Shown piece after piece: positions 1-64,000 of a DNA stretch of 64,000 nt. The notes under the pieces were generated by a model. The model did no database searches, had not been told where the DNA came from, and saw only the letters and a list, made by a program, of their open reading frames with translations. The DNA is from Algoriphagus terrigena DSM 22685 (GTDB taxonomy: Bacteria; Bacteroidota; Bacteroidia; Cytophagales; Cyclobacteriaceae). Location of the stretch: assembly GCF_000429445.1 (NCBI RefSeq), contig NZ_AUBW01000024.1, positions 1 to 64,000 of the forward strand, written 5' to 3'. Each line of letters begins with the position of its first letter. The stretch's first letter is position 1. The position numbers and the translations under genes were made by a program.

Positions 1-32
1 TGTACTTCCCTAAATATGGTTGACCGTTTGGT

Positions 33-977
33 TCAACATTTATTTAATTCCATCGGACAATTATGAGCCAGAGGTTCTTCTCTTGGGTAAACTTCGAAGG
101 GGCTCGATGTCCCTAAGAAGTTTTGTCTTCCTTCGGTATAAATATTCACCGTCGGTCTTTCTTGGGTAGGTAAATCTATCAGTTTTTGGTAAAACTCCAT
201 GGGGGTGTAGTTCATATTAAACGCCCGATGGAGCCGTTTTTCGTTGTAATGGCTGACCGCCTTGGCCACTTTTCTCTTTAGCTCTTTGAAGTCACGGATT
301 GCCCATCGTTTCAGGTATTCATTCTTGATAATGCCATTGATCCGTTCTGCATAGGGGTTTTCCCAAGCGACTAATCCCATACTGATATGAATCTTTTGGC
401 CGGACAACAACTGGGTATAGGCATGACTCCCATACTGCGATCCCCGGTCTGAATGATGGATAGTATCCCAAGGAGTACAGTTCATGATCCCCAAAGCCTT
501 CTTCAATGCCCTGATATTCGCTTCTGTGCGCAGGTGATCGCTCACGGCGTACCCGACGATCAATCTAGTGTACACATCTATGATAAACACCAAGTAATAA
601 TGATCGCCTTTAAGTTGAAAGTAAGTGATATCACTCTGGATCACCTGAAAAGGCCTGGTGACACACATCCCTTCAATTAGATTAGGATAGTATAGCGCTC
701 CACTGAAGGTGGTCCGATGGTAATTCTTCACCCGATTGACCCCATAGCCCAGCTCCAGAAAAAGCTCACAGAACTTGTCCCTTCCCATGAAGTGCGGTCT
801 TAGCGCATAGTACATCTTTTCAACCCCACACCCGGGATGCTCTGCTTTGAGCTGGTTGGCCAATACAATCAGTTCAGACAACTCCCGGTCAAAGGATTCC
901 TGCCGATTTTTAGCCTGCTGAACCGACTGTTTGCTTACTCCTACAGTTCGGTAGAGTTCATTAAGGGAATAGCTCAT
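33..977 (-). CDS. IS3-family transposase, catalytic subunit (OrfB)
   Basis: This 314-residue protein is the DDE integrase-like catalytic part of an IS3 transposase. An N-terminal HTH_21-type region (about 35-95) is followed by an rve integrase core. The likely catalytic residues are D116 (in VIQSDITYF), D177 (in HHSDRGSQY) and E211 (in NPYAERING). Its ATG overlaps the TGA of orfA (ATGA at 974-977). It is also reachable as an OrfAB fusion by -1 frameshifting on an A8 run in orfA. The length is normal for the family and I see no internal stop. Confidence 0.93.
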   Translation of the reverse strand: MSYSLNELYRTVGVSKQSVQQAKNRQESFDRELSELIVLANQLKAEHPGCGVEKMYYALRPHFMGRDKFCELFLELGYGVNRVKNYHRTTFSGALYYPNLIEGMCVTRPFQVIQSDITYFQLKGDHYYLVFIIDVYTRLIVGYAVSDHLRTEANIRALKKALGIMNCTPWDTIHHSDRGSQYGSHAYTQLLSGQKIHISMGLVAWENPYAERINGIIKNEYLKRWAIRDFKELKRKVAKAVSHYNEKRLHRAFNMNYTPMEFYQKLIDLPTQERPTVNIYTEGRQNFLGTSSPFEVYPREEPLAHNCPMELNKC

Positions 978-1372
978 GACTTGTCTGTTGGATTGGAACC
1001 ACCAGAGTGTGGGGTGTTGGAGTTTTTTTTGACATCGATGGAATAAGTGTCCTTTGCCAGATCAATCATCTTCTCCAGATAATCAATCATTATCTGCTTC
1101 TGGCCAACGGCCCGTTCCAACTCCTTGACCTTTTCTTCCAGTTCTTTTACCCGATGGGTTTGGCTGTCTTTCATCTCCACGATACAGATGTTTTTCTCGT
1201 TGTAGGTAGAATACTTATAGATCCACTTGTAAATAGATTTGTTTGAAATTCCGTACTGCCGCTCCATCTGGAGTACCGACATCACACCCTTTTCAAAATC
1301 ATCAACCAATTTACGTTTGAATCCTTCTGAAAATTCACGACGTGAATTGATCCTTTTTCCCGTTTTTAGCAT
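974..1372 (-). CDS. IS3-family transposase, DNA-binding subunit (OrfA)
   Basis: This 132-residue protein has an N-terminal helix-turn-helix (about 14-60, with motif YGISNKSIYKWIYKY), which in this family recognises the element's ends. A leucine-zipper-like coil follows (about 75-110, VKELEEKVKELERAVGQ) and probably mediates oligomerisation. The C-terminus runs through an A8 tract (1023-1030) where the ribosome can slip by -1 into the orfB frame. The start lies about 45 bp inside the right inverted repeat. Confidence 0.9.
   Translation of the reverse strand: MLKTGKRINSRREFSEGFKRKLVDDFEKGVMSVLQMERQYGISNKSIYKWIYKYSTYNEKNICIVEMKDSQTHRVKELEEKVKELERAVGQKQIMIDYLEKMIDLAKDTYSIDVKKNSNTPHSGGSNPTDKS
1022..1030 (-). 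promoter_or_regulatory. Probable programmed -1 frameshift site between orfA and orfB
   Basis: On the coding strand orfA reads GTC AAA AAA AAC here, which contains the slippery heptamer A-AAA-AAC. A one-base backward slip puts the ribosome in the orfB frame. That frame has no stop between the heptamer and the orfB ATG at 977. The result would be the OrfAB fusion transposase that IS3 elements use for transposition. I did not fold the downstream stimulatory structure. Confidence 0.6.
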
Positions 1373-1510
1373 TTCTTTCTTGGCTTTAAAACGGTCAACC
1401 TATTTCAGAGAATGACATGAACTTCAAGCGCAAGTTAGGACTCAAATGTCTCTGATTTCGAATCAAGATTTCGAACATTTGTACTTAGCCTGCCAAAGCT
1501 TCAAATCACC

Positions 1511-1548
1511 AAAAATCCCTTAGAGAAATCTGGGGGATTTTTTTTGGT
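1511..1548 (+). terminator. Intrinsic terminator, copy A
   Basis: AAATCCC and AGA pair with TCT and GGGATTT around a GAAA loop, followed by a run of eight or more T. The sequence from about 1501 to 1555 is almost identical to 2611-2660 (copy B). No gene end remains directly upstream; the IS ends 94 bp away. This is probably the terminator of a gene lost or displaced by rearrangement, perhaps purL. Confidence 0.65.
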
Positions 1549-1675
1549 TAAAGATTTAGTCTTATCTTAAGATCACTTCTAATTGAAATTTGGGCTTTCT
1601 TAAATCGCTATTTAAGCAATTCGACCCTCCTTACTAAGCTAAGAAGCTGACATTAATAAAACCAAACATAAAAGC

Positions 1676-2248
1676 ATGAAACTTTTCATAGCACTTTCAA
1701 TAGTTACCTTTTTGAGTTCCTGTGCGCCATCTGATGAAAAAGAAATGCCATCCCATGAAAAAGAAATTAAAAGAGCAAAAGGAGCAATGCTTACCGCCGA
1801 TTTCAAGCGATCGCAATCAATCTTAGACGAAATTCCAGCAAATAGTAAAAATAGACACGAAGCAGATAGCTTATACATAGTTGCAGGCAAAGCACAAATA
1901 TTTCTTGATAGTGCTCAGAATGCAAGAAGGATATCCGCACCGCCTACAGAAGAAACCAATACTTCAGCCGATATAGGAGATTCCAAAAAAATTGAAATTG
2001 GATCTTGGAAAACACCTACCATATATGGTGGCGGAAGTGTCAGGATATTTAAAAAGGGAAATGACTATTTCAAAACAGAATCGTTTCCAGATGGAACTTC
2101 ATTTACGCATAGAATGAGTATGACTAAGCAAGGAGAAAACCGAGTGTTTAAATCTCTAGAAAAAGTATCATCAGACACTTGGGTAGTTAATCAACTCGGC
2201 AAATTAAGTATCGTTGATAAAGTTGGCTTGGTCTATTCAGTTGATTAA
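1676..2248 (+). CDS. Predicted lipoprotein of unknown function
   Basis: This 190-residue protein starts with a short hydrophobic signal ending in a lipobox (TFLSSC, Cys about 16), so it should be a lipid-anchored envelope protein. The region after the Cys is charged. The middle (about 35-85) is helical and rich in K, E and A, with a weak TPR-like look. The C-terminal half (about 105-190) is beta-rich, with repeated K/T/S patterns. I do not recognise the family. The gene is isolated and more AT-rich by eye than the purL scrap that starts 24 bp after its stop. It lies between two copies of the same terminator, suggesting it was inserted as a unit. Confidence 0.7.
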   Translation: MKLFIALSIVTFLSSCAPSDEKEMPSHEKEIKRAKGAMLTADFKRSQSILDEIPANSKNRHEADSLYIVAGKAQIFLDSAQNARRISAPPTEETNTSADIGDSKKIEIGSWKTPTIYGGGSVRIFKKGNDYFKTESFPDGTSFTHRMSMTKQGENRVFKSLEKVSSDTWVVNQLGKLSIVDKVGLVYSVD

Positions 2249-2271
2249 CTGGATATATTTGATAATCTTCT

Positions 2272-2463
2272 CCAAACGGTTCGGACCATGCCACGGCAGG
2301 CATCGTCTCAGTAGACGGCCGTCACCTGGCGATCATGCCGCACATCGAGCGAAGCCTGAAGCCTTGGAACTGGGCACACTATCCGGCAGACAGAGAGGAC
2401 GACTTTACGCCTTGGATGGAGGCTTTTGTAAATGCGAGGGAATGGGTGGAGGAGAACTCCTAA
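2272..2463 (+). pseudogene. purL: 3' fragment of purL (phosphoribosylformylglycinamidine synthase)
   Basis: In the frame beginning at 2272 the sequence encodes 63 residues that match the extreme C-terminus of the large single-chain PurL. The fragment begins PNGSDHATAG, then VDGRHLAIMPHIERS, where the glutaminase-domain His-x-Glu is the catalytic pair, then WAHYPADRED, and it stops at TAA 2461-2463. An in-frame TAA at 2263-2265 lies just upstream, and there is no start codon or N-terminal part. It cannot make a working enzyme. The rest of purL is not in the window, so whether an intact copy lies upstream of the IS is unknown. Confidence 0.8.
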
Positions 2464-2873
2464 ACTTCGGCATTCGATTTTCGACGTTCAGTATTTGATA
2501 TTTCCTCTGATTGAAAAATTGGAAGAACCTGTTCGCCGTGGCGAATTGAAACATTGAAAGATTAAGGAACCCCGAAATAAGATTGGTTTCAAACAATAGA
2601 TTCTAAAACCTCAAATCAAAAAATCCCTTAGAGAAATCTGAGGGATTTTTTTTGTTCAAAATTTAGAATATCTTGACCTAGGTTTTTAGAAAGAAGGCAG
2701 TTATTTCTGGACTTTTTTAAGTAATTACCTAGTACGTCGCATGTTGTCTAGGAAGCGATAAGTTGGGATATTGTGGATGAAAAAAAATGGCAAATCATAT
2801 CTATAGTTCCGAACAAAAAAATATAGATGGTTTTATCGAAACAACAAAAAATTAACCGTACCCAAAGAAAACA
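2464..2873. other. Intergenic stretch after the purL fragment
   Basis: This stretch of about 410 bp has no convincing gene. It holds a dispersed-repeat element at about 2471-2505, similar to one at 62591-62620, then terminator copy B at 2619-2653 and AT-rich leader sequence before the gene at 2874. I see no clear promoter. Confidence 0.5.
2619..2653 (+). terminator. Intrinsic terminator, copy B
   Basis: AAATCCCT pairs with AGGGATTT, with TAGA/TCTG continuing the stem around a GAAA loop, followed by eight T. It lies downstream of the purL fragment and is nearly identical to copy A at 1511-1548. It was probably the native purL terminator and was copied together with the gene end. Confidence 0.75.
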
Positions 2874-3233
2874 ATGCTAAACAACTTATTCAGGATCGAT
2901 ATGCCTTACGGTATAATCAGAAACGAAAAAGGCGAACGGATGGCTTTTAATCGAGAATGCATGCAACTCGCGTATAACGATACACAATTTAAAGACAGGT
3001 TGACCATAGCTTTTGAGGATAAGCCCCAATGGGAAAAATATAAAGCCTTAAGTGAAAAAACTTTACTTGCAATTTCCTCTGACCATGAAGAAGATGTAAA
3101 GAAGGATTCTGCTGGAAAAATAGACAGGGTATCCTTTTACAAGGACAAAAGCAATTCTTCAAATTCAAAATTGAAATCGGGTTCGGATGCAGACTTTGAA
3201 AAGGACGAACATTTTTCAAATTTTAAAGCGTAG
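2874..3233 (+). CDS. Small soluble protein of unknown function, first gene of the HEPN island
   Basis: This 119-residue protein has no signal peptide or membrane segment. The N-terminal half (about 1-60) looks like a compact conserved domain with the stretch MPYGIIRNEKGERMAFNREC. The C-terminal 45 residues are low in complexity and charged (K, D, S, N) and are probably disordered. I do not recognise a named family. The stop is 2 bp from the next start, so it is very likely co-transcribed and translationally coupled with the HEPN gene. It could be an antitoxin or a sensor, but that is position-based inference only. Confidence 0.65.
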   Translation: MLNNLFRIDMPYGIIRNEKGERMAFNRECMQLAYNDTQFKDRLTIAFEDKPQWEKYKALSEKTLLAISSDHEEDVKKDSAGKIDRVSFYKDKSNSSNSKLKSGSDADFEKDEHFSNFKA

Positions 3234-3235
3234 CC

Positions 3236-3880
3236 ATGACTTTAAAAGAAATCGAGGAATACAAAGATGAAGTTCTTCAAATATTATTTGACGTACAGGT
3301 GTCAATTCATAACGCCAAATATCTAGGTACACCTTCTACGGAAAATGAAGATTGGGTCAAAAAGCACGGCTTCTTTAGACATTATTTTGTTCAGATGAGG
3401 TTTATTCTTATAATTCAGCTTGCAAAGCTTTTTTCTAATTCGGGAAATGAGAGCTATAGTTTTCAGAAATTTATCAATAGATTGGACTCTACGCCTTTGC
3501 CTGAAGTGAATGAGCTGAACAGGAATAAAATCTCTGATCAGACGAAGAAAAAAGAACTGATTACCGAACTCCGATTTATGTTAGAGATATTCAAAGGTGA
3601 GATTGAAGTCCTAATGGACTTAAGGAATAATTTTTTTGCTCATGGAAAAAGAATCAATAAAAATGGCCAGGAAGCAAAAACCGAAAAAAAGATTCCGTTG
3701 TCTTGGAAGCAATTGGAATCTCTTACTGAATTGGCTTTTGATTTTTACAATAGAATTAACGGAGCCTTCTATGACGGTGAATTTATTTTCCCAAATAAAA
3801 GCGGATGGAGCCCTGAATGGGTTGTCAAGCGAGCTGCACAGACAAGAAATGGAATACTAATTAATTCTAGAAAGAAATAA
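3236..3880 (+). CDS. AbiU2-like HEPN-domain protein
   Basis: This 214-residue, mostly helical protein carries the HEPN signature R-x5-H at R130-H136 (LRNNFFAH), placed after a long helix as in AbiU2-type HEPN proteins. HEPN proteins of this kind are commonly metal-independent RNases in toxin-antitoxin and abortive-infection systems, although some are inactive. The N-terminal helices contain HYFVQMRFILIIQLAKLFS, the usual core of the fold. It is the second gene of a tight cluster: 2 bp after the first gene and 10 bp before a membrane-protein gene. RNase activity and a defence role are inferred from the family and the island context. Confidence 0.72.
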   Translation: MTLKEIEEYKDEVLQILFDVQVSIHNAKYLGTPSTENEDWVKKHGFFRHYFVQMRFILIIQLAKLFSNSGNESYSFQKFINRLDSTPLPEVNELNRNKISDQTKKKELITELRFMLEIFKGEIEVLMDLRNNFFAHGKRINKNGQEAKTEKKIPLSWKQLESLTELAFDFYNRINGAFYDGEFIFPNKSGWSPEWVVKRAAQTRNGILINSRKK

Positions 3881-3890
3881 TTAAAAGTAT

Positions 3891-4676
3891 ATGACTGAAT
3901 TTTTAAAAGAATTTTTCCAGACAGTTGGGGACAGAATTAAAAATAGAGTTTTTGGACCTTTCCTAATTACTTTTCTATTTTGGAATTGGAAGCCAGTAGT
4001 CATGATTTTGGCATCAAATAAGTCCATCGAGTACACTATAGAACAAATTGAAGCTAACGAAATGTTTTCATTTTGGAATGTATTTTTCTTTCCACTTTTG
4101 ATATCCTATATCTATTCATCCTCCTTACCTTACTTAAATAATGGACTTGACTACCTAACAAACGTACCAACCAAGAAAAGAATACAATCTACGTTTGTTT
4201 TAAAGGGAGCAAGGCTGGATGGAGAACTTTCAATTGCTTCAAAAAGTTTTCAGCTTGAAAATGCGAAAGCTGGCAAATTGGAGCTAGAGGATCTAAACAA
4301 CAAAATCGATAATCTACAAAAATCTAATGAAAAGTATATAAAAGATAATGAAGAAATGAGAAACAGACTAACTAGTTTGGTTGCTATTGAACCTGAATAC
4401 AAAATACTAAAAGATGAGAATTCTAGATTAAAAAATAGCTTGAAAGAAATCACTGAAATGACCCTTAATAATGATCAAGAACATCTTTCAGGCTCTTTGG
4501 ACTTAGTAAATAGTGAATTACAAAAAGGAAATTTTAAACTAGACGGAATACCTAATTCTTTTATTCAAAACCTATTAGATCATGAGATGATTAAAATTGA
4601 AAAAATCAATGATCAGGAATATTTAAACTTTACAGATAAAGGAAGAAGGAAACACCTCGGAACAGAACTAAAATAA
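3891..4676 (+). CDS. Membrane-anchored coiled-coil protein of unknown function
   Basis: This 261-residue protein has two hydrophobic segments (about 22-42, GPFLITFLFW region, and about 58-80, FWNVFFFPLLISYIYSSS), giving a two-pass hairpin in the inner membrane. A long polar coiled coil follows (about 115-185, rich in E, K, N and L). The C-terminus (about 215-258) looks like a winged-helix fold with a TDKGRR wing. The architecture of membrane hairpin, stalk and small terminal domain fits a membrane effector or scaffold. It is 10 bp after the HEPN gene and 1 bp before the next gene. No known family comes to mind. Confidence 0.7.
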   Translation: MTEFLKEFFQTVGDRIKNRVFGPFLITFLFWNWKPVVMILASNKSIEYTIEQIEANEMFSFWNVFFFPLLISYIYSSSLPYLNNGLDYLTNVPTKKRIQSTFVLKGARLDGELSIASKSFQLENAKAGKLELEDLNNKIDNLQKSNEKYIKDNEEMRNRLTSLVAIEPEYKILKDENSRLKNSLKEITEMTLNNDQEHLSGSLDLVNSELQKGNFKLDGIPNSFIQNLLDHEMIKIEKINDQEYLNFTDKGRRKHLGTELK

Positions 4677-4677
4677 A

Positions 4678-5157
4678 GTGGAAAATAACCAATATAAATA
4701 CACAAAAAATTTATTAGAAAACTACTTGAATCATTCAATCAGTTATAGTGTAAGTAATGATTTCGCACCAAAGGAATATAGTATTTCAAAAGAAGGTAAC
4801 ATTAGTTTAAAATTCATTTCTTTACTTATTGGAGATCCTCATTTTGATACTATAGAGATGGTAAGATTCGAAAATTCAATGGAAACATGCAATTTTACGT
4901 TTATCATCAACCTTGAAAAAGAACACACTTATAAGCTAGATTATATATTTAAATTAGTAGATTTATTAGCTAATCATTATGGAGAGGATGATCATGGTGA
5001 AGGAGTAATAAAATCACTCGATAGGGCCGATATAGTTTCTGATCATTGGTCGGGAAGGGCCTGGTTAAGCAAGAAAAAGTATCCGATACCTGTATTAATT
5101 TCAAAATTTGATGATAATCAAATCGATATTTCATTCTTTGTTGGCATACCCGTCTAG
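4678..5157 (+). CDS. Hypothetical protein, last gene of the HEPN island
   Basis: This 159-residue soluble protein uses a GTG start one base after the preceding stop, which implies translational coupling. It is an acidic alpha/beta protein, with beta-rich segments around 45-85 and 125-159 and a D/H-rich loop (HYGEDDHGEGV, about 100-110) that could bind metal. There is no signal peptide or transmembrane segment. I do not recognise the family. The low GC matches the other three island genes and contrasts with the flanks. Confidence 0.6.
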   Translation: MENNQYKYTKNLLENYLNHSISYSVSNDFAPKEYSISKEGNISLKFISLLIGDPHFDTIEMVRFENSMETCNFTFIINLEKEHTYKLDYIFKLVDLLANHYGEDDHGEGVIKSLDRADIVSDHWSGRAWLSKKKYPIPVLISKFDDNQIDISFFVGIPV

Positions 5158-5225
5158 GTGTGTCAGATCAATAGTCTTAACGCTGTAATTACCCTTCTCG
5201 GCGTAGTCAGATTAGCGTTGGGACT

Positions 5226-5293
5226 GGGTGTAGTTTGTAACTACACCCTAATATCCAGACCGATTTGTAATCGGAAATCGAATTGCAAATTCG
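5226..5293. repeat. REP-like hairpin array 1
   Basis: Three short perfect hairpins lie in a row: 5226-5248 (10-bp arms, GGGTGTAGTT), 5260-5274 (6-bp arms, CCGATT) and 5279-5293 (6-bp arms, CGAATT). All arms end in TT/AA around a three-base loop, TGT or GCA. The same three hairpins in the same order recur at 10941-11038 next to a REP-associated transposase remnant. They are most likely non-autonomous REP/BIME-like units mobilised by a RAYT. Confidence 0.75.
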
Positions 5294-5338
5294 TCTTACT
5301 AGGCTTCATTGAGGCTGTTATGAAAAAGCTTTAAAATC

Positions 5339-5749
5339 TTACTTATTCAGCAACTTTTCCAATCTGGCCATCATCTCATCCTTTTCCTTTAGCATTCGCT
5401 CATAGAGGGCAATTTTTTCCTCGTGGAGCTGGATAATCTTTTCTAAGGGATTAACATTATAAACAGGATTGTATTGGACAAAAGCACTTTGATCATGATT
5501 ATTGATCGTACTTGAAATGATATTAATCGCCTGCTCTTCGTCAAAATTCTGAAAAGCTTCCACCGGAATCCGTAGAATCTCACCTACCTGCCTCAGCAGC
5601 TCCTCCTCCACTTCTTCCTTTTGCTCCAGCAGGCTGATCTTCTTCTGAGACCAGTCAGCACCAAGTTCGTGCGCCAGGGCCTCCTGCTTGATGCCCATCA
5701 TCTCTCTGAAGCGCTTGATATTCCGGCCGTGGTGGATCTTTTCGTTCAT
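5339..5749 (-). CDS. XRE-family helix-turn-helix regulator
   Basis: This 136-residue protein has an N-terminal Cro/CI-type HTH (about 8-62). RFREMMGIKQEALAHELG gives the first helices and WSQKKISLLE the recognition helix. A linker rich in N, Q and Y follows (about 80-105). The C-terminus is a coiled coil (about 105-135, EKIIQLHEEKIALYERML), probably for dimerisation. It is a single gene with no obvious partner, and the HEPN island upstream reads in the opposite orientation towards it. Its target is unknown. Confidence 0.82.
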   Translation of the reverse strand: MNEKIHHGRNIKRFREMMGIKQEALAHELGADWSQKKISLLEQKEEVEEELLRQVGEILRIPVEAFQNFDEEQAINIISSTINNHDQSAFVQYNPVYNVNPLEKIIQLHEEKIALYERMLKEKDEMMARLEKLLNK

Positions 5750-6368
5750 GGTCTTCGTGATTTGCTGCTGGAAAAATAGGACTTTTTTACCTTGCTCCTA
5801 AAACTAAATTATTCCAATTCTCCGACTCTGACAAGGAATCTGGGAAATTGACCGTCTTTTCGGGACGAAGAATGACGGAGTTCGCAATCATGTCGATTAC
5901 CGAACACTAACGACCCGAAATCCGGAATAATTTATCCGCCCATTTTCTTCACTTAATCGATTTCAAGCTCTGCGTTCTAAAAACCACCGATTCCAATCCC
6001 GAAAGTCCAGATACTTTCCCTATAAAAACCTTTAATTGAAATAGACATAAGTAATCGGCGTCCCATACCATCTCCATATTACGGCTGACTGAGGGTCACC
6101 TTTGCGCCGTATCATCTTCGGCTCCTAAGTCGAACAAGAGTCGAAGATGACTCGAAGAAAAGTCGAAGAAGAGTCGGAGAAGATATGCCTGAATAGGCAC
6201 TGAATGCATCCTCCTATTCTAGTTTCGAATACTTCGTCGATGTCTAATAGTTAGGAAAAAGAAGTCGAAATCGTAAACTCCGACGTATTCAGATGATTAT
6301 GGGGACTTGGCGGGGTAGAGCTTACCATCAATACAATGTCTCCCACTCCGAAAAACAGAAAATGCCGG
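5750..6368. other. Long intergenic region without a gene
   Basis: This stretch of about 620 bp separates the xre gene start (transcribed leftward) from the end of a VOC gene. I find no convincing ORF or RNA gene. Its one clear feature is the 11-bp tandem repeat at 6128-6182. The first part presumably holds the xre promoter, but no consensus stands out. Confidence 0.5.
6128..6182. repeat. 11-bp tandem repeat, five copies
   Basis: Five consecutive 11-bp units start at 6128, 6139, 6150, 6161 and 6172. The consensus is AGTCGAAGAAG with one to three differences per unit. The period equals about one helical turn, so each unit would present the same face of the DNA. It lies in a gene-free stretch and could be a protein-binding cluster or a simple minisatellite. 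Confidence 0.8.
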
Positions 6369-6749
6369 CTAAACTTCCTGAAGTACTGACAGGATATTTC
6401 CCGCCAGATCCTTGAACCAGGCAATTAACGGCCCTCCTCCTTCTCGGCAGATCCCCTTTTCATCCGTTTTGATCTCACCGGAATATTGCTCGAAGGTGAC
6501 CCCTTTCGATATCAATTCGTCCACAGCCTTGCCGATATCGTCGACAGGAAAATTGAGCACAGTGAAGGTAGCAGGAAGGTGATTTGGCCTGGGGTAGAGG
6601 ATAACTTCCCCGCCACCCGTAAGACGAATGGACAAGAAACCCATTTCATCTTCCTCTACATCCAATCCCAGAATCTCCTGATAGAAGGATTTGGCTGCAA
6701 CAATATCATCGACTGAGTAACTGCTGAAAGCTCTCGAATTTTTAAACAT
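6369..6749 (-). CDS. VOC (glyoxalase/bleomycin-resistance) superfamily protein
   Basis: This 126-residue protein is a single vicinal-oxygen-chelate module of two beta-alpha-beta-beta-beta repeats. The first repeat starts [20 protein letters not shown] and the second at about residue 66 ([15 protein letters not shown]). It ends with the typical [13 protein letters not shown] strand. Family members bind a metal and act as lyases, isomerases, dioxygenases or drug-binding proteins, so the substrate cannot be predicted. It is divergently oriented to the AraC-type regulator at 6907. Confidence 0.85.
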
Positions 6750-6906
6750 GGCAAAAAGAAGTTTAATTTCGGATGCAGAACCGGGGGTTGGGAATTTTTA
6801 AGTTCGCCAGTTTTTGAGAATCCTCCAAATATCTGAGGGCTTTTACCCTCTATTTCACAAGATTATACGGAGATTACTTCTCCACCAGACAAACCCAATC
6901 TCACAA

Positions 6907-7728
6907 ATGAACTATCAGACGTACCAACCGAATGCCTACTTGAATTCGCTGGTGAAGTGTTTTTGGACTTTGGAGGTTCCTGCCGAATACAGTTCCGAAA
7001 AGCAGCGGATCATCCCGGACGGCTGCATGGAATTGATATTCATATTGGGCGATGACATTAAGCGATACACTTCCGAAGACGAGTTTATCATCCAGCCCAG
7101 AGCAATCGTGGTGGGGCAGATTACCGAGCCGTTTACGATTCAGCCTGTCGGATATGTCCACTGTTTTGCAACCCGTTTTTACCCGTATGGCCTAGCCAAC
7201 TTTATCCCAACAACTCTTAAAAACCTAGAAAACAAGGAAACTCCATTTGCAGACCTTCTCGAACGGACCGCTGCCAATGACCTAGAGCAAAAAATCATTC
7301 ATGCGGCAGACACGCAAGAAAGGATCGAGCTCATCGAAGCTTTTCTGCTGAACAAGCTCAACGAAAAAACCACCATTGACGCTATTGTAAAATCAACTGT
7401 GGACGCGCTGATGGCGACGAGCGGAAGTGTGCCCATCAATGCAATTCTAAAGGAAGATCCATCAAAACGAAGACAGCTCGAACGGAATTTTTTGAAACAA
7501 ATCGGCGTCAGCCCGAAACAACTAGGCAAGATGATCCGATTGCAGACTGCCTTGAAACTGATGCTCAACCAAAAGACGGAGACCTTTACCGAAATCGCCT
7601 ACGAAAGTGAGTACTACGACCAAAATCACTTCATCAAAGACTTCAGGGAATTCACAGGCATCACGCCCAGGGAGTTCTTGTCAGACGAACAGATGCGACT
7701 GTCTTCTATTTTTTATTCAAAAGACTAA
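6907..7728 (+). CDS. AraC-family transcriptional regulator
   Basis: From the ATG at 6907 this is 273 residues. The N-terminal domain (about 1-120) has the WTLEVPAEYSSEKQRIIPDG signature of the AraC-associated DUF6597 ligand-binding domain. The C-terminal AraC HTH (about 170-255) ends with YYDQNHFIKDFREFTGITP. A start at 6814 is possible but adds 31 residues with no match to the family pattern. It faces the VOC gene at 6369, and a second VOC gene follows downstream on the same strand. It may therefore control one or both, which is inference from position. Confidence 0.85.
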   Translation: MNYQTYQPNAYLNSLVKCFWTLEVPAEYSSEKQRIIPDGCMELIFILGDDIKRYTSEDEFIIQPRAIVVGQITEPFTIQPVGYVHCFATRFYPYGLANFIPTTLKNLENKETPFADLLERTAANDLEQKIIHAADTQERIELIEAFLLNKLNEKTTIDAIVKSTVDALMATSGSVPINAILKEDPSKRRQLERNFLKQIGVSPKQLGKMIRLQTALKLMLNQKTETFTEIAYESEYYDQNHFIKDFREFTGITPREFLSDEQMRLSSIFYSKD

Positions 7729-7791
7729 CCTGTCGCATTTTTACTATTTCAGCATGTGATCCGATGCCAGATTTGCATCAAACGCCATCCT

Positions 7792-8271
7792 ATGCAACGA
7801 ACTATCCTGGCAATGCTGATCGCAATCGCTCTCTCGGCTTGCACTGACACAAAAGCCCAACAAGAAAAATCCGAAGACAGTCAAACACAAAAATCAATTC
7901 CCATGAACAACTTAATCTCAATCGTAGAAATCCCCACAGCCGACTTTGCGAGAGCGGTCACATTCTACCAGACCATCTTAGGCCTTGCCATTGAAGAGAT
8001 GGAGATGGACGGCAATCAGATGGGAGTCTTGCCAAACGAAAACGGAACAGTAAACGTCGTTTTGGTAAAAGGCACCGACTACAAACCGACAACCGACGGA
8101 GCGGTGCTCTATCTGAATGCAGGTGACGACCTGCAACCCATGCTTGACAAAGTAGAACAAAATGGCGGACAGGTAATCTTGGCAAAAACCAAAATCAGCC
8201 CGGAGATGGGATATTTTGCACTGTTTATTGACACAGAAGGAAACAAGCTGGGCCTGCACTCAAGCAACTGA
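7792..8271 (+). CDS. VOC-family lipoprotein
   Basis: From ATG 7792 the protein has 159 residues. A signal peptide with lipobox (IALSAC) directs it to the envelope, and a VOC domain follows (about 40-158), starting at LISIVEIPTADFARAVTFYQ and ending YFALFIDTEGNKLGLHS. A VOC domain behind a lipobox is uncommon. The inner methionine at MNNLIS fits a normal cytosolic VOC start at about 7903, so the signal may be a recent fusion, or the inner start may be used. The 64-bp gap after the araC gene suggests co-transcription. Confidence 0.78.
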   Translation: MQRTILAMLIAIALSACTDTKAQQEKSEDSQTQKSIPMNNLISIVEIPTADFARAVTFYQTILGLAIEEMEMDGNQMGVLPNENGTVNVVLVKGTDYKPTTDGAVLYLNAGDDLQPMLDKVEQNGGQVILAKTKISPEMGYFALFIDTEGNKLGLHSSN

Positions 8272-8423
8272 GCCGCGCGAGGAATATCGAGACGGGCAGA
8301 CACACGGCCAGTCATTGCTCAACCAGCCGGGGCCTTTCTACTCTCCACTCCCCCATTGAGTGTGGTTTGACGCTAATCCCACTACAACAAGTTTTGAGCC
8401 CTTAGGCGTAACCAACAATAAGC

Positions 8424-8461
8424 AAAAGAGAGACTATTCTAATCAGAATAACCTCTCTTTT
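8424..8461. terminator. Bidirectional intrinsic terminator
   Basis: AAAAGAGAG (8424-8432) pairs with CTCTCTTTT (8453-8461). An inner stem ATTCT/AGAAT closes an AATC loop after a small internal bulge. A-rich and T-rich flanks on either side suit termination of the VOC gene on the plus strand and the SnoaL-like gene on the minus strand. Confidence 0.75.
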
Positions 8462-8486
8462 GATATATTAAAATTTTGACTAAAAA

Positions 8487-8873
8487 TTAGTTCCAAAATA
8501 CATCTTCGGCACCTTGGTCTTCGGAAAAGAGCCAAACCTGAATAATTTTCCCATCGACGACTTCGAACAAATCAACACCATTCATGTCAATTGTTTTGTC
8601 GCCATTTTTCCCAGTGAAACGGACTGGGAAAGAAACTAGATTTCCGTTTGCCATCAAGGCTCCGGTAGGATTAATAACCAATGAACCTTGTGTCGCACCC
8701 ATCATATCGCCAAGCATCTTGCCAATTGCTTCAAGACCTGTTTTTGTTCCTGCAAACTGATGGCTGCCTGGCTGGTGCCATCTTGCATCTGGACTAAAAT
8801 GTGAAAATGCGGTAGGAATATCTCCATGTGAAAGGGCTACTGAATAAGCCGTTACCACTTCTATAGCTGTCAT
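8487..8873 (-). CDS. SnoaL-like (NTF2 superfamily) protein
   Basis: This 128-residue protein has the cone-shaped alpha+beta NTF2 layout: helices at the N-terminus (VVTAYSVALSHGDIPTAFSHF), DARWHQPGS, then a curved sheet ending DLFEVVDGKIIQVWLF. Members are small-molecule enzymes or binding proteins of varied function. It lies 25 bp downstream of the cysteine hydrolase gene on the same strand. The pair is divergent from an HxlR regulator, so it is probably induced as part of that operon, in a detoxification or redox response. Confidence 0.85.
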   Translation of the reverse strand: MTAIEVVTAYSVALSHGDIPTAFSHFSPDARWHQPGSHQFAGTKTGLEAIGKMLGDMMGATQGSLVINPTGALMANGNLVSFPVRFTGKNGDKTIDMNGVDLFEVVDGKIIQVWLFSEDQGAEDVFWN

Positions 8874-8898
8874 TGTTTTTATTTTAAATGGTCGTTTG

Positions 8899-9444
8899 TT
8901 AATTATTAAGAAAATCTTTGGTGCTTTTTACATTGGCATAAAAGAAAGATAAAGCACTTAAAAACGCGTTGTGAGCATCTGCTGCTTTCACCATTTCGCC
9001 GTCAATTTCCAAATCTCTGGTGGCGCAAGCATCACCGATTACGGTGCAGTCAAACTCAAGGTCTTTTGCCGCTCTCACAGTAGCATCAACGCACATATGG
9101 GTCATCATCCCTAAAAATACCAGCTCGGTAACGTTCTGAGATTTTAAGTAATCCAAAAGCTCTGTTTCTCTAAAGCTGTTTGGGTAATATTTTACAATTA
9201 CCTTTTCTCCAGCCTGGGGTTCTACATTCCCGTGAATTTCTTGCCCCTTAGTTTCCGGTAAAAAGAAGGTAGAACCCGGTGCCACAGAAAGATGCTGAAT
9301 GTGAACGATCGGCAAGTCTTCATCTCTGAATTTAGTCAAAACAAGTTTGGCGTTTTCACTTGCCTCAAGAGAACCCACCAATTCCATTGCTCCACCTTCA
9401 AAATAATCATTTTGAATGTCTATTATTATCAATGCTTTGCCCAT
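8899..9444 (-). CDS. Isochorismatase-family cysteine hydrolase
   Basis: This 181-residue protein has the family's full catalytic triad: D9 (IIIDIQNDY), K85 (VIVKYYPNSF) and C118 (MMTHMCVDAT), with the usual cis-peptide region before the Cys. Family members hydrolyse nicotinamide, ureidoacrylate-like amides or isochorismate. The sequence alone does not give the substrate, although the short form and the HxlR neighbour suggest a small amide. It is first in a two-gene operon with the SnoaL-like gene and divergent from HxlR. Confidence 0.9.
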   Translation of the reverse strand: MGKALIIIDIQNDYFEGGAMELVGSLEASENAKLVLTKFRDEDLPIVHIQHLSVAPGSTFFLPETKGQEIHGNVEPQAGEKVIVKYYPNSFRETELLDYLKSQNVTELVFLGMMTHMCVDATVRAAKDLEFDCTVIGDACATRDLEIDGEMVKAADAHNAFLSALSFFYANVKSTKDFLNN

Positions 9445-9468
9445 AGATTTCCCCTTTTAATGAAGCTG

Positions 9469-9506
9469 CTTGTACAAAGGTGCAGACAAGCTTACCTTTG
9501 TACAAG
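9469..9506. promoter_or_regulatory. Inverted-repeat operator between the hydrolase and hxlR-type genes
   Basis: A perfect 13-bp inverted repeat, CTTGTACAAAGGT (9469-9481) and its complement (9494-9506), is separated by 12 bp. Two more GTAC-centred half-sites follow at about 9506-9530. It lies in the 115-bp divergent gap, 25 bp upstream of the hydrolase start. HxlR regulators bind dyads of this type, so this is probably the site for both repression of the operon and autoregulation. Confidence 0.65.
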
Positions 9507-9559
9507 TACATACCTTGTTGTAGGGTACCTACCTGTCGGTTAGAAATATTGATTATCAA

Positions 9560-9892
9560 ATGAAAAGAAATCAAAAAAATATTCTCACATCGGACGAAAA
9601 TTGCCCCGTAAGACGTTCACTAGCTCTTTTAGGTGGTAAGTGGACACTGTTAATCTTATTTCAAATCAATGAAAGAGTAATAAGATATGGAGAACTAAAA
9701 AGAGCAATACCCGGAATCAGTGAAAAAGTGTTGATCCAAGAACTCAATTTTTTGGTAGAGCATAAATTTGTAGCTAAAAAGGCATATCCCGAGATCCCTC
9801 CCAGAGTTGAATATACTTTGACAGAACTTGGGCAAAAAACTTTACCAATAGCAGACACACTTGCCACATTTGGATTAGAAAGCCTAAAATAA
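9560..9892 (+). CDS. HxlR-family winged-helix regulator
   Basis: This 110-residue protein matches the HxlR/DUF24 pattern: an N-terminal CPVRRSLALLGGKWTLLIL with the redox-sensitive-type Cys at about 15, then the recognition region RYGELKRAIPGISEKVL, and a wing ending PPRVEYTLTELGQ. In several homologues the conserved Cys senses quinones, aldehydes or disulphide stress. It is divergent from the hydrolase/SnoaL operon and shares the dyad at 9469-9506 with it, so it is the likely regulator. Confidence 0.92.
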   Translation: MKRNQKNILTSDENCPVRRSLALLGGKWTLLILFQINERVIRYGELKRAIPGISEKVLIQELNFLVEHKFVAKKAYPEIPPRVEYTLTELGQKTLPIADTLATFGLESLK

Positions 9893-10293
9893 ATTGCTTT
9901 GAAAAGCAGTCAGGAAAGTTGGAAACGGAATGACATAAATAAGGAGTATATATTCCCAATCGAATGGACGGCCTGGCCAACCACTAGGTTGCAGAGATGC
10001 GCCTCTCACACACCGTACATACGGGTCTCATACCCAGCCCGCGGGTTAGACGTGAAGGACCGTGTTTCGCCTTGTCCCCGCCGTCTCCATGCTGTGATCT
10101 ACATTCTGTAGAAAAAGGTTCTCAAGAAAATTCCAATTCATCCTTTTTGAGCCGAATTGGTGGATTTTTTTGGTGGTATAGGGTTTGTCTTTGTTGCAAA
10201 CACAAAGAAGAAGCGGTGGCAAGATCGAAGACCAATAAACTTCAATCTTGCAGACCGCTGTCATACTATATCAAACAATCTAAATAACATACG
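9893..10293. other. Intergenic region with intron scar
   Basis: About 400 bp lie between the hxlR-type gene and a 39-codon gene. The only recognisable content is the group II intron-like piece at about 9955-10045. Short open frames here (for example 9997-10287) have low-complexity, intron-like coding and I do not call them. Confidence 0.45.
9955..10045 (-). other. Fragment of a group II intron (domain IV end region)
   Basis: Read on the minus strand, the segment contains CCGTATGTACGG followed by TGTGTGAGAGGCGC, a pattern I associate with the RNA just downstream of the reverse-transcriptase frame in bacterial group II introns. No reverse transcriptase gene and no clear domain V hairpin remain nearby. 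This is probably a deletion scar. The call rests on motif memory; a covariance-model search would decide it. Confidence 0.42.
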
Positions 10294-10413
10294 ATGAACA
10301 ATATTTTCAGAGGTCTGCTTGCCGGATACGGCGCAAAGAAATTGGGTGGTGGGTGCGTGGGAACAATACTTGTCTTTGTATTGCTCTATTTTTTACTCGG
10401 TCAATGTAGTTGA
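10294..10413 (+). CDS. 39-residue single-pass membrane miniprotein
   Basis: A clean ATG-to-TGA frame encodes 39 residues. An amphipathic N-terminus with FRGLLAGYGAKKLGGGC is followed by one hydrophobic helix, VGTILVFVLLYFLLG, and the protein ends QCS. I believe similar AKKLGGGC-plus-helix miniproteins occur in other Bacteroidota, but I cannot confirm this here. It would be missed by length filters. The function is unknown; a membrane-associated regulator or small structural peptide is possible. Confidence 0.6.
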   Translation: MNNIFRGLLAGYGAKKLGGGCVGTILVFVLLYFLLGQCS

Positions 10414-10543
10414 TACTTAAGTGAAAATTGGTGGAGTAGCTGAACTATATCCGTCCTGAAATGGACAGACATTGTTGCCGAAATCTCAATTATTTACCCC
10501 TAAGACCCTAATCTTTCACCTGTAGTCGTTCGTTCTTACCGAA

Positions 10544-10864
10544 GTGAGAAAATTCATCATCCCCGCTGTCGCACTTCTTATTTTTATAGCCGGCCTTGTA
10601 TTCATGGTTATACCCTTCATACCGCTTGGCTGGCTGTTTGTCGCTCTGGCTTCTTTGCTGATGGCTCCTTATATCAAGTTTATGAGGAGATTTATTGGCT
10701 GGCTTTCCACAAAAGACAAGACCGGGTTTGTGAAGAAAGCGGGTGAAAAGGCCGCTCAGCTATACCAGTGGGTGGGCGACCCAAAGCGGGCTGCGAAACT
10801 GGAAACGATTCTTGAGGAAAACAGCTCTAGCCCGGGGCAGCCAAAACGCAATGAGAAACAATAA
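10544..10864 (+). CDS. Small inner-membrane protein (PGPGW-like)
   Basis: This 106-residue protein starts at GTG 10544. Two adjacent hydrophobic helices (about 4-22 and 25-42) are joined by PFIPLGW, reminiscent of PGPGW-type small transmembrane proteins. The rest (about 45-106) is basic and polar and is predicted cytoplasmic, with GDPKRAAKLETILEE near the end. The function is unknown. It stands alone on the plus strand upstream of a REP array. Confidence 0.65.
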   Translation: MRKFIIPAVALLIFIAGLVFMVIPFIPLGWLFVALASLLMAPYIKFMRRFIGWLSTKDKTGFVKKAGEKAAQLYQWVGDPKRAAKLETILEENSSSPGQPKRNEKQ

Positions 10865-10940
10865 GTACACGGCCGTGTTCCAACCCCTCTAGACGTAGTC
10901 TACTTTCTTTCACTTCTGCAGCTCACAATGGCGCTGGACT

Positions 10941-11071
10941 GGGTGTAGTTTGTAACTACACCCTGATATTCAAACCGATTTGTAATCGGAAATGATACTA
11001 AACAGCTGTCCCGTGATTAAAATCGAATTGCAAATTCGTTGGAATAGGAAGGCGTAGTTGCAAACTACGCC
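10941..11071. repeat. REP-like hairpin array 2
   Basis: Four perfect hairpins lie at 10941-10963 (10-bp arms), 10975-10989 (6-bp), 11024-11038 (6-bp) and 11051-11071 (9-bp arms, GGCGTAGTT). All arms end in TT/AA around a TGT or GCA loop. The first three repeat array 1 (5226-5293) in sequence and order. The last ends 11 bp before the stop of a RAYT remnant, so array and transposase form one REP-RAYT unit. Confidence 0.8.
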
Positions 11072-11082
11072 TAGCTCCGCTG

Positions 11083-11397
11083 CTACCAATAATCTACCTC
11101 AACCAATCCTTTTAACCCTGAATAGTTCCTGGCGCTCGAATACAAATAGTCATCTTCCTTTTCAACAATTCCAGCCCGAACCGGATTTTCATGGATGTAC
11201 TTCATTCGACTTTCGATCAATTCGAGCCTATTAAGCTCGATTGCATGATTGTCATGGGTCCAGAATTGTAGCTCGCCGAATCGCTTGTTGAATTTCGCGT
11301 GGTATTCAAAAATCATCTTTAGCCACTCCATTCGGCTTTCTTGAGGATTCTCCATAACTAGCTTAAGCAGTTTCTTACTGGTGAGTCTTAAGCCCAA
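11083..11397 (-). pseudogene. REP-associated tyrosine transposase (RAYT), N-terminally truncated
   Basis: The frame encodes 104 residues that match the C-terminal half of RAYT/Y1-transposase proteins: TSKKLLKLVMENPQESR, FWTHDNHAIEL, YIHENPVRAGIVEK, YLYSSARNYSGLKG. The N-terminal half, which carries the HUH metal-binding motif and the first helices, is absent. The first few codons before TSKKL do not fit the family. The copy should be inactive. It is flanked by REP hairpins, so it is the likely former mobiliser of these repeats, or a relative of it. Confidence 0.82.
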
Positions 11398-11622
11398 AAA
11401 AACACTAAACCCTGTTTTCTTCGGTCTTCCAGCATGCCTTCCGCAAGTAGGCCCAAGATCACTGGAAGATTCGTCAACTGGCAGAATAGCGTATATTCAG
11501 ATTAAAAAACTCAAAAGCGATCGCTAGGCGTAGGCCATCTTCTTTCGGTTTTGAAGTTCATAGGGCCGCGATAGCTGTCGGAATCAGCCATACCAAGGGC
11601 ATATACATGACTTGCTTGCAGG

Positions 11623-12081
11623 TTAGTTAAAACCGCCCGTGGCCAGTACCGTGGTCACCCACACGATGACGCATGAGAAGAAAATCCCGATAGTATTCGC
11701 CAGGAAGGCCTTTTTTCTGTCCAGCCCAAAAAGGTATCCTGCAATGGTACCAGCGTACACTCCTGTCCCTGGAAGCGGAATCAGCACAAAGATCATGAGT
11801 CCCCAAAAACCGTATTTTTCCACATTTTTGCCCGCGCCGGCTTTGGCTCTACGCCCGACAAAGATCGCTGCCTTCTTGTAGTGATACCACTTCATGAAAT
11901 AGCGGTTCACTACCTCTAAGAAAAACGACATGATCGGGAATATCAGTACGTTGGCGACAAAACAAAGCGCGAACGCTAAGTATATATTTACACCATTTAG
12001 GATCGCGTAAGGGATGCCAACTTTCGCTTCTCCGAAAGGGGAAATGCTCCACAGGATGGAGATAAGAATATCGAGAAACAT
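11623..12081 (-). CDS. Small multi-drug export family membrane protein
   Basis: This 152-residue protein has four or five hydrophobic segments and the pattern of the Sm_multidrug_ex family: SPFGEAKVGIPYAI near the N-terminus, then YGFWGLMIFVLIPLPGTGVY, which resembles the membrane re-entrant motif of DedA-like folds, and KAFLANTIGIFFSCVI. It acts in the inner membrane. The drug-export label comes from the family name and is weakly supported; a lipid- or ion-linked function is equally possible. It is a single gene. Confidence 0.8.
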   Translation of the reverse strand: MFLDILISILWSISPFGEAKVGIPYAILNGVNIYLAFALCFVANVLIFPIMSFFLEVVNRYFMKWYHYKKAAIFVGRRAKAGAGKNVEKYGFWGLMIFVLIPLPGTGVYAGTIAGYLFGLDRKKAFLANTIGIFFSCVIVWVTTVLATGGFN

Positions 12082-12342
12082 GGGAGGTGATTAGATGCCG
12101 CAAAAGTAACGAATTTCTGAAATGCTACCGTTGGGCAAAACTTCAAATTGTTGATAGAAACGCGTTCCCTCGTAAAAGGATTTGTTTTTCTTTTAGGAAT
12201 TTCAGCAAAGAGTCAGTGGCCAAATTTATACTTCGACAGACTCATTACCCGAGCTTATTACAGGTATTTTGACTACACCCCGAACAGCCCGGTGTCCGGA
12301 AGCTGTTGGTGGTCTAAGGGCCCGACACCGGCAACCGTCTTC

Positions 12343-15171
12343 CTACTCCCTCCTGATCACCTGCACCGCATCCAGTCGTACTCTGGCTCTTTTTATAAGG
12401 GCGGACAAGGTATTTCTCTCTGCGATCGCTGCCTGGATTTCGTCGACCCGAATGTCTTTGTTCTTTTTCTGAAGGGCGCTGAGCCGGTTGATCTCATGAT
12501 CCAGGGTACGTCTCATCCGAGCCAAGCCTTTCTCAATCTCATTTTCTCCCATTTCCTCCGCAATCTCCGTGGCGGATGCAATCATATCGGGCAGCATGGT
12601 TTCCACGAATAGGTTGCTTTCCAAGAGGGCATCTATCTTGCCGGGCACGACGCTTTTGTTGAGCATTGCTACGGAAAAGCTTTCTGTCACATCGTCTCCG
12701 GTATGGTCAACGACCACCCGCAGCGGGGTATGGGGAAGGAATCGATCGATGGCCATCCGTTGCTTTCCGGACGTTTCAAGCACGAAAATCAATTCCAGCA
12801 CCAGTCCGGGCTTACCGCTCTTCCGAATCAGTCCGCAGCTGGCCGTGCCGAGGGTCGAGCTTAGCACCTTGTCGATGGCTCCGGTTGCCATAGGATGATC
12901 CCAAGTAAGGAAGCCTACATCCTCCCTGCTGAGTGCGCGCTGTCTGTCAAAGGTGACCTGCACTCCCTCTCTCGGAATCGCCGGAAATACGGAAGCGCTA
13001 AATGACGCCGGGTGCAACAGGTACGTTCGGGGCGCTAGGTCTTCCATCTCGATGTCAAAATGCCGAAACACTTTGGTCAGGTACGTCTCCAGCGCAGGAT
13101 CATTGTCCTCCTGCCGGATTTGCTGGATCAACCTCTCCGCAACTTTCGGACGGAATGAATTCATCTCCAGCATACTGTCACGCCCTTCGGCCAGATTTTT
13201 CTTCAGTACTTTTTGGTAGTCAGCTGTCTCGGCGATCAAGGCTTCCAATTCGGTTTCGGCAGCTTCAAACGATTCGTTTTTGGCAATTGTAAGCAACCTA
13301 TTGCTGAAAAGCTTGGAGATCATATCTCCTCCTTCCAGGTTGGCATTGAATGCATTGATACCTTCATGAAACCATCGGACCAAGAGCTCCTGAGGGCTGC
13401 CGACGAGATAGGGAATGAAGATCGTGATGTCCTTTTTCTGGCCTATCCTGTCAAGTCTGCCGATCCGCTGCTCCAGCAGTTCGGGATGGAAAGGCATGTC
13501 AAACAAGACGAGGTGATGGGCGAATTGAAAGTTCCGTCCTTCACTCCCAATCTCTGAGCAGAGAAGGATCTGCGCTCCGTCTGGCTCAGCAAACCAAGCT
13601 GCGTTACGATCCCGCTGTACCAGCGTGAGATCTTCGTGAAAAACACTCGCAGTGATCTCGGGAAACTTACTTATGGCCGACTCCAGAGCCAGCACTTTTT
13701 CCTTGGACGTGCAGATCAGCAAGATCTTCGCAGGCTCCAATTCCTCCATCTTCCCCAGCAGCCACTTTACCCGCGGATCTTCGTCAAACCAAAATTCCTG
13801 GGCGCTCCTAGATTCAGAGGAGCCATTCATATCATCCGAGAACTCATTCCGCAGACGCTCGATCCATAGGCTTTGATCTTCCTCGTCCCGAAGCGGGATC
13901 AGCTGGGCTATCCGCTTTGGAAACCCGCTCATCGCCAATCGGGTATTTCTAAAAAGCACTCTTCCCGGGCCGTGCTGATCGAGCAGATCTTCGATCAAGT
14001 TGTGGGTCGCTTGCTCATCCTTATTGGCAAGCAGGGCGATTCTTTCTTTGGAAAAAATCGACTCCAACAGTATCTTTTCCTTCGCTGTCAAGCCTTTGCC
14101 TGCCGACAGTTTTTCAACAATCGCAGCAATGTCTTTGTTGCCTTCTGATTCTTTGACAAAATCGTCGAAATCAGCATACCGATTGGGGTCAAGTAAGCGA
14201 AGGCGCGCAAAGTGACTTTCCACCCCCAATTGCTCCGGGGTAGCAGTCAGGAGCAACAGGCCTTTTGTGACCCTACTCAGCAGGTCCACGATGCTGTACT
14301 CCGGACCTGCTTCCTCCACGGACCATTCGAGGTGATGCGCTTCGTCCACCACTAGCATGTCCCAACCGGCAGAAACGGCCTGTTGGGTTCGTTTTGCAGA
14401 ACCTGCCAGAAACTCAATGCTACAGATCACCAACTGGTCATCAAGGAAAGGATTTCCCTGCGGCGCGCCTTTTTCGAGGGAGGCAGAACGTTTTTCATCG
14501 AAAATATTGAACCACAGATTGAATCTGCGCAAGACCTCCACAAACCACTGGTGAATCAGGGATTCCGGCACAATAATCAGCGCCCGTGTGATCCTGCCGG
14601 TCACCAGCAAGCGGTGCAGAATCAGGCAGGCCTCGATGGTTTTACCCAATCCAACCTGATCGGAAAGCAGCACACGTGGAGCAAACCGCGAACTCACCTC
14701 GTGAGCGATGTACAGTTGATGCGGGATCAGGTCGACTTTCCCTCCAACAAATCCATGGACTGGAGATATTCGCCGTTGATAATTGTAATCCAGGGTTTCC
14801 CGACGCAGGGCAAACAGTTCGGGCGAATCCACGTCTCCAGCAAACAGCCGATCTTCGACCGTATGCGAAGTTGACACGTCCCCAAGCTCAGCCTCACTTA
14901 GCGCTCTGTCGTCGCCATAATACAGATACAAGCCACGTTCGAGTTTAACCTCCTCGATCACCAAGGATTGTCCCTGCTGATCTACGATCGTGTGCCCGGG
15001 TTTGAAGACCGTCCGGAGCAAGGGAGCACTCTCTATTGAATACAGCCTCACTTCATCCGATGAAGGAAATGAGATCCGCACCTTTCCCTTGCTGACTTCT
15101 GTGACCACACCCACTCCCAGCTCAGGCTCTCCGGCACTGGTGTATCGTTGGTTTAGTAAAATTTCCCGCAT
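12343..15171 (-). CDS. rapA: RNA polymerase-associated SWI2/SNF2 ATPase RapA
   Basis: This 942-residue protein aligns along its length with the RapA pattern I know from enterobacteria (968 residues). Tudor-like N-terminal domains come first (about 1-110). The SF2 helicase core has GLGKT (174-178), DEAHH (276-280), LLLLTATPEQLG and motif VI QRIGRLDRIGQ. The RapA-specific C-terminal half follows. RapA recycles stalled post-termination RNA polymerase. Motif I reads SDQVGLGKT where the enterobacterial protein has ADEVGLGKT. It is monocistronic. A RapA this close to the gammaproteobacterial form is not expected of every Bacteroidota genome and may have been acquired by transfer. Confidence 0.92.
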   Translation of the reverse strand: MREILLNQRYTSAGEPELGVGVVTEVSKGKVRISFPSSDEVRLYSIESAPLLRTVFKPGHTIVDQQGQSLVIEEVKLERGLYLYYGDDRALSEAELGDVSTSHTVEDRLFAGDVDSPELFALRRETLDYNYQRRISPVHGFVGGKVDLIPHQLYIAHEVSSRFAPRVLLSDQVGLGKTIEACLILHRLLVTGRITRALIIVPESLIHQWFVEVLRRFNLWFNIFDEKRSASLEKGAPQGNPFLDDQLVICSIEFLAGSAKRTQQAVSAGWDMLVVDEAHHLEWSVEEAGPEYSIVDLLSRVTKGLLLLTATPEQLGVESHFARLRLLDPNRYADFDDFVKESEGNKDIAAIVEKLSAGKGLTAKEKILLESIFSKERIALLANKDEQATHNLIEDLLDQHGPGRVLFRNTRLAMSGFPKRIAQLIPLRDEEDQSLWIERLRNEFSDDMNGSSESRSAQEFWFDEDPRVKWLLGKMEELEPAKILLICTSKEKVLALESAISKFPEITASVFHEDLTLVQRDRNAAWFAEPDGAQILLCSEIGSEGRNFQFAHHLVLFDMPFHPELLEQRIGRLDRIGQKKDITIFIPYLVGSPQELLVRWFHEGINAFNANLEGGDMISKLFSNRLLTIAKNESFEAAETELEALIAETADYQKVLKKNLAEGRDSMLEMNSFRPKVAERLIQQIRQEDNDPALETYLTKVFRHFDIEMEDLAPRTYLLHPASFSASVFPAIPREGVQVTFDRQRALSREDVGFLTWDHPMATGAIDKVLSSTLGTASCGLIRKSGKPGLVLELIFVLETSGKQRMAIDRFLPHTPLRVVVDHTGDDVTESFSVAMLNKSVVPGKIDALLESNLFVETMLPDMIASATEIAEEMGENEIEKGLARMRRTLDHEINRLSALQKKNKDIRVDEIQAAIAERNTLSALIKRARVRLDAVQVIRRE

Positions 15172-15463
15172 GTACTGTTACTCGTATTTAGGTTATTGAC
15201 TTTATGTCGGCTTCGACTATCTTACAAAAGTGCTCATAAATGCGCCTTTCTCAGTAAATACTTTGAAAAAGGCAGCGGGAAGTAGCGGATTGCCTGTGAT
15301 TTTGCAGCCCTCGACGCAGTCCACTCTCTTCTGTTTTCGTGGTTCAGAGAATTCTTGGTCTGCTCGTTAACCGCATCCTCATATCCTGGTCAAACCTTTT
15401 TATCAGGGCGCTTATTGTGGAAAATCCCCAACTTTGGAGACTTGAACAAACCTTTACATCCCC

Positions 15464-16402
15464 ATGCTTATCATCCCTGACGAGAAAATCAGTGAACATC
15501 TGGACTATAAAAAACTGATTGAAGCGCTTCGTGAGATTTTTCAATCTGACTACACCATGCCGGTGAGGCATCATCATTTTTACAAAACGCCGGAGGGAGA
15601 TGACAACACCCTGATCCTGATGCCGGTGTGGAATAGCGAGTACATGGGGATGAAGCAGGTCACGGTCGCGCCGGCAAATGCCAGTCGAAACATGCCCTCA
15701 ATCTTTGCGCAATACATCCTCAGCGACTCTAAGACAGGACAGCCGCTGGCCATGATGAATGCCACCGAGCTGACCTCCCGACGAACGGCCTGCACCTCGG
15801 CACTTGCCTCCTCTTACTTATCGAGAGAAGACTCAGAAAACCTGCTCATAGTCGGCGGCGGATCTGTAGCCAAGCATCTGATTCAGGCTCATCTGGCGGT
15901 CAGAAACTTTAAGAAAGTAAGCGTGTGGATGCGTAATAACACCAAGATGAATGAATTCGTAGCTGATTTGAAGAATCAGGGAATTGTTGTCGAAGCCGTC
16001 ACAGATCTCGAAGATTCAGCGCGAAATGCGGATCTTATCTCGTCTGCTACACTTTCTAAGACTCCAATCATCAAAGGAGAATGGGTAAAGCCCGGAACGC
16101 ACCTCGATATGATCGGTTCCCACAAACCGGACACCCGCGAAACCGACGATGACGCCATTCGCAAGAGCTCGATCTTTGTAGATTCACGTGCCGGAGCACT
16201 TCATGAAACCGGAGAACTTGCTCTGCCAATCGCTGACGGTATTCTCACAGCAAGTGATGTCCGAGCTGACATCGTCGAATTGGTCAAGGACATCCAGCCC
16301 GGAAGAACCTCTACAGACGAGGTGACGCTTTTCAAATCTGCCGGACTGGCTATTGAAGACCTGGCCGCTGCACTGTTGGTTTACAAAAGCTATAAGGCCT
16401 AG
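15464..16402 (+). CDS. Ornithine cyclodeaminase / mu-crystallin family protein
   Basis: This 312-residue protein has the family's split substrate domain and a central Rossmann fold (LLIVGGGSVAKHLIQAH, about 126-142), with the conserved GMKQV Lys at about 60-65 and DSRAGALHETGEL towards the C-terminus. Members use NAD(P) to deaminate ornithine or to reduce cyclic imino acids such as pyrroline-2-carboxylate. The sequence does not decide between these. It is a single gene, separated by a terminator from the convergent peptidase gene. Confidence 0.87.
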   Translation: MLIIPDEKISEHLDYKKLIEALREIFQSDYTMPVRHHHFYKTPEGDDNTLILMPVWNSEYMGMKQVTVAPANASRNMPSIFAQYILSDSKTGQPLAMMNATELTSRRTACTSALASSYLSREDSENLLIVGGGSVAKHLIQAHLAVRNFKKVSVWMRNNTKMNEFVADLKNQGIVVEAVTDLEDSARNADLISSATLSKTPIIKGEWVKPGTHLDMIGSHKPDTRETDDDAIRKSSIFVDSRAGALHETGELALPIADGILTASDVRADIVELVKDIQPGRTSTDEVTLFKSAGLAIEDLAAALLVYKSYKA

Positions 16403-16429
16403 AGACTTTTGAGAAGCTACAATTAAAAA

Positions 16430-16451
16430 GACCCCGGTTTGGGCCGGGGTC
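16430..16451 (-). terminator. Intrinsic terminator of the DPP-IV-like gene
   Basis: GACCCCGG (16430-16437) and CCGGGGTC (16444-16451) form an 8-bp GC stem with a six-base loop. On the minus strand a run of T follows, as expected for the end of the peptidase transcript from 18557. The tail on the plus side is weaker, but it may also stop the gene at 15464. Confidence 0.85.
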
Positions 16452-16484
16452 TATGCATTGATTCTTTCGCTTTTTGTCTCTTCG

Positions 16485-18557
16485 TTACCTCACGACTTTC
16501 TTAAAGTCAGTGATCAAATGGGTAATGAAAAACTCCATCATACGATCCCGGTTCAGGGCTGTGTGGCCGCCGTCGGGAGCGATCTGCACCTCGATGCTTT
16601 TGCCTGCTTTCTGAAATGCATTGATCAATTGCAGGGAGTTGGATGGGTGGACGTTGTTGTCGGCAGTGCCAAAGAAGATTAGCAATTCACCTTCCAGTTT
16701 GTCAGCCATGTTCATCAAGCTGAATCGGTTGTAGCCCTCCAGATTGGTCTCCAAGGTACCCATAAAGCGCTCCGTGTAGATATTGTCGTAGTTTCTCCAG
16801 TCAGTCACCGACGAGTTGGCGACTGCGGCATGGAACAGCTCGGGGAATCTCAGCAGCATCGTCGCTGCGGTCGTTCCTCCATAGGATGTGCCATAGACAC
16901 CGACTCGCTCCTTGTCAAAATACGTACGGCTATGAAGTGATTTCACCCCTTCGGCAAAATCATCCATCTCCACCAATCCTAGGTTGCCATACAACTGGTC
17001 GAGCAGCACTTTGCCCCGACCCTTTACATTTCTGCCGTCGATATTCAGCACCAAAAATCCGTATTCAGTCAATGGATCGGGATTTACAAAAGTCTCCCGA
17101 AACGCATTCGTAGCAGGCCCACCATAGTTGCTGAGTATCACGGGATACTTTTTGCTTGGATCAAAATCCGAAGGAAAATGGATCAGTCCATGCAACTGCG
17201 TGACGCCGTCTTTGGAAGTGAAGGTGAACATTTCCGCTTTTTTCAAGCCCAAAGACTCAAACTTGCTCATGTCGCTTTTGGCGAGTTCGGCGACTATTTT
17301 GCCTTTGGCATCGATCAGATTGGTAAATGGAGCAACGTCATGCGCTTGCGCTACATCCACGAAATACTTGCCATCCGGAGAGATAGACACCGTGTGATTC
17401 AGTGTCGGATCCGTCAGACGAACGTCCTTGCTGCCGTCGAATTTCACGCGATGGAGCTGCATCTTCATGTGGTTGTCACCGCTTCTGGCTAGGTAGTAAA
17501 GCGTCTGATTTTTCTCATCGACCTTCACGATGTTGGCGACTTCAAAGGGATGCTTGGTGAGGGTGCTGACCAGTGTCCCGTCAAAGTTATACAAGTAATA
17601 GTTGTTGAAGCCGGAGCGCTCGGAGGCCCAGATAAACTGCGTGCCGTTATCCAGTGACTTCATCTCGGGAGAATTTTCGACCCAGCTCGGAAACCATTCC
17701 TCGTGGATGATCGTCCTGCTTTTCCCGGTTTCAGGATTGGCAGCGCGGAGCTCGAGGATATTTTGAAGTCTGTTGGTGCTGTGATACAGTAGCTCTTTGC
17801 CGTCAGGTGTCCAAGAGATGTCGTAGATATAAGTACCCAAGCCGCCGTCACTAAACGGCTTTCCATCCCGAATATCAAACTGCGTCAGCTTCTTGGTTTC
17901 GAGATCATAGACCATCAGATCCACGGGGAGATTGGGCTCTCCTACTTTTGGATAGGCTTCGATCTCCAATGAATCGTAAAGGCTCAGCTGATCCAGCAGC
18001 ACGAAGTATTTCTTGACATCCTTCTCTACAAACTTGTAGAAAGCAATCTTCTTGCTGTCGGGAGACCACCACATGGCGGTGTTTTGGCCGAGTTCCTCTC
18101 CGTACACCCAGGTAGCGATGCCGTATTTCACCTGATTTTCTTCATTGCCATCGCTGGTCAAAGCAATGACATTTGTGCCGTCAGGATTGCTGAGGTACAT
18201 GTTTCGATCTTTGGTGAAAGCCTTCAAGGACCCATCAGGAGATTCTGTGGAGTCAAACTGCCGACCTCGGGCAGGCCCGGTTCGTCGTCTGGGTTCTGGC
18301 TTGGGAGCATCACCAAGCTCGGTCACCGACTTGGACTTGATATCGTAGCGGAAGAGTTTCCCGTCCTGGGCATATTCAAACGAGGTTCCCTCGGCATTCC
18401 ATTTGGCCGAAAGAGCACCGGATTTCACCGCAGTATAGATCTGCGGCGCCATTTTTTGGTATTGTTCGTATCCCGGCATGGCTTTGAGTTTGTCCTGAGC
18501 CTGGGATACGGAGATGGTAGCAGCCAGAGCGGCGGCCAGGATGAACTTATTCTTCAT
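16485..18557 (-). CDS. Exported dipeptidyl peptidase IV-like S9 peptidase
   Basis: This 690-residue protein has a signal peptide (residues 1-20, ending SVSQAQ), a DPP-IV-type beta-propeller N-terminal domain (about 80-440) with GEELGQNTAMWWSPDSKK, and an alpha/beta-hydrolase domain. The triad is S558 (GTSYGG), D633 (GTADNN) and H665 (GGHTAL). It cleaves X-Pro or X-Ala dipeptides in the periplasm and feeds peptide use. It is monocistronic with a strong terminator. Length and motif order are normal for the S9B family. Confidence 0.93.
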   Translation of the reverse strand: MKNKFILAAALAATISVSQAQDKLKAMPGYEQYQKMAPQIYTAVKSGALSAKWNAEGTSFEYAQDGKLFRYDIKSKSVTELGDAPKPEPRRRTGPARGRQFDSTESPDGSLKAFTKDRNMYLSNPDGTNVIALTSDGNEENQVKYGIATWVYGEELGQNTAMWWSPDSKKIAFYKFVEKDVKKYFVLLDQLSLYDSLEIEAYPKVGEPNLPVDLMVYDLETKKLTQFDIRDGKPFSDGGLGTYIYDISWTPDGKELLYHSTNRLQNILELRAANPETGKSRTIIHEEWFPSWVENSPEMKSLDNGTQFIWASERSGFNNYYLYNFDGTLVSTLTKHPFEVANIVKVDEKNQTLYYLARSGDNHMKMQLHRVKFDGSKDVRLTDPTLNHTVSISPDGKYFVDVAQAHDVAPFTNLIDAKGKIVAELAKSDMSKFESLGLKKAEMFTFTSKDGVTQLHGLIHFPSDFDPSKKYPVILSNYGGPATNAFRETFVNPDPLTEYGFLVLNIDGRNVKGRGKVLLDQLYGNLGLVEMDDFAEGVKSLHSRTYFDKERVGVYGTSYGGTTAATMLLRFPELFHAAVANSSVTDWRNYDNIYTERFMGTLETNLEGYNRFSLMNMADKLEGELLIFFGTADNNVHPSNSLQLINAFQKAGKSIEVQIAPDGGHTALNRDRMMEFFITHLITDFKKVVR

Positions 18558-18696
18558 CTTCTATCTGGGTTAAAATTATTCAAGGGCCGATGATAGCGGT
18601 TTTGACTCTAAAATTTCGGAGGAAATACACGGAAGGCGACGGGACTGGAGAAAATCCCCGAAAAAGTGGCAAGGCAGGTCCAGACCGCGTCAAGCT

Positions 18697-19527
18697 TCAC
18701 AGATGAACCCCAGCCGCTTTGATCTCCCGTCCCAGAATCACCTCAGCCTGCTTTCGAAAACCCAGCGGATCGTCGGTGGTACAAAACCGATGGTCTCCTC
18801 CCTTGCTGAGCCGGGCTTCCATCTCGGGATGCCGATCCAGGTAGTCAACCAGACTCTTGGCCACAATTTCGCCCTGAGCTACCAGCGTCACATGAGCAGG
18901 GATATGCTGTTTCAGTTTGGGAAGCAGGAGTGGATAATGCGTGCATCCGAGCAAGAGCGTGTCTATTCCCTTTTCTTGGGCAAACAGTTGGTCCAGATAC
19001 TTTTTGACAAAATAATCCGCGCCATCGCCCTCATGCTCGTTGCTTTCGATCAGCGGCACCCAGAGTGGGCAGGCCTGCTGGAATACCTCCACATCCGGCC
19101 AATATTTTTCCATCTCGATGGGGTAGGAATTGGATCTGACTGTTCCGCTCGTGCCCAGAACGCCTACTTTACCGGTTTGGGTAAACTGTCCCAGCACTTC
19201 GGTGGTGGGGCGGATAACTCCTAAAACCCGGCGGGTAGGATCTGCCATCTTCGGCAAATCCAGCTGCTGAATGTTCTTTAGGGCCTTGGCGCTGGCTGTA
19301 TTGCAAGCCAAGAGGACCAGCGGACATCCCTGGTCAAAAAACCATTGGACCGCCTCCCTTGTATAGTGATAGACCGTCTCAAAGCTGCGGGGTCCATAGG
19401 GTGCGCGGGCATTGTCCCCCAGATAGAGGTAATCGTATTGGGGCAAAAGCTTTTCTATTTCTTTGAAAACAGTGAGGCCGCCAAAGCCGCTGTCAAAGAT
19501 GCCGATTGGAGAGGTATTGGAATTCAT
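18697..19527 (-). CDS. murI: Glutamate racemase MurI
   Basis: From the ATG at 19527 this is 276 residues; an upstream start at 19590 would add 21 residues that do not fit the family. It begins PIGIFDSGFGGLTVF and contains both catalytic cysteines, in LLACNTASAKAL and LLGCTHYPLLLP. It interconverts L- and D-glutamate to supply D-Glu for peptidoglycan in the cytoplasm. It lies between unrelated genes and is probably transcribed alone. Confidence 0.95.
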   Translation of the reverse strand: MNSNTSPIGIFDSGFGGLTVFKEIEKLLPQYDYLYLGDNARAPYGPRSFETVYHYTREAVQWFFDQGCPLVLLACNTASAKALKNIQQLDLPKMADPTRRVLGVIRPTTEVLGQFTQTGKVGVLGTSGTVRSNSYPIEMEKYWPDVEVFQQACPLWVPLIESNEHEGDGADYFVKKYLDQLFAQEKGIDTLLLGCTHYPLLLPKLKQHIPAHVTLVAQGEIVAKSLVDYLDRHPEMEARLSKGGDHRFCTTDDPLGFRKQAEVILGREIKAAGVHL

Positions 19528-19666
19528 ATCGGATAGTCGAGGCCTGCAATTTGCATTTTCTAGCGGAAGGATTTTCGCCATAATGAACAAAAGCGAAAAA
19601 TGCCAACCGGCTCTGTCAAATCTACAATCCTAGACTTAGCCGTTGCTTCCCAACAAGATCCGAAGA

Positions 19667-20323
19667 TCAAAACTTCCTGAAAAAACCTATCGAACCATAG
19701 TTTTCGGGAGTGAAGGGGTTGTAATAGTAGCCTGTCAGCGTGTTTTTCCCCTTTGAAAAACCCAGCGCCACTCCCCTTTGGACTTCCAGGCCGTTTTGGT
19801 ACACGCGGTTTCGTCCGCCCACCAAGCTCACCGCCATCCATTTGGTGATATAAAATTTGAGCTGCGACCATGCGTAAAAATAGGAATTCTCCGAAACGTG
19901 GAGATCAAATACATATTCCATCTCCGTATAGAATCCAAATCTGCCCAAACCAAGATCCACCTCAAATCCCGGTGCAATACCGTCAGTTTGGCCCACGACT
20001 CCGCCTATCATGGGAGTGAGCAGGTATTTCAACTTTTTGCCGCCCGTGAAATTGTACCCTACGAAGGTCGAGAAGGTCTGCATGTCTTCGTAGTTGTACC
20101 GCGGCTCAATATGCCAGCGCCTGTAGTTGATGTAGGCCACCGGCAGGAGGAAGGAATTGTCCGGGGTAAAAATCGCCAAAACCACCGCGCTGTTATTCCA
20201 TTTTTTGACCTCCAAGAAATCGGCGACATCCTGAGAAAAAGCATTGGCGGAGATAAAGAACAACGACAGCGAGACTATCGCCAGTCTCGCAATCTGTCTG
20301 CTGACCAAAGCTTCCTCTATCAT
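19667..20323 (-). CDS. Predicted outer-membrane beta-barrel protein
   Basis: This 218-residue protein has an N-terminal signal (LFFISANAFSQ, cut near residue 30) and alternating amphipathic strands throughout, ending in an aromatic C-terminus (GSIGFFRKF), as Bam-dependent barrels do. Eight or ten strands would fit the size. I do not recognise a family, and the function is unknown. It is upstream of murI on the same strand with a gap of about 140 bp. Confidence 0.7.
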   Translation of the reverse strand: MIEEALVSRQIARLAIVSLSLFFISANAFSQDVADFLEVKKWNNSAVVLAIFTPDNSFLLPVAYINYRRWHIEPRYNYEDMQTFSTFVGYNFTGGKKLKYLLTPMIGGVVGQTDGIAPGFEVDLGLGRFGFYTEMEYVFDLHVSENSYFYAWSQLKFYITKWMAVSLVGGRNRVYQNGLEVQRGVALGFSKGKNTLTGYYYNPFTPENYGSIGFFRKF

Positions 20324-20490
20324 AGTCTAAAATACCAAGTCTACCCGAAAAGTAAAGCTTATCCCCCACGAAAACCGGAGTAGTGAAATCTGGTAAAACT
20401 GCTTCACGACTCCCGCTTCCAAAGGAACTCCAACACAAAGTGTACTTCTCGTCTCTCGGCATCTTCAACTTTTAAGTCAGTGCCCCTTTC

Positions 20491-22893
20491 TCACTCATAG
20501 TTCAGCGAGCTGACCGGATTAATCATGGCGACCTTGATCGTGTGAATACTCACCGTGAGGATGGTGATGACTACTACCATCACGCTAGGGACGGCAAAAA
20601 TCCACCAAGACAACGAGATCCGTGAGGCAAAATCCTGCAGCCAAGAGTTCATGATCCAGATCGAAAGCGGAAGTGACAGAAGGATGGCGATGCCCACCAA
20701 CACAATAAAATCTTTGCTGATCAGACGGAGTAAACCAAACAGGGAAGCGCCCAGCACCTTGCGGATCCCGATCTCCTTGGTACGCTGAATGGCCGTCAGC
20801 GAGGACAAACCAAACAAGCCAAGGGTCGCGATAAAGATCGCCAAGCCCGAGAAGATCGTGAAGATCGCCCCGAATTGCTGATCAGCCTTGTACTGCTGAT
20901 TGTAGTGCTCATCAAGGAAAAAGTATTCGAACGGATTGCCCGGAAAGACATCCTTCCAGTCCGCTTCAAACGTTGCCATCAAATCTTTAATCTGGGATGT
21001 CTGTACCTTAACTGAGTAGAATCCGTTCGGAGACTCGTCGTAGCGAAAGATCAGCGCGTCAAAAGACTTTTTGAGCGATTCTTGATGGTAATCTTTCATC
21101 ACGCCCACAATATTGAATGTATCTCCCCAGAAGAAGATCTGGTCATTGATCGCTTCCTCTACTGTAGCAAATCCCATCAGACGGGTCGCTGATTCATTCA
21201 GAACGACGTTTTTCCATTCATTGGCTACATCATCCGAAAACTCCCGACCCGCGACCATCTCCAATCCAAAGCTCTTATTGAACGAGCCGTCGGTCATGAT
21301 CACCCGATACTGGTTTTGTTCGTCTTCTCCCTGACTGAGTCTTCGGATTCCTCCTGCGTTCCAGTTGGGCTGACCTCCCGGCACAGTCGTCGAGGCAGTC
21401 ACCGAGACCACCTCGGCATAGTCCGATATCCGCTGTTTGAAGACCTGATATTTTTGCTTGTAGGTAGAGTCCGTGACGCTGGGCGCCTGAAGAACCACGG
21501 TCTGTTCGATGTTGACGCCGAGCTCCTGGTTTTGCATGTATCTCAGCTGGAGAAAGACGGTAAACGTCCCCACCATCAGCGTGATGGAAGCTACAAATTG
21601 GGCGATGACCATTCCTTTTCGGAGGAATATTCCTTTGTCTGTGTTTTTGAATTTCCCTTTCAAAACCTCCACCGGACGGAATGAGGACAGCACAAATGCC
21701 GGATAAATCCCGGACATCAGGGCTCCTGACACAATCAGGGCCAATAAAACCAGCCAAAAGACCGGCTGCATGAAAAGTTGATAGCCTAGTTCGCGTCCCG
21801 TCAACTCGCTAAACCAAGGCGTAAGCACCATCGCAACCGCGGCAGCTAAGAGTACGGCCATCAGATTTAGAAACAGGGACTCGGTCAGGAACTGCTGAAT
21901 GAGCTGTGACTGATAGCCGCCCATGACCTTGCGCACGCCTACTTCCCGCGCGCGTTCGACTGATTTGGCAGTGGACAGATTGATGTAATTGATCCAGGCG
22001 ATGATCATGATGAGGATGGCGACGACGGACAGGAAATAGACCGCCTGCCGGTTTCCATTAGCCTTAAACTCCATGATGTAGTCTGAATCCAGATGAATAT
22101 CCTGCACCGGCTGCAGGTGAAAGGCAATCCCCGCGTTGTATTTTTTCAGCTCCTCGCCCTTTTGGGTTTGGACAAAATCCGGGAGCTTAGCCTCAAATGC
22201 CTTGGCGTCGACCTGATCCTCCAGCAGGATGTAAGTCATGAATCCATCCCAATTCCAGGATAGGATGGGGTCATTCTGAAGCTTTTCCAAGCTGACGAAC
22301 GAAATCAAAGCATCGATCTTCATGTGGGTGTTGATCGGCAGATCTTCGAAGACGCCCGACACTTCATAGTCGGTTCTTCCGTTGGCTTTCAGCGTTTTCC
22401 CGATCGGATCTTCACTGCCAAAATATTTTCTGGCCATGGATTGAGAAAGGACAATCTTAAAGGGCTCCTTCAGCACCAGCGAGTCTGTCCCTTCAATCAG
22501 GGGGATAGAGAATATCTCGAAAAAATCCTCTGACGCGAAATACAGGTCCTCTTCTCTGAAGAAGGTGTCTCCGGTCGACATCGTAGCACCTTGGTTGGAT
22601 AGGCGCGTGTAAGCCTTCACCTCAGAAAAGTTTGACTTCAGATCAGGCCCGATTCCCGCTGCTCCCGACGCCCATTGGGTAGACAGTTCCCCCTTGTCAA
22701 ACCGATCCTGCTGGAGACGGAAGATCCGGTCCTTTTTGTCCAAAAAGTCATCGTAGCTCAGTTCGTGAAGGACAAACTGGCTGATCAGGATACAGGCCAG
22801 CATCCCGATGGCAAGTCCTGCCACATTGATGAATGTAAAAACCTTGTTTTTGGAAATGTGTCTCCAGAGCGAGGTGAAATAGTTTTTAAACAT
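20491..22893 (-). CDS. MacB/FtsX-type ABC transporter permease
   Basis: This 800-residue protein is the double-FtsX permease common in Bacteroidota. An N-terminal TM helix (about 18-42, FTFINVAGLAIGMLACIL) precedes a MacB_PCD periplasmic domain. An FtsX block of three TM helices follows (about 285-410), then a second periplasmic domain and a final FtsX block (about 680-795, with TKEIGIRKVLGAS). Such proteins usually work with a LolD-like ATPase to move substrates or couple mechanical force, but no ATPase gene is adjacent. The substrate is unknown. Confidence 0.93.
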   Translation of the reverse strand: MFKNYFTSLWRHISKNKVFTFINVAGLAIGMLACILISQFVLHELSYDDFLDKKDRIFRLQQDRFDKGELSTQWASGAAGIGPDLKSNFSEVKAYTRLSNQGATMSTGDTFFREEDLYFASEDFFEIFSIPLIEGTDSLVLKEPFKIVLSQSMARKYFGSEDPIGKTLKANGRTDYEVSGVFEDLPINTHMKIDALISFVSLEKLQNDPILSWNWDGFMTYILLEDQVDAKAFEAKLPDFVQTQKGEELKKYNAGIAFHLQPVQDIHLDSDYIMEFKANGNRQAVYFLSVVAILIMIIAWINYINLSTAKSVERAREVGVRKVMGGYQSQLIQQFLTESLFLNLMAVLLAAAVAMVLTPWFSELTGRELGYQLFMQPVFWLVLLALIVSGALMSGIYPAFVLSSFRPVEVLKGKFKNTDKGIFLRKGMVIAQFVASITLMVGTFTVFLQLRYMQNQELGVNIEQTVVLQAPSVTDSTYKQKYQVFKQRISDYAEVVSVTASTTVPGGQPNWNAGGIRRLSQGEDEQNQYRVIMTDGSFNKSFGLEMVAGREFSDDVANEWKNVVLNESATRLMGFATVEEAINDQIFFWGDTFNIVGVMKDYHQESLKKSFDALIFRYDESPNGFYSVKVQTSQIKDLMATFEADWKDVFPGNPFEYFFLDEHYNQQYKADQQFGAIFTIFSGLAIFIATLGLFGLSSLTAIQRTKEIGIRKVLGASLFGLLRLISKDFIVLVGIAILLSLPLSIWIMNSWLQDFASRISLSWWIFAVPSVMVVVITILTVSIHTIKVAMINPVSSLNYE

Positions 22894-23315
22894 CGGGTTT
22901 GGCTTTTGGGAAAAGGGCGGGAAGGGACAAAAACTCCCGCGTTGAGCTCCAAATCCATACCGAATAGCAAATCCCTATCAGGAGAATGAATTGGATGATT
23001 TCCTGCATTTCAGGACTTTAGAATCGGACAGAGTTGTCCGAGAGCGGGCAAAGAGCAAAAAGCCTCACGATGTGAAGAAGAACTCGCGTTTCTTTTTCCA
23101 AATCCAGCCTTGGCCGAAGCAGACTAACGGACGTCCTTGCAAAACCTTTACGGTAGAGTTATCGAAACGGAGCTGTCTGCCAGCCTCGGCCAGGCAGACA
23201 AGAACAAGAATGAAAAAGGGGAATTACCGCTAAAACGGAAACAAGGAATCTGCGAAAATCTGTGTTTTTCTCTGTGGAAATCTGTGGGAAAAAGAAAGAC
23301 ATTCTAAAAAACTAC
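22894..23315. other. Intergenic region without a gene
   Basis: This stretch of about 420 bp separates two genes transcribed leftward. It contains a small hairpin (TGTCTGCC 23174-23181 with its complement 23193-23200) that lacks a T-run on either side, resembling the GCCTGCC-type dispersed palindromes of this genome. I see no convincing ORF, RNA gene or promoter. Confidence 0.5.
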
Positions 23316-24518
23316 CTACCTCCCAAACCGATACAAGCTCTCCAACGGATGCTTTTCCCCCTGAAGCATCGCCACGATCATCTTCATGCCCTGCGCCGAA
23401 AAAGTAATCCCGTTGCCCCCAAATCCCAACACGAAAAGGGTGTTCTCGTATTCCGGGCTTTTACCAATGTAGGGCAGTCCATCTTTGGTTGTCCCAAAGG
23501 TGCCTCCCCAGGTGAAATCCTCCACAAATTCGATCCCCGGGAGGATTTTCGCCATTTTCCTAGCCAGCTTATCTGCCTTTCGTTCTTTGATACTTTGCTG
23601 GAAAAATTGGAGGTTAAACGACGAATCCTCTCCACCTACCAGAAACCGGCCATCGTCAGTTGTCCGCATATACAGATAGGGATCGGCAGTATTCCATAGC
23701 AGCGTATTTTGGATATGCTCACTCAATTGTATCCCCTCCTCACTGATGGTGACATAGGTATAGAAAAGATCAGCAACATGTTCCTTCAGCATCTTGGTGC
23801 TCTCAAAACCTGTGCAGCAGACAACCTTCCCAGCGGTGATCGTATGCCCTGTTTCCAAGATTACCCTAGGCTCCGTCCCAGAAGTATCGAGCTGGGTCAT
23901 GCCTGTCTGGTCATAGACCTTCATTCCGCGCTTCACATTCAGTTGGATGAGTTCGTGCGCCAGCTTGTAGGCATCCACACTTGCCGCCGTCTCAGACCAG
24001 ATCGCACCATGACTGATCAATCCGTATCTGCTCTGGACTTCATCAGCCTCAAGCCATCGCACCCCGAGCCGATGCTTGTCCCGGATCTGAAACTCATCCC
24101 TCAGCCAACCGGCGGCTTTCTTGCTGTGGGCGAAGAAGAGGCTGCTTTTCATCTGAAAGCCACAGTCGATCTGATGCTCTTCAACCAACTTTTTCAAGTC
24201 CAAAATTGCGTCGATCCCCGCCCGATAGCAGCTAGCTGCCGACTCCTCCCCGATCATCTCACTCAGCCCGTACAGCGGCGTATCGATCTCATACTGCAGC
24301 ATGCTGGTCGTGGCTGAGCTACTCCCCATTGCGATATCCCGCTTGTCGATTAGCATCACTTCGTAGCCCGCATCCATCAAGGCATGGCTGATCAGCGCGC
24401 CGGTGATTCCTCCACCGATTACCAGGATTTCCGTCTTCAGATCGGTCTGCAAGGAAGGATAGCTGTACAAAATCCCGTTTTTCACGAGCCAAAATGATTC
24501 AAAGGTTCTCACTCGCAT
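23316..24518 (-). CDS. DAO-type FAD-dependent oxidoreductase
   Basis: This 400-residue protein has a near-N-terminal dinucleotide-binding motif (VIGGGITGALISHALMDAG, about 33-51) and the conserved late segment DGLPYIGKSPEYENTLFVLG. It belongs to the glycine/D-amino-acid oxidase family and probably oxidises an amine or amino acid with FAD, releasing imine and then keto acid. It has no fused Rieske domain, which many paralogues carry. The substrate is unknown. It is a single gene in a gene-poor stretch, downstream of mscL on the same strand. Confidence 0.88.
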   Translation of the reverse strand: MRVRTFESFWLVKNGILYSYPSLQTDLKTEILVIGGGITGALISHALMDAGYEVMLIDKRDIAMGSSSATTSMLQYEIDTPLYGLSEMIGEESAASCYRAGIDAILDLKKLVEEHQIDCGFQMKSSLFFAHSKKAAGWLRDEFQIRDKHRLGVRWLEADEVQSRYGLISHGAIWSETAASVDAYKLAHELIQLNVKRGMKVYDQTGMTQLDTSGTEPRVILETGHTITAGKVVCCTGFESTKMLKEHVADLFYTYVTISEEGIQLSEHIQNTLLWNTADPYLYMRTTDDGRFLVGGEDSSFNLQFFQQSIKERKADKLARKMAKILPGIEFVEDFTWGGTFGTTKDGLPYIGKSPEYENTLFVLGFGGNGITFSAQGMKMIVAMLQGEKHPLESLYRFGR

Positions 24519-24612
24519 GTTGTGGTGGATTTTAAAAAGCGATCGCGTGGACTCAGGTCAAAACAATAATCTCCGTAAGGGCGTCGAATTGCTGAGGGAT
24601 AGTCGTTGGCTG

Positions 24613-25080
24613 TCATGACGGCTTTCCTCCCCGCTGCTTTTGCCCTTCGAGCAGCTCGACCTGCCGCTCCATGAGCGTGGTCATCTTGCTGAGCAATTCG
24701 ATATCTTTTGGCGTAGCGACGCTGGTGTCATTCGGATCATTAGCCCTCTTACGGATGGTATGCATCAGCCTGACAATCATGAAAACGGTAAAACCGATAA
24801 TCAAAAAATCCACGCTCGCTTCGATCAACTTACCGTACCCAATTGCAATCTCTTCCGGTCGGGTGATGCCCGGCTCAGTAGCGGCATGGCGCAGGATGAT
24901 CCGCTTATTTTCCAGATTGATTCCGTCGGTGAGAAAGGATAAAGGAGGAAGAAATATCTCTTTGACCAAGACATCCACCACTTTGTTAAACGCCGACCCG
25001 ATGATCACACCGATAGCGATATCGATCATATTTCCTTTTACCGCAAACTCCTTAAAATCCTTCAGCAACTTGACTCCCAT
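24613..25080 (-). CDS. mscL: Large-conductance mechanosensitive channel MscL
   Basis: From ATG 25080 this is 155 residues, starting MGVKLLKDFKEFAVKGN, a close match to the canonical N-terminal helix. TM1 (IDIAIGVIIGSAFNKVV) follows, then a periplasmic loop, TM2 (VDFLIIGFTVFMIVRLM) and a polar C-terminal bundle. The upstream ATG at 25119 would add 13 residues outside the family pattern. It opens at high membrane tension during hypo-osmotic shock to release solutes. It is homopentameric in the inner membrane. Confidence 0.95.
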   Translation of the reverse strand: MGVKLLKDFKEFAVKGNMIDIAIGVIIGSAFNKVVDVLVKEIFLPPLSFLTDGINLENKRIILRHAATEPGITRPEEIAIGYGKLIEASVDFLIIGFTVFMIVRLMHTIRKRANDPNDTSVATPKDIELLSKMTTLMERQVELLEGQKQRGGKPS

Positions 25081-25512
25081 AGCGCTCGCTGTTTTGTCTA
25101 AATTCCAATTCGAGACCATCTTCTTTCAAATGACATACCCAAGCCGCATGAAACAGATCCTCTACCCAATGGAAGTTTCGTCTGTTTTTGACATCCCCAT
25201 TCTGAGGAAATAATTGATCAGAATGTGGATTTATCAAAGGCCTTCCCCGACTGTAATCAATCCCTGAGGCTTCCTAAAGACAAGCCTCGTCTGTGTAAAA
25301 ATTGCAGCTTTCGAAGCGGAAAACCCATCACAATCGAGGAAAAAACCCCACTAAATCCTCTAAAAAAGGCAAACTGTCTTCGCATTTTCTCCGGAATCAA
25401 ACAGCGAAGAGCCGACCCGGCAGTTTTGATGTCGGAAGTTGAGGATGAATTGGCAGGATTTTGAACTAAAGGAAGGTCAGAGAGAGTCTTTATCTCGAAA
25501 ACCAACTCAACC
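25081..25512. other. Intergenic region without a gene
   Basis: About 430 bp lie upstream of mscL and before a divergent lipoprotein gene. Open frames on either strand (25225-25464, 25257-25514) overlap each other, lack recognisable content and I do not call them. Promoters for mscL (leftward) and the lipoprotein (rightward) should lie here, but none is distinctive. Confidence 0.45.
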
Positions 25513-25896
25513 ATGAAAACTCAGCTTGTGATCTACCCCGCCATGTTTGTGATGCTCCTTACGGCGTGCGGCGAAAAGAAAGACTCGACTACCGAGGAGA
25601 GCATAGAAGCTCAAAATGAGATAAGCGGGGAATTGCATGAAGACGACACGTCGATGGTCAAGCGAGACGGGACTCTCCTGGATGGCGCGGTCGAACAGAT
25701 GGATTCCGTACCCCTTCCTTCCCCTGTAATCAACGTGATCGAAGCAGACCCTGCGCTCTCGACAGCATCCATCGTCAGCACGAGAAAGTTCGTCGAAAAC
25801 AACCAAAACTACTTTGAAGTGACTTTCTCGGCACCAAATAAAGAAACCAAAACCGTGGTCTTTGACGAAAACGGCAAGATAAAATCAGAGGATTGA
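25513..25896 (+). CDS. Small predicted lipoprotein
   Basis: This 127-residue protein has a signal peptide ending in lipobox LLTAC (Cys about 20). The mature part starts with an acidic, E/D/S-rich linker (about 22-60). The C-terminal 60 residues contain alternating strands (NYFEVTFSAPNKETKTVVFD), reminiscent of small PepSY-like or DUF-type envelope domains. I do not recognise the family. It is a single gene. Confidence 0.7.
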   Translation: MKTQLVIYPAMFVMLLTACGEKKDSTTEESIEAQNEISGELHEDDTSMVKRDGTLLDGAVEQMDSVPLPSPVINVIEADPALSTASIVSTRKFVENNQNYFEVTFSAPNKETKTVVFDENGKIKSED

Positions 25897-26084
25897 TCCT
25901 CATGAAACAAATGATGATGCCTCCAGCGACCGGCAGTGGAACCCAGTTTTACTTTCACATAGTGGCTGATATACAAGTCACGCCTAGACAGTAGACCCAA
26001 GATAAATCCCGGACTAGCGGGATGTAGGAAACCACAGCTGCGAGGAGGCGCCATCATTTCAAGATTGATTTTTAAAGATCTGCT

Positions 26085-26792
26085 ATGGAACAGGCTCCGG
26101 AATTCGAGCTTTTTGATTTGAAACGCTTACTGATCGGCGGCGAAATCCCGTATTCTTTTTTGCTGGAAGTGCTGCTGCGATCGGCGGTCATGTTTTTGAT
26201 GGTGCTGATCATCCTCCGGATTTCCGGCAAACGAGGCATCAAACAACTGTCAGTCTTTGAACTTGCCATCTTTATCTCTTTGGGATCGGCGGTGGGCGAC
26301 CCGATGTTTTATCAGGAGGTCGGTTTACTTCCAGCCACTGTGGTGCTTATCGTGGTAATCAGCCTATACAAAGGCATCACCTTTCTCACAGGAAGATTTG
26401 AAAAAATAGAGGAGTACGTAGAAGGCAAGCCTGTCAAACTGGTCGAAGACGGCAAAATAATCTACGAAGCGTTTCGAAAAGAGGCTTTGGGCTATGATGA
26501 GTTGTTTGCACAGCTACGTCAGCACAGCGTGTCCCACCTCGGACAGGTAAGAGGCGCCTATTTGGAGACTTCTGGGGAGCTGAGCGTCTTCTATTTTCCC
26601 GATGACCAAGTCATTCCCGGCCTGCCTATTTTACCAAGGGTCTATGATTACCCGGCGACGGAGTTTTACCAAGACAAAGATTACGCCTGTACACATTGCG
26701 GACATACGCAGAATCCCGTGAAAGAAGACACGTGCGCTGTATGTGAAGAAAAGGAATGGCTGGAAACGGATCAGGCGGTGAGAGTGCATTAG
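26085..26792 (+). CDS. DUF421 (YetF-like) membrane protein with C-terminal zinc ribbon
   Basis: This 235-residue protein has three TM helices (about 20-100) and a DUF421/YetF domain (ISGKRGIKQLSVFELAIFIS, then EALGYDELFAQLRQHSV). The last 35 residues form an apparent zinc ribbon with two CxxC pairs (C202/C205 and C217/C220), an addition I do not recall from typical YetF proteins, which end near residue 200-230. The function of the family is unclear, with sporulation and stress links in Bacillus. It is 29 bp upstream of the M23 gene and probably co-transcribed. Confidence 0.85.
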   Translation: MEQAPEFELFDLKRLLIGGEIPYSFLLEVLLRSAVMFLMVLIILRISGKRGIKQLSVFELAIFISLGSAVGDPMFYQEVGLLPATVVLIVVISLYKGITFLTGRFEKIEEYVEGKPVKLVEDGKIIYEAFRKEALGYDELFAQLRQHSVSHLGQVRGAYLETSGELSVFYFPDDQVIPGLPILPRVYDYPATEFYQDKDYACTHCGHTQNPVKEDTCAVCEEKEWLETDQAVRVH

Positions 26793-26821
26793 TTCCACCC
26801 AAAACGAAAGAAACGTCCTCC

Positions 26822-28126
26822 ATGAAAAACTTCAATTCTATAGGTATAACGGCTCTTTTGCTTTGCATCCTCCTCGCCTCCTGCAACAACCAATCGCTGC
26901 GGATCTTCAAATCAAGCTCCGCTCGAACCCAATATTTGCACACACTCAAAACCTCCGGAATTGCCGACACCAAGATCGGTACAGAATGGCAAAACAGCGC
27001 CTCAAAAGCCGTCTTAAACGCTGCTGTATTAGAAATCCCCGTCGCGATCCAGGGGAATTTTTTGGCAAAAAGTATCGAGGCCAACGCTTGGAAGATCCAA
27101 CTCGATCAGGGTGCTTCTGTCAACATTTGGGTAGATTGGCAGGCGCGGGACAGCAGCGAACTGATCGTCGACCTACTGGCCGGGCCAGATTGGAAGGAGC
27201 TCGAGTCCTTTGCTGCGCGGGAAGACTCTGTGACCTTTGAAGCGGATAAGGCAGGTAACTACATCCTGCGAATTCAGCCCGAATTGCTCGGAGAGGGGAA
27301 TTTTCAAGTTCGGGTCCAGGGAACGGCTACCTATGCAGTGTTTCCGGTTCAGGGCAGAAACAGCCGCGCAATCCAGAGTATATGGGGCGATGTCCGTGAT
27401 GGCGGGCGGCGGTCGCATGAAGGCGTGGACATTTTCGCTCCCCGTGGCACCCCTGTGTTGGCTCCGGTAGCGGGCGTGGTCACCTCAGTCAGGGACCAAG
27501 GACTTGGGGGAAAACAGGTTTGGGTGCGCGACGGTGAACGCAATTGGCATCTCTACTTTGCACATCTGGACAGCCAGCTCGTCAGCAGCCTCCAACGTGT
27601 AGCACCCGGGGATACCCTAGGGCTGGTCGGCAATACGGGCAACGCGAGAACTACCGCTCCACATCTGCATTTCGGCATCTATCAAAACGGCGCAATCAAT
27701 CCTTTTCCCGCAATCGAAAACGATTTTGACACTGCCCCTGAGCTTACTCCGCGGGAACTAGACCGGGTCATGACAGTGACGGCACCCAAAGCTAATCTCA
27801 GAGGCGCACCGTCCACCCGCGCTGACGTTGTCACGCAGCTCACTGACCAGACACCTGTTTTCATACTTGCCGCTACCCGCGACTGGTATCAAATCCACAC
27901 TGCTGACGGACTGAGAGGATTTCTTTCGATGAGTCTAGTGGGTGAGGCTGACTCCGCTTCGCTGCCAAAGTCAGAGGCGGTTGCGCTAACGAATCTCGAT
28001 CCACTGACTCAGGATGCATTGCTCGTTCAGTTGGATGAATTTGTCAAGATTGGATCAATCCGCGGCTATGACCTGATCCGGGACGCGGACGAAAATATCC
28101 TTTACCTTCCCACGGAGGGCAACTAA
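26822..28126 (+). CDS. M23-family metallopeptidase lipoprotein with SH3b domain
   Basis: From ATG 26822 the protein has 434 residues. A signal peptide ends in a lipobox (LLASCN). A beta-rich region follows (about 60-165). The LytM/M23 domain (about 185-290) has zinc ligands in RRSHEGVDIFAPRG and HLHFGIYQ. An SH3b domain (about 310-375, ANLRGAPSTRADVVTQL) probably binds the wall. It probably cuts peptidoglycan cross-bridges in the periplasm or regulates an amidase. A longer start at 26756 would overlap the previous gene by 37 bp and lacks a signal at its beginning. Confidence 0.9.
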   Translation: MKNFNSIGITALLLCILLASCNNQSLRIFKSSSARTQYLHTLKTSGIADTKIGTEWQNSASKAVLNAAVLEIPVAIQGNFLAKSIEANAWKIQLDQGASVNIWVDWQARDSSELIVDLLAGPDWKELESFAAREDSVTFEADKAGNYILRIQPELLGEGNFQVRVQGTATYAVFPVQGRNSRAIQSIWGDVRDGGRRSHEGVDIFAPRGTPVLAPVAGVVTSVRDQGLGGKQVWVRDGERNWHLYFAHLDSQLVSSLQRVAPGDTLGLVGNTGNARTTAPHLHFGIYQNGAINPFPAIENDFDTAPELTPRELDRVMTVTAPKANLRGAPSTRADVVTQLTDQTPVFILAATRDWYQIHTADGLRGFLSMSLVGEADSASLPKSEAVALTNLDPLTQDALLVQLDEFVKIGSIRGYDLIRDADENILYLPTEGN

Positions 28127-28333
28127 TTTGCTCCAGCATCCTACCCAAGATGGGTATTTCCATCCTCAGCAGCAAAACCCGAACGCGGGATCGATTCAGC
28201 TATTTTTCTAATATTCTCTCCAAAAAAAACACCCTCCGGGGTCCCAAACTGGTTTTGGATTCTCGCCCAGACAGGATCAACGACAAGGGCATTCCGATTG
28301 CTTTTCTTTTCAGGTAACCAAATCAAAGAAATC

Positions 28334-28627
28334 ATGGAAACGAATCAACCAAATAACCCCCGCGACATCAACAAAAAGTCCACTGAAGAACTCGTCCGTG
28401 AATCGCGGGTAACCAAAGAGGATCTGGAAGCGCTTGGGCCAAAAGACGACAACCTCCGGGATGACGGTGGCGACGATGAGCAACTTCTGGAGAGAACCAG
28501 ACGAGCCGATTTCTCGGGCGATGAACTGGATGTCCCCGGCAGCGAACTCGACGATGAGCAGGAACGCATTGGCGCAGAAGACGAAGAAAACAACTCGTAT
28601 AGCAACGCGGACGAGGAGGAGGATTAG
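28334..28627 (+). CDS. Small very acidic protein of unknown function
   Basis: From ATG 28334 the protein has 97 residues. It is extremely rich in D, E and N, has no hydrophobic segment, and contains tracts such as KSTEELVRESRVTKEDLEAL followed by D/E-rich linkers. It is predicted largely disordered, with one helix at the start. I do not recognise a named family. A GC-rich terminator sits 77 bp after its stop. A stress-protective or chaperone-like role is possible but unsupported. Confidence 0.62.
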   Translation: METNQPNNPRDINKKSTEELVRESRVTKEDLEALGPKDDNLRDDGGDDEQLLERTRRADFSGDELDVPGSELDDEQERIGAEDEENNSYSNADEEED

Positions 28628-28703
28628 GAACCGAGACAAGGCGGCAGGTCATTCCGAGTAGATATGCGCCTTGCAAACGACAGATTGAACTGACGTCAAA
28701 AAC

Positions 28704-28736
28704 AAAGAACCCCCGGGGAAATGCCGGGGGTTCTTT
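28704..28736. terminator. Bidirectional intrinsic terminator
   Basis: AAAGAACCCCCGG (28704-28716) and CCGGGGGTTCTTT (28724-28736) form a perfect 13-bp stem with loop GGAAATG. A/T-rich flanks on both sides serve the acidic-protein gene on the plus strand and the 74-codon gene on the minus strand. Confidence 0.9.
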
Positions 28737-28758
28737 GTTTTGCAAGCGATATAGTTGC

Positions 28759-28983
28759 CTACAAAATATCCTCGCGAAAACTGCTCGCGCGTAGCTTACT
28801 GCCGCTCCTCAATACCAAATATCCTCCAGCGACCCCCAGCGCCACTCTGAGCGCCACGTTGTTTTTTAGCACGGCCAGTGACAAGACATACGAACCGGCC
28901 ATTAAGGACGTAATACCTTCTGCAAAATGGGTGATTCGGGCCAACCCATGCGCAACTTCATGTTTATCAATATCATGTTTCAT
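28759..28983 (-). CDS. Small membrane protein of unknown function
   Basis: This 74-residue protein begins MKHDIDKHEVAHGLARI, then has two weakly hydrophobic segments (about 18-38 and 45-60, ALRVALGVAGGYLVLRSG) joined by LKNN. The C-terminus is polar. Two short TM helices resemble small YgaP/DUF2892-type proteins, but I am not confident of the family. It has its own terminator and no partner. Confidence 0.6.
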   Translation of the reverse strand: MKHDIDKHEVAHGLARITHFAEGITSLMAGSYVLSLAVLKNNVALRVALGVAGGYLVLRSGSKLRASSFREDIL

Positions 28984-29116
28984 AGCTTATTTGTTTTAAG
29001 TCAGTATTCCAATGAATGTCAATCCCGCGGGATGTTAAAAACACCTCCGGGAATTTTGGTCCCCAGAGGCATTTGGTCACTAAGGTGGTGGTAGTGATGG
29101 TTCGAGTTCGAGGTTC

Positions 29117-29980
29117 TTAAAACCAGCTTCTTTCCTGCACTCTGTTTTCTTCTTCCATGTCGGTGACTTTGGCCAAAAAGTCCTTCAGATGTTGGTTGAA
29201 TATCTCTGGCTGCTCCAAGTTGGAGACGTGGCCAGCCTTGTCAATCACCCGAAAGTATGAGTTCTCCGTGGCCCGATGCATAAATTCTGACTGCGCCAGC
29301 GGAGTCACCTGATCTTCCCTACCACAGATGATCAAGGTCGGCACCGGGATATCGGACAGGCTCGAGCAGGTTTCGGTACGGGCGGAAAGTGCCCTCAGCC
29401 CTTCTGCTATGATATGGGTGGAGTTGGCATCCACGACTTTTTTCAGCTCCTCAACCACTTCCTTCTTCTGCGTCAAGGAATCTTCGTAGAAGACTTTTCT
29501 GATGAATTTCTCATTGAACTTCGCCGGCCCATTTTCTTCGATGTCATTGATCTCAAGCAATCTTCCCTCCTTCACATCTTTGGGATCGCTGATGCATTGC
29601 GTATCACACAGAATCAGCGCTTCCACGAGTTCGGGGTATTTTTTCTGGAAATTAAGTGCAATGTATCCGCCCATCGACAGCCCGCAGATGATCGCCTTCT
29701 TGATGCCGAGCGCGTTCATGAAACGGGCCAAGTCGATCGAAAACAAGTCAATACTGAATGAAGTGACCTCATCTCTTGATTTGCCAAATCCCCGGATATC
29801 GCAGGCGATTACCCGGTATGAGGGCGCTAAGGCTTCGAGCTGCTCCTGCCACATGGACTTGTCAAAGGGAAAGCCGTGCAAAAAGATAATCGGCAGATCG
29901 CCCTCGCCCAGATCGTCATAGGATAGATTGAAGTAATTGATAGGGATAGACAGGTCACGCCCTTGGGTTACAGTTTTCAT
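29117..29980 (-). CDS. Alpha/beta hydrolase
   Basis: This 287-residue protein has the full fold: oxyanion strand IIFLHGFPFDKSMW, nucleophile elbow GLSMGG (Ser about 109), acid in ICGREDQVTP and His in DKAGHVSNLEQPE. The pattern is close to the 3-oxoadipate enol-lactonase and BioH-like esterase groups. The reaction is probably hydrolysis of an ester or lactone; the substrate is unknown. It is a single gene on the minus strand. Confidence 0.9.
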   Translation of the reverse strand: MKTVTQGRDLSIPINYFNLSYDDLGEGDLPIIFLHGFPFDKSMWQEQLEALAPSYRVIACDIRGFGKSRDEVTSFSIDLFSIDLARFMNALGIKKAIICGLSMGGYIALNFQKKYPELVEALILCDTQCISDPKDVKEGRLLEINDIEENGPAKFNEKFIRKVFYEDSLTQKKEVVEELKKVVDANSTHIIAEGLRALSARTETCSSLSDIPVPTLIICGREDQVTPLAQSEFMHRATENSYFRVIDKAGHVSNLEQPEIFNQHLKDFLAKVTDMEEENRVQERSWF

Positions 29981-30508
29981 AGCTAATCGTTTTTATAGTT
30001 AGGTAGTAGTTAGTGTCCTTGGACGGTGTATGCCGGTTTTCGCCGAATTGCTGACAAAAGCACTCCATGATTTGAAAGTCATTGCATCGATGATTTGGCA
30101 GTCTTTCCCTTAGGAGTCATTCAATTGCAGAAACTAAGCCATCGTAGGCCAGCCGCAGTCCATAAAAACCAGCTTTTCATCATCCTCTATGGAAAAGTTT
30201 GGGCTGAGTGTATTATCCACAAATCCGCCTTCGACGGACGTCATTTCAGAAAAACGCCAAATCAGAGTTTTCTAGGACATTTCGACTCCGAACAACGGGA
30301 CACGCCTCAAAAAAAAATACCTATTTCGACTCGCGTGGGAGAAAAACCCGAGCTCGGATCCGCACTTTTTAATCCAAGTTACTTTCATGTTTGTGGTGAA
30401 AAGCCCGGCCATTCATACTTCTCACTTGTCGATGCTGTGGAAAAAACAACCCAATTTGGCCAATTATTCTCCCCACTTTTTCTTTCCATTCTCTTCCCAG
30501 AGCCCAAA
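29981..30508. other. Intergenic region without a gene
   Basis: About 530 bp lie between two genes transcribed leftward. Near the left end are the hydrolase promoter and leader; the rest precedes the porin stop. The long plus-strand open frame (30095-31195) that crosses into the porin gene is a shadow of the porin frame. I see no RNA gene or terminator I trust. Confidence 0.45.
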
Positions 30509-31705
30509 TCAAAAATTCAACTGCGCTTGTATCCGCAACAGACTTCCCTCCTGCCTGTTGTGTTGCAACTGGAAATCCTCGTAGCGGCGATTCGAAAACG
30601 TGTACATCGCCACCAGCTCAAAAGCCTTGATGGGCTGCCATTCCACACCAAGCTCCAGCTCTTTCACGGTGTAGCTGCGTGCATCCAACTCATGTTTTTT
30701 GCCTCCGTCATAATACTGCAGACGGGAAAACGGAATGAAATCCCCGGCGATGTAGGAGAATGTCACATAGCCGCCGTTCAGATTTTGCACCTCGATTTTC
30801 TGGGTTTCATGACTAAACTCCGGCCCTTGCCCCACCATGTATTCTGCCTGAATCCCGAAAGGTTTGGGATAGAGCACAAACGACACCGCCGCACGCTGAT
30901 CCAAGTATTCATGTCCCAAATCCGAGGCGAGTTCAGGGCTGATTTTATCCACGACATACTTGCCGCGATAGGCCTGGACGCCCGGCTCGATCACCTGACT
31001 GCCCACCGCTATTGGCAGCGAAAACCGCGTCACCACGTGGAATTCACCGTTTTTATCCGGATGATTGGCCGTCTGCCCGTTGTAAAAACCCAATGCAAAG
31101 ACCCCAAAATCGCCGGAGTGCTTCATCCCGTCCCGCTTGAGCTCGTTCATGAGGTTTCGTTTTTCCTTGTTTGCCCAATAGAAAAACACGCCTAAGTCCC
31201 GCTCATCTTTCAGGCCACTATTCAATGCATCGTCCCGGTCCAGCGGTAGACGCTGGCTGCTGGACTGCAGATTTTCATAACCAAAAGGCACCTTGCTTTG
31301 TCCGATTCTCAGGCGAAATTCATTGTCCCGATCCAACCCCAGGTCAAAGTATGCATCCTTCAAGCGGCCCACGTGATGCGACTCCCCTACCGACTTTGAG
31401 AAATCCGGCTGGAAATAGAAAAACACGCGTGGATGAATCTGCCCATAGATCTTGAAGCGAAGCCGTCTCAGCGAAAGTGAATTCTCCTCACCTCCCCAAG
31501 ACTCATCGCATTGCGCACATCCTAGATTTGGATTGGTCTGAAGGAGACCGTTGTAGCGAACCTGCATGTACCCGCCAAGATGGATCTTGTCAAACCAGCC
31601 CTTGGAGGGCTTTTCTTCGGGTTTTTGGTCCTGTTGCGCTTGCGTAAAAGAGACGGAAAACAACAGCAGCAATACGAGTAGTCTTAGGCTTTTGAGAGTA
31701 TTCAT
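30509..31705 (-). CDS. Porin of the phosphate-selective (OprO/OprP-like) family
   Basis: This 398-residue protein has a signal peptide ending SFTQAQ and a mature barrel of alternating strands. The pattern GGYMQVRYNGLLQ, RLRFKIYGQIHPRVFFYFQPDFS, AYFDLGLD and a terminal aromatic (LRIQAQLNF) are those of OprO/P-type porins. It should form a channel in the outer membrane for anions such as phosphate or pyrophosphate, but the ion is not predictable here. It lies 40 bp downstream of the PepSY-like gene and may be co-transcribed. Confidence 0.88.
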   Translation of the reverse strand: MNTLKSLRLLVLLLLFSVSFTQAQQDQKPEEKPSKGWFDKIHLGGYMQVRYNGLLQTNPNLGCAQCDESWGGEENSLSLRRLRFKIYGQIHPRVFFYFQPDFSKSVGESHHVGRLKDAYFDLGLDRDNEFRLRIGQSKVPFGYENLQSSSQRLPLDRDDALNSGLKDERDLGVFFYWANKEKRNLMNELKRDGMKHSGDFGVFALGFYNGQTANHPDKNGEFHVVTRFSLPIAVGSQVIEPGVQAYRGKYVVDKISPELASDLGHEYLDQRAAVSFVLYPKPFGIQAEYMVGQGPEFSHETQKIEVQNLNGGYVTFSYIAGDFIPFSRLQYYDGGKKHELDARSYTVKELELGVEWQPIKAFELVAMYTFSNRRYEDFQLQHNRQEGSLLRIQAQLNF

Positions 31706-31745
31706 CGGAATCGAGGTGAAGATGGAGAAAAGAGCTTGGCAGAAA

Positions 31746-32192
31746 TCAGTCTCTGGTTTTGTGAAGGACTTCCCCTGTGTCGGAGAGAATCACCTTCCAT
31801 TCTTCCGAGAAGTTTTCCAGATCGACTGCGTAGCTGACTTGGCTTCCCTGGGTGATTTTCTCGATCCCGTCGATTCTAAGACCGGGGAAGTCTGTGCTTA
31901 TCTTAGCTGTCACAGCTTTGGGAAGGTCTCCTTTGCTGATCTCCTCCTCGTGTCGGAGCTTGTTGCCAGCGGCATCGTACCAGACCTCGTGATCGGTAGA
32001 CCAGCCAATTTCAAATTCTACCCGATAGTTTTGCCCGTCGATCTCCCACTCGATGTCGGAGGCTTTTGGGAATTCTTTGGAGAAACTGTTTGCTATCACC
32101 GAAGGCACTTGGCTCGGAAGAATATCCTGACCAAAGACAGCCGTTGCCGTGAGCAAAAGAGTTGTTGCGAAAGATGCGATGTACTTTTTCAT
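31746..32192 (-). CDS. PepSY-like (DUF2874) exported protein
   Basis: This 148-residue protein has a signal peptide (TATAVFGQ) followed by two PepSY-like repeats (about 25-80 and 85-145). Each has SxxFPxxxxVxW-type strands, for example FSKEFPKASDIEWEIDGQNY and ISTDFPGLRIDGIEKI. Such proteins sit next to two-component systems in many Bacteroidota and may bind or inhibit periplasmic partners. Here the histidine kinase gene is 362 bp upstream in the same direction, so it may be a regulated target. Confidence 0.85.
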   Translation of the reverse strand: MKKYIASFATTLLLTATAVFGQDILPSQVPSVIANSFSKEFPKASDIEWEIDGQNYRVEFEIGWSTDHEVWYDAAGNKLRHEEEISKGDLPKAVTAKISTDFPGLRIDGIEKITQGSQVSYAVDLENFSEEWKVILSDTGEVLHKTRD

Positions 32193-32553
32193 AGAGATCT
32201 GGTTTTATAAGATTTGTCTCAAAGAAAAAGGGGGAATCTGGAAACAATTGGGAATCGGCAGGACCGTGAAATTTATTTTCATACTGTCCGTGGAAAAAGA
32301 AAAATTGGTTATTCAACTCATCCAATCGTCGGATGGCTCTAAATATCTACCAATGTGGGATTTGATTTCAAGGCAACAAAAATACGTCAGCCCGAACCTG
32401 CTTCAGAGGTCAGCAGCCGTCATTTATCTTTGTAAATCAAAAATTTTCCGAATCGTAATTGCTGATCGCTGCGATCTGCTCAACACAAACTACTCATCAG
32501 CAATTTGACGACTATTCTTTCGGAGAAAAAACAATAACCCAGTTCTTGATTTC
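32193..32553. other. Intergenic region between the PepSY and kinase genes
   Basis: About 360 bp. It should contain the promoter of the PepSY-like gene and the end of the kinase transcript. I find no clear terminator hairpin and no convincing ORF; the plus-strand frame at 32149-32508 starts inside the PepSY gene and has no family features. Confidence 0.4.
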
Positions 32554-33822
32554 TCAATACTGAAAATTCACCTTAAAACAATGCTGCCCGTCAAATCTGT
32601 ACAGGATCTCAAACCCGTAAAGCTTGCAGATCGCCTGCACGATCGCCAGCCCGAGGCCTGTGCTGGAATTGTCGGTTGTTTCTTTTTGGAACCGGTCAAA
32701 AATCCGCGAAGCATCCAGGGCCTTGTCCTTGCCGGTATTGCGGATCTGAATGGAGTTTTTGCCAACCTCCACCCAGACTTTCCCGCCGGGGATGTTGTGA
32801 AAAATAGCGTTCCGAAGCAGGTTGCTGACCAGGATGGAAGCCAAACTCTCATCCATCTGCAAACTGAGATCGGCAGATTTCTCCACCGAAATCTCCACGC
32901 CACGAAAACTGGCGAAATCCTCCAAATCAGCAATCGCCTGATCGATGACATGATTGATCGTGATCGATTTATTCTCAGAAAACTGTCTGTTTTCGATCTT
33001 GGTCAGCAGCAGAAGCGACTTGTTCAGCCGGGTCAGGCGCTGGATGGTCTGTAAAATCTGCCCTACCGTTTCGGCACTTTCCGATTGCAGACTTTCTCTT
33101 TCCAACAGCAGCTCAAGCTTCGCTGTGATGACCGCAAGTGGGGTCTGGAGCTCATGAGACGCATTTTCGGTAAACTTTTTCTGATTAGAATAGGTCTCAC
33201 GGGCATTTGAGATCAGCGAATTGACCGCGCTTTCCAGCTCCATGAACTCCTTGGTTTGGCTTTTGACCTCCAGTGCCGGACTCTCCTTGTCCAGACGAAA
33301 GGTTTTCAAATCTCCCAGCAGGGTATAAAACGGCTTCCAAAGTCGCTGAAGCACCACATTGTTGATCAACACGATGCTGACCACCAGGATCAAGTACAGC
33401 CAAATGATGGAGTACAGCAGGTCCTCGATCAGGTCATCCTCCTCCACGGTGGAGTTGAACACGGTCAACTGATAGTAGTCGCCGTCGTGTCTGAAGGCGG
33501 TCGTCAGCATGCGCACGGGCTCCAGATCGTTTTCGTTTTGCATGTAGAGCAGCGTATCCGTGAAGTAGTCCCGCATGGAAAGTGCCTCGTCCGGTGCAAT
33601 CTGATGAAGGGTATAGTTCCCCTCTTCGTAGTCGGTCTTTTGCAAGATCGTTGAGTCGTCTTCCGTTCGCTTGATGATCAGTTGCTTGTAGTTTTCCAAG
33701 CCGTCATCGATGCTGTCGTGGATCTCGTCGAGCATATTGAAGTAAAAAATCGCCGACCAGACCGTCACAATCAAGAAGATCGAGACAGAGAGGTATTTGA
33801 TGGACTGATTGAGGAGCTTCAC
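32554..33822 (-). CDS. Sensor histidine kinase
   Basis: This 422-residue protein has two TM helices (about 10-30 and 138-160) around a periplasmic sensor, then a linker. The HisKA H-box FTENASHELQTPLAV carries His at about 222. The HATPase_c N-box LVSNLLRNAIFHN and G-box STGLGLAIVQAI follow. It autophosphorylates and passes the phosphate to the regulator encoded just upstream. The two genes overlap by 4 bp. The sensor ligand is unknown; the porin and PepSY neighbours suggest an envelope or phosphate signal. Confidence 0.93.
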   Translation of the reverse strand: MKLLNQSIKYLSVSIFLIVTVWSAIFYFNMLDEIHDSIDDGLENYKQLIIKRTEDDSTILQKTDYEEGNYTLHQIAPDEALSMRDYFTDTLLYMQNENDLEPVRMLTTAFRHDGDYYQLTVFNSTVEEDDLIEDLLYSIIWLYLILVVSIVLINNVVLQRLWKPFYTLLGDLKTFRLDKESPALEVKSQTKEFMELESAVNSLISNARETYSNQKKFTENASHELQTPLAVITAKLELLLERESLQSESAETVGQILQTIQRLTRLNKSLLLLTKIENRQFSENKSITINHVIDQAIADLEDFASFRGVEISVEKSADLSLQMDESLASILVSNLLRNAIFHNIPGGKVWVEVGKNSIQIRNTGKDKALDASRIFDRFQKETTDNSSTGLGLAIVQAICKLYGFEILYRFDGQHCFKVNFQY

Positions 33823-34496
33823 AGTTCGGTCAGTTTATAGCCCACTCCGTAGATCGACTGGATTTCGATCTCGGCTTTTGACGATTGCAGTTTTTTGCGG
33901 AGGTTTTTGATCTGATAGTAGATGAAGTCAAAATTGTCCGCCTGGTCGATCGCATCGCCCCAGACGTGCTCGGCGAGGGCATTTTTGGTGATCAGGCGAT
34001 TCTTGTTGACCAGGAAATAGTTGAGAATATCAAACTCCTTCCGATTCAAGTCCAGCAACTCGCCGTCCACTTTAAACTCCCGCTCCGTGAGATCCAATGC
34101 GGTATTTCCGGTCAGGATCTGATTGGAGCCGTTTAGATTTTTTCTGCGAAAAACAGCCTTGATCCGGGCATTGAGCTCCGCGATGTGGAATGGCTTCGTC
34201 AGGTAGTCATCCGCACCCAGTCCCAGACCGATCAGCTTGTCATCCAGCGAATCTTTTGCGGAGATGATGATCACATTGCCCTCGACTTTGGTTTTCTTCA
34301 GCACTTCCAAGAGCTCCAAGCCACTTCCTCCGGGCAACATGACGTCCAGCAGGATGCAGTCGTATTCGTAGAGGGAGATCTTCTCCATCGCGGAGTCAAA
34401 TTCTGAGGCATGCTCCACCAGATAAAGTTCCTTTTCAAGACTCTTTTGGATTGCATCGGCCAGTTCGGCCTCATCTTCGATCAGCAGAATTTTCAT
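33819..34496 (-). CDS. OmpR-family response regulator
   Basis: From ATG 34496 the protein has 225 residues. The receiver domain (about 1-115) starts MKILLIEDEAELADAI, with the phospho-acceptor Asp in CILLDVMLPGGSG (about 51) and Lys in TKPFH. The OmpR-type winged-helix domain (about 135-223) has LTEREFKVDG and QSIYGVGYKL. It forms a classic pair with the kinase whose start overlaps its stop (ATGA). The preceding ATG at 34517 adds seven residues outside the family pattern. Confidence 0.94.
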   Translation of the reverse strand: MKILLIEDEAELADAIQKSLEKELYLVEHASEFDSAMEKISLYEYDCILLDVMLPGGSGLELLEVLKKTKVEGNVIIISAKDSLDDKLIGLGLGADDYLTKPFHIAELNARIKAVFRRKNLNGSNQILTGNTALDLTEREFKVDGELLDLNRKEFDILNYFLVNKNRLITKNALAEHVWGDAIDQADNFDFIYYQIKNLRKKLQSSKAEIEIQSIYGVGYKLTEL

Positions 34497-34725
34497 CAGC
34501 TCAAAAATAGGGAGCAAATCTGGAAAGAATTGGGAATCCGGAATTTTCGGAGCGGAACAAACCTCACTAAAAGGGCTTCAACGACGAATTCCCAGTGAGA
34601 ATTTGTGATCCTATTTGAGTTGGAACTCTCTTTTCACGCCTTGGACGTTGGTAGTCACAGGACCATCTTTGGATTCTGACCGATCTCTCTTACTTTTTTT
34701 GATGTCTATTCCCTAATTTAACCCC

Positions 34726-35532
34726 ATGCACCGACGTCCTTTTCTCCAAAAAATCAGCCTACTCGGCTCTTCAATCATGATCCTGCCTTTTATTTCCTAC
34801 GGGAAAATGGACTTCCCAAAAGCCACCCGTCTCAAGTTCATCACTGCCTCCGACGGACACTTTGGCCAGCCCGAGACTGATTTTGAGGGCTCCCATCGAC
34901 AGCTGCTCGAAGCCATCAACAAGGAGGAAAACGTCGATTTTGTGGTTTTCAACGGAGATCTGATCCACGACGAACCCAAGTGGATGCCCGAGGTGAAGAA
35001 GGTATATGACGCGCTAAAAGTACCCTACTACACCACCAGAGGCAATCATGACCGAGTTTCGGATGCAGTCTGGGAGCAGATCTGGGGGCGGCCGGACAAT
35101 TTTAGTTTGGTCAGCAAAGAACAGTATGGAGTGATATTGGCCAGCTCTTCCAATGAAGAAGGGAAATACCTATGCGTCGATGCAGGATTTCTGAATACCG
35201 AACTGGAAAAATTCAAAGACCTCTCCCATGTCTTCCTTTTTGTCCACATCTCCCAAAACGACTGGACACGGCACGGCATCCCCTGTCAGGAGATCTTGGA
35301 TCTGATCGCCAGCTATCCTAATGTAAAGGCCACTTTTCATGGGCACGACCACGACGTGGACGGGATCATGCTATATAAGAAAAAGCCCTTTCTCTGGTCA
35401 GGCCATTTTGGAGGCAGCTGGGGAAATCCTTTTCCAAGCTATCGGGTAGTCGAAGTCGGCGAAGACGGCAAGACCATCACCTACCTCAAGACGGTGAAAG
35501 ACGGAACGATCCTTAATGGGAACAATCTGTAA
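34726..35532 (+). CDS. Exported metallophosphoesterase (calcineurin-like)
   Basis: This 268-residue protein has a basic signal start (MHRRPFLQKI) followed by a short hydrophobic segment, so export is likely. The metal-binding motifs are in order: ASDGHF (D-x-H), VFNGDLIHD, TRGNHDR (GNHD), then FVHIS and FHGHDHD (GHxH). It hydrolyses a phosphomono- or phosphodiester in the periplasm. The substrate is unknown. It is followed after 128 bp by an aldo/keto reductase gene in the same direction. Confidence 0.85.
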   Translation: MHRRPFLQKISLLGSSIMILPFISYGKMDFPKATRLKFITASDGHFGQPETDFEGSHRQLLEAINKEENVDFVVFNGDLIHDEPKWMPEVKKVYDALKVPYYTTRGNHDRVSDAVWEQIWGRPDNFSLVSKEQYGVILASSSNEEGKYLCVDAGFLNTELEKFKDLSHVFLFVHISQNDWTRHGIPCQEILDLIASYPNVKATFHGHDHDVDGIMLYKKKPFLWSGHFGGSWGNPFPSYRVVEVGEDGKTITYLKTVKDGTILNGNNL

Positions 35533-35660
35533 AGTGAAACCAACTGGCTTTTTTCGCAGCTTTTCACACCCTTTCAATCGCTTACATCAGGACATAGACT
35601 TCTCAAAATTCTTTTATCTTGGCTTCTTAAGCTCAAAGACCCAATTTACCTACCTCACCT

Positions 35661-36593
35661 ATGCAATACCGGACACTTGGAAAAACCGGCCTCGAAGTCT
35701 CAATTCTTGGCTTTGGAGCGTCTCCGATGGGAAATGTATTTGACCCTGTCGACGAAAGCGAGGCAATTGCGACCGTCCGTTACGCCTTGGACCATGGTGT
35801 CAATTTCTTCGACGTCTCCCCTTTTTACGGCTTGACACTGGCAGAATCCCGATTGGGAAAAGCATTGGAAGGCAAGCGAAAAGACATCATCCTGGCAAGC
35901 AAATGCGGACGCTACGACCTGCAGGACTTCGATTTCTCCAGAAAGAAAATACTCCAAAGCATCGACGAATCCCTCGCTCGGCTAAAGACCGATTACCTCG
36001 ATCTTTTTCAGTTACATGACATCGAGTTTGTGGACAAACAAATCATCCTTGAGGAAGCAGTGCCGGCGATTCAGGAGGTGGTAGCTTCCGGCAAGGCGCG
36101 ATTTTGGGGGATCACAGGTTTGCCGGTTCGATACCTGGCTCAGATCACAAGGGAAACCAACACAGACACCGTCCTTTCCTGGGGACATTACAACTTGCTG
36201 GAGGACGAGATCAATGATGAACTCGTTCCACTCTCTGCCGAGATGGGCTTTGGCTTGATGAATGCCGCTCCGCTGATGCAGCGGATTCTTTCCGATGGAA
36301 ACCTGCCACCCTGGCATCGCTCTCCAGACGAAGTCAAGGCCTTGCAGCCTGTGTTGCTAGGGCTTTGTAAAACCTTTGGGGTAAGGCTGAGCGATGTGGC
36401 TTTGCGCTACGCGATGGATCATCCAAGGATCGCCACGACCCTTGTGGGCATGTGCGAACTCGATGTGGTCAAGCAAAACGTTGCCGCCGTCGACTTTGAA
36501 ATCCCCGTGGAATTATTGCAGAAGATCGAATCCCTCGTCGCTCCGGTCAAAAACAGGATGTGGTTTGAAGGAAAAGAGGAGAACAATATTTAG
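35661..36593 (+). CDS. Aldo/keto reductase (L-fucose/L-galactose dehydrogenase-like)
   Basis: This 310-residue TIM-barrel protein has the AKR tetrad: Asp and Tyr in FFDVSPFYGLT, Lys in LASKCGRYD and His in LFQLHDIEF. It also has the cofactor-binding late segment RIATTLVGM. The overall pattern is close to plant L-galactose dehydrogenase and bacterial L-fucose dehydrogenase, which oxidise the sugar at C1 to a lactone with NAD(P). The mutarotase and epimerase genes nearby fit a role with L-fucose-, L-rhamnose- or galactose-type sugars, but this is inference. Confidence 0.87.
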   Translation: MQYRTLGKTGLEVSILGFGASPMGNVFDPVDESEAIATVRYALDHGVNFFDVSPFYGLTLAESRLGKALEGKRKDIILASKCGRYDLQDFDFSRKKILQSIDESLARLKTDYLDLFQLHDIEFVDKQIILEEAVPAIQEVVASGKARFWGITGLPVRYLAQITRETNTDTVLSWGHYNLLEDEINDELVPLSAEMGFGLMNAAPLMQRILSDGNLPPWHRSPDEVKALQPVLLGLCKTFGVRLSDVALRYAMDHPRIATTLVGMCELDVVKQNVAAVDFEIPVELLQKIESLVAPVKNRMWFEGKEENNI

Positions 36594-36596
36594 TAG

Positions 36597-36750
36597 CAAG
36601 ATTTTAGTATCAAGTATCAAGACGCAAGTATCAAGATGCATTGGGTACTACTTGGATCTAACCAAGACATAATAAGTAGAAATAGGGCAGATTTGGGTTA
36701 GAGATCACTCCACGCTTGCCCTCGTATTTCGTAAATCGTAATTCGTAAAT
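36597..36750. repeat. Dispersed intergenic repeats between the reductase and dehydrogenase genes
   Basis: Two repeat types occur. Positions 36597-36640 hold near-copies of AGTATCAAGA(C/T)GCAAG; similar sequence recurs at 63483-63515. Positions 36725-36750 hold tandem TTCGTAAAT/TCGTAAT units that recur at 38698-38725, 62624-62652 and 62724-62740. No coding potential is seen. Confidence 0.6.
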
Positions 36751-36843
36751 AGATGAAATCGAGCATGAATCAAACGTCACAAACTGGGATGATTATCAGC
36801 CATGCGAGATTCCATGTGGCCATTGAAAATAAATTATGAACTC

Positions 36844-37869
36844 ATGAAAGCACTTTTTCTTACCGAAGTCGGAAAATCAGAAGTCCGCGAAATCGAAAAG
36901 CCATCACCGAAAGCCGGAGAAGTCCTCCTGGAAGTAGGCATGGTGGGGTTTTGCGGCGGAGACATGAATGGCTTCAAAGGCCTCTTTCCACTTCAGGAAT
37001 ACCCAAACATTCTGGGGCATGAGGTCGGAGCTACAGTCCTTGGCTATGGCACCGATGTGCCGGGCACCATCCAAATTGGCGACAAGGTCACGCTTTACCC
37101 CTACTTGGCTTGCGGTACCTGCGTGGCTTGCCGAAAAGGTCGTCCCAATGCCTGTAAAACCAACAAAACCATGGGAGTTCGTCGTCCCGGCGCCATGACC
37201 AGATACATTTGCGCGCCTTGGAAAGATCTCTTTATTTCCAAAAAACTCAACCTACGCGAATTGGCCTTGGCAGAACCCTTGACGGTAGGATTTCATGCCG
37301 TCAGCCGGGGAAGAGTCACTGCAGAAGACTGCGTCGCCGTGATCGGCTGCGGGATCGTCGGACTGGGTGCCGTCGCCTCTGCGGTCAACCGAAACGCTAC
37401 GGTAATCGCGATCGATTTGGATGACTCCAAGCTGGAAATCGCCCGCAAGATCGGCGTCGCCCATACCATCAATCCTTCCAAGGTTGACCTGCATGAAACC
37501 TTGCAAGCGCTCACCAATGGCGATGGGCCGGATGTGATCATTGAAGCCGTGGGCAGCCCGATGACTTATCGAAGTGCGGTAGAGGAAGTTGCCTTTCTCG
37601 GCAGGGTGGTGTGTATCGGCTATGCGAAGGCCGCAGTGGAGTTCAATACCTCACTTTTTGTCCAAAAGGAAATCGAAATCCTGGGATCAAGAAACTGTGT
37701 GGGAAAAGTGGATTTCCCAGAGGTAATCTCCTATCTGGAAGCCGGAAAATTCCCCGTTGAGGATGTCATTTCAAAGGTCATTTCCATCGACGAAGGGCCC
37801 GAAACTCTAAAATCCTGGTCGGAAAATCCCCAGGGCATCATCAAGATTATGATTGACTTTGACAGATAA
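36844..37869 (+). CDS. Zinc-binding alcohol dehydrogenase (sorbitol/threonine dehydrogenase-like)
   Basis: From ATG 36844 this is 341 residues. The catalytic zinc region has Cys in GFCGGDMNGFKG and His-Glu in ILGHEVGA. The structural zinc loop CGTCVACRKGRPNAC carries four Cys. A Rossmann motif (VIGCGIVGLGAVASAV, about 170) binds NAD(P). It oxidises a polyol or sugar acid. The preceding ATG at 36802 is out of pattern. It is followed 3 bp later by an epimerase gene, so the two are co-translated and probably act in one pathway. Confidence 0.9.
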   Translation: MKALFLTEVGKSEVREIEKPSPKAGEVLLEVGMVGFCGGDMNGFKGLFPLQEYPNILGHEVGATVLGYGTDVPGTIQIGDKVTLYPYLACGTCVACRKGRPNACKTNKTMGVRRPGAMTRYICAPWKDLFISKKLNLRELALAEPLTVGFHAVSRGRVTAEDCVAVIGCGIVGLGAVASAVNRNATVIAIDLDDSKLEIARKIGVAHTINPSKVDLHETLQALTNGDGPDVIIEAVGSPMTYRSAVEEVAFLGRVVCIGYAKAAVEFNTSLFVQKEIEILGSRNCVGKVDFPEVISYLEAGKFPVEDVISKVISIDEGPETLKSWSENPQGIIKIMIDFDR

Positions 37870-37872
37870 GCT

Positions 37873-38694
37873 ATGATCCGATCTGCCGTCACCATCAATT
37901 TGGTTGACACCATGAGCTCTGGGCCTTGGATCTACTGGCATGACTTAGAGGGAAGCCTGCGAAAAGCTGCTGAACTAGGCTTTGACGGGGTAGAACTCTT
38001 TACACGCTCAGGAAATGACCTGGATATCGAACACCTGCGCCAAAGGCTGGATCACTATGGGCTGTTAGTCGCAGCCGTGGGTACCGGGGCGGGAAAAGTG
38101 CTCCATGGCTTGACCCTGACTGATCCCGATCCGGAAATCCGGAAAAAGGCCATTTCCTTTATCTCAGACATGATTTCCTTTGGTGCAAAGTTTGGTGCTC
38201 CGGCGATCATCGGCTCCATGCAGGGAAGCTTTGGATTGGGTACGGGCCCAAGATTAGAGCATGGATTTCAGCACTTTTGCGAAGGGTTAGATATCTTAGG
38301 TGAACAAGCCAAAGAAGAAGGAGTGTTCCTGTTGGTCGAGCCACTGAATCGGTATGAAACTTCAGGATTCAATTACGTTTTCGCCTTTGACAACTTTCAG
38401 CCCTACCTGAAGACCAGAAACGTAAAAGTATTGGCAGATCTTTTCCACATGAATATCGAGGAGGAAAATCTGGCTCAAGCCGTTTTGGATTATGGAAAGC
38501 ACATTGGGCACGTACATTTCGCGGATTCTAATCGCCGTCCAATGGGTTTGGGTCATACTGACATGACGCCAATCGCGGAAGCGCTGAAGGAGATCGGCTA
38601 TTCAGGTTATGTCTCAGCGGAAGCGTTTCCCTACCCGAATCCGGAAGCTGCGGCGGAGCAGACGATTAGGGAGTTCCGCAAGTATTTTAGATAA
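37873..38694 (+). CDS. Sugar phosphate isomerase/epimerase (xylose isomerase-like TIM barrel)
   Basis: This 273-residue TIM barrel of the AP-endonuclease-2/xylose-isomerase superfamily has the metal ligands in order: Glu in LVEPLNRYET, Asp-x-x-His in LADLFHMNIEE, His in GHVHFAD and Glu in SAEAFPYPN. Members isomerise or epimerise ketoses, tagatose or hydroxypyruvate. It starts 3 bp after the dehydrogenase stop. With the AKR and mutarotase genes around it, a small sugar-interconversion module is likely. Confidence 0.88.
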   Translation: MIRSAVTINLVDTMSSGPWIYWHDLEGSLRKAAELGFDGVELFTRSGNDLDIEHLRQRLDHYGLLVAAVGTGAGKVLHGLTLTDPDPEIRKKAISFISDMISFGAKFGAPAIIGSMQGSFGLGTGPRLEHGFQHFCEGLDILGEQAKEEGVFLLVEPLNRYETSGFNYVFAFDNFQPYLKTRNVKVLADLFHMNIEEENLAQAVLDYGKHIGHVHFADSNRRPMGLGHTDMTPIAEALKEIGYSGYVSAEAFPYPNPEAAAEQTIREFRKYFR

Positions 38695-38697
38695 TTT

Positions 38698-38914
38698 GAT
38701 TTACGAGAAACGATTTACGAGGGGCTGAATAGAATTGAGGCTCCGGACTCTGGGGACTTTACCACCTTCCATCCTTACCATTTTCAACTTATAAAAATAT
38801 CGAACATCGAACCAGCCTGCGGCGGGCAGGTGCTGAATTTCGAACGCCGAAGTGAGGGCCAACCTTACAACTTTTGAACTTTACCACCTTACAACTGACA
38901 AAAATCTTAATTCC
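38698..38914. repeat. Dispersed intergenic repeats upstream of the mutarotase gene
   Basis: Positions 38698-38725 have the CGATTTACGAG-type repeat. Positions 38793-38813 hold an ATATCGAACATCGAAC unit, close to the complement of 62597-62618. A GCCTGC/GCGGGCAGG palindrome and two CCTTACAACT/TTACCACC-type units follow. This is a mosaic of the genome's dispersed repeats with no gene. Confidence 0.5.
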
Positions 38915-39256
38915 ATGCAACGCTTCTGCCTCACCCTTGACCTGATCGACGATCCCGAATCCATTCGCATCTATGAGCAACACCACGCTCCCGGCGCGGC
39001 TTGGCCACAGGTCACCCAGCACGACATCGACTGCGGGATTCTGAACATCGAGATCTTTCGCACCGGCAACCGGATGTTTATGATCTTGGAGACAGTGGAT
39101 GAGTTTACCTTCGAGAAAAAAGCGGAGCAGGACGGAGCCAACCCCATCATCGCCAAATGGGAGGAGCTGATGTGGGGCTTTCAGCAGCCAATTCCCTGGG
39201 CCAAACCGGGGGAGAAATGGGTGTTGATGGATCGGATTTTTAAGTCTGGATTGTGA
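38915..39256 (+). CDS. L-rhamnose/L-fucose mutarotase family protein
   Basis: From ATG 38915 this is 113 residues, the usual length. It has the RhaM/FucM-like dimeric fold, with conserved YEQHHAPGAAWPQV near the start, GNRMFMILET and the C-terminal MDRIFKSGL. It interconverts alpha and beta anomers of a 6-deoxy or hexose sugar so that downstream enzymes receive the right form. It belongs with the reductase/dehydrogenase/epimerase genes before it. A degraded copy of its 3' two thirds lies at 40031-40275. Confidence 0.88.
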   Translation: MQRFCLTLDLIDDPESIRIYEQHHAPGAAWPQVTQHDIDCGILNIEIFRTGNRMFMILETVDEFTFEKKAEQDGANPIIAKWEELMWGFQQPIPWAKPGEKWVLMDRIFKSGL

Positions 39257-39314
39257 TCTATTCCTCAGAGGTGAAATGCATTAAAATAAAATAAAACATT
39301 AATTAGTTCAAATA

Positions 39315-39345
39315 TTTGCTTTCCCCATATCGAAGGTTAATTTCG
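39315..39345 (+). promoter_or_regulatory. Bacteroidota-type promoter for the membrane protein at 39368
   Basis: TTTG at 39315-39318 and TAATTTCG at 39338-39345 are separated by 19 bp. They match the TTTG/TAnnTTTG housekeeping promoter pattern of Bacteroidota, with one mismatch in the -7 box. The start codon follows 22 bp after the -7 box. The insert therefore appears to bring its own promoter. Confidence 0.45.
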
Positions 39346-39367
39346 TTTTCAAGTTAATTCACCCAAA

Positions 39368-39997
39368 ATGAAAACAATACTCAACAAAATAGTTTTTGGA
39401 GGTTTATTTATTTTTCTTTCCTGGAAAGGATTTGACGGTCTCATCATCAACCTTTTTCACAGTGACACCAAGACCTTCGACATCTCTCAACTTGAACAAC
39501 TGAGTATGGTTAACGAAAGAAACATTGACATCATCAATGGCATTCCGTACAAAGAAGATTTCATTTATTTTCAGGAAAACCAATTCTCGGCTGTGGATAT
39601 TATATATCCTTTGATGAGTAGCAAACAAGCTGAAAAACATTATAACGATGAACCGATAAAGGTCAAAGTATTGGTTAGGCTGAATAACCAAACTCGAGAT
39701 TGTCTCACTTCTGGCGATTGTCTTCCAATCGACAGTGCCTCCGTGAATGGACTCGTAAAATCAGGCTTAGAAAATTTGAGTGAAGATGATTTCAAAGCTA
39801 TTGAAACAGATTTATTGAAACTGGACAAAAATGTTATTCTACTAGAGCCTAATGAAAAACCAATTATCTGGTATTGGAACTTGGCAATGTTTGTCGTTGG
39901 AACAATATTCGGAATTGCAATTCTAAAGTCTTTTTTTCGGCGAGCCAATAGCGTAGAAGAATATTGGATCATGGTGACTGAGAAAGACCAAAGTTGA
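39368..39997 (+). CDS. Membrane protein of unknown function, inserted gene
   Basis: This 209-residue protein has two hydrophobic segments: a weak N-terminal one (about 10-27, VFGGLFIFLSW) and a strong C-terminal one (about 168-187, LAMFVVGTIFGIAIL). About 140 polar, D/N/K-rich residues between them presumably lie outside the membrane, so both ends face the same side. There is no known family match. It is visibly more AT-rich than its neighbours. Its stop is 33 bp before a frameshifted mutarotase fragment, which suggests it arrived with that copied gene end. Confidence 0.68.
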   Translation: MKTILNKIVFGGLFIFLSWKGFDGLIINLFHSDTKTFDISQLEQLSMVNERNIDIINGIPYKEDFIYFQENQFSAVDIIYPLMSSKQAEKHYNDEPIKVKVLVRLNNQTRDCLTSGDCLPIDSASVNGLVKSGLENLSEDDFKAIETDLLKLDKNVILLEPNEKPIIWYWNLAMFVVGTIFGIAILKSFFRRANSVEEYWIMVTEKDQS

Positions 39998-40030
39998 CAA
40001 AATGATTCCACTTGGAAATTAACATTCACA

Positions 40031-40275
40031 AAGTCTCCCGCATGACATCGACTTTGTGATTCTGAATATAGAAATCTTCCTTACCGGCAACCGGATGTTT
40101 ATGATCTTGGAGACGGTCGACGAATTTACCTTTGAGAGAAAAGCCGAGCAGGACTCCGCAAACCCGGTCATTGAAAATGGGAGGAGTTGATTTGGGATTT
40201 CAGCAGCCGATTCCATGGGCTAAACCGGGGGAGAAATGGGTGCTGATGGATCGGATTTTTAAGTCGGGGTTATAG
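40031..40275 (+). pseudogene. Degraded partial copy of the mutarotase gene 3' end
   Basis: About 245 bp align with 39010-39256. The first part reads DIDFVILNIEIFLTGNRMF, very like the intact protein. At least two single-base deletions (about 40175 and 40198) break the frame; a premature TGA follows the first. After both shifts the frame resumes QQPIPWAKPGEKW and ends SGL-stop, like the intact gene. The start region is missing. Nucleotide similarity is around four fifths by eye, so it is an old or foreign copy rather than a fresh duplication. Confidence 0.85.
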
Positions 40276-40335
40276 GGATGTTCGGGATTTGCAATCCAGT
40301 ATGCTAGACCTATCATACCCGTATTTTCAACAAAA

Positions 40336-41784
40336 TTACTCAGCAGTCTTTGCCGCCAATTTCAGCTTTCTGTTCAGTACTTTGATGGGAATTTTATACC
40401 CCAGATCAATCGCAAAGCCATTGATGCTGCCAGTGCTTTCGACTGAGATCGGCGTCCCGTTGACCACGTAGTTTGCATGGATCTTCACCAAATCAGGGGA
40501 CGCAAAGTTTTTGGAAAGCTTAAAAGTCAGCAAACTGGAGTTGAAAACACTCATCTCAACCAGAACCCCGGCATTGAAAGCAAACCTGCCATGCGTGAGT
40601 TCTCTATCTGAATATGCTTCGCTGGTGTATTCAAATTCCTTTCCGTAGATAATTGCACCTCCCTTGCCAGATGAAGTAAACCAGGAATTGCTCTGATCTT
40701 TTAGCATAAAATACGTACTGAGACTGGGCCCGATTCTTAACGAGTTTCGATCATTAAGCGCGATTTGGTACTTGATAGTAAGTGGGATCACAGGCATATT
40801 GTAAGGCTCCCAGCTCATAATCACCGCTTCTATTCCCTCGAAGTCGATTTGATAGTTGGCGTTGTAGGTAAAATTCCCGAAGCCTGATTCCAGAGAAAAC
40901 CCATTCCGATAATAACCCAAAACAGTCTGAAACTGGCTGCTGGAATTGGAATACCCATAGTCGTTAGAAAGTGGATTCTCCCTACTTCTCAGGCCCCCAT
41001 ACGCCATAAAATACCAGCCATCTTCCAAGGAAAGTTCGTGCTTCAGCAATTTATTATCGTTGTAAAGCCGCTTTGGGGCTCGGCTCATCGTAGTCTTCAT
41101 ATTCACGCCATTGATCCCATATCCCAGAAAAAGCCCGACATAGGAACCTCTACTTTTGACCGACAGTACATTCTCTATGCGTTCATTGTATCGGACGGGC
41201 GCATTCATCTGATCCATCACCCAGAGCCCCTGCTGATATCTCAGACCTCCGAAAAAATAATTCCCTCTGCGGTTATAAATCTTGGTGCCGCCTTCCAGTC
41301 TTATTCCCATTCCAATATCAGACATGGATCTGACCCCAAGCGGAATCCCGTCCCATTCATTGTCACTTTCATAGATATCCAGAACCGCAGGACTTTTCAT
41401 CAAACTAAGGCTCGGCTGGAGATAGAGATTTCCCCAGGTTTTTCGCACTCCCAAAGCGATCAGCGGAATCCCCGCGGTCGAATAACCTGTAATCTGCAGC
41501 GTATCTATTTGTCTGGAGTAGGCATAAGTCCCCAGCTCTCGCTTGAAAAACTCCAGCTGGGCACTGAACTGCCAGTCGTTTTTCAGCCCCCAAAGAAAAC
41601 TGGATCCGATATGCCAACTAACCTGATTGCTTGGGGATATGTTATAGTTATTCGGGGTAACTTCATAGTTCAAAAGTGCCTTGGATGGCCCGCCATATAG
41701 CTCGATTGCAAACTTCTCCTGAGAGAAACTTCCTGATACACAGCCGAAAAATGCGAAAGCGAAAAATAGCGTTGATCTATTCAT
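40336..41784 (-). CDS. Predicted outer-membrane beta-barrel protein
   Basis: This 482-residue protein has a signal peptide (GCVSGSFSQ) and many aromatic, amphipathic strands of about 10 residues separated by loops. There is a repeated GYxRNGFSLESGFGNF-like pattern, but no plug or STN domain. The end, LNRKLKLAAKTAE, is charged, which is unusual for a barrel, so the last strand may end a little earlier. I do not recognise the family. It lies last in the leftward locus with the BASS transporter and the RraA/enolase genes, 75 bp after the transporter gene. Confidence 0.68.
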   Translation of the reverse strand: MNRSTLFFAFAFFGCVSGSFSQEKFAIELYGGPSKALLNYEVTPNNYNISPSNQVSWHIGSSFLWGLKNDWQFSAQLEFFKRELGTYAYSRQIDTLQITGYSTAGIPLIALGVRKTWGNLYLQPSLSLMKSPAVLDIYESDNEWDGIPLGVRSMSDIGMGIRLEGGTKIYNRRGNYFFGGLRYQQGLWVMDQMNAPVRYNERIENVLSVKSRGSYVGLFLGYGINGVNMKTTMSRAPKRLYNDNKLLKHELSLEDGWYFMAYGGLRSRENPLSNDYGYSNSSSQFQTVLGYYRNGFSLESGFGNFTYNANYQIDFEGIEAVIMSWEPYNMPVIPLTIKYQIALNDRNSLRIGPSLSTYFMLKDQSNSWFTSSGKGGAIIYGKEFEYTSEAYSDRELTHGRFAFNAGVLVEMSVFNSSLLTFKLSKNFASPDLVKIHANYVVNGTPISVESTGSINGFAIDLGYKIPIKVLNRKLKLAAKTAE

Positions 41785-41859
41785 AGCATGAAAATAAAAA
41801 TAAAGTCACACTATAAACTAATTAAATACTCCTTTTATTGTAGTCGTTTTTAAAAATAA

Positions 41860-42942
41860 TTATCGCTCTTTCACTTCCCTTTTATGCCAGTAAGAAGCCA
41901 AGATCGACCCTGAGATATTCATCACCGGACCAAAAACTGCCGCAGCTAAGCCTACGGTGGCGATCTTGCCCATCTCTTTGGCAATTCCCGAGGCCAATCC
42001 GGCGTTCTGCATACCGACCTCAATGGCTACGGTGCGGCAGTCCTTTTCACTCATTCTACATAGTCTGGCAAACCAATACCCGATCGAATAGCCAGAAAAG
42101 TTGTGTATCAAAACCAAGCCAATCAACAGTAATCCAATGTCCAACAAGGCATCCCGCCCAGCTGCTGTGATCACGACGATAATCAAACCAATCCCGATCA
42201 TGGACACGAGCGGCATGGCTTTGTCCAGCCAGCCAGATTTGCCTCTGAAGATCTTATTGAAGATCAGACCGGCCCCAATCGGGATGATGATCATCTTGAA
42301 GATATCCCACATCATCTTCACCAAGTCGATCTCGATATACTGTCCTGCCAGCATTTTCATCAAAAAAGGCGTCATCAGCGGCGCCAGCATCGTGGTCACC
42401 GCAGTCAGCGTGATGGAAAGCGCCAAATTGGCTTTCGCCAGATAGGTCATCACATTACTGGCCAAGCCGCTCGGAGAGCTTCCGATCAAAATCAGACCGG
42501 CGGCAATCTCAGGCGGCAAGCCACTGAGCCAAGCCAAGGTCACACCCAGCAAAGGCATGATCAGAAACTGTGCTCCTACTCCTATCAGCACGGCCTGGGG
42601 AGTCTTCACAACCCCGGCGAAGTCTCGGATACTCATCGATGTCCCCATCCCGAACATGATCACCTGGATCAGTGGAGTGATCAGATTGGTGAATTTGTAA
42701 CCGTTGTACTCTTGGAAAAACCCAGGGTAAAACATTGCCATGGTCACGGCCGCAAGGATCATCAGCGAATAGGTCAAGCCCCTGAGCGACTCATAGCCCC
42801 GACTTCCGATCCCCAGCAAGACGAAGAATAAGATCAAAAGCGGGCCTGTCCAATCGGTAAGGGAACTTGCCCACGCTCCGAGACTGAGAAGCAAAACAAA
42901 AAAAGAACTGTAGAGGAAGTAAGAATAGGTTTTTGGATTCAA
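41860..42942 (-). CDS. BASS-family (bile acid:sodium symporter-like) transporter
   Basis: This 360-residue inner-membrane protein has about ten TM helices. The family motifs IGSSPSGLASNVMTYLAKAN (the crossover region) and EVGMQNAGLASGIAKEM near the C-terminus are present. Members import organic acids such as pyruvate, pantothenate or bile acids with Na+. The location just downstream of two RraA/enolase cassettes suggests uptake of the small keto acid they could release; this is inference. A terminator lies between it and the enolase gene. Confidence 0.9.
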   Translation of the reverse strand: MNPKTYSYFLYSSFFVLLLSLGAWASSLTDWTGPLLILFFVLLGIGSRGYESLRGLTYSLMILAAVTMAMFYPGFFQEYNGYKFTNLITPLIQVIMFGMGTSMSIRDFAGVVKTPQAVLIGVGAQFLIMPLLGVTLAWLSGLPPEIAAGLILIGSSPSGLASNVMTYLAKANLALSITLTAVTTMLAPLMTPFLMKMLAGQYIEIDLVKMMWDIFKMIIIPIGAGLIFNKIFRGKSGWLDKAMPLVSMIGIGLIIVVITAAGRDALLDIGLLLIGLVLIHNFSGYSIGYWFARLCRMSEKDCRTVAIEVGMQNAGLASGIAKEMGKIATVGLAAAVFGPVMNISGSILASYWHKREVKER

Positions 42943-42976
42943 AACTGAGGTATTTTGGGTGATGTAAAATATAGAA

Positions 42977-43014
42977 AATCTCCGTCGAAAAGCATTCGCC
43001 AGCCGACGGAGATT
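42977..43014 (-). terminator. Intrinsic terminator of the enolase gene at 43024-44511
   Basis: AATCTCCGTCG (42977-42987) and its exact complement (43004-43014) form an 11-bp stem with a 16-base loop. On the minus strand a T-rich stretch follows. It is placed 10 bp after the enolase-family stop and before the BASS gene, so the transporter needs read-through or its own promoter. Confidence 0.75.
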
Positions 43015-43023
43015 AGATTGAAC

Positions 43024-44511
43024 TTAGCTGTAAGTCCGATCGTGAGAACGTTTTTCATTCCACATATCAGTCGGAGCAAAATAGCTGTTGTCAGATTTGT
43101 GTAGATGAGCTTTGACCACCTCCTCATTCAGTTCGATGCCTAAGCCCGGTGCATCCAGCGGAACCGGCGCGTAGCCTTTGTCGATCATCTTGCCTCCACC
43201 GGTCATGATGACCATGTCTTCCCACCAAGGAATATCTACCGAGTGATGCTCGAGTGCCAGGAAGTTTTGCGAAGCGGCTGCGCAATGAACATTTGCCATG
43301 AAAGAAACGGGAGTTCCTGCTTGGTGCATAGCCATCGAGATCCCCTTTTCCTCTGCATAATCCGCAATTCGCTTGGTCTCCAAAAGCCCGCCCGAAGAGG
43401 CTAAATCCGGATGGATAATATCCACCGCATGATTGTCTATCAGGTCTTTGAAGTATTGAAGCAGATAAATATCCTCACCCGTCGTAGTCGGCGTGTTCAG
43501 GGAATCGGTGATCGTCTTGTGCTGTTGCCACATCTGCCACGGCACCATATCCTCCAACCAAGCCAGACGGTATTTATCAAGCGCCTGCCCCAGCCGGATG
43601 CAATTGTTCAAATCAAAGTGTCCGTAGTGATCTGTAGATATTGGGATATCATAGCCTACCATCCCCCGCACATGATCGACAATCTTTGCCAGTTCGTCGA
43701 GACCTTTCTCTGTAATCTGAATCCCGGTGAATGGATGCGCCGTGTTTGAATAGGAATTATACCCACCAGACCATTGGCTCCTCCCTCCTAGTTTAAAAAT
43801 CTCAGGATTCACGATACACCCCGGGATATCCATGATTTCTCCAATGGAGACGTCCATCTTCAGCCAGGTATATCCCTGCTCTTCTGTTCTGAATTTGATC
43901 AACTTCAATTGTTCTTCAGGGGAATCGGCCTCGGGTGTATCGGCATAGAGCCGCACCGAATCGCGATATCGCCCTCCGAGGAGTTGCCAGGCTGGCACGT
44001 TGTAGGCTTTTCCGCAAAGATCCCACAGCGCCATTTCCACTCCGCAGACTCCTCCGGCTTGGCGGGACTGACCTCCAAACTGCTTGATGATCTTGAAGAT
44101 CTTCTCCACGTTGCATGGGTTTTCGCCTAGAATCCGGCTTTTCAGCATCAGCGCATACTTGGGATCAGCTCCATCCCGCACTTCCCCCAACCCATAAATG
44201 CCTTGGTTGGTATCAATCCTCAGAATCGCCGTCCCGCCCATTACAGCAGTGTGGGCATATCTCAGATCGGTGATCTTCAAATCAGATGGAGCGGAAGCTC
44301 TTTTTACATTCTTGGTGGTTTCGGCCATCGTGTCCTCGATCCCGAGGCCCATGAGCGCAGTCAGACTCAGCCCACCCAGCGCTGTTTTCTTCAAAAAATC
44401 CCGTCTGTTATCTTTTGTAAATGGGCTATCGATTTCCGCCTGCCGCTGCACAGCGTAAGCTCGCTCCTGCTCCTTATTCTTCTGAATCAGGTGTTGTAAT
44501 GTGTTTTTCAT
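43024..44511 (-). CDS. Enolase-superfamily dehydratase with Tat signal, copy 1
   Basis: This 495-residue protein has a twin-arginine signal (NRRDFLKKTALGGLS, RR at 36-37) after a 30-residue basic/polar N-terminus. The mandelate-racemase-type N-domain follows (about 75-190), then the barrel. K218 (WLKMD) and metal ligands D294 (STDHYGHF), E320 (WLEDM) and E346 (GEDIY), with H396 (MAMHQAG), are all in place. It probably dehydrates a sugar acid, but outside the cytoplasm. It is 53 bp downstream of an RraA gene. The exact substrate is not predictable. Confidence 0.86.
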   Translation of the reverse strand: MKNTLQHLIQKNKEQERAYAVQRQAEIDSPFTKDNRRDFLKKTALGGLSLTALMGLGIEDTMAETTKNVKRASAPSDLKITDLRYAHTAVMGGTAILRIDTNQGIYGLGEVRDGADPKYALMLKSRILGENPCNVEKIFKIIKQFGGQSRQAGGVCGVEMALWDLCGKAYNVPAWQLLGGRYRDSVRLYADTPEADSPEEQLKLIKFRTEEQGYTWLKMDVSIGEIMDIPGCIVNPEIFKLGGRSQWSGGYNSYSNTAHPFTGIQITEKGLDELAKIVDHVRGMVGYDIPISTDHYGHFDLNNCIRLGQALDKYRLAWLEDMVPWQMWQQHKTITDSLNTPTTTGEDIYLLQYFKDLIDNHAVDIIHPDLASSGGLLETKRIADYAEEKGISMAMHQAGTPVSFMANVHCAAASQNFLALEHHSVDIPWWEDMVIMTGGGKMIDKGYAPVPLDAPGLGIELNEEVVKAHLHKSDNSYFAPTDMWNEKRSHDRTYS

Positions 44512-44564
44512 TTTATAGTTGTTTTGGGTTTTGTTATGTTGAAAAAAGAGAAAGGATCAGCCTT

Positions 44565-45515
44565 CTACCAATTCCTTTCCTTGAAGTAATTGTCGAGTTC
44601 GGCTTTGCTCATGGGAAGTTTTCCAGGGTAGTTGTTGAGCCAATCCAGGAAGTCCTTTTTGATGGCATCTGTCCACTGACTGTCGATCTCACCGGCGAGG
44701 TATTTCCCTTCGCGCAAGCGCAGGTGTCCAAACTCATCCCGCAGTCCGGTCACTTCAGAAGTCAAAACCAGCTCCTCCACCAAGTAGGCAGGGATAAAAA
44801 TCACCCCGTATTTTTTCGCCAAAACCACATCGCCCGGCAGGACGGTAGCCCGACCTACCCGAATCGGTGTGTTGATCGAGCTGAGCATCATCTGCTGAAT
44901 GTAAGATGGATCTTGGCCCTTCATCCAAGCGTTGAATCCGTCGATCTCAGACAGCCCTTCCTGATCCCGCACTGATCCGTAGAAGATCACTCCACGCTGG
45001 GATTTCGCATAGATGGAGTTCCCAAGGTTGTCGCCGATGAGCGTCCCGTCGGCGATCTTGCCATAGCCGTCCGCCACATAGACGTCGCCATTTGTCAGGA
45101 TATCAATGGGCCAGGAGTTGGTTCCTCCTTTGGGCGACCGACCCTCTTTGTCCACGCCCTGGGTTTTCACCTGCTTCTCCAGATCCGGTCTCAGCGGCAT
45201 GTATTGGGCAGTGACCACGCGGCCTGTCATGGCCTCGTCCGGCAGCATGATCTGCCAGTCTCCTTCGTATTGATTTTGGAAGCCCTTGTTGCGAAGGACG
45301 CCCCAGGCCTCTTCAATTGAGATGTTTTTAAGACGCTCCAAAATAGCATCTGAGACTTTGGGTCTGCCATCCGGAAATCGCTCCCCCGTCCAGTCCGCCG
45401 TCAGCGCTTTGATATACTCGGGACTTGCCCCGACATTTTGTGAAAATGCCTGCGTTGCCAGCCCGCCAGAGAGCAGGAGAAGTGTAAGCAAGCGGAAAAA
45501 TCCGGTGTGTTTCAT
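44565..45515 (-). CDS. RraA-family aldolase-like protein with signal peptide, copy 1
   Basis: This 316-residue protein has a signal peptide (GGLATQAFSQ) followed by an N-terminal extension and the RraA/HMG-aldolase fold. The core GDVYVADGYGKIADGTLIGD, then AKSQRGVIFYGSVRDQEGL, carries the conserved Arg-Asp. In the enzyme branch, the fold cleaves 4-hydroxy-4-methyl-2-oxoglutarate-type acids to pyruvate; in the other branch it inhibits RNase E. Export rules out the RNase role. It is paired with the enolase gene 53 bp downstream. Confidence 0.85.
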   Translation of the reverse strand: MKHTGFFRLLTLLLLSGGLATQAFSQNVGASPEYIKALTADWTGERFPDGRPKVSDAILERLKNISIEEAWGVLRNKGFQNQYEGDWQIMLPDEAMTGRVVTAQYMPLRPDLEKQVKTQGVDKEGRSPKGGTNSWPIDILTNGDVYVADGYGKIADGTLIGDNLGNSIYAKSQRGVIFYGSVRDQEGLSEIDGFNAWMKGQDPSYIQQMMLSSINTPIRVGRATVLPGDVVLAKKYGVIFIPAYLVEELVLTSEVTGLRDEFGHLRLREGKYLAGEIDSQWTDAIKKDFLDWLNNYPGKLPMSKAELDNYFKERNW

Positions 45516-45697
45516 AAGTTTTGGGTTATTGGTTATTGGACTATTCGTTATTGGTTTACTATAATGGGTTAAGGGTTAAGTTAGAACTGAACGTTGCTTG
45601 CAATTCAGGCTTCGACTACCTCAGCCTGACAACGTCCTACTACTCGCTGCAGAACACTGCAAACTGATCAATGAAAACTGCTGACTGGCAAAAGCTT

Positions 45698-46972
45698 TTA
45701 TTCGAAAAAAGGAACCCCTGGGACGGCATGTTTCTTCATCCCTTCCTCATTGATTTCGACGCCAATTCCCGGCTTTTCCGACAGGGTGATAAAACTGTTT
45801 TCGGTCCTCGGCCCGTCGTAGGTCACGATATCCTGCCAAAGCGGATCCGTGTCCATGTAGATCTGCCACTCCATGATCTGGAAATTTGGAACCGAAGCGC
45901 AGACATGACAGGAAGCCATAGCGCCTAAGAACGAAGCGACCATGTGGGGAGAAAATGGCACGTAGTACAAGTTGGCGAGATTGGCAATCCGCTGGCCTTC
46001 ACCGAGTCCACCGGCTTTTTGCAAATCGGGCATTATAATATTCAGTGCTCCATCAGAAAGCAACTTGGTAAATCCATAGGCTAAATAGATATTTTCGCCA
46101 GCGCAAATCGGAGTGCTCGTCTCTTGTGTGATGTACTTATACATTTCTGGATTATCCGCAGGGATGGGTTCTTCCAAGAACATCAAGTTCAAAGGTTCGT
46201 AAGCTTTCGCCATCTTCATCCCCGTGACCGCATCGTATCTCCCGTGCATATCCACACAGATATCAATATGTGGCCCCACAGTTTCTCGCACCGCCGCGAT
46301 CGCGTTGTACATTCTATCAATCTCAGCAGGACTTGCAGTCCAGTTGAAGCGGTCATACTTATTGGGATCACGTGCGTCGTCCACGTCAAACTTGACCGCG
46401 TTGTAGCCTCGACTTACTGCATTTTTGGCGGCAGCCGCATAGTCATCCGGAGTGGGTTTGGTGGAAGTGTAGAGGGCCGTGTCACAATAGACGCGGATCT
46501 TGTCCCGGAATTTCCCTCCCAAAAGCTGGTAAACAGGTACTCCAAATACCTTTCCGGTCAGATCCCAAAGCGCTGTCTCAATGGCAGTCAAAACAGCCAC
46601 ATAAACGCCGGATTGAGCTCCGCCAAAGAAGGCGCCCTTTCGAAGTTGCTCGGCAAGCCGGTTGGGATTCAGGGGACTTTGTCCTTTGATCTGATCACCC
46701 AGTCTTTTGACCATGTAGTAGGTTCCTTGGATCGCATCCACTGCTTCTCCGCAACCCCACACGTCCTGATTGGTGTAAATCTTCACATACACCGCACCGC
46801 GGACATAGCCACACTTCACGTCGGTGATCTTGAGATCTGATGGTGCGGATGCTTTGGGTGTTTTCTCCACTGCGGCTTCCAAGCCACTTCCGAAAGTACT
46901 CAGGAAGGCTGCGCCGGTGAGTCCTATGCTTTTTTGAAAAAATGCTCTTCTGTCTTCTATTTTTGGATTCAT
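45698..46972 (-). CDS. Enolase-superfamily dehydratase with Tat signal, copy 2
   Basis: This 424-residue protein starts with a twin-arginine signal (EDRRAFFQKS, RR at 8-9). The barrel has K194 (AVKFDVD), D241 and H243 in CVDMHGRY, E267 (FLEEP), E293 (AGENIY) and H343 (SPHMV). The D-x-H-G-R motif and the late His are the arrangement I know from galactonate dehydratase. It probably dehydrates a hexonate or 6-deoxy-hexonate in the periplasm. It is 17 bp downstream of the RraA copy 2 gene. It is not a close copy of the 43024 protein. Confidence 0.87.
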   Translation of the reverse strand: MNPKIEDRRAFFQKSIGLTGAAFLSTFGSGLEAAVEKTPKASAPSDLKITDVKCGYVRGAVYVKIYTNQDVWGCGEAVDAIQGTYYMVKRLGDQIKGQSPLNPNRLAEQLRKGAFFGGAQSGVYVAVLTAIETALWDLTGKVFGVPVYQLLGGKFRDKIRVYCDTALYTSTKPTPDDYAAAAKNAVSRGYNAVKFDVDDARDPNKYDRFNWTASPAEIDRMYNAIAAVRETVGPHIDICVDMHGRYDAVTGMKMAKAYEPLNLMFLEEPIPADNPEMYKYITQETSTPICAGENIYLAYGFTKLLSDGALNIIMPDLQKAGGLGEGQRIANLANLYYVPFSPHMVASFLGAMASCHVCASVPNFQIMEWQIYMDTDPLWQDIVTYDGPRTENSFITLSEKPGIGVEINEEGMKKHAVPGVPFFE

Positions 46973-46989
46973 GGTATCGTTGATTTAGG

Positions 46990-47922
46990 TTACCAGGTTC
47001 TGTTTTTCAAGTAGTCTTGGATTTGCTCTCGGGAGACGGGAAGCTCGTCGATGTGGTCATTTAGCCATTGGGAAAAATCCCGCTCGATCTCCTCTGACCA
47101 GCGGGTATCAATCTCGCCAGCCGTGTATTTCCCCTCTCTCAATCGCTCGTGACCAAACATGTCACGAAGGCGGACGATCTCTGAGGTGATCACCACTTTC
47201 TCCACCAAGTGGGCCGGAATAAAGGACACTCCTCCATCTCTCCCCAAGACCACGTCTCCGGCCATCACCGTCGCCTGACGGATCCGAGTCGGCTGATTGA
47301 TGCCGATGAGCATGGTGTTGAGGTTACCTTGCTGGTTGTGGTGAGAAGGATGATAGCTCGTATAGTAAGAGGTGAATCCGCCGATTTCTTTGAGACCTGC
47401 GATGTCGCGGACGGCGCCGTCGTAGACAATTCCGTTGCCGGATTTGGCAAAGATGGCATTGCCGACGTTGTCACCGATCGTGGGTCCATTGACATGAATC
47501 CCAAACTGATCCGCAACATAGACATCGCCTTGGACTAAGAGATCCACCGGCCAGGAGTTTTGCCCTCTTTTACCTTCCTTTTTACCTCGTTCATCAATAG
47601 CATTATGGATGTCGGGCCGTCCGGGCATAAAGGTCGCCGTGACCGCTCTGCCAATGAGAATGCTGTCGGGATTGATGATCTCCCACCCATCGGCATATTG
47701 GTAAAAGTATCCAGCTCCCTTCATCACCGCCCACGCCTCGTCATGCGTCACCAGCCGCATCCGTCTGAGTAAATCGTCGGACACTTTGGGACGGCCATCC
47801 TCAAATCGTTCGCCAGTCCATTCTCGGGTCAGGTAGATCAGTTCGTCTTTGGAGATTTGCTGCGCAAAGGAAAATAAGCAGCTCGTCAGCCAGAATAGGC
47901 CGACTAGTATTGTTCTTTTCAT
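46990..47922 (-). CDS. RraA-family aldolase-like protein with signal peptide, copy 2
   Basis: This 310-residue protein has a signal peptide (SCLFSFAQQI) and the RraA core: NGPTIGDNVGNAIFAKSG and VYDGAVRDIAGL with the conserved Arg-Asp. Its extension and C-terminus (SWP, GEIDTRW) closely parallel copy 1, so the pair arose by duplication. It is the first gene after the SusD terminator and is 17 bp upstream of the enolase gene. The likely reaction is retro-aldol cleavage of the product of the dehydratase, or of a related branched hydroxy-acid. Confidence 0.85.
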   Translation of the reverse strand: MKRTILVGLFWLTSCLFSFAQQISKDELIYLTREWTGERFEDGRPKVSDDLLRRMRLVTHDEAWAVMKGAGYFYQYADGWEIINPDSILIGRAVTATFMPGRPDIHNAIDERGKKEGKRGQNSWPVDLLVQGDVYVADQFGIHVNGPTIGDNVGNAIFAKSGNGIVYDGAVRDIAGLKEIGGFTSYYTSYHPSHHNQQGNLNTMLIGINQPTRIRQATVMAGDVVLGRDGGVSFIPAHLVEKVVITSEIVRLRDMFGHERLREGKYTAGEIDTRWSEEIERDFSQWLNDHIDELPVSREQIQDYLKNRTW

Positions 47923-48052
47923 ATGATTACAATTTGTCTTTCAAAGGCCATATAGCCTGTCGAGTCCGCCGCGGCGGATCGGGAGAATCTTCGCGTAGTT
48001 GAGAGCTCTGGGTGTCACTTGCGCCATGCTCGATTTCATAGATCGTAAATTT

Positions 48053-48092
48053 TAAAAAAAGGAAAGAGCAGCCCGGATTTTCCGGGCTGCTC
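48053..48092 (-). terminator. Intrinsic terminator after susD
   Basis: GAGCAGCCCGGA (48066-48077) and TCCGGGCTGCTC (48081-48092) form a 12-bp stem with a three-base loop. On the minus strand it is followed by a T-rich run (complement of 48053-48060). It separates SusCD from the RraA/enolase genes, so SusCD can be expressed at a higher level or separately. Confidence 0.85.
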
Positions 48093-48096
48093 GGCC

Positions 48097-49614
48097 TTAT
48101 TTATGCCACCAGACTTTCGTAGCCAGATTATCGGGTCCTTGTGCAGAGATTGCTGCCCCTACATTTTCCGAGTTTACCGATATTTCAGAGTTTGGATAGG
48201 TCAACCGATTTATAAAGTCCACCTCCCGGCCGGTATAGGGATTGGCAGTCAAAGCCGGAAAACCAGTTCTTCGGAAGTTGGCAAACGCCTCAGGTCCATT
48301 TAAGAAGGAAGACACCCAGTATTGCTCGCCGATCTGCTCCATTGCATTCTCTTCCACGAGGGGATTGGCTGCCAAGTAGTCAACAATGGACGAGACAGGG
48401 ATGGAAGAACTTGCGCCATAAGCTGACAGCTGCTCCATATGTGCCCGTACCCCGGCATTGTAATATCCTTCTACCGTCTGGGTAGTGACCCAACCTCTCA
48501 TTCTCGCTTCGGCAAGAAGTAGGAGATTTTGGGAGGCAGTCACCAGAAAGTTCGGTGCGGTATTTTTCACCATCCGTTGTCGATCCACCTGCGCGAATTC
48601 ATAAAAACTCTTAAGTCCCAAGTCAGCGGCAGCTTTTACCGCTCCGGCATTGTCATTCCCCATAGGCATCCCAACTTGGATCGCCGGGTCAGTGGATGCT
48701 CTGGCAGGAACCTGCTCTGGGCCTGAACTTGCCCCCACATACGTCACCGCTATTGCTGTGAGTCTTGGGTCGTTGTGTTCCTGAAGATATTTGACAAAAA
48801 CGTCCGTCAGGTAAAAATTGGATGCCTCGGTGGCATTTAGCATGTTGCCGATGGGATTGGTATAGTTCGGATCGTGCAGGATTACGGCGTTGTCTGCGTT
48901 GGAAAGTATCACACCTCCCTGCGCTGCTGCCTGCACTGTTGCCTGAGCTTTGGCAGGATCCACCTCGCTCAGTCTCATGCCCGCACGCAATAGAAGTGAA
49001 TAGCCAAAGCTCTTCCACTTCGCAATATTTCCGCCGTAAAGAATATCCGCCACCTCTATCCTACCCCCCGCATCCAATGCCGTGGTAGCTTCGGTGAGCT
49101 CCTTGATCAAATCCTGATAGATTGCCTCCTGAGAATCATACACCGGAAAGAAAATCTGCTGAGAATACCCCTCGCCTCCTTCGAAATATGGGATAGTTCC
49201 ATAGGTATCGGTAAGTACCATGAAGGCATTTGCCTGAAGGATTCGAGCCATTTGATAGAGATTGGCCCGAGCGGGATCCTCTTTGACTTGGTTGATGACG
49301 TCTTTCGTGTTTTTGATGACGTTCCGATAGTAGGCTTGCCAGCTGTCATCCGTGATTTGGCGATTGTCCTGATTGTAATTGGCTCCAGCAATCAAGCCGG
49401 AGTTTGGAGAGATTACCTGCTGCACGACCCCGATCTCATAGATCATGGTTCCGGTATTGAAGGCGCTGTTGACCGCGGCGTTGTTCAATTGGAATGCAGG
49501 ATCAATGGCCGTTGCACTTACTTTATTGGTATTGAGTTCGTCAAATCCATCGTCACACGCAGATGAATAGGCCAAAATGGACACCAAGATTAGATAGTTT
49601 ATGATCTTTTTCAT
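48097..49614 (-). CDS. SusD-like outer-membrane lipoprotein
   Basis: This 505-residue lipoprotein has a signal ending LAYSSACDDGF with lipobox Cys at about 20. The SusD/RagB-type helical body contains TPR-like regions, IFFPVYDSQEAIYQDLIKEL and a late GREVDFINRLTYPNSE. SusD proteins cap the SusC channel and bind the substrate outside the cell. It is 11 bp downstream of susC, as usual. The bound ligand is unknown and need not be a polysaccharide; this cluster suggests a small acid or glycoside. Confidence 0.92.
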   Translation of the reverse strand: MKKIINYLILVSILAYSSACDDGFDELNTNKVSATAIDPAFQLNNAAVNSAFNTGTMIYEIGVVQQVISPNSGLIAGANYNQDNRQITDDSWQAYYRNVIKNTKDVINQVKEDPARANLYQMARILQANAFMVLTDTYGTIPYFEGGEGYSQQIFFPVYDSQEAIYQDLIKELTEATTALDAGGRIEVADILYGGNIAKWKSFGYSLLLRAGMRLSEVDPAKAQATVQAAAQGGVILSNADNAVILHDPNYTNPIGNMLNATEASNFYLTDVFVKYLQEHNDPRLTAIAVTYVGASSGPEQVPARASTDPAIQVGMPMGNDNAGAVKAAADLGLKSFYEFAQVDRQRMVKNTAPNFLVTASQNLLLLAEARMRGWVTTQTVEGYYNAGVRAHMEQLSAYGASSSIPVSSIVDYLAANPLVEENAMEQIGEQYWVSSFLNGPEAFANFRRTGFPALTANPYTGREVDFINRLTYPNSEISVNSENVGAAISAQGPDNLATKVWWHK

Positions 49615-49625
49615 GTCTGTTCAGA

Positions 49626-52600
49626 TTAGAATTTAACATTAAGATTGAAACCTAAGCCCCGTGTAGATGGCAAGCCAGCAGATTCCATTCCGACCAGATT
49701 GTCGGAAGAATATCCGAAAGACTCCGGATCGATGTTGTCTACCCACTTCTTGATCATGAGCACATTATTCGCCACGAAGTTGAGTTTGACTGAGCGGAAG
49801 GGTTGATTTTCCGGAAGGAATCTGGTAAAGTCATAGCCCAGCGTCACCTGTCTAAGTTTCCAATAGCCGCCGTCATAGATGACCGGCTCCACAAGCGCCT
49901 GCGATCTCACTATTTCCCAATAAGACTGCACCGGAGCTACTGCTGTATTTTTCTCCCCTGCTTCGTTCACTCCATCGCCTACTACTCCGCCTTCACGTCC
50001 TTCGAGGGTCATCTTGTGCAGACCGTGTCTCGTCGCATTGAAATTGGTGCCGGAGAGCATGATATTGCCCAGCTTGAAGTCAATCAAAAACGAAAGCTTT
50101 ACCCCTTTGAAATCGAATGAGTTATTAAAACCTCCGACCCACTTGGGCAGTGCGCTACCGAAATTGACCAAATCCGGCGTCCGAAGCGGAAGACCGTTGG
50201 CTCCGAAGATCTTTTGACCTTGCTCATTTCTCCTGAACCCAAATCCAGCTACCTGGCCCATCTCCATGCCTACTATCTGTCTGAGTTCGCCATTGAACAC
50301 GTGCGTACCCACGGTGATCCGCTCTCCCGGAGTATCGGTGAGGAGGCTCAGCACTTCTGTGATATTGTAGGATCCGTTGAAGGAGGTTTCCCATGTGAAA
50401 TTCTTGGTCTCTAAGGGAACAAGGGTCAGGAGCATTTCGACTCCTTTGTTTTCACTTCGTCCGCTGTTGATCGAGGTATTGACAAAGCCTGAAGCATCGG
50501 AAATCTGCGCACTGACAATCTGATCCGTTGTGAGTTTTCGATAGGCCGCTACGTCCAGCGTGATTCGGCTTTGGAGCATCCGCAACTCAAAACCCACCTC
50601 AGTCTCACCGATTCTCATCGGCCTCAAATCCGGATTGGGAAGATTGGTTCCATTTGGCCCACCGACCGGTTGTCCGCCAAGCAAGTTGCTATTCACACCG
50701 TAGAAAAGCACATTGGAATAAGGCCCTACATCGGCGTCACTTCCTACTTCCGCATACGCTACCCGCAACTTTCCGAAGTTTATCAAACCGGTATTTCCCG
50801 TGTTTTCGGTAAATACCCAGCTCGCCGAGACAGACGGATAGACGATACTTCTATTGGCTTCGGACAAGGTAGAGAACCAGTCGTTTCTTACGGTACCAGT
50901 CAGGAAGAGCATGTCTTTGTAAGAAACCTCCGCAGAACCATACAGGGAATTGACCGCCCGCTCGCTCATATCGTAGATCGGATCTTTGGCGCGGCCATTT
51001 TGCACGGTGTAAAGATCTCTCACCACAAAGTCGGTCACCTGCACACTGTTGCGGTCAGACCGTCGCTGCATGTGATTGCCACCAAAGTTTGCATTCACCG
51101 TAAAATCCCCGAATGTCTTATTTGCATTCAGCAAGAAGTCCGTGTTGATCTCACGGAATCTTCTGGACTCCTGCGTGTATACGCCATTGACAAAACCAGC
51201 CGGAGCCGGAGCCCGTGAGGCTTGTCCTGTCGGGAAGTTGTTGTAGTCCTGATCTCTTGACCAATAATCTTCACCAACTCTGCCTTGGATAAACAGCCAA
51301 GGAAGGATGTTGTATTTCACTGCGATGTTTCCGAAAATCCGGTCTCGCTTGATATTCTGAAACTGTTCAGCGAGGGTGAAATAAGGATTGGTGCGGTTTC
51401 GGAATCTTGAATACACAGCCTCGTTGCCATTCTGATCGTACTTGTTTTCATCCAGCACGTTCAAAGGCATCGAATTGGCCATGGCGTACATTGCCGTCGG
51501 GATAGAGTTATCCTGATCGGCGATGTTCGGCGGATTGCTGTTTTCCTCTACCGAATAGTTAAAGTTGCCTCGAAAGCTAAACTTCGGGCTCAGGTCATAG
51601 CCAAAACCCAAATTGATGGTTTTTCTATTGAAGGTGTTGTTTGGCACCACGCCCTTGCTGTTCAGATCAGAAAATGACAAACTCATGCCTCCCTTGTCGC
51701 CCGCAGTCGCCAAAGTGACCGAGTTGGTCACGTTTTGACCATTCCTGAAGAAGTCGCCAATTTGATCATACACCGGTACGTAGGGGACTGTCACTCCGTT
51801 GAAAAGTACCTGCGTCATTCCGGGCTGGAATTTCTCTCCAAAAGACCATTGTCCTGAAGTAGGGTTCGCCGTCGTCGGCCTTACTCCCTGTTCTCCTTGA
51901 CCATATTCATATTGGTAGTCCGTGAAATCGAGCGGTGCTTCATTGGTGTAGTTGAGGTTGTAGGTGACGCCGATTCCTTTGGAGTCATTCTTGGTCTTGG
52001 TGGTGATCATGATGACGCCGTCTTTGGCACGTGAGCCGTAGAGTGCCGCAGCGGCAGCGCCTTTTAATATCGTCATGCTTTGGACGTCATCCGGATTGAT
52101 ACTGGAGAGACCATCGCCACCATCAGAGGTATTTCCTCCCCCAGCTCTCACCCCGATGGAGCTTTCAGATCCACTGCTATTAGGATTGGTTCCAAAGTTT
52201 GTATTGTCAATCGGAACACCATTGACTACGATGAGTGGGCTGTTTTGACCCGAGATGGAAGACTGACCGCGAATACGGATCTTGGACGTCCCGCCTGGGC
52301 CGGTTCCAAGTCCGGAGATACTCACACCGGCGACTTTGCCCTGCAGGGCATTGATCACGTTGGGAGTTCGGTTGATCGTCAATTCATCCGACTGGACCGT
52401 GGAAGTGGCGTATCCAAGGCTTTTGCCTGACTTTTCTATTCCCAAGGCAGTGACCACGACCTCTTCCAGATCATTTTGATCCAGCTTCATCGTGACGTTG
52501 ATCACCGACCGGCTTTGCACGGCCTCCTCCTGAGAGATGTAGCCTACGAAAGAAAAGACGAGGGTTGCGTTGCCATCTGGGACGCTGATGCTAAAATCCC

Positions 52601-53159
52601 CAGTGGTGTTAGTCACCGCGCCCGTGCTGGTGCCTTTCACCAGGATGTTAACCCCTGGAAACCCGTTGCCATTTTCGTCAAGGACTTTTCCCGTCACATT
52701 GACTTCGTATCGACGCAATTGGTCAGACCGGTTCGACACGGCAGGCCCTTTGATCGCGGCTGTATTGGAGCGGCTGGTCAGGGTGGCGGTCATCGGTGAT
52801 TCGAGGCCCGTGCTCAGCGGCTTCTCACCCTTTTTTGGATAGATCACGAAGAAACCGCTGCCGGCCTTCTCATACGTCAGCCCAGAATCCTTCAAGATTT
52901 CCTTGAGGCCTTCCTCCACCGTCTGGAATTTTTTCTTGGTGGTCCTGACTTGCTTTTTGGCCACCAAGTCGTCCTTGAAGGCAATCGAGACATCAAATTG
53001 AGCTTCCAAGGAGGTCAGTCCCTCCTTGAGCGTAAAACTGGATACGGCGTTCGTCCCGGACTGGAATTTGCCGGAGGAAGCCAGTACCTCCTTGTACTGG
53101 GCCTGCACCCATTGGATGCCAGCTCCGTACAAACAGAGCATTAGTAAAAGCTTTTTCAT
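49626..53159 (-). CDS. SusC/RagA TonB-dependent receptor with STN domain
   Basis: This 1177-residue protein has a signal peptide, an STN (secretin/TonB N-terminal) domain at about 40-115 (LEAQFDVSIAFKDD), a carboxypeptidase-regulatory-like domain (VTGKVLDENGNGFPGVNILV), the TonB plug (NALQGKVAGVSISG, KIRIRGQSSISG) and a long barrel ending with LNVKF. It imports its ligand across the outer membrane with TonB energy. The STN domain signals to FecR encoded upstream. The length fits SusC with STN. Confidence 0.95.
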   Translation of the reverse strand: MKKLLLMLCLYGAGIQWVQAQYKEVLASSGKFQSGTNAVSSFTLKEGLTSLEAQFDVSIAFKDDLVAKKQVRTTKKKFQTVEEGLKEILKDSGLTYEKAGSGFFVIYPKKGEKPLSTGLESPMTATLTSRSNTAAIKGPAVSNRSDQLRRYEVNVTGKVLDENGNGFPGVNILVKGTSTGAVTNTTGDFSISVPDGNATLVFSFVGYISQEEAVQSRSVINVTMKLDQNDLEEVVVTALGIEKSGKSLGYATSTVQSDELTINRTPNVINALQGKVAGVSISGLGTGPGGTSKIRIRGQSSISGQNSPLIVVNGVPIDNTNFGTNPNSSGSESSIGVRAGGGNTSDGGDGLSSINPDDVQSMTILKGAAAAALYGSRAKDGVIMITTKTKNDSKGIGVTYNLNYTNEAPLDFTDYQYEYGQGEQGVRPTTANPTSGQWSFGEKFQPGMTQVLFNGVTVPYVPVYDQIGDFFRNGQNVTNSVTLATAGDKGGMSLSFSDLNSKGVVPNNTFNRKTINLGFGYDLSPKFSFRGNFNYSVEENSNPPNIADQDNSIPTAMYAMANSMPLNVLDENKYDQNGNEAVYSRFRNRTNPYFTLAEQFQNIKRDRIFGNIAVKYNILPWLFIQGRVGEDYWSRDQDYNNFPTGQASRAPAPAGFVNGVYTQESRRFREINTDFLLNANKTFGDFTVNANFGGNHMQRRSDRNSVQVTDFVVRDLYTVQNGRAKDPIYDMSERAVNSLYGSAEVSYKDMLFLTGTVRNDWFSTLSEANRSIVYPSVSASWVFTENTGNTGLINFGKLRVAYAEVGSDADVGPYSNVLFYGVNSNLLGGQPVGGPNGTNLPNPDLRPMRIGETEVGFELRMLQSRITLDVAAYRKLTTDQIVSAQISDASGFVNTSINSGRSENKGVEMLLTLVPLETKNFTWETSFNGSYNITEVLSLLTDTPGERITVGTHVFNGELRQIVGMEMGQVAGFGFRRNEQGQKIFGANGLPLRTPDLVNFGSALPKWVGGFNNSFDFKGVKLSFLIDFKLGNIMLSGTNFNATRHGLHKMTLEGREGGVVGDGVNEAGEKNTAVAPVQSYWEIVRSQALVEPVIYDGGYWKLRQVTLGYDFTRFLPENQPFRSVKLNFVANNVLMIKKWVDNIDPESFGYSSDNLVGMESAGLPSTRGLGFNLNVKF

Positions 53160-53186
53160 AGATTAAGATGGGTTTAACTAGTAGTT

Positions 53187-53220
53187 TGATTGGCACTCTT
53201 TATTGATTGGCACTCTTTAT
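53187..53220. repeat. 17-bp direct duplication at the fecR stop codon
   Basis: TGATTGGCACTCTTTAT occurs twice in tandem (53187-53203 and 53204-53220) and ends inside the fecR stop codon. Both copies are identical, so it is a recent slippage or repair event in the 57-bp susC-fecR gap. It may change the spacing between the fecR stop and the susC start. Confidence 0.8.
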
Positions 53221-54233
53221 TCCATATAGTAAATAGAATCACGGTATTCAATTTGGATATTGAAGATCCTGGCGGTGAGCCTCATGAATGATGCTCCATC
53301 CGATAGCGGCATAGACCCGGAAGCACTTTGGCTCAGCTTCACCTGAGGACCCACCTGGACTTTCAGTCCATAGTTTTCCTCGGCCATTCTGACCATTTCG
53401 TCGAGGGTGGTACTTTCCAACTGCAGCACTTTTTTCGTCCAAGAGACATAGGAAACCGGGTCTACACGTTTCTTCTGAATCTTTTCCTGGTCGTACTCCA
53501 CCAGATCTCCAGGTTTCATTAGGATTTTAGAGTTCTTCGGACGATCGGTGAAGCTCATGGTCACATTCCCCTCACTGAGCAACACTTTCGTCTGATTCTT
53601 CCTTTGATAGACATTGAACTGGGTACCCAAAACTTCCACCTCTATTCCCGATGCCGGGTAGACTTTGAAAGGCTGATCAGTCTCGATATGCTGCACATCA
53701 AAAAATGCCTCACCATCGATCCAAACCTCCCGGATGGAATTGGAATCCCATTCCTGACTGAAGCTCAGCGTTGAGTTGGAATTCAACATCACCGTCGAAC
53801 TATCCGGAAGTACAATGTTCAGCGTCTCGCCATAGCCGGTTCGGTAGATGGTCTGTTGGGAATCTTTTGCCAAGAAAAAATACAGAGCCAGACCCGAGGC
53901 CAACACAAAGCAAGCTGCCATCCAAGTGTACCTAAGCCGATGAAAAAGTGAGTCTTTCACGACCGAAAGCGACCTGGGTTGAATGTCCTGTTGGATGTTT
54001 TTCCAGATCCCCTGGATATCCGAATCCTTCAGTCGGTAGGCCGGGGTGTTGATCTCAATCAAAATCCTCCGGGCTTCTTTGATTTGGGGGAGCGCATTTG
54101 GATTTTGGGAAATCCAGTCCCTCCAAAAATCCTCCTGAGACTGGTCTGTTCGTAACACCCAATTCTGGAAATTGGGATCATCCAAAAATTGCTCGATCGA
54201 GTAAGAGCTACTTGAATCTGAATATTTGCTCAC
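53217..54233 (-). CDS. FecR-type anti-sigma/signal transducer
   Basis: This 338-residue protein has an N-terminal cytoplasmic sigma-binding region (about 1-95), one TM helix (about 107-128, MAACFVLASGLALYFFLA), the FecR periplasmic domain (TGYGETLNIVLPDSSTVMLNSN, about 135-240) and a DUF4974-like C-terminus (about 265-338). It senses the STN domain of SusC and releases or holds the ECF sigma factor. It lies between the sigma and susC genes, the standard order. Confidence 0.93.
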   Translation of the reverse strand: MSKYSDSSSSYSIEQFLDDPNFQNWVLRTDQSQEDFWRDWISQNPNALPQIKEARRILIEINTPAYRLKDSDIQGIWKNIQQDIQPRSLSVVKDSLFHRLRYTWMAACFVLASGLALYFFLAKDSQQTIYRTGYGETLNIVLPDSSTVMLNSNSTLSFSQEWDSNSIREVWIDGEAFFDVQHIETDQPFKVYPASGIEVEVLGTQFNVYQRKNQTKVLLSEGNVTMSFTDRPKNSKILMKPGDLVEYDQEKIQKKRVDPVSYVSWTKKVLQLESTTLDEMVRMAEENYGLKVQVGPQVKLSQSASGSMPLSDGASFMRLTARIFNIQIEYRDSIYYME

Positions 54234-54353
54234 TATAATTCTGCGTTATACACACAAGAGCGAACATTCTTTCACTTCTCATCATTTTTCAGAAAGTTTT
54301 TTTTAAAAAAAACCGAATCCTTAAAAAATATGACAGAAGCAGCTGCAGCGAGG

Positions 54354-54947
54354 CTAACGCCTCAACTTAACCCTGAGAAGTTGAATGGCTTTAGAGACGA
54401 GATTGTGTACTGCCTCCACTGAAACTCCCATGACTTCCGCGATTTGCTTGCTTTCCAGATTGTTGTAAAATCGCAGGATCACCGCCTCCCGCTGTCTCCG
54501 GGTCAGTCCCTGAATGGCTAGTTGTAAAAGTTTGGAATTTTCGACGGTCTCTTCCTCATGGATCCAAGCTGATTCTCGGGTGTCGTCCACATCTCCGCAG
54601 TCGTCTTCCCATACATCAGGATGGATCAGTTGTTTACTGGCAGAAATCTTCGCAAAAAGCAGATTGCGAAAGGATTTGAAAAGATAAAATTTGACCTGAG
54701 TTACATCCGAAAGGGATTCTTTTTTAAGCCAAATTGAGGTAAACAGTTCCTGAATGCAGTCTTTGACCAGGTCCCGGTCCGCATAAAAGTGCATTCCATA
54801 GTTATACAGGGGATTTATGAATTTTTTAAAAAGAGAGGAAAATGCCAGTTCATTGCCTTTTTTTACACTTTCCCAAAGCACCCGGTCTTCCGACAACGAG
54901 GAATCATTTGAATTAGCTAAAAGTATTTTATTTGGACTATTTGCCAC
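54354..54947 (-). CDS. ECF RNA polymerase sigma factor
   Basis: This 197-residue sigma-70 factor has region 2 (about 40-105, YGMHFYADRDLVKDCIQELF) and region 4 (about 140-195, LTRRQREAVILRFYNNLESK and SVEAVHNLVSKAIQLLR). It directs RNA polymerase to the fecR-susC promoter when the STN-FecR signal is received. It is first in the leftward locus and divergent from typA. A gap of about 120 bp to fecR allows a separate promoter. Confidence 0.93.
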   Translation of the reverse strand: MANSPNKILLANSNDSSLSEDRVLWESVKKGNELAFSSLFKKFINPLYNYGMHFYADRDLVKDCIQELFTSIWLKKESLSDVTQVKFYLFKSFRNLLFAKISASKQLIHPDVWEDDCGDVDDTRESAWIHEEETVENSKLLQLAIQGLTRRQREAVILRFYNNLESKQIAEVMGVSVEAVHNLVSKAIQLLRVKLRR

Positions 54948-55157
54948 ACTGCCAGTCTTAAATTCCGCAAAAACTCATTTAAGGTAATGAATATGTGACC
55001 ACCGGCCAAAATTTAAAATTAGACGAAATTAATAATCGCTTTTTGCATCTGCCCATCATCGCCCGACAAACACTCTGTGGTGAGTATTACGGCCTTAGGA
55101 CGGCTATTCAAGCCGGAAACTTCACACAGGAATAACCTTACTCCGAAATTTTCTTCG

Positions 55158-55165
55158 TAGTTTTG
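55158..55165 (+). promoter_or_regulatory. Possible -7 element for typA
   Basis: TAGTTTTG matches the TAnnTTTG -7 consensus of Bacteroidota 21 bp before the typA ATG. A TTTG -33 box at the right distance is not evident, so this call is weak. Confidence 0.35.
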
Positions 55166-55185
55166 CGCCCTCAATAAGGCAAACC

Positions 55186-56991
55186 ATGCAGAATATTCGG
55201 AATATCGCGATCATCGCACACGTTGACCACGGCAAAACCACCCTCGTGGACAAGATCATCCACGCCTCTCAAATCTTCAGAGAGAATCAACAATTCCAGG
55301 ACCTGATCCTAGACAGCAATGATCTCGAGCGTGAAAGAGGTATTACCATCCTTTCAAAAAACGTATCTGTTCGTTATAAAGACGCAAAAATCAACATCAT
55401 TGACACTCCTGGTCACGCCGATTTCGGTGGTGAAGTAGAGCGTGTATTGAAGATGGCGGATGGTGTTATTCTCCTAGTGGATGCGTTTGAAGGACCGATG
55501 CCTCAGACGCGATTTGTACTGGGCAAAGCATTGGCTTTGGGCCTTACTCCTATTGTAGTCGTAAATAAAGTAGATAAAGAAAACTGTCGCCCGGACGAAG
55601 TTCATGAGTCAGTATTTGACTTGATGTTCAACCTGGACGCGACAGAAGAGCAGTTGAATTTCCACACCCTTTACGGTTCTGCCAAGCAAAACTGGATGGG
55701 TCCGGATTGGAAAAACCCAACCGATTCTATCTTCCCGCTTTTGGATGCTATCTTGGAATACATCCCAGCACCAAAAATCGAAGAAGGTACGCTTCAGATG
55801 CAGATCACCTCTTTGGATTACTCCAACTTCGTCGGCCGTATCGCTATCGGACGTGTAAAAAGAGGTAAAATCACGGAAAACCAGCAGATCGCTCTTTGCA
55901 AAGCTGATGGCGTGATCAAAAAAATGCGAGTGAAAGAATTGCAGGTTTTCGAAGGCTTGGGTAGAGTGAAAGTATCCGAAGTTACAGCCGGTGATATCTG
56001 TGCGGTAATGGGCGTTGAAGATTTTGAAATCGGAGATACCATTGCAAATCCGGACACTCCGGAGGCGCTTCCAAGAATATCGATCGATGAGCCTACCATG
56101 AATATGCTCTTCACGATCAACAACTCTCCTTTCTTCGGGAAAGAAGGCAAATTCGTGACTTCCCGTCACCTGAGAGACCGACTTTTCAAAGAAACTGAGA
56201 AAAACCTAGCCCTTCGAGTTGAATCAACTGACAGCGAAGACAAATTCCTGGTCTATGGCCGTGGCATTCTTCACTTGTCTATCCTGATCGAGACGATGAG
56301 AAGAGAAGGCTACGAACTTCAGGTAGGTCAGCCACAGGTGATTTTCAAAGAGATCGATGGCGTAAAATGCGAACCAATCGAATTGCTCGTAGTAGATGTG
56401 CCACAGGAGACCGCGGGTAAAGTAATCGAACTTGCCACCCAGCGGAAAGGCGAATTGACGATCATGGAGCCAAAAGGCGATCTTCAGCATTTGGAGTTCA
56501 GAATTCCTTCAAGAGGTCTAATCGGGTTGAGAAACAACGTCTTGACTGCAACTCAAGGTGAGGCAATCATGAACCATAGATTCTCTGACTACGAGCCCTT
56601 CAAGGGCAACATCCCAGGCAGAATCAACGGATCAATGATTGCGATGGAGGGCGGACCTTGTACTGCTTATGCAATCGACAAACTTCAGGATAGAGGTGTA
56701 TTCTTCGTAGATCCGGGAGACGACTTGTACGCAGGTCAGGTTGTTGGAGAGCACTCTCGTGACAATGACATCGTAGTCAACATCCAAAAAGGCAAAAAAC
56801 TCACCAACATGAGAGCTTCTGGTTCTGATGACAACGTGAGAATTATCCCTGCCAAAAAATTCTCTTTGGAAGAATCCATGGAATATATCCAAAAGGATGA
56901 ATACCTGGAAATCACTCCAAAGTCCATCCGAATGAGAAAAATATATTTGGATGAGAACGAAAGAACAAGAATGGCTAAGAAAGACGCTTAA
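55186..56991 (+). CDS. typA: Ribosome-binding GTPase BipA/TypA
   Basis: This 601-residue translational GTPase begins with QNIRNIAIIAHVDHGKTTL (G1). DTPGHADFGGEVER (G3), VVVNKVD (G4) and the domains of the EF-G fold follow, ending with the BipA-specific C-terminus (SLEESMEYIQKDEYLEITP). It binds the 70S ribosome and helps assembly and translation under stress, especially at low temperature. It is transcribed alone and ends at a strong terminator. Confidence 0.97.
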   Translation: MQNIRNIAIIAHVDHGKTTLVDKIIHASQIFRENQQFQDLILDSNDLERERGITILSKNVSVRYKDAKINIIDTPGHADFGGEVERVLKMADGVILLVDAFEGPMPQTRFVLGKALALGLTPIVVVNKVDKENCRPDEVHESVFDLMFNLDATEEQLNFHTLYGSAKQNWMGPDWKNPTDSIFPLLDAILEYIPAPKIEEGTLQMQITSLDYSNFVGRIAIGRVKRGKITENQQIALCKADGVIKKMRVKELQVFEGLGRVKVSEVTAGDICAVMGVEDFEIGDTIANPDTPEALPRISIDEPTMNMLFTINNSPFFGKEGKFVTSRHLRDRLFKETEKNLALRVESTDSEDKFLVYGRGILHLSILIETMRREGYELQVGQPQVIFKEIDGVKCEPIELLVVDVPQETAGKVIELATQRKGELTIMEPKGDLQHLEFRIPSRGLIGLRNNVLTATQGEAIMNHRFSDYEPFKGNIPGRINGSMIAMEGGPCTAYAIDKLQDRGVFFVDPGDDLYAGQVVGEHSRDNDIVVNIQKGKKLTNMRASGSDDNVRIIPAKKFSLEESMEYIQKDEYLEITPKSIRMRKIYLDENERTRMAKKDA

Positions 56992-57025
56992 ACGAAATCT
57001 TTCGCCAATCCGAAATAGTTTTGCA

Positions 57026-57060
57026 AAATCCCCCATTCGAAAGAGTGGGGGATTTTTTTT
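57026..57060 (+). terminator. Intrinsic terminator of typA
   Basis: ATCCCCCA and TGGGGGAT pair around a loop of about ten bases, followed by nine T. It lies about 30 bp after the typA stop. Confidence 0.9.
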
Positions 57061-57143
57061 TGCCGTACATCAAGATTTTTTTTTTGAGTAAAAACTTTAT
57101 CCCTAAACTTCCGTCTCTAAAACTAAATCCACATTCCTACCCA

Positions 57144-58037
57144 ATGTATAAGCCACTGTCACTCCTGCTTGCATCGCTTGCATTATCAATGTTGTCCTTT
57201 GCGCAAAGCAAAAATGATGTCCTCTATCTGCTGGACGGCCCGAAAGAAGTCAAGGTGACGGAAGTCGGATTTAATACCATCAAATACAGCTATCCCAATG
57301 AAACCACGGTCTATAGCGTCAGCAAACACCAGGTGACTAAAATCGAGTACGGCAGCGGAAGAGAAGAGACCTTCGAAAGCCCGTTCAAACACGTAAACGG
57401 ACTCGATGATGCCGAACTGGTGTATATCAGCTATAACTCTGAAGACATCGCCGGACTGAATCCGAAGGGCGAACTATTCAGCAAAGCGACCGGCGTGACG
57501 ACTCTCTCGTCGATCAACAACGTCAAGAACCGGGCGATGGACAAGCTGAAGGCCGAAGCGTCGATGCTGGGCGCGAATGTTGTTTTCATCGGAAATATGT
57601 ATCAGAGAGGCAACGACTATGGTGGTGAAAATGACTATGGCAATTCCACTCAAACCACCTTCTCCGGGACCGGATACAGCACCGAAAAACTGGATTTGAC
57701 GGAGGTAGAAAGCATCATTTCGGGGGAGGTTTTTCATCATTATCAAACCCACCAACTCAATCGCAATTCATGGAGCCCGGAGCGCTCGATCGCCACTACT
57801 TATGACAAGAATCGCAAACCGATCATGTTTGAGATTGAAAAAATCATCGAAAAAGAAGACGGAGTCTATGTCTCAGGCTTCGAAATCCCAACCAAAATCA
57901 AAGAGCTGAAAGTGATTAGCGCGGATGACGAGATGGTTATTTTGATGGAAAGAAATGACAAAGTGATCACCAACTATATCCTGATCTCACAAAACAACCG
58001 CATACTTAAAAACATCAACAGCCGAGTAGTACTCTGA
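57144..58037 (+). CDS. Exported protein of unknown function
   Basis: From ATG 57144 this is 297 residues with a signal peptide (LALSMLSFAQ). The mature protein has an N-terminal region (about 25-80) resembling small exported DUF domains with VLYLLDGPKEVKVTEVGFNT. A central part (about 125-175) contains AMDKLKAEASMLGANVVFIG, as in lipoprotein or YbjQ-like heavy-metal-binding folds, and a GN-rich linker. I cannot name the family. It is isolated between two terminators. Confidence 0.7.
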   Translation: MYKPLSLLLASLALSMLSFAQSKNDVLYLLDGPKEVKVTEVGFNTIKYSYPNETTVYSVSKHQVTKIEYGSGREETFESPFKHVNGLDDAELVYISYNSEDIAGLNPKGELFSKATGVTTLSSINNVKNRAMDKLKAEASMLGANVVFIGNMYQRGNDYGGENDYGNSTQTTFSGTGYSTEKLDLTEVESIISGEVFHHYQTHQLNRNSWSPERSIATTYDKNRKPIMFEIEKIIEKEDGVYVSGFEIPTKIKELKVISADDEMVILMERNDKVITNYILISQNNRILKNINSRVVL

Positions 58038-58040
58038 TGG

Positions 58041-58069
58041 AAAAGGCCGGAGAACTTCTCCGGCCTTTT
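58041..58069 (+). terminator. Intrinsic terminator
   Basis: AAAAGGCCGGAGAA (58041-58054) is complementary to 58056-58069, leaving a very small loop once the innermost pairs open, and the right arm ends in four T. It directly follows the exported-protein gene stop. Confidence 0.85.
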
Positions 58070-58181
58070 GCTTACAACAGGATAGGGCTCCGAGATGCAG
58101 AAAAGCGATTTATATTTTTATCTTTAAATCCCTTTTGGAGAACAGATTATTTCTTGTTCCCAAACTATACTCAAACCTATT

Positions 58182-58574
58182 ATGACTACCCGAAGAAAAG
58201 TAATTCAAACCCTAGGCTTGGCGGGTGCCACAGCTATTCTACCTATTAATACCTTCGCTACAACTATGGCAAAGCAAAAAATGATTCACCAGGTTTACTT
58301 CTGGCTACACGACGTCGCTGACACACAGGAATTTTTGACCGAAGCAGTACCCATGTTGGGAAAATGTCCCACTGTTGGGAAATTTATTGCTGGAGTTCCC
58401 GCCGAAACTGAAAAAAGAGACGTGGTTGACCACTCTTGGCAGGTTTGCTGCACCTCCTTTTTCGACAGCTTAGAAGATCAGCTAGCCTATCAGACCGAAC
58501 CGCTTCACCTGGAGTTTATCGAAAAGTACTCCAAGATGTGGAAAACGGTGAAGGTGTACGACATCGCCATCTGA
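58182..58574 (+). CDS. Dabb-family stress-responsive protein with Tat-like signal
   Basis: This 130-residue protein has a twin-arginine start (TTRRKVIQTLGLAGATA) and a Dabb (stress-responsive alpha/beta barrel) domain, about 32-130. The domain includes MIHQVYFWLHDVADTQEFL, VDHSWQVCCTSFFDSLEDQ and LEFIEKYSKMWKTVKVYD. Dabb domains form ferredoxin-like dimers with varied roles. Export of a Dabb protein is unusual but occurs in Bacteroidota. The function is unknown. It lies 46 bp upstream of the S41 peptidase gene. Confidence 0.85.
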   Translation: MTTRRKVIQTLGLAGATAILPINTFATTMAKQKMIHQVYFWLHDVADTQEFLTEAVPMLGKCPTVGKFIAGVPAETEKRDVVDHSWQVCCTSFFDSLEDQLAYQTEPLHLEFIEKYSKMWKTVKVYDIAI

Positions 58575-58620
58575 GAAACCAGTAAGTACACTGGCAACGT
58601 ATCTCCCTATAAACAGATTT

Positions 58621-59940
58621 ATGAAAAACTTCCCTTGGATCATCGGTATTTTCCTTTTTGGATTTTGGGCCTGTGATCCAAAGGAGGACCCTGTTCCGGA
58701 TGAGACAGGATTGGAGGTCAAAGAGGCGATCTTCGCATCTATGAGCGAGTGGTATTTTTGGAATGAAGAGCTCCCTGCGAGCGTTGACTATTCCAAATAT
58801 TCGACCAACGAAGAGCTTCTGGAGGCGATCAAATTCAAGCCGCTGGACCGGTTTTCCTACCTGACCACTCAGGAGGAATTCAACAATTCCTTTGTCGGAA
58901 AAAATGCGGGCCATGGCTTCGGCTATGCCTTTGCAAGCGACGATAAGCTCTACATTTCCTTTGTCTTTGATGAGTCCCCTGCGGGAAAAGACGGCTGGAA
59001 GCGTGGCTGGGAAATCACCCAGATCAACGGAAAACCGATTGCAGACTATAAAACCTCCAGTGGTGGATATGATTTCAAGCTCGGAAACCCTGACCCTGGA
59101 ATCACCAACACGTTCACGTTCAAACTTCCTGACGGCTCCACTACGACACGCTCCAATGTGAAAGCTGAGTACCAATCCAACTCGGTTTTGGAAAAGAAAG
59201 TCTTTGACTTGGACGGCAAAAAAGTCGGCTATTGGGCGTATCAGAGTTTCAAAGCTACTGCTGGTCTAAGCCCAACCCAAAGTACAGAGGTGAAAACGTC
59301 CATGGAATTCTTCCAAAATGCCGGAATCCAAGAACTCATCATCGATCTGAGATACAACGGCGGCGGGTCAGTAGCAGTGGCGGAACAGATTCTGAACAAC
59401 CTGATCCAAACTGCCAATTCTGGAAAGTTGATGTACGTCAACAAGTACAATACACTGAAAAGCAACTTGGCAACCAACCGCTCTTTTGCTAAAATTGGCT
59501 CCATCAGTCTTGACAAAGTTATCTTCATCACCTCCCGCGGATCGGCTTCGGCCTCCGAATTGGTGCTCAATGTGCTGGATTCTTACCTCGACGTCGTATT
59601 GATCGGTGACAATACCTATGGTAAGCCCGTAGGGTCCTTTCCACTCTCATCCTACAACACCGTCCTGAAAAACAATAACGTCGAGCTTGTTCCGATCACA
59701 TTCGCTATCGCGAATGCTGACGGCAAAGCAGATTATTTTGAAGGCTTTCCGGCGGATTTTTCAGTCGGCGACTCACCGCAGTATCCTTGGGGAGATGAGC
59801 GGGATCTTCGTCTGGCCGCAGCCTTGAATTTTATCCAAAACGGCAATGTGAGTGGGCGAATGCTTAACACCTACTATAAGCCGAAATGGGAGATGATCGA
59901 TGACTTCGAAGGGTTGAGACAGGAGTTTCCGGCTTATTGA
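58621..59940 (+). CDS. S41-family peptidase lipoprotein (C-terminal processing-like)
   Basis: This 439-residue protein has a lipobox (GFWACDPK, Cys about 18). An N-terminal helical region follows (VKEAIFASMSEWYFWNEELP), then a PDZ-like domain (about 85-180, WKRGWEITQINGKPI) and the S41 core (IIDLRYNGGGSVAVAEQIL). The Ser is in ITSRGSASASELVLN (about 315) and a Lys in YGKPVG probably completes the dyad. It degrades or processes envelope proteins. It is 46 bp downstream of the Dabb gene and may be co-transcribed. Confidence 0.92.
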   Translation: MKNFPWIIGIFLFGFWACDPKEDPVPDETGLEVKEAIFASMSEWYFWNEELPASVDYSKYSTNEELLEAIKFKPLDRFSYLTTQEEFNNSFVGKNAGHGFGYAFASDDKLYISFVFDESPAGKDGWKRGWEITQINGKPIADYKTSSGGYDFKLGNPDPGITNTFTFKLPDGSTTTRSNVKAEYQSNSVLEKKVFDLDGKKVGYWAYQSFKATAGLSPTQSTEVKTSMEFFQNAGIQELIIDLRYNGGGSVAVAEQILNNLIQTANSGKLMYVNKYNTLKSNLATNRSFAKIGSISLDKVIFITSRGSASASELVLNVLDSYLDVVLIGDNTYGKPVGSFPLSSYNTVLKNNNVELVPITFAIANADGKADYFEGFPADFSVGDSPQYPWGDERDLRLAAALNFIQNGNVSGRMLNTYYKPKWEMIDDFEGLRQEFPAY

Positions 59941-59980
59941 GTTTCCTTTAAAAACAGGGAAAAACGGGTAATAAAAAACG

Positions 59981-60031
59981 GAAATCATCTTACAATTTAG
60001 GAATCAAATTCCTAAATTGTAAGATGATTTC
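59981..60031 (+). promoter_or_regulatory. Perfect 23-bp inverted repeat enclosing the start codon of the DUF4143 ATPase
   Basis: Positions 59981-60003 are exactly complementary to 60009-60031, leaving a five-base loop. The ATG of the ATPase gene (60024-60026) and its ribosome-binding region lie in the right arm. In mRNA the hairpin would hide the start; as DNA it is a strong palindromic operator. I do not see a T-run, so it is not a plain terminator. Autoregulation or RNA-based translational control are the two likely functions. Confidence 0.85.
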
Positions 60032-61196
60032 AAGAAATGCAAAAACGGAGCTTGAAGTTCTTGCTGGTCAGTTCAAGTGCGTGGGTATAATTGGCCCACG
60101 TCAGTCCGGTAAGACAACGTTGTGTAAACTTACATTTCCAAACAAGGAATATGTAAGCTTAGAAAATCCCGATACCCGCCTGTTTGCCGAAGAAGATCCA
60201 AGGGGGTTTTTATCGAACTTCCCAAAAGGAGCGATCTTGGATGAAGTTCAAAGAGTCCCAAAACTTTTCTCATATCTACAGCAGATTCTGGACGAAAACA
60301 GCGAGAAGGGGCTGTTTATACTTACAGGTTCAAACAACTTTCTCCTCCAAGAATCCATTTCCCAAAGCCTGGCGGGCAGAATTGGTTATATAAATCTTCT
60401 GCCATTGGCTATCGATGAAATCATACCGAATGGGTTAGCTTCCAAAGAAAATTATGGTGAGCTACTGGTAAAAGGCTTCTATCCTCCAGTCTATGACCAA
60501 GACTTAGATCCGGCACGTTGGCATCAAAATTACATAAGAACGTATGTTGAAAAAGATGTTCGTCAGATCAAAAACATTCTTCAGTTAAATCTATTTGAAA
60601 AATTTTTACGCCTTTGTGCGGGACGAGTCGGCCAACTATTGAACGCAAACAGCCTCGCAATAGAACTTGGTTTGGACAACAAAACGATAAGTTCGTGGAT
60701 CGGAGTATTAGAAAGTAGTTTTGTTATTTTTCTAATACGACCCCACCACAGAAGCTTTAACAAGAGAATAGTTAAAATGCCAAAGTTATATTTCATTGAC
60801 ACCGGTATTGCAGCTTCACTCCTCGGCATAAGAAATCAGTCACACTTGGACACACATCCCCTCAAAGGAAATCTGTTCGAAAACCTGATCATGAGTGATC
60901 TATTGAAAACACAGTTCAATCTCGGTATCCAGAATCGACTCTACTTCTGGAGAGACAATGTTGGCCATGAACTAGATGGGCTTATTGACAATGGAAACAA
61001 GCTTCACCCAATCGAGATTAAATCAGGCCAAACAATTACCCCGGACTATTTCAAAGGAATTAACTATTGGGAACAAATCTCCAAAGAAACAGGAGGAACG
61101 GTTTTCTACGGAGGAAATATTTCACAAAAAAGAAGTTCTGGAATTGAAATTTTACCTTGGTATGAATGCCAGGAAGCCGCCAAGCTTTTTGACTAG
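60024..61196 (+). CDS. AAA ATPase with DUF4143 domain
   Basis: This 390-residue protein has an AAA_14 N-terminal P-loop (GPRQSGKTTL, about 22-31), Walker B-like GAILDEVQRVPKL, sensor ILTGSNNFLL, and a C-terminal DUF4143 (about 180-350). It ends with a PD-(D/E)xK-like stretch (NVGHELDGLI, then LHPIEIKSGQTI). Such ATPases are abundant and poorly understood, often single genes acquired by transfer. The stop abuts the convergent hisIE stop without any gap, so transcripts may collide or read through. Confidence 0.9.
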   Translation: MISRNAKTELEVLAGQFKCVGIIGPRQSGKTTLCKLTFPNKEYVSLENPDTRLFAEEDPRGFLSNFPKGAILDEVQRVPKLFSYLQQILDENSEKGLFILTGSNNFLLQESISQSLAGRIGYINLLPLAIDEIIPNGLASKENYGELLVKGFYPPVYDQDLDPARWHQNYIRTYVEKDVRQIKNILQLNLFEKFLRLCAGRVGQLLNANSLAIELGLDNKTISSWIGVLESSFVIFLIRPHHRSFNKRIVKMPKLYFIDTGIAASLLGIRNQSHLDTHPLKGNLFENLIMSDLLKTQFNLGIQNRLYFWRDNVGHELDGLIDNGNKLHPIEIKSGQTITPDYFKGINYWEQISKETGGTVFYGGNISQKRSSGIEILPWYECQEAAKLFD

Positions 61197-61805
61197 TTAT
61201 TTCTTTTTGTGCCGCTCAATTAGCACTTCCATCACCTCATCCAGTTCATAGCCTTTGGCCTCAAGTAAAACCAAATAGTGGTAAAGCAAATCCGCCGCTT
61301 CACCCATAAATAGCTCCTTATTGTCGTCTTTGGCTTCAATCACGATCTCGACAGCTTCTTCTCCTACTTTCTGAGCAACCTTGTTGATGCCTTTGGCAAA
61401 AAGTGATGCAGTATAAGATGTGTCGGTAGGATTGGTTTTACGGTCTTTGATGATCGCACGAAGCTGATCTATAAAACCGGTTTTGGAAGTATTCGATTCC
61501 TCAAAACACGTATCCGCTCCCGTGTGACAAACCGGCCCGCGTGGATTGGCTTTGACCAAGATCGAATCTCCATCACAGTCAGAGGCCACGCTGACCAGCT
61601 CCATGAAGTTGCCGGAGGTCTCTCCTTTGGTCCACAGCCGATTCTTACTGCGGCTGAAAAAAGTCACCATTCGGGTTTCCTTGGTTTTCTCCAAAGCCTC
61701 GGCATTCATATAGCCCTGCATTAGCACTTTTCCGCTGATCGCATCTTGGACTATCGCTGGGACCAGACCGTCCATTTTATCAAAATCTATACTTCTATCG
61801 CTCAT
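61197..61805 (-). CDS. hisI: Bifunctional phosphoribosyl-AMP cyclohydrolase / phosphoribosyl-ATP pyrophosphatase HisIE
   Basis: This 202-residue fusion has the HisI cyclohydrolase at the N-terminus (VLMQGYMNAEALEKTKET, FFSRSKNRLWTKGETSGN, CHTGADTCFEE with the zinc Cys) and the HisE pyrophosphohydrolase at the C-terminus (about 110-200, KVGEEAVEIVIEAKDD, LLYHYLVLL). The enzyme carries out steps 2 and 3 of histidine synthesis. It is the last gene of the his operon, 2 bp after hisF. The fusion is usual in Bacteroidota. Confidence 0.96.
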   Translation of the reverse strand: MSDRSIDFDKMDGLVPAIVQDAISGKVLMQGYMNAEALEKTKETRMVTFFSRSKNRLWTKGETSGNFMELVSVASDCDGDSILVKANPRGPVCHTGADTCFEESNTSKTGFIDQLRAIIKDRKTNPTDTSYTASLFAKGINKVAQKVGEEAVEIVIEAKDDNKELFMGEAADLLYHYLVLLEAKGYELDEVMEVLIERHKKK

Positions 61806-61807
61806 TT

Positions 61808-62563
61808 TTATTTTCTTATACTGATTTCAGAATCTGAGAGATATCTCTTCAACTCGGGAATCCCAATTTCCTTGAAGTGAAAGATACTCGCCGCCAAAGC
61901 TGCATCGGCTTTGCCAAAGGTAAACACATCCTTGAAATGCTGCATAGTTCCGGCACCTCCGGAGGCAATCACGGGGATGGAAAGCGCTGATGATATCTCT
62001 GCCAAGAGCTCATTAGCGAAACCGGCTTTCGTCCCATCGTGATCCATGGAGGTGAGGAGTATTTCACCTGCGCCCCGATCGGCCACCTCCTGCGCCCAAG
62101 CTTGGGTTTTAAGCAAAGTCGCCTTTCTACCGCCATGCGTATGCACGAAGTCGATCCCGTCCAAATCCCTCGTATCGATCGCCACCACGATACATTGGGA
62201 ACCGAATTCCCTCGCCATTTGGTCGATCACGCCTGGATTGTTTACTGCCGCAGAGTTGATCGAAATCTTGTCCGCACCGGCGTTGAGCAGAAACTTGACG
62301 TCTTCCACGGTGGAGATCCCACCACCGACTGTGAAAGGAATCGTGATCGCTTTTGCGACTTTGGTCACGAGCTCGGCCAAGGTCTTACGCTTGTCCACCG
62401 TCGCGGTGATATCCAGAAATACCAACTCGTCAGCGCCTTCGTCGGAGTAGATCTTCGCCAGCTCGACAGGATCACCCGCATCCCTTAATTCTACAAAATT
62501 CACCCCTTTGACCGTGCGGCCGTCTTTGATGTCGAGGCAGGGAATGATTCGTTTCGTTAGCAT
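61808..62563 (-). CDS. hisF: Imidazole glycerol phosphate synthase subunit HisF
   Basis: This 251-residue TIM barrel begins [20 protein letters not shown], where Asp 11 is catalytic. It has [10 protein letters not shown] (the second catalytic Asp near 130), FTVGGGIS and [13 protein letters not shown]. It uses ammonia from HisH to convert PRFAR to imidazole glycerol phosphate and AICAR. It is 2 bp upstream of hisIE. Confidence 0.97.
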
Positions 62564-62590
62564 AATTTGGTATTCAAAACTTCATTATTT

Positions 62591-62750
62591 ATCATTCGAT
62601 GTTCAGTGTTCGATATTTTTGAAATTACGATTTACGAAATACGATTTACGAGGTGAAAGAGAACCCCAATCATCATTTCTAGAAGTTAGCCCTTTGGATA
62701 ATAAAGTTGAAAGATGGTTTGACGTCGTAATTCGTAAATCAAAAATCGCA
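62591..62750. repeat. Dispersed repeats in the hisA-hisF gap
   Basis: The 195-bp space between hisA and hisF holds two types: a CGATGTTCAGTGTTCGATAT unit (62597-62616), similar to 2471-2505, and CGATTTACGA/TTCGTAAAT units (62624-62652, 62724-62740), similar to those at 36725-36750 and 38698-38725. No gene or terminator is seen. The repeats interrupt an otherwise compact operon. Confidence 0.65.
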
Positions 62751-62758
62751 ATTCTTAA

Positions 62759-63475
62759 TCATCCAAAGCTTGCAAGTTCCTCCAGCGTCACTCTTCCCTC
62801 ATAATACGCCTTGCCGACAATCGTCCCGTAGACACCGATTTTCTGGAGTTCTTCCAGATCTTTGACAGACGAAACCCCTCCGCTGGCAATCAGCTTCACA
62901 TCGGGAATCTCCTCCAAGATCTCCTGATACAGCTCCGTCGAAGGTCCCTGAAGCAAGCCATCTTTGGCCACATCGGTGCAGATCACGTAGCGGATCCCCT
63001 TCGACACATAATCCTTGATAAAAGGAATGAGCTCAACAGAGGTGGTTTCCTCCCAGCCTCCCACGGCGATTTTCCGGTCTTTGGCATCAGCTCCCAAGAT
63101 GATCTTTTCCGAACCGTATTTTGCGATCCAGGATTCAAAAAGAGCCCGGCCTTTCACAGCGATGCTCCCTCCGGTCACTTGCTTCGCTCCCAATTCAAAT
63201 GCTTTCTCCAGTTCTTCATCGGCTTGGATTCCTCCACCAAAGTCAACTTGAAGCGAAGTGCCGGCGCAGATTCGCTGCAAAACATCGGCATTGACGATCT
63301 TTTTGGCTTTGGCTCCGTCCAAGTCGACGAGATGAAGCCGCCGAATGCCAACTCCTTCAAATCGCTTGGCCATCTCCAGCGGATCGTCGTGGTATTCTTT
63401 TTTGCTGTTGTAGTCGCCCTGACTGAGGCGGACGCATTTACCTCCTATGAGGTCGATGGCGGGGATGATTTGCAT
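62759..63475 (-). CDS. hisA: Phosphoribosylformimino-5-aminoimidazole carboxamide ribotide isomerase HisA
   Basis: From the ATG at 63475 this is 238 residues: MQIIPAIDLIGGKCVRLSQG (catalytic Asp near residue 8), VDFGGGIQADEEL and VICTDVAKDGLLQGPS (second Asp), with a late LIASGGVSSVKDLEE. It isomerises ProFAR to PRFAR. The upstream ATG at 63496 adds seven residues outside the family pattern. It lies between hisH and hisF. Confidence 0.96.
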   Translation of the reverse strand: MQIIPAIDLIGGKCVRLSQGDYNSKKEYHDDPLEMAKRFEGVGIRRLHLVDLDGAKAKKIVNADVLQRICAGTSLQVDFGGGIQADEELEKAFELGAKQVTGGSIAVKGRALFESWIAKYGSEKIILGADAKDRKIAVGGWEETTSVELIPFIKDYVSKGIRYVICTDVAKDGLLQGPSTELYQEILEEIPDVKLIASGGVSSVKDLEELQKIGVYGTIVGKAYYEGRVTLEELASFG

Positions 63476-63548
63476 TTGGTTAGACTTTAGAAGCAAGATC
63501 TAAGACACAAGACTTGCCGATTAATAGGTTTGAAGTTCGGTTTGGCCA

Positions 63549-63585
63549 ACTCCCCCTTCCTAAGGGGGTAAGGGGGATTTTTTTT
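63549..63585. repeat. C/G-rich hairpin repeat in the hisH-hisA gap
   Basis: ACTCCCCCTT and two AGGGGG blocks (63550-63577) can form alternative stems; a run of ten T follows on the plus strand, so it looks like a terminator for rightward transcription. The neighbouring genes are leftward, so it is more likely a dispersed repeat. The hisA-side flank (63483-63515) carries AGCAAGATCTAAGACACAAG, as near 36597. Confidence 0.55.
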
Positions 63586-64000
63586 TTAAAGAGAAAGGAA
63601 GTTTGCCAGCAACTTCTCCCCAACCGTGCTGCTCTTCTCGGGGTGAGCCTGGATCGCCCAGTAATTGTCCCGATGCAGGATGGCCGTAAAATCATGGATG
63701 TAATGGGTGCTGGCAATGGTCGCTTCGCTCAACTCGGCATAGAAGCTATGCACATAGTAAAGAAAGCGGGAATCAGGCAAATCTTTCAGCAGTGGATCGT
63801 CAGCGAGGTTTTCGAGTTCATTCCAACCCACGTGAGGAACTTTGAACTCCTGCGAATTTTCGGGAATGAATCGCTTCACCTTCACAGGAAAGATCCCCAA
63901 GCACTCGGTATCGTTTTCCTCCGAATGCTCGCAAAGCAGCTGCAAACCAAGACAAACGCCAAGAAACGGCTGCTTGATATCCCGGATCAACTGATCGAGC
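63586..64000 (-). CDS. hisH: Imidazole glycerol phosphate synthase subunit HisH (5' end beyond the window)
   Basis: The visible 137 codons carry the class-I glutaminase nucleophile (GVCLGLQLLCE) and the late HIS region (WAIQAHPEKSS), with HVGWNEL and YYVHSFY between. HisH releases ammonia from glutamine and channels it to HisF. The frame continues past base 64000, so its start lies outside. The order hisH-hisA-hisF-hisIE is typical. Confidence 0.95.
   Translation of the reverse strand, partial: LDQLIRDIKQPFLGVCLGLQLLCEHSEENDTECLGIFPVKVKRFIPENSQEFKVPHVGWNELENLADDPLLKDLPDSRFLYYVHSFYAELSEATIASTHYIHDFTAILHRDNYWAIQAHPEKSSTVGEKLLANFLSL

Follow-up and report, generated by a model that had tools for sequence, protein, structure and literature searches.

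Gene organization at the locus

The window, our term for the whole 64,000-nucleotide stretch of DNA analyzed, carries on its minus strand a block of four genes for RraA-family and enolase-superfamily proteins, which the open reading frames place in the order RraB, EnoB, RraA and EnoA, followed by the gene for a BASS-family transporter. RraB (310 aa, 46990..47922) and RraA (316 aa, 44565..45515) are RraA-family proteins with Sec-type signals; EnoB (424 aa, 45698..46972), a candidate acid-sugar dehydratase, and EnoA (495 aa, 43024..44511) are enolase-superfamily proteins with Tat signals, both matching MR_MLE_N and MR_MLE_C in Pfam (PF13378 scores of 198.9 and 149.3 bits, respectively). The transporter, a candidate importer of a 2-oxo acid, lies at 41860..42942. 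The first-pass annotation had described this alternation of two signal-bearing RraA proteins with two enolases bearing RR signals, and a BASS gene behind them; open reading frames, Pfam matches and signal motifs read from the sequence agree with that description.

Upstream, the block is preceded by genes for a SusC-type TonB-dependent outer-membrane transporter (49626..53159; TIGR04056, 629.1 bits against a cut-off of 368.25) and a SusD-like outer-membrane lipoprotein (48097..49614; PF12771, 268.3 bits against a cut-off of 27). The co-directional string opens with a 197-aa putative ECF-type sigma factor (54354..54947), which has a homologue at the same place in relatives, and a 338-aa putative FecR-like anti-sigma factor (53217..54233), likewise with homologues in relatives; both names are presumptive, taken from sequence and place. 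Its last member encodes a 482-aa protein with a signal-like start and no Pfam match (40336..41784), whose membership in the cluster is doubtful: a homologue occupies the same place in three loci only (L041, L042 and L070), with low scores of 37-38 bits. Plus-strand genes at 35661-39256 were considered as cluster members and set aside, as three of them occur nearby only in L042 among 72 loci. Alongside the window's cluster we recognized no UxuA, DgaE-like, PQQ dehydrogenase, KDG-kinase (KdgK) or lactonase gene.

Conserved pairing of RraA-family and enolase genes

Relatives of the cluster were collected with six peptide patterns taken from a single protein and by sampling 395 genomes, a collection that leans towards close relatives of RraA and in which many loci end at contig edges, leaving absences uncertain. 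It comprises 102 loci (103 minus one repeat, L133 being L102; L132 has no labelled RraA frame), recognized with bit-score thresholds of our own setting, and the labels RraA or RraB and EnoA or EnoB denote the best match to the window's own copies. The neighborhood survey that had been proposed for this locus found both the pairing of the two families and their export signals recurring among the 102 loci, in Algoriphagus, Aquiflexum, Prolixibacteraceae, Chitinophagaceae and others, a recurrence that excludes a chance arrangement. In 68 cases the gene after RraA is EnoA, and in 35 the one after RraB is EnoB; no cross pair occurs among these 103 pairs, and the median gap between partners is 49 bp. 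RraA and RraB are 47% identical, and EnoA and EnoB, which differ in their active sites, only 30%; the term "duplicate" cassettes was therefore an overstatement, and the divergence of the enolases together with the strict pairing led us to reject a recent cassette duplication.

Export signals

The N-termini of RraA and RraB are of the Sec type as read from the sequence rather than by a trained predictor, and a lipobox-like LTSC indicates that RraB might be a lipoprotein. Twin-arginine motifs, likewise read from the sequence, are present in EnoA (NRRDFLKK) and EnoB (DRRAFFQKS), and the genome encodes TatC. Across 72 loci, in a count that excludes five weak or partial enolases, a strict Tat pattern is found in 62/62 EnoA and 28/32 EnoB proteins, the four misses consisting of three RR signals that this pattern does not cover and one frame without a start; a hydrophobic N-terminus is found in 67/70 RraA and 24/26 RraB proteins, the misses being cut, fused or mis-started frames. 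In a second set of 31 stretches, all 27 enolases have a Tat motif and 31 of the 33 RraA or RraB proteins an N-terminal signal, with one of the two remaining proteins just below threshold and the other from a broken frame.

Active sites of the two enolases

Catalytic residues were counted in long proteins only (59 EnoA, 28 EnoB, 67 RraA and 26 RraB, window copies included). As the first-pass annotation had held, the metal ligands are complete in both enolases: EnoA keeps D294/E320/E346 in 59/59, together with a D369-H396 dyad and E421, and EnoB keeps its ligands D241/E267/E293, as well as H243, D316, H343 and E368, in 28/28, with R245 in 27/28. Galactonate dehydratase has a D-x-H at the first metal ligand. 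The D-x-H-G-R motif that had been assigned to one copy is indeed confined to EnoB (D-M-H-G-R in the window; D-x-H in 28/28 EnoB and 0/59 EnoA proteins), while EnoA has D-H-(Y/F)-G-H at that site, with Y in 36 and F in 23 of the 59, where five aligned PDB entries have the histidine of DxH or ExH. Since EnoA lacks this histidine, its reaction could differ.

Both enolases score best against models of the enolase-superfamily galactonate, gluconate and mannonate dehydratases (PRK14017, NF040790 and ManD), but neither reaches any NCBIfam cut-off. Galactonate dehydratase PRK14017 gives 244.7 bits for EnoB and 172.5 for EnoA against an equivalog cut-off of 311, and D-mannonate dehydratase ManD (NF043051) 171 and 144.1 bits against 550, so we do not name either protein a galactonate or mannonate dehydratase. 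Among structures, the nearest PDB entry to EnoB is 2qq6, and the predicted model of EnoA (mean pLDDT 74.7, with residues 26-74 and 247-262 below 50, and from which no active-site geometry was read) matches 2qq6, 3t6c, 4ihc and 3tw9, its matches including an enolase with bound gluconate as well as entries with gluconate dehydratase or mannonate dehydratase in the title. The window enolases thus resemble these dehydratases, EnoB down to the DxH, yet they differ from them in bearing Tat signals and, for EnoA, in lacking the DxH histidine.

RraA and RraB resemble class II pyruvate aldolases

RraA and RraB are the sole matches to PF03737 in the genome, at 63.2 and 49.8 bits against a gathering cut-off of 24.5. 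Identity with the RNase E regulator RraA (PRK09372) is rejected on score, as RraA has 36.6 bits against an equivalog cut-off of 136 and RraB has no listed match at E 0.001. Class II pyruvate aldolases are marked by a motif with D-X20-R-D spacing. The corresponding residues are retained as D162 (65/67), R183 (67/67) and D184 (67/67) in RraA and as D151, R172 and D173 (26/26) in RraB. The predicted structure of RraA (pLDDT 86.7) matches solved PF03737 members with Foldseek E values of 2.1e-12 to 2.3e-12 (5x15_C and 3noj) and VIA-align Z scores of 21.9 for 5x15_C and 19.7 for the HMG/CHA aldolase 3noj, the latter over 209 residues at an rmsd of 3.8. In an alignment with 3noj, its metal ligand E199 lies opposite R259 of RraA, with D260 (66/67) adjacent.

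RraA therefore shares with HMG/CHA aldolase its fold, the D-X20-R-D residues and a PF03737 match over cut-off, but it is about 20% identical to that enzyme, is about 310 aa long, carries an export signal and is tied to enolase genes. The roles of Arg-123 and Asp-124 in HMG/CHA aldolase are among the subjects of PMC5065237. Another known system is FlDet of Flavobacterium sp. UMI-01, a Bacteroidota enzyme of the RraA family that is reported to act on a 2-keto-3-deoxy sugar acid, as a 2-keto-3-deoxy-hexarate (KDGR) dehydratase/decarboxylase (PMC8563752); aldol cleavage is accordingly not the sole option for RraA. FlDet differs in its size of 27 kDa and its alginate context, and the main text of that report uses neither "periplasm" nor "signal peptide" (PMC8563752).

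Exported partner enzymes at other loci

In other Bacteroidota, where exported RraA is often accompanied by BASS, further genes adjoin it. Tat-signal UxuA-family proteins occur in 10/102 loci, a count that at the thresholds used leaves out two loci UxuA-like by clustering (L078 and L088); in L093 and L101 the UxuA-family gene has no adjoining enolase. The one such protein scanned against NCBIfam passes the cut-offs of PRK03906 (243.8 bits against 191) and TAT_signal_seq and misses the uxuA equivalog (169.1 against 199.55). DgaE-like lyases with RR motifs, by a pattern that for DgaE-like and RidA proteins is looser than that for the enolases, occur in 5/102 loci, none of which has an enolase. 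Strong DgaE-like matches (E below 1e-30) are found in 7/395 genomes, all within the 24 that have RraA relatives, a co-occurrence with a chance of 1.2e-9 when relatedness and genome size are ignored. The single DgaE-like protein scanned scores 167.9 bits, below the TIGR01437 cut-off of 385.3, and with at most four candidates scored per genome no TIGR01437 match over cut-off was found in the 395 genomes, nor any match in the window genome. Compared with UxuA mannonate dehydratase and DgaE glucosaminate-6-phosphate ammonia lyase, these copies are divergent and bear RR motifs. The window's cluster has neither; outside it, the window genome encodes an ordinary UxuA that bears no Tat motif. Because both families make 2-keto-3-deoxy sugar acids, the exported partners point to the formation of a 2-keto-3-deoxy acid in the periplasm. 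A PQQ dehydrogenase is found in 8/102 loci, and in L087 and L103 BASS and a PQQ dehydrogenase share one frame; 6/102 loci have an MFS transporter that scores best, though below cut-off, against a D-galactonate transporter model.

The BASS transporter and its possible link to KDG kinase

A BASS gene is present in 61/102 loci, and RraA directly precedes it in seven cases. Like PanS and other BASS transporters, the window protein exceeds the PF01758 (SBF) cut-off (142.7 bits against 24.3); its two NCBIfam matches, to BASS and PanS models, fall below threshold, with 223 bits against an equivalog cut-off of 400 for the PanS ketopantoate/pantoate model NF047939 and a score under the TIGR00841 cut-off as well.

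KdgK homologues are found in 24/24 RraA-bearing genomes versus 147/395 overall, in raw counts that ignore relatedness and genome size, and a PF01081 aldolase is also found in 24/24; the window genome itself encodes both. The KdgK homologues scanned reach no model cut-off. In four loci (L069, L076, L088 and L104) the KdgK homologue adjoins BASS. Taken together, the co-occurrence and this adjacency indicate that BASS may import KDG itself. In a tree, the four KdgK-linked transporters and eight BASS neighbors of Rra/Eno genes form one group with 100/100 support; a division of the tree into pyruvate and KDG clades was tried and dropped, as the four sit in a mixed group of 17. The KdgK-BASS adjacency and the 100/100 group suggest import of an uncut 2-keto-3-deoxy acid there; the BASS of the window is not a member of that group.

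A candidate periplasmic sugar-acid pathway

Reactions of this kind on sugar acids normally take place inside the cell. On balance, we favor the reading that the cluster is an exported sugar-acid catabolic module. The sequence itself gives the order of the genes, their signal motifs, the intact active sites, the pairing and the partner genes; from these we infer each reaction, the substrate and the transported compound. SusCD would bring a small sugar acid into the periplasm, probably a hexonate, where Tat-exported EnoB and EnoA would dehydrate it to 2-keto-3-deoxyhexonate (KDG or KDGal). Sec-exported RraA and RraB may act on this 2-oxo acid by metal-/arginine-stabilized pyruvate-enolate chemistry, resulting either in cleavage to pyruvate and an aldehyde or in an exchange of stereoisomers, and BASS would carry the resulting 2-oxo acid over the inner membrane. 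Homologues of KDG kinase and KDPG aldolase, encoded elsewhere in the genome, could complete the breakdown. Of the periplasmic breakdown put forward in the first-pass annotation, the general idea gains from the conserved export signals, the catalytic residues, the sugar-acid relatives and partners and the BASS gene in 61/102 loci; cleavage with uptake of its product fares less well, with KdgK homologues in 24/24 RraA-bearing genomes, and beside BASS in four loci, against that step.

Cleavage of KDG by RraA would leave the kinase link odd, and without such cleavage the constant presence of RraA would lack a reason. Dehydration and retro-aldol cleavage might both be periplasmic, with pyruvate taken up by BASS and the aldehyde oxidized or diffusing in. 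This is possible but doubtful: the aldolase-like residues and fold of RraA, the sub-threshold ketopantoate/pantoate match of BASS, the seven RraA-BASS junctions and the position of the window BASS outside the KdgK-linked group favor it, but the KdgK homologues, the alignment of ligand E199 with R259 (with D260 adjacent) and the lack of a recognized exported aldehyde-handling enzyme among the labelled neighbors, which are a part of all neighbors, speak against it. Alternatively, the enolases could make KDG or KDGal outside and BASS import it uncut for cytoplasmic kinase and aldolase, with RraA preparing the substrate or interconverting stereoisomers by aldol cleavage and re-addition. The BASS-KdgK neighbors with their shared BASS group, the kinase counts and the galactonate-type MFS transporter fit this scheme, to which we likewise give less than an even chance by a clear margin: the RraA family has no epimerase known to us, the co-occurrence of both genes may just reflect large, sugar-rich genomes, and the window BASS again falls outside the KdgK-linked group.

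The same exported chemistry could instead serve a 2,3-dihydroxy acid other than a plain hexonate, such as an aldonate that is branched, deoxy, pentonic or glycosylated. The Y/F of EnoA, the sub-threshold NCBIfam scores of both enolases and SusCD uptake, which suggests a substrate larger than a monosaccharide, lean that way; we nonetheless judge it improbable, given the DxH site of EnoB, the gluconate- and mannonate-type matches of the EnoA model and the hexonate families (UxuA and DgaE-like) that partner RraA elsewhere. Least credible is a cluster of catalytically dead binding proteins, or of signals that do not work and enzymes that all stay cytoplasmic. Mutated catalytic residues had been raised earlier as a sign of binding proteins, and the missing histidine of EnoA would suit that idea, but the metal ligands and Asp-His dyads are invariant in both enolases, making degenerate binding proteins unlikely, while signal motifs in nearly all full-length members, and an encoded TatC, oppose a cytoplasmic location.

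In the exported-module reading, this cluster, which occurs in many Bacteroidota, appears to move normally intracellular sugar-acid chemistry into the periplasm, beside a candidate importer of the product. Among the open-access matches listed, a limited test, none describes an exported RraA, an exported enolase-type sugar-acid dehydratase or such a pathway. More tentatively, and at somewhat under even odds, the loci as a whole may form a modular pathway in the periplasm of Bacteroidota that parallels the non-phosphorylative Entner-Doudoroff route. In it, exported PQQ dehydrogenase and lactonase would yield aldonates, exchangeable exported lyases (of the enolase type, the UxuA type, or the DgaE type with RidA) would turn these into 2-keto-3-deoxy acids, exported RraA would process the acids outside and BASS would import the 2-oxo acid; the window would carry a two-module version. 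If true, a range of environmental Bacteroidota would dehydrate and further convert sugar acids outside the cytoplasm, a way for cells to use sugar acids that are not importable as such; RraA-family proteins now known by family name alone would gain a role, and a new class of BASS substrates would be suggested. The model also offers a few enzyme-substrate pairs that can be put to the test.

Two modules bearing export signals

In the window, a gene string on the minus strand begins with what we take to be an ECF sigma factor and FecR and continues through SusC, SusD, RraB (46990-47922), EnoB (45698-46972), RraA (44565-45515), EnoA (43024-44511) and the SBF-family transporter BASS (41860-42942); Pfam and NCBIfam back the RraA, enolase-superfamily, SBF, SusD and SusC assignments. 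The 5.78 Mb host genome encodes TatC and has RraA and RraB as its only PF03737 matches. The nearest named rows among the fetched loci are Algoriphagus species, and the window BASS shares 93% identity with its A. aestuariicola counterpart. The co-directional string ends with a gene (40336-41784, minus strand) for a 482-aa protein whose start resembles a signal and which matches no Pfam family.

Judged from their N-termini, RraA and RraB carry Sec-type signals, with an additional lipobox-like LTSC in RraB, and EnoA and EnoB open with a twin-arginine motif. These signals, pointed out in the first-pass annotation, recur across 72 loci obtained by scanning genome contigs for RraA; the titles of these loci name Bacteroidota groups except for L079 (Acidobacteria). 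A strict Tat pattern is present in 62/62 EnoA and 28/32 EnoB proteins (three of the remaining four have RR signals outside the pattern, and one is a frame lacking a start), and a hydrophobic N-terminus in 67/70 RraA and 24/26 RraB, the five misses being cut, fused or mis-started frames. In 31 further stretches, the Tat motif occurs in 27/27 enolases and a hydrophobic stretch in 31/33 RraA/RraB proteins; one miss lies marginally below threshold and the other is a broken frame in genome G049. The enzyme families and their reactions are already on record; novelty would lie in the compartment and the module. Among the matches listed, mostly from open-access literature, none describes an RraA with an export signal, an exported sugar-acid dehydratase of the enolase type or a pathway of this kind.

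The two RraA-enolase pairs had been read as duplicate cassettes. The RraA proteins share 47% identity and the enolases only 30%; across 102 loci (the 72 loci plus the 31 stretches after removal of one repeat), EnoA follows RraA in 68 cases and EnoB follows RraB in 35, with a median gap of 49 bp and no cross pairs (0/103). Given the low enolase identity and this strict pairing, we reject a recent cassette duplication. RraB-EnoB-BASS also occurs without the RraA-EnoA pair in the stretch examined (e.g., L130 and L131). In A. boritolerans (L102), a full RraA is absent and EnoA is reduced to a fragment (12240-12902), so separate loss of the modules is possible. In G049 (L137), it is the RraB frame that is broken.

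Active-site residues

Both enolases retain the complete metal ligands ascribed to them: D294, E320 and E346 of EnoA, together with D369-H396 and E421, are conserved in 59/59 proteins, and D241, E267 and E293 of EnoB, together with H243, D316-H343 and E368, in 28/28. The galactonate-dehydratase-type D-x-H motif, pointed out for one copy, is present in EnoB (D241-M-H243) but not in EnoA, in which the histidine position is Y in 36 and F in 23 of the 59 proteins, flanked by invariant H295 and H298; in all five PDB structures aligned to the EnoA profile, this position is occupied by histidine. Neither enolase reaches an NCBIfam cut-off. The predicted EnoA structure (pLDDT 74.7) matches 2qq6, 3t6c, 4ihc and 3tw9, of which 3t6c is a gluconate-bound enolase and 3tw9 a gluconate dehydratase.

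RraA conserves D162 (65/67), R183 (67/67) and D184 (67/67), and RraB all three residues (26/26). In the alignment, R183 corresponds to Arg-123 of HMG/CHA aldolase, which stabilises the pyruvate enolate, and D184 to Asp-124, which binds metal (PMC5065237); the RraA predicted structure (pLDDT 86.7) matches both this aldolase (3noj) and RraAS2 (5x15). Retro-aldol cleavage would be compatible with these residues. FlDet, an RraA-family protein of Flavobacterium, is reported to be a dehydratase/decarboxylase of a 2-keto-3-deoxy-hexarate (PMC8563752), which agrees with our model in substrate class but disagrees in the cleavage reaction. Judged by its sequence, RraA may catalyse cleavage, isomer exchange or another lyase reaction.

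Exchangeable partners

A neighbourhood survey of signal-bearing RraA, suggested at the outset, yielded enolase, UxuA-family and DgaE-like partners in the 102 loci: in other Bacteroidota, the exported RraA, often with BASS, adjoins other enzymes with export signals. UxuA-family proteins with a Tat motif occur at 10/102 loci, with no enolase beside them in L093 and L101. The one scanned scores 243.8 bits against the mannonate dehydratase subfamily cut-off of 191, falls below the uxuA equivalog cut-off (169.1 versus 199.55) and has a TAT_signal_seq domain above its cut-off. DgaE-like PLP lyases occur at 5/102 loci (L099, L111, L113, L115 and L123) as seven proteins, all with the RR pattern, in stretches lacking enolase matches; the one scanned has TIGR01437 as top model at 167.9 bits, under the cut-off of 385.3. 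Accompanying these lyases are amidohydrolases (signal-like start in 9/9), RidA-family proteins in four loci (RR pattern in 4/5) and SMP-30 lactonase-family proteins in three (signal-like start in 2/3).

In a 395-genome Bacteroidota sample, relatives of the window RraA are found in 24 genomes, with a signal in 23 (the G049 copy is broken). All seven genomes with strong DgaE-like matches (E < 1e-30), none of which passes the TIGR01437 cut-off, are among these 24 (hypergeometric 1.2e-9, kinship ignored), and in 4/7 the match lies less than 10 kb from RraA.

PQQ-dependent dehydrogenases, of glucose/quinate type by a best model whose cut-off they do not reach, occur at 8/102 loci. In L087 (3977-7327), a single 1116-aa open frame joins BASS to a PQQ/cytochrome c dehydrogenase; L103 (from 1749) shows this junction too, with another linker, and runs to the contig end, and in L084 (from 4976) the contig ends just within it. 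No UxuA, DgaE-like, amidohydrolase, RidA, SMP-30 or PQQ partner was recognised next to the window cluster.

Enolase-superfamily sugar-acid dehydratases, UxuA and DgaE have a common product type, a 2-keto-3-deoxy acid (phosphorylated for DgaE), and it is mainly on this ground that we propose an acid of that type as the central compound of the pathway. The phosphorylated DgaE product is described in PMC9529869.

Cargo of the BASS transporter

The first-pass annotation proposed retro-aldol cleavage with uptake of the released keto acid, in which case BASS would carry pyruvate; alternatively, the 2-keto-3-deoxygluconate-type acid (KDG) might enter uncut. All 24 RraA-bearing genomes encode both a PF01081 aldolase and a homologue of KDG kinase, the kinase homologue occurring in 147/395 overall (hypergeometric 1.4e-11 when genomes are counted and 3.7e-6 when genera are, genome size ignored); the kinases scanned fall under all cut-offs, with KDG-kinase models among their best matches. 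The kinase gene (KdgK) adjoins BASS in L069, L076, L088 and L104. The BASS proteins of these loci belong to a 17-member 100/100 group that also contains eight encoded beside Rra/Eno genes. The host genome has a kinase-aldolase pair too, located away from the cluster. Given the kinase-aldolase distribution and these neighbours, uncut KDG seems about as likely a cargo as pyruvate. The window BASS falls outside this group, so the inference of KDG uptake extends to it through homology only. The position of the window BASS, and partners mostly under curated cut-offs, slightly lower the odds of the overall reading.

Other neighbouring genes

L054, L061 and L077 have four genes between RraB-EnoB and RraA-EnoA, encoding a DapA-like protein, an FGGY kinase, a class II aldolase and one more conserved protein, which perhaps form a second, phosphorylating branch. 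Immediately after EnoA, L069 (12570-13847), L089 (12595-13869) and L094 (12576-13847) encode a GlcNAc 2-epimerase-family protein with a signal-like start (PF07221 scored for L089). On the plus strand of the window, a 268-aa protein beginning with a twin-arginine-like RRPFLQK (34726-35532) stands near consecutive genes (35661-39256) for an aldo-keto reductase, a zinc alcohol dehydrogenase, an IolO-like epimerase (all three under their NCBIfam cut-offs) and a RhaM-family protein, a row that resembles the Luteolibacter L-glucose/L-galactose genes (PMC12632266).
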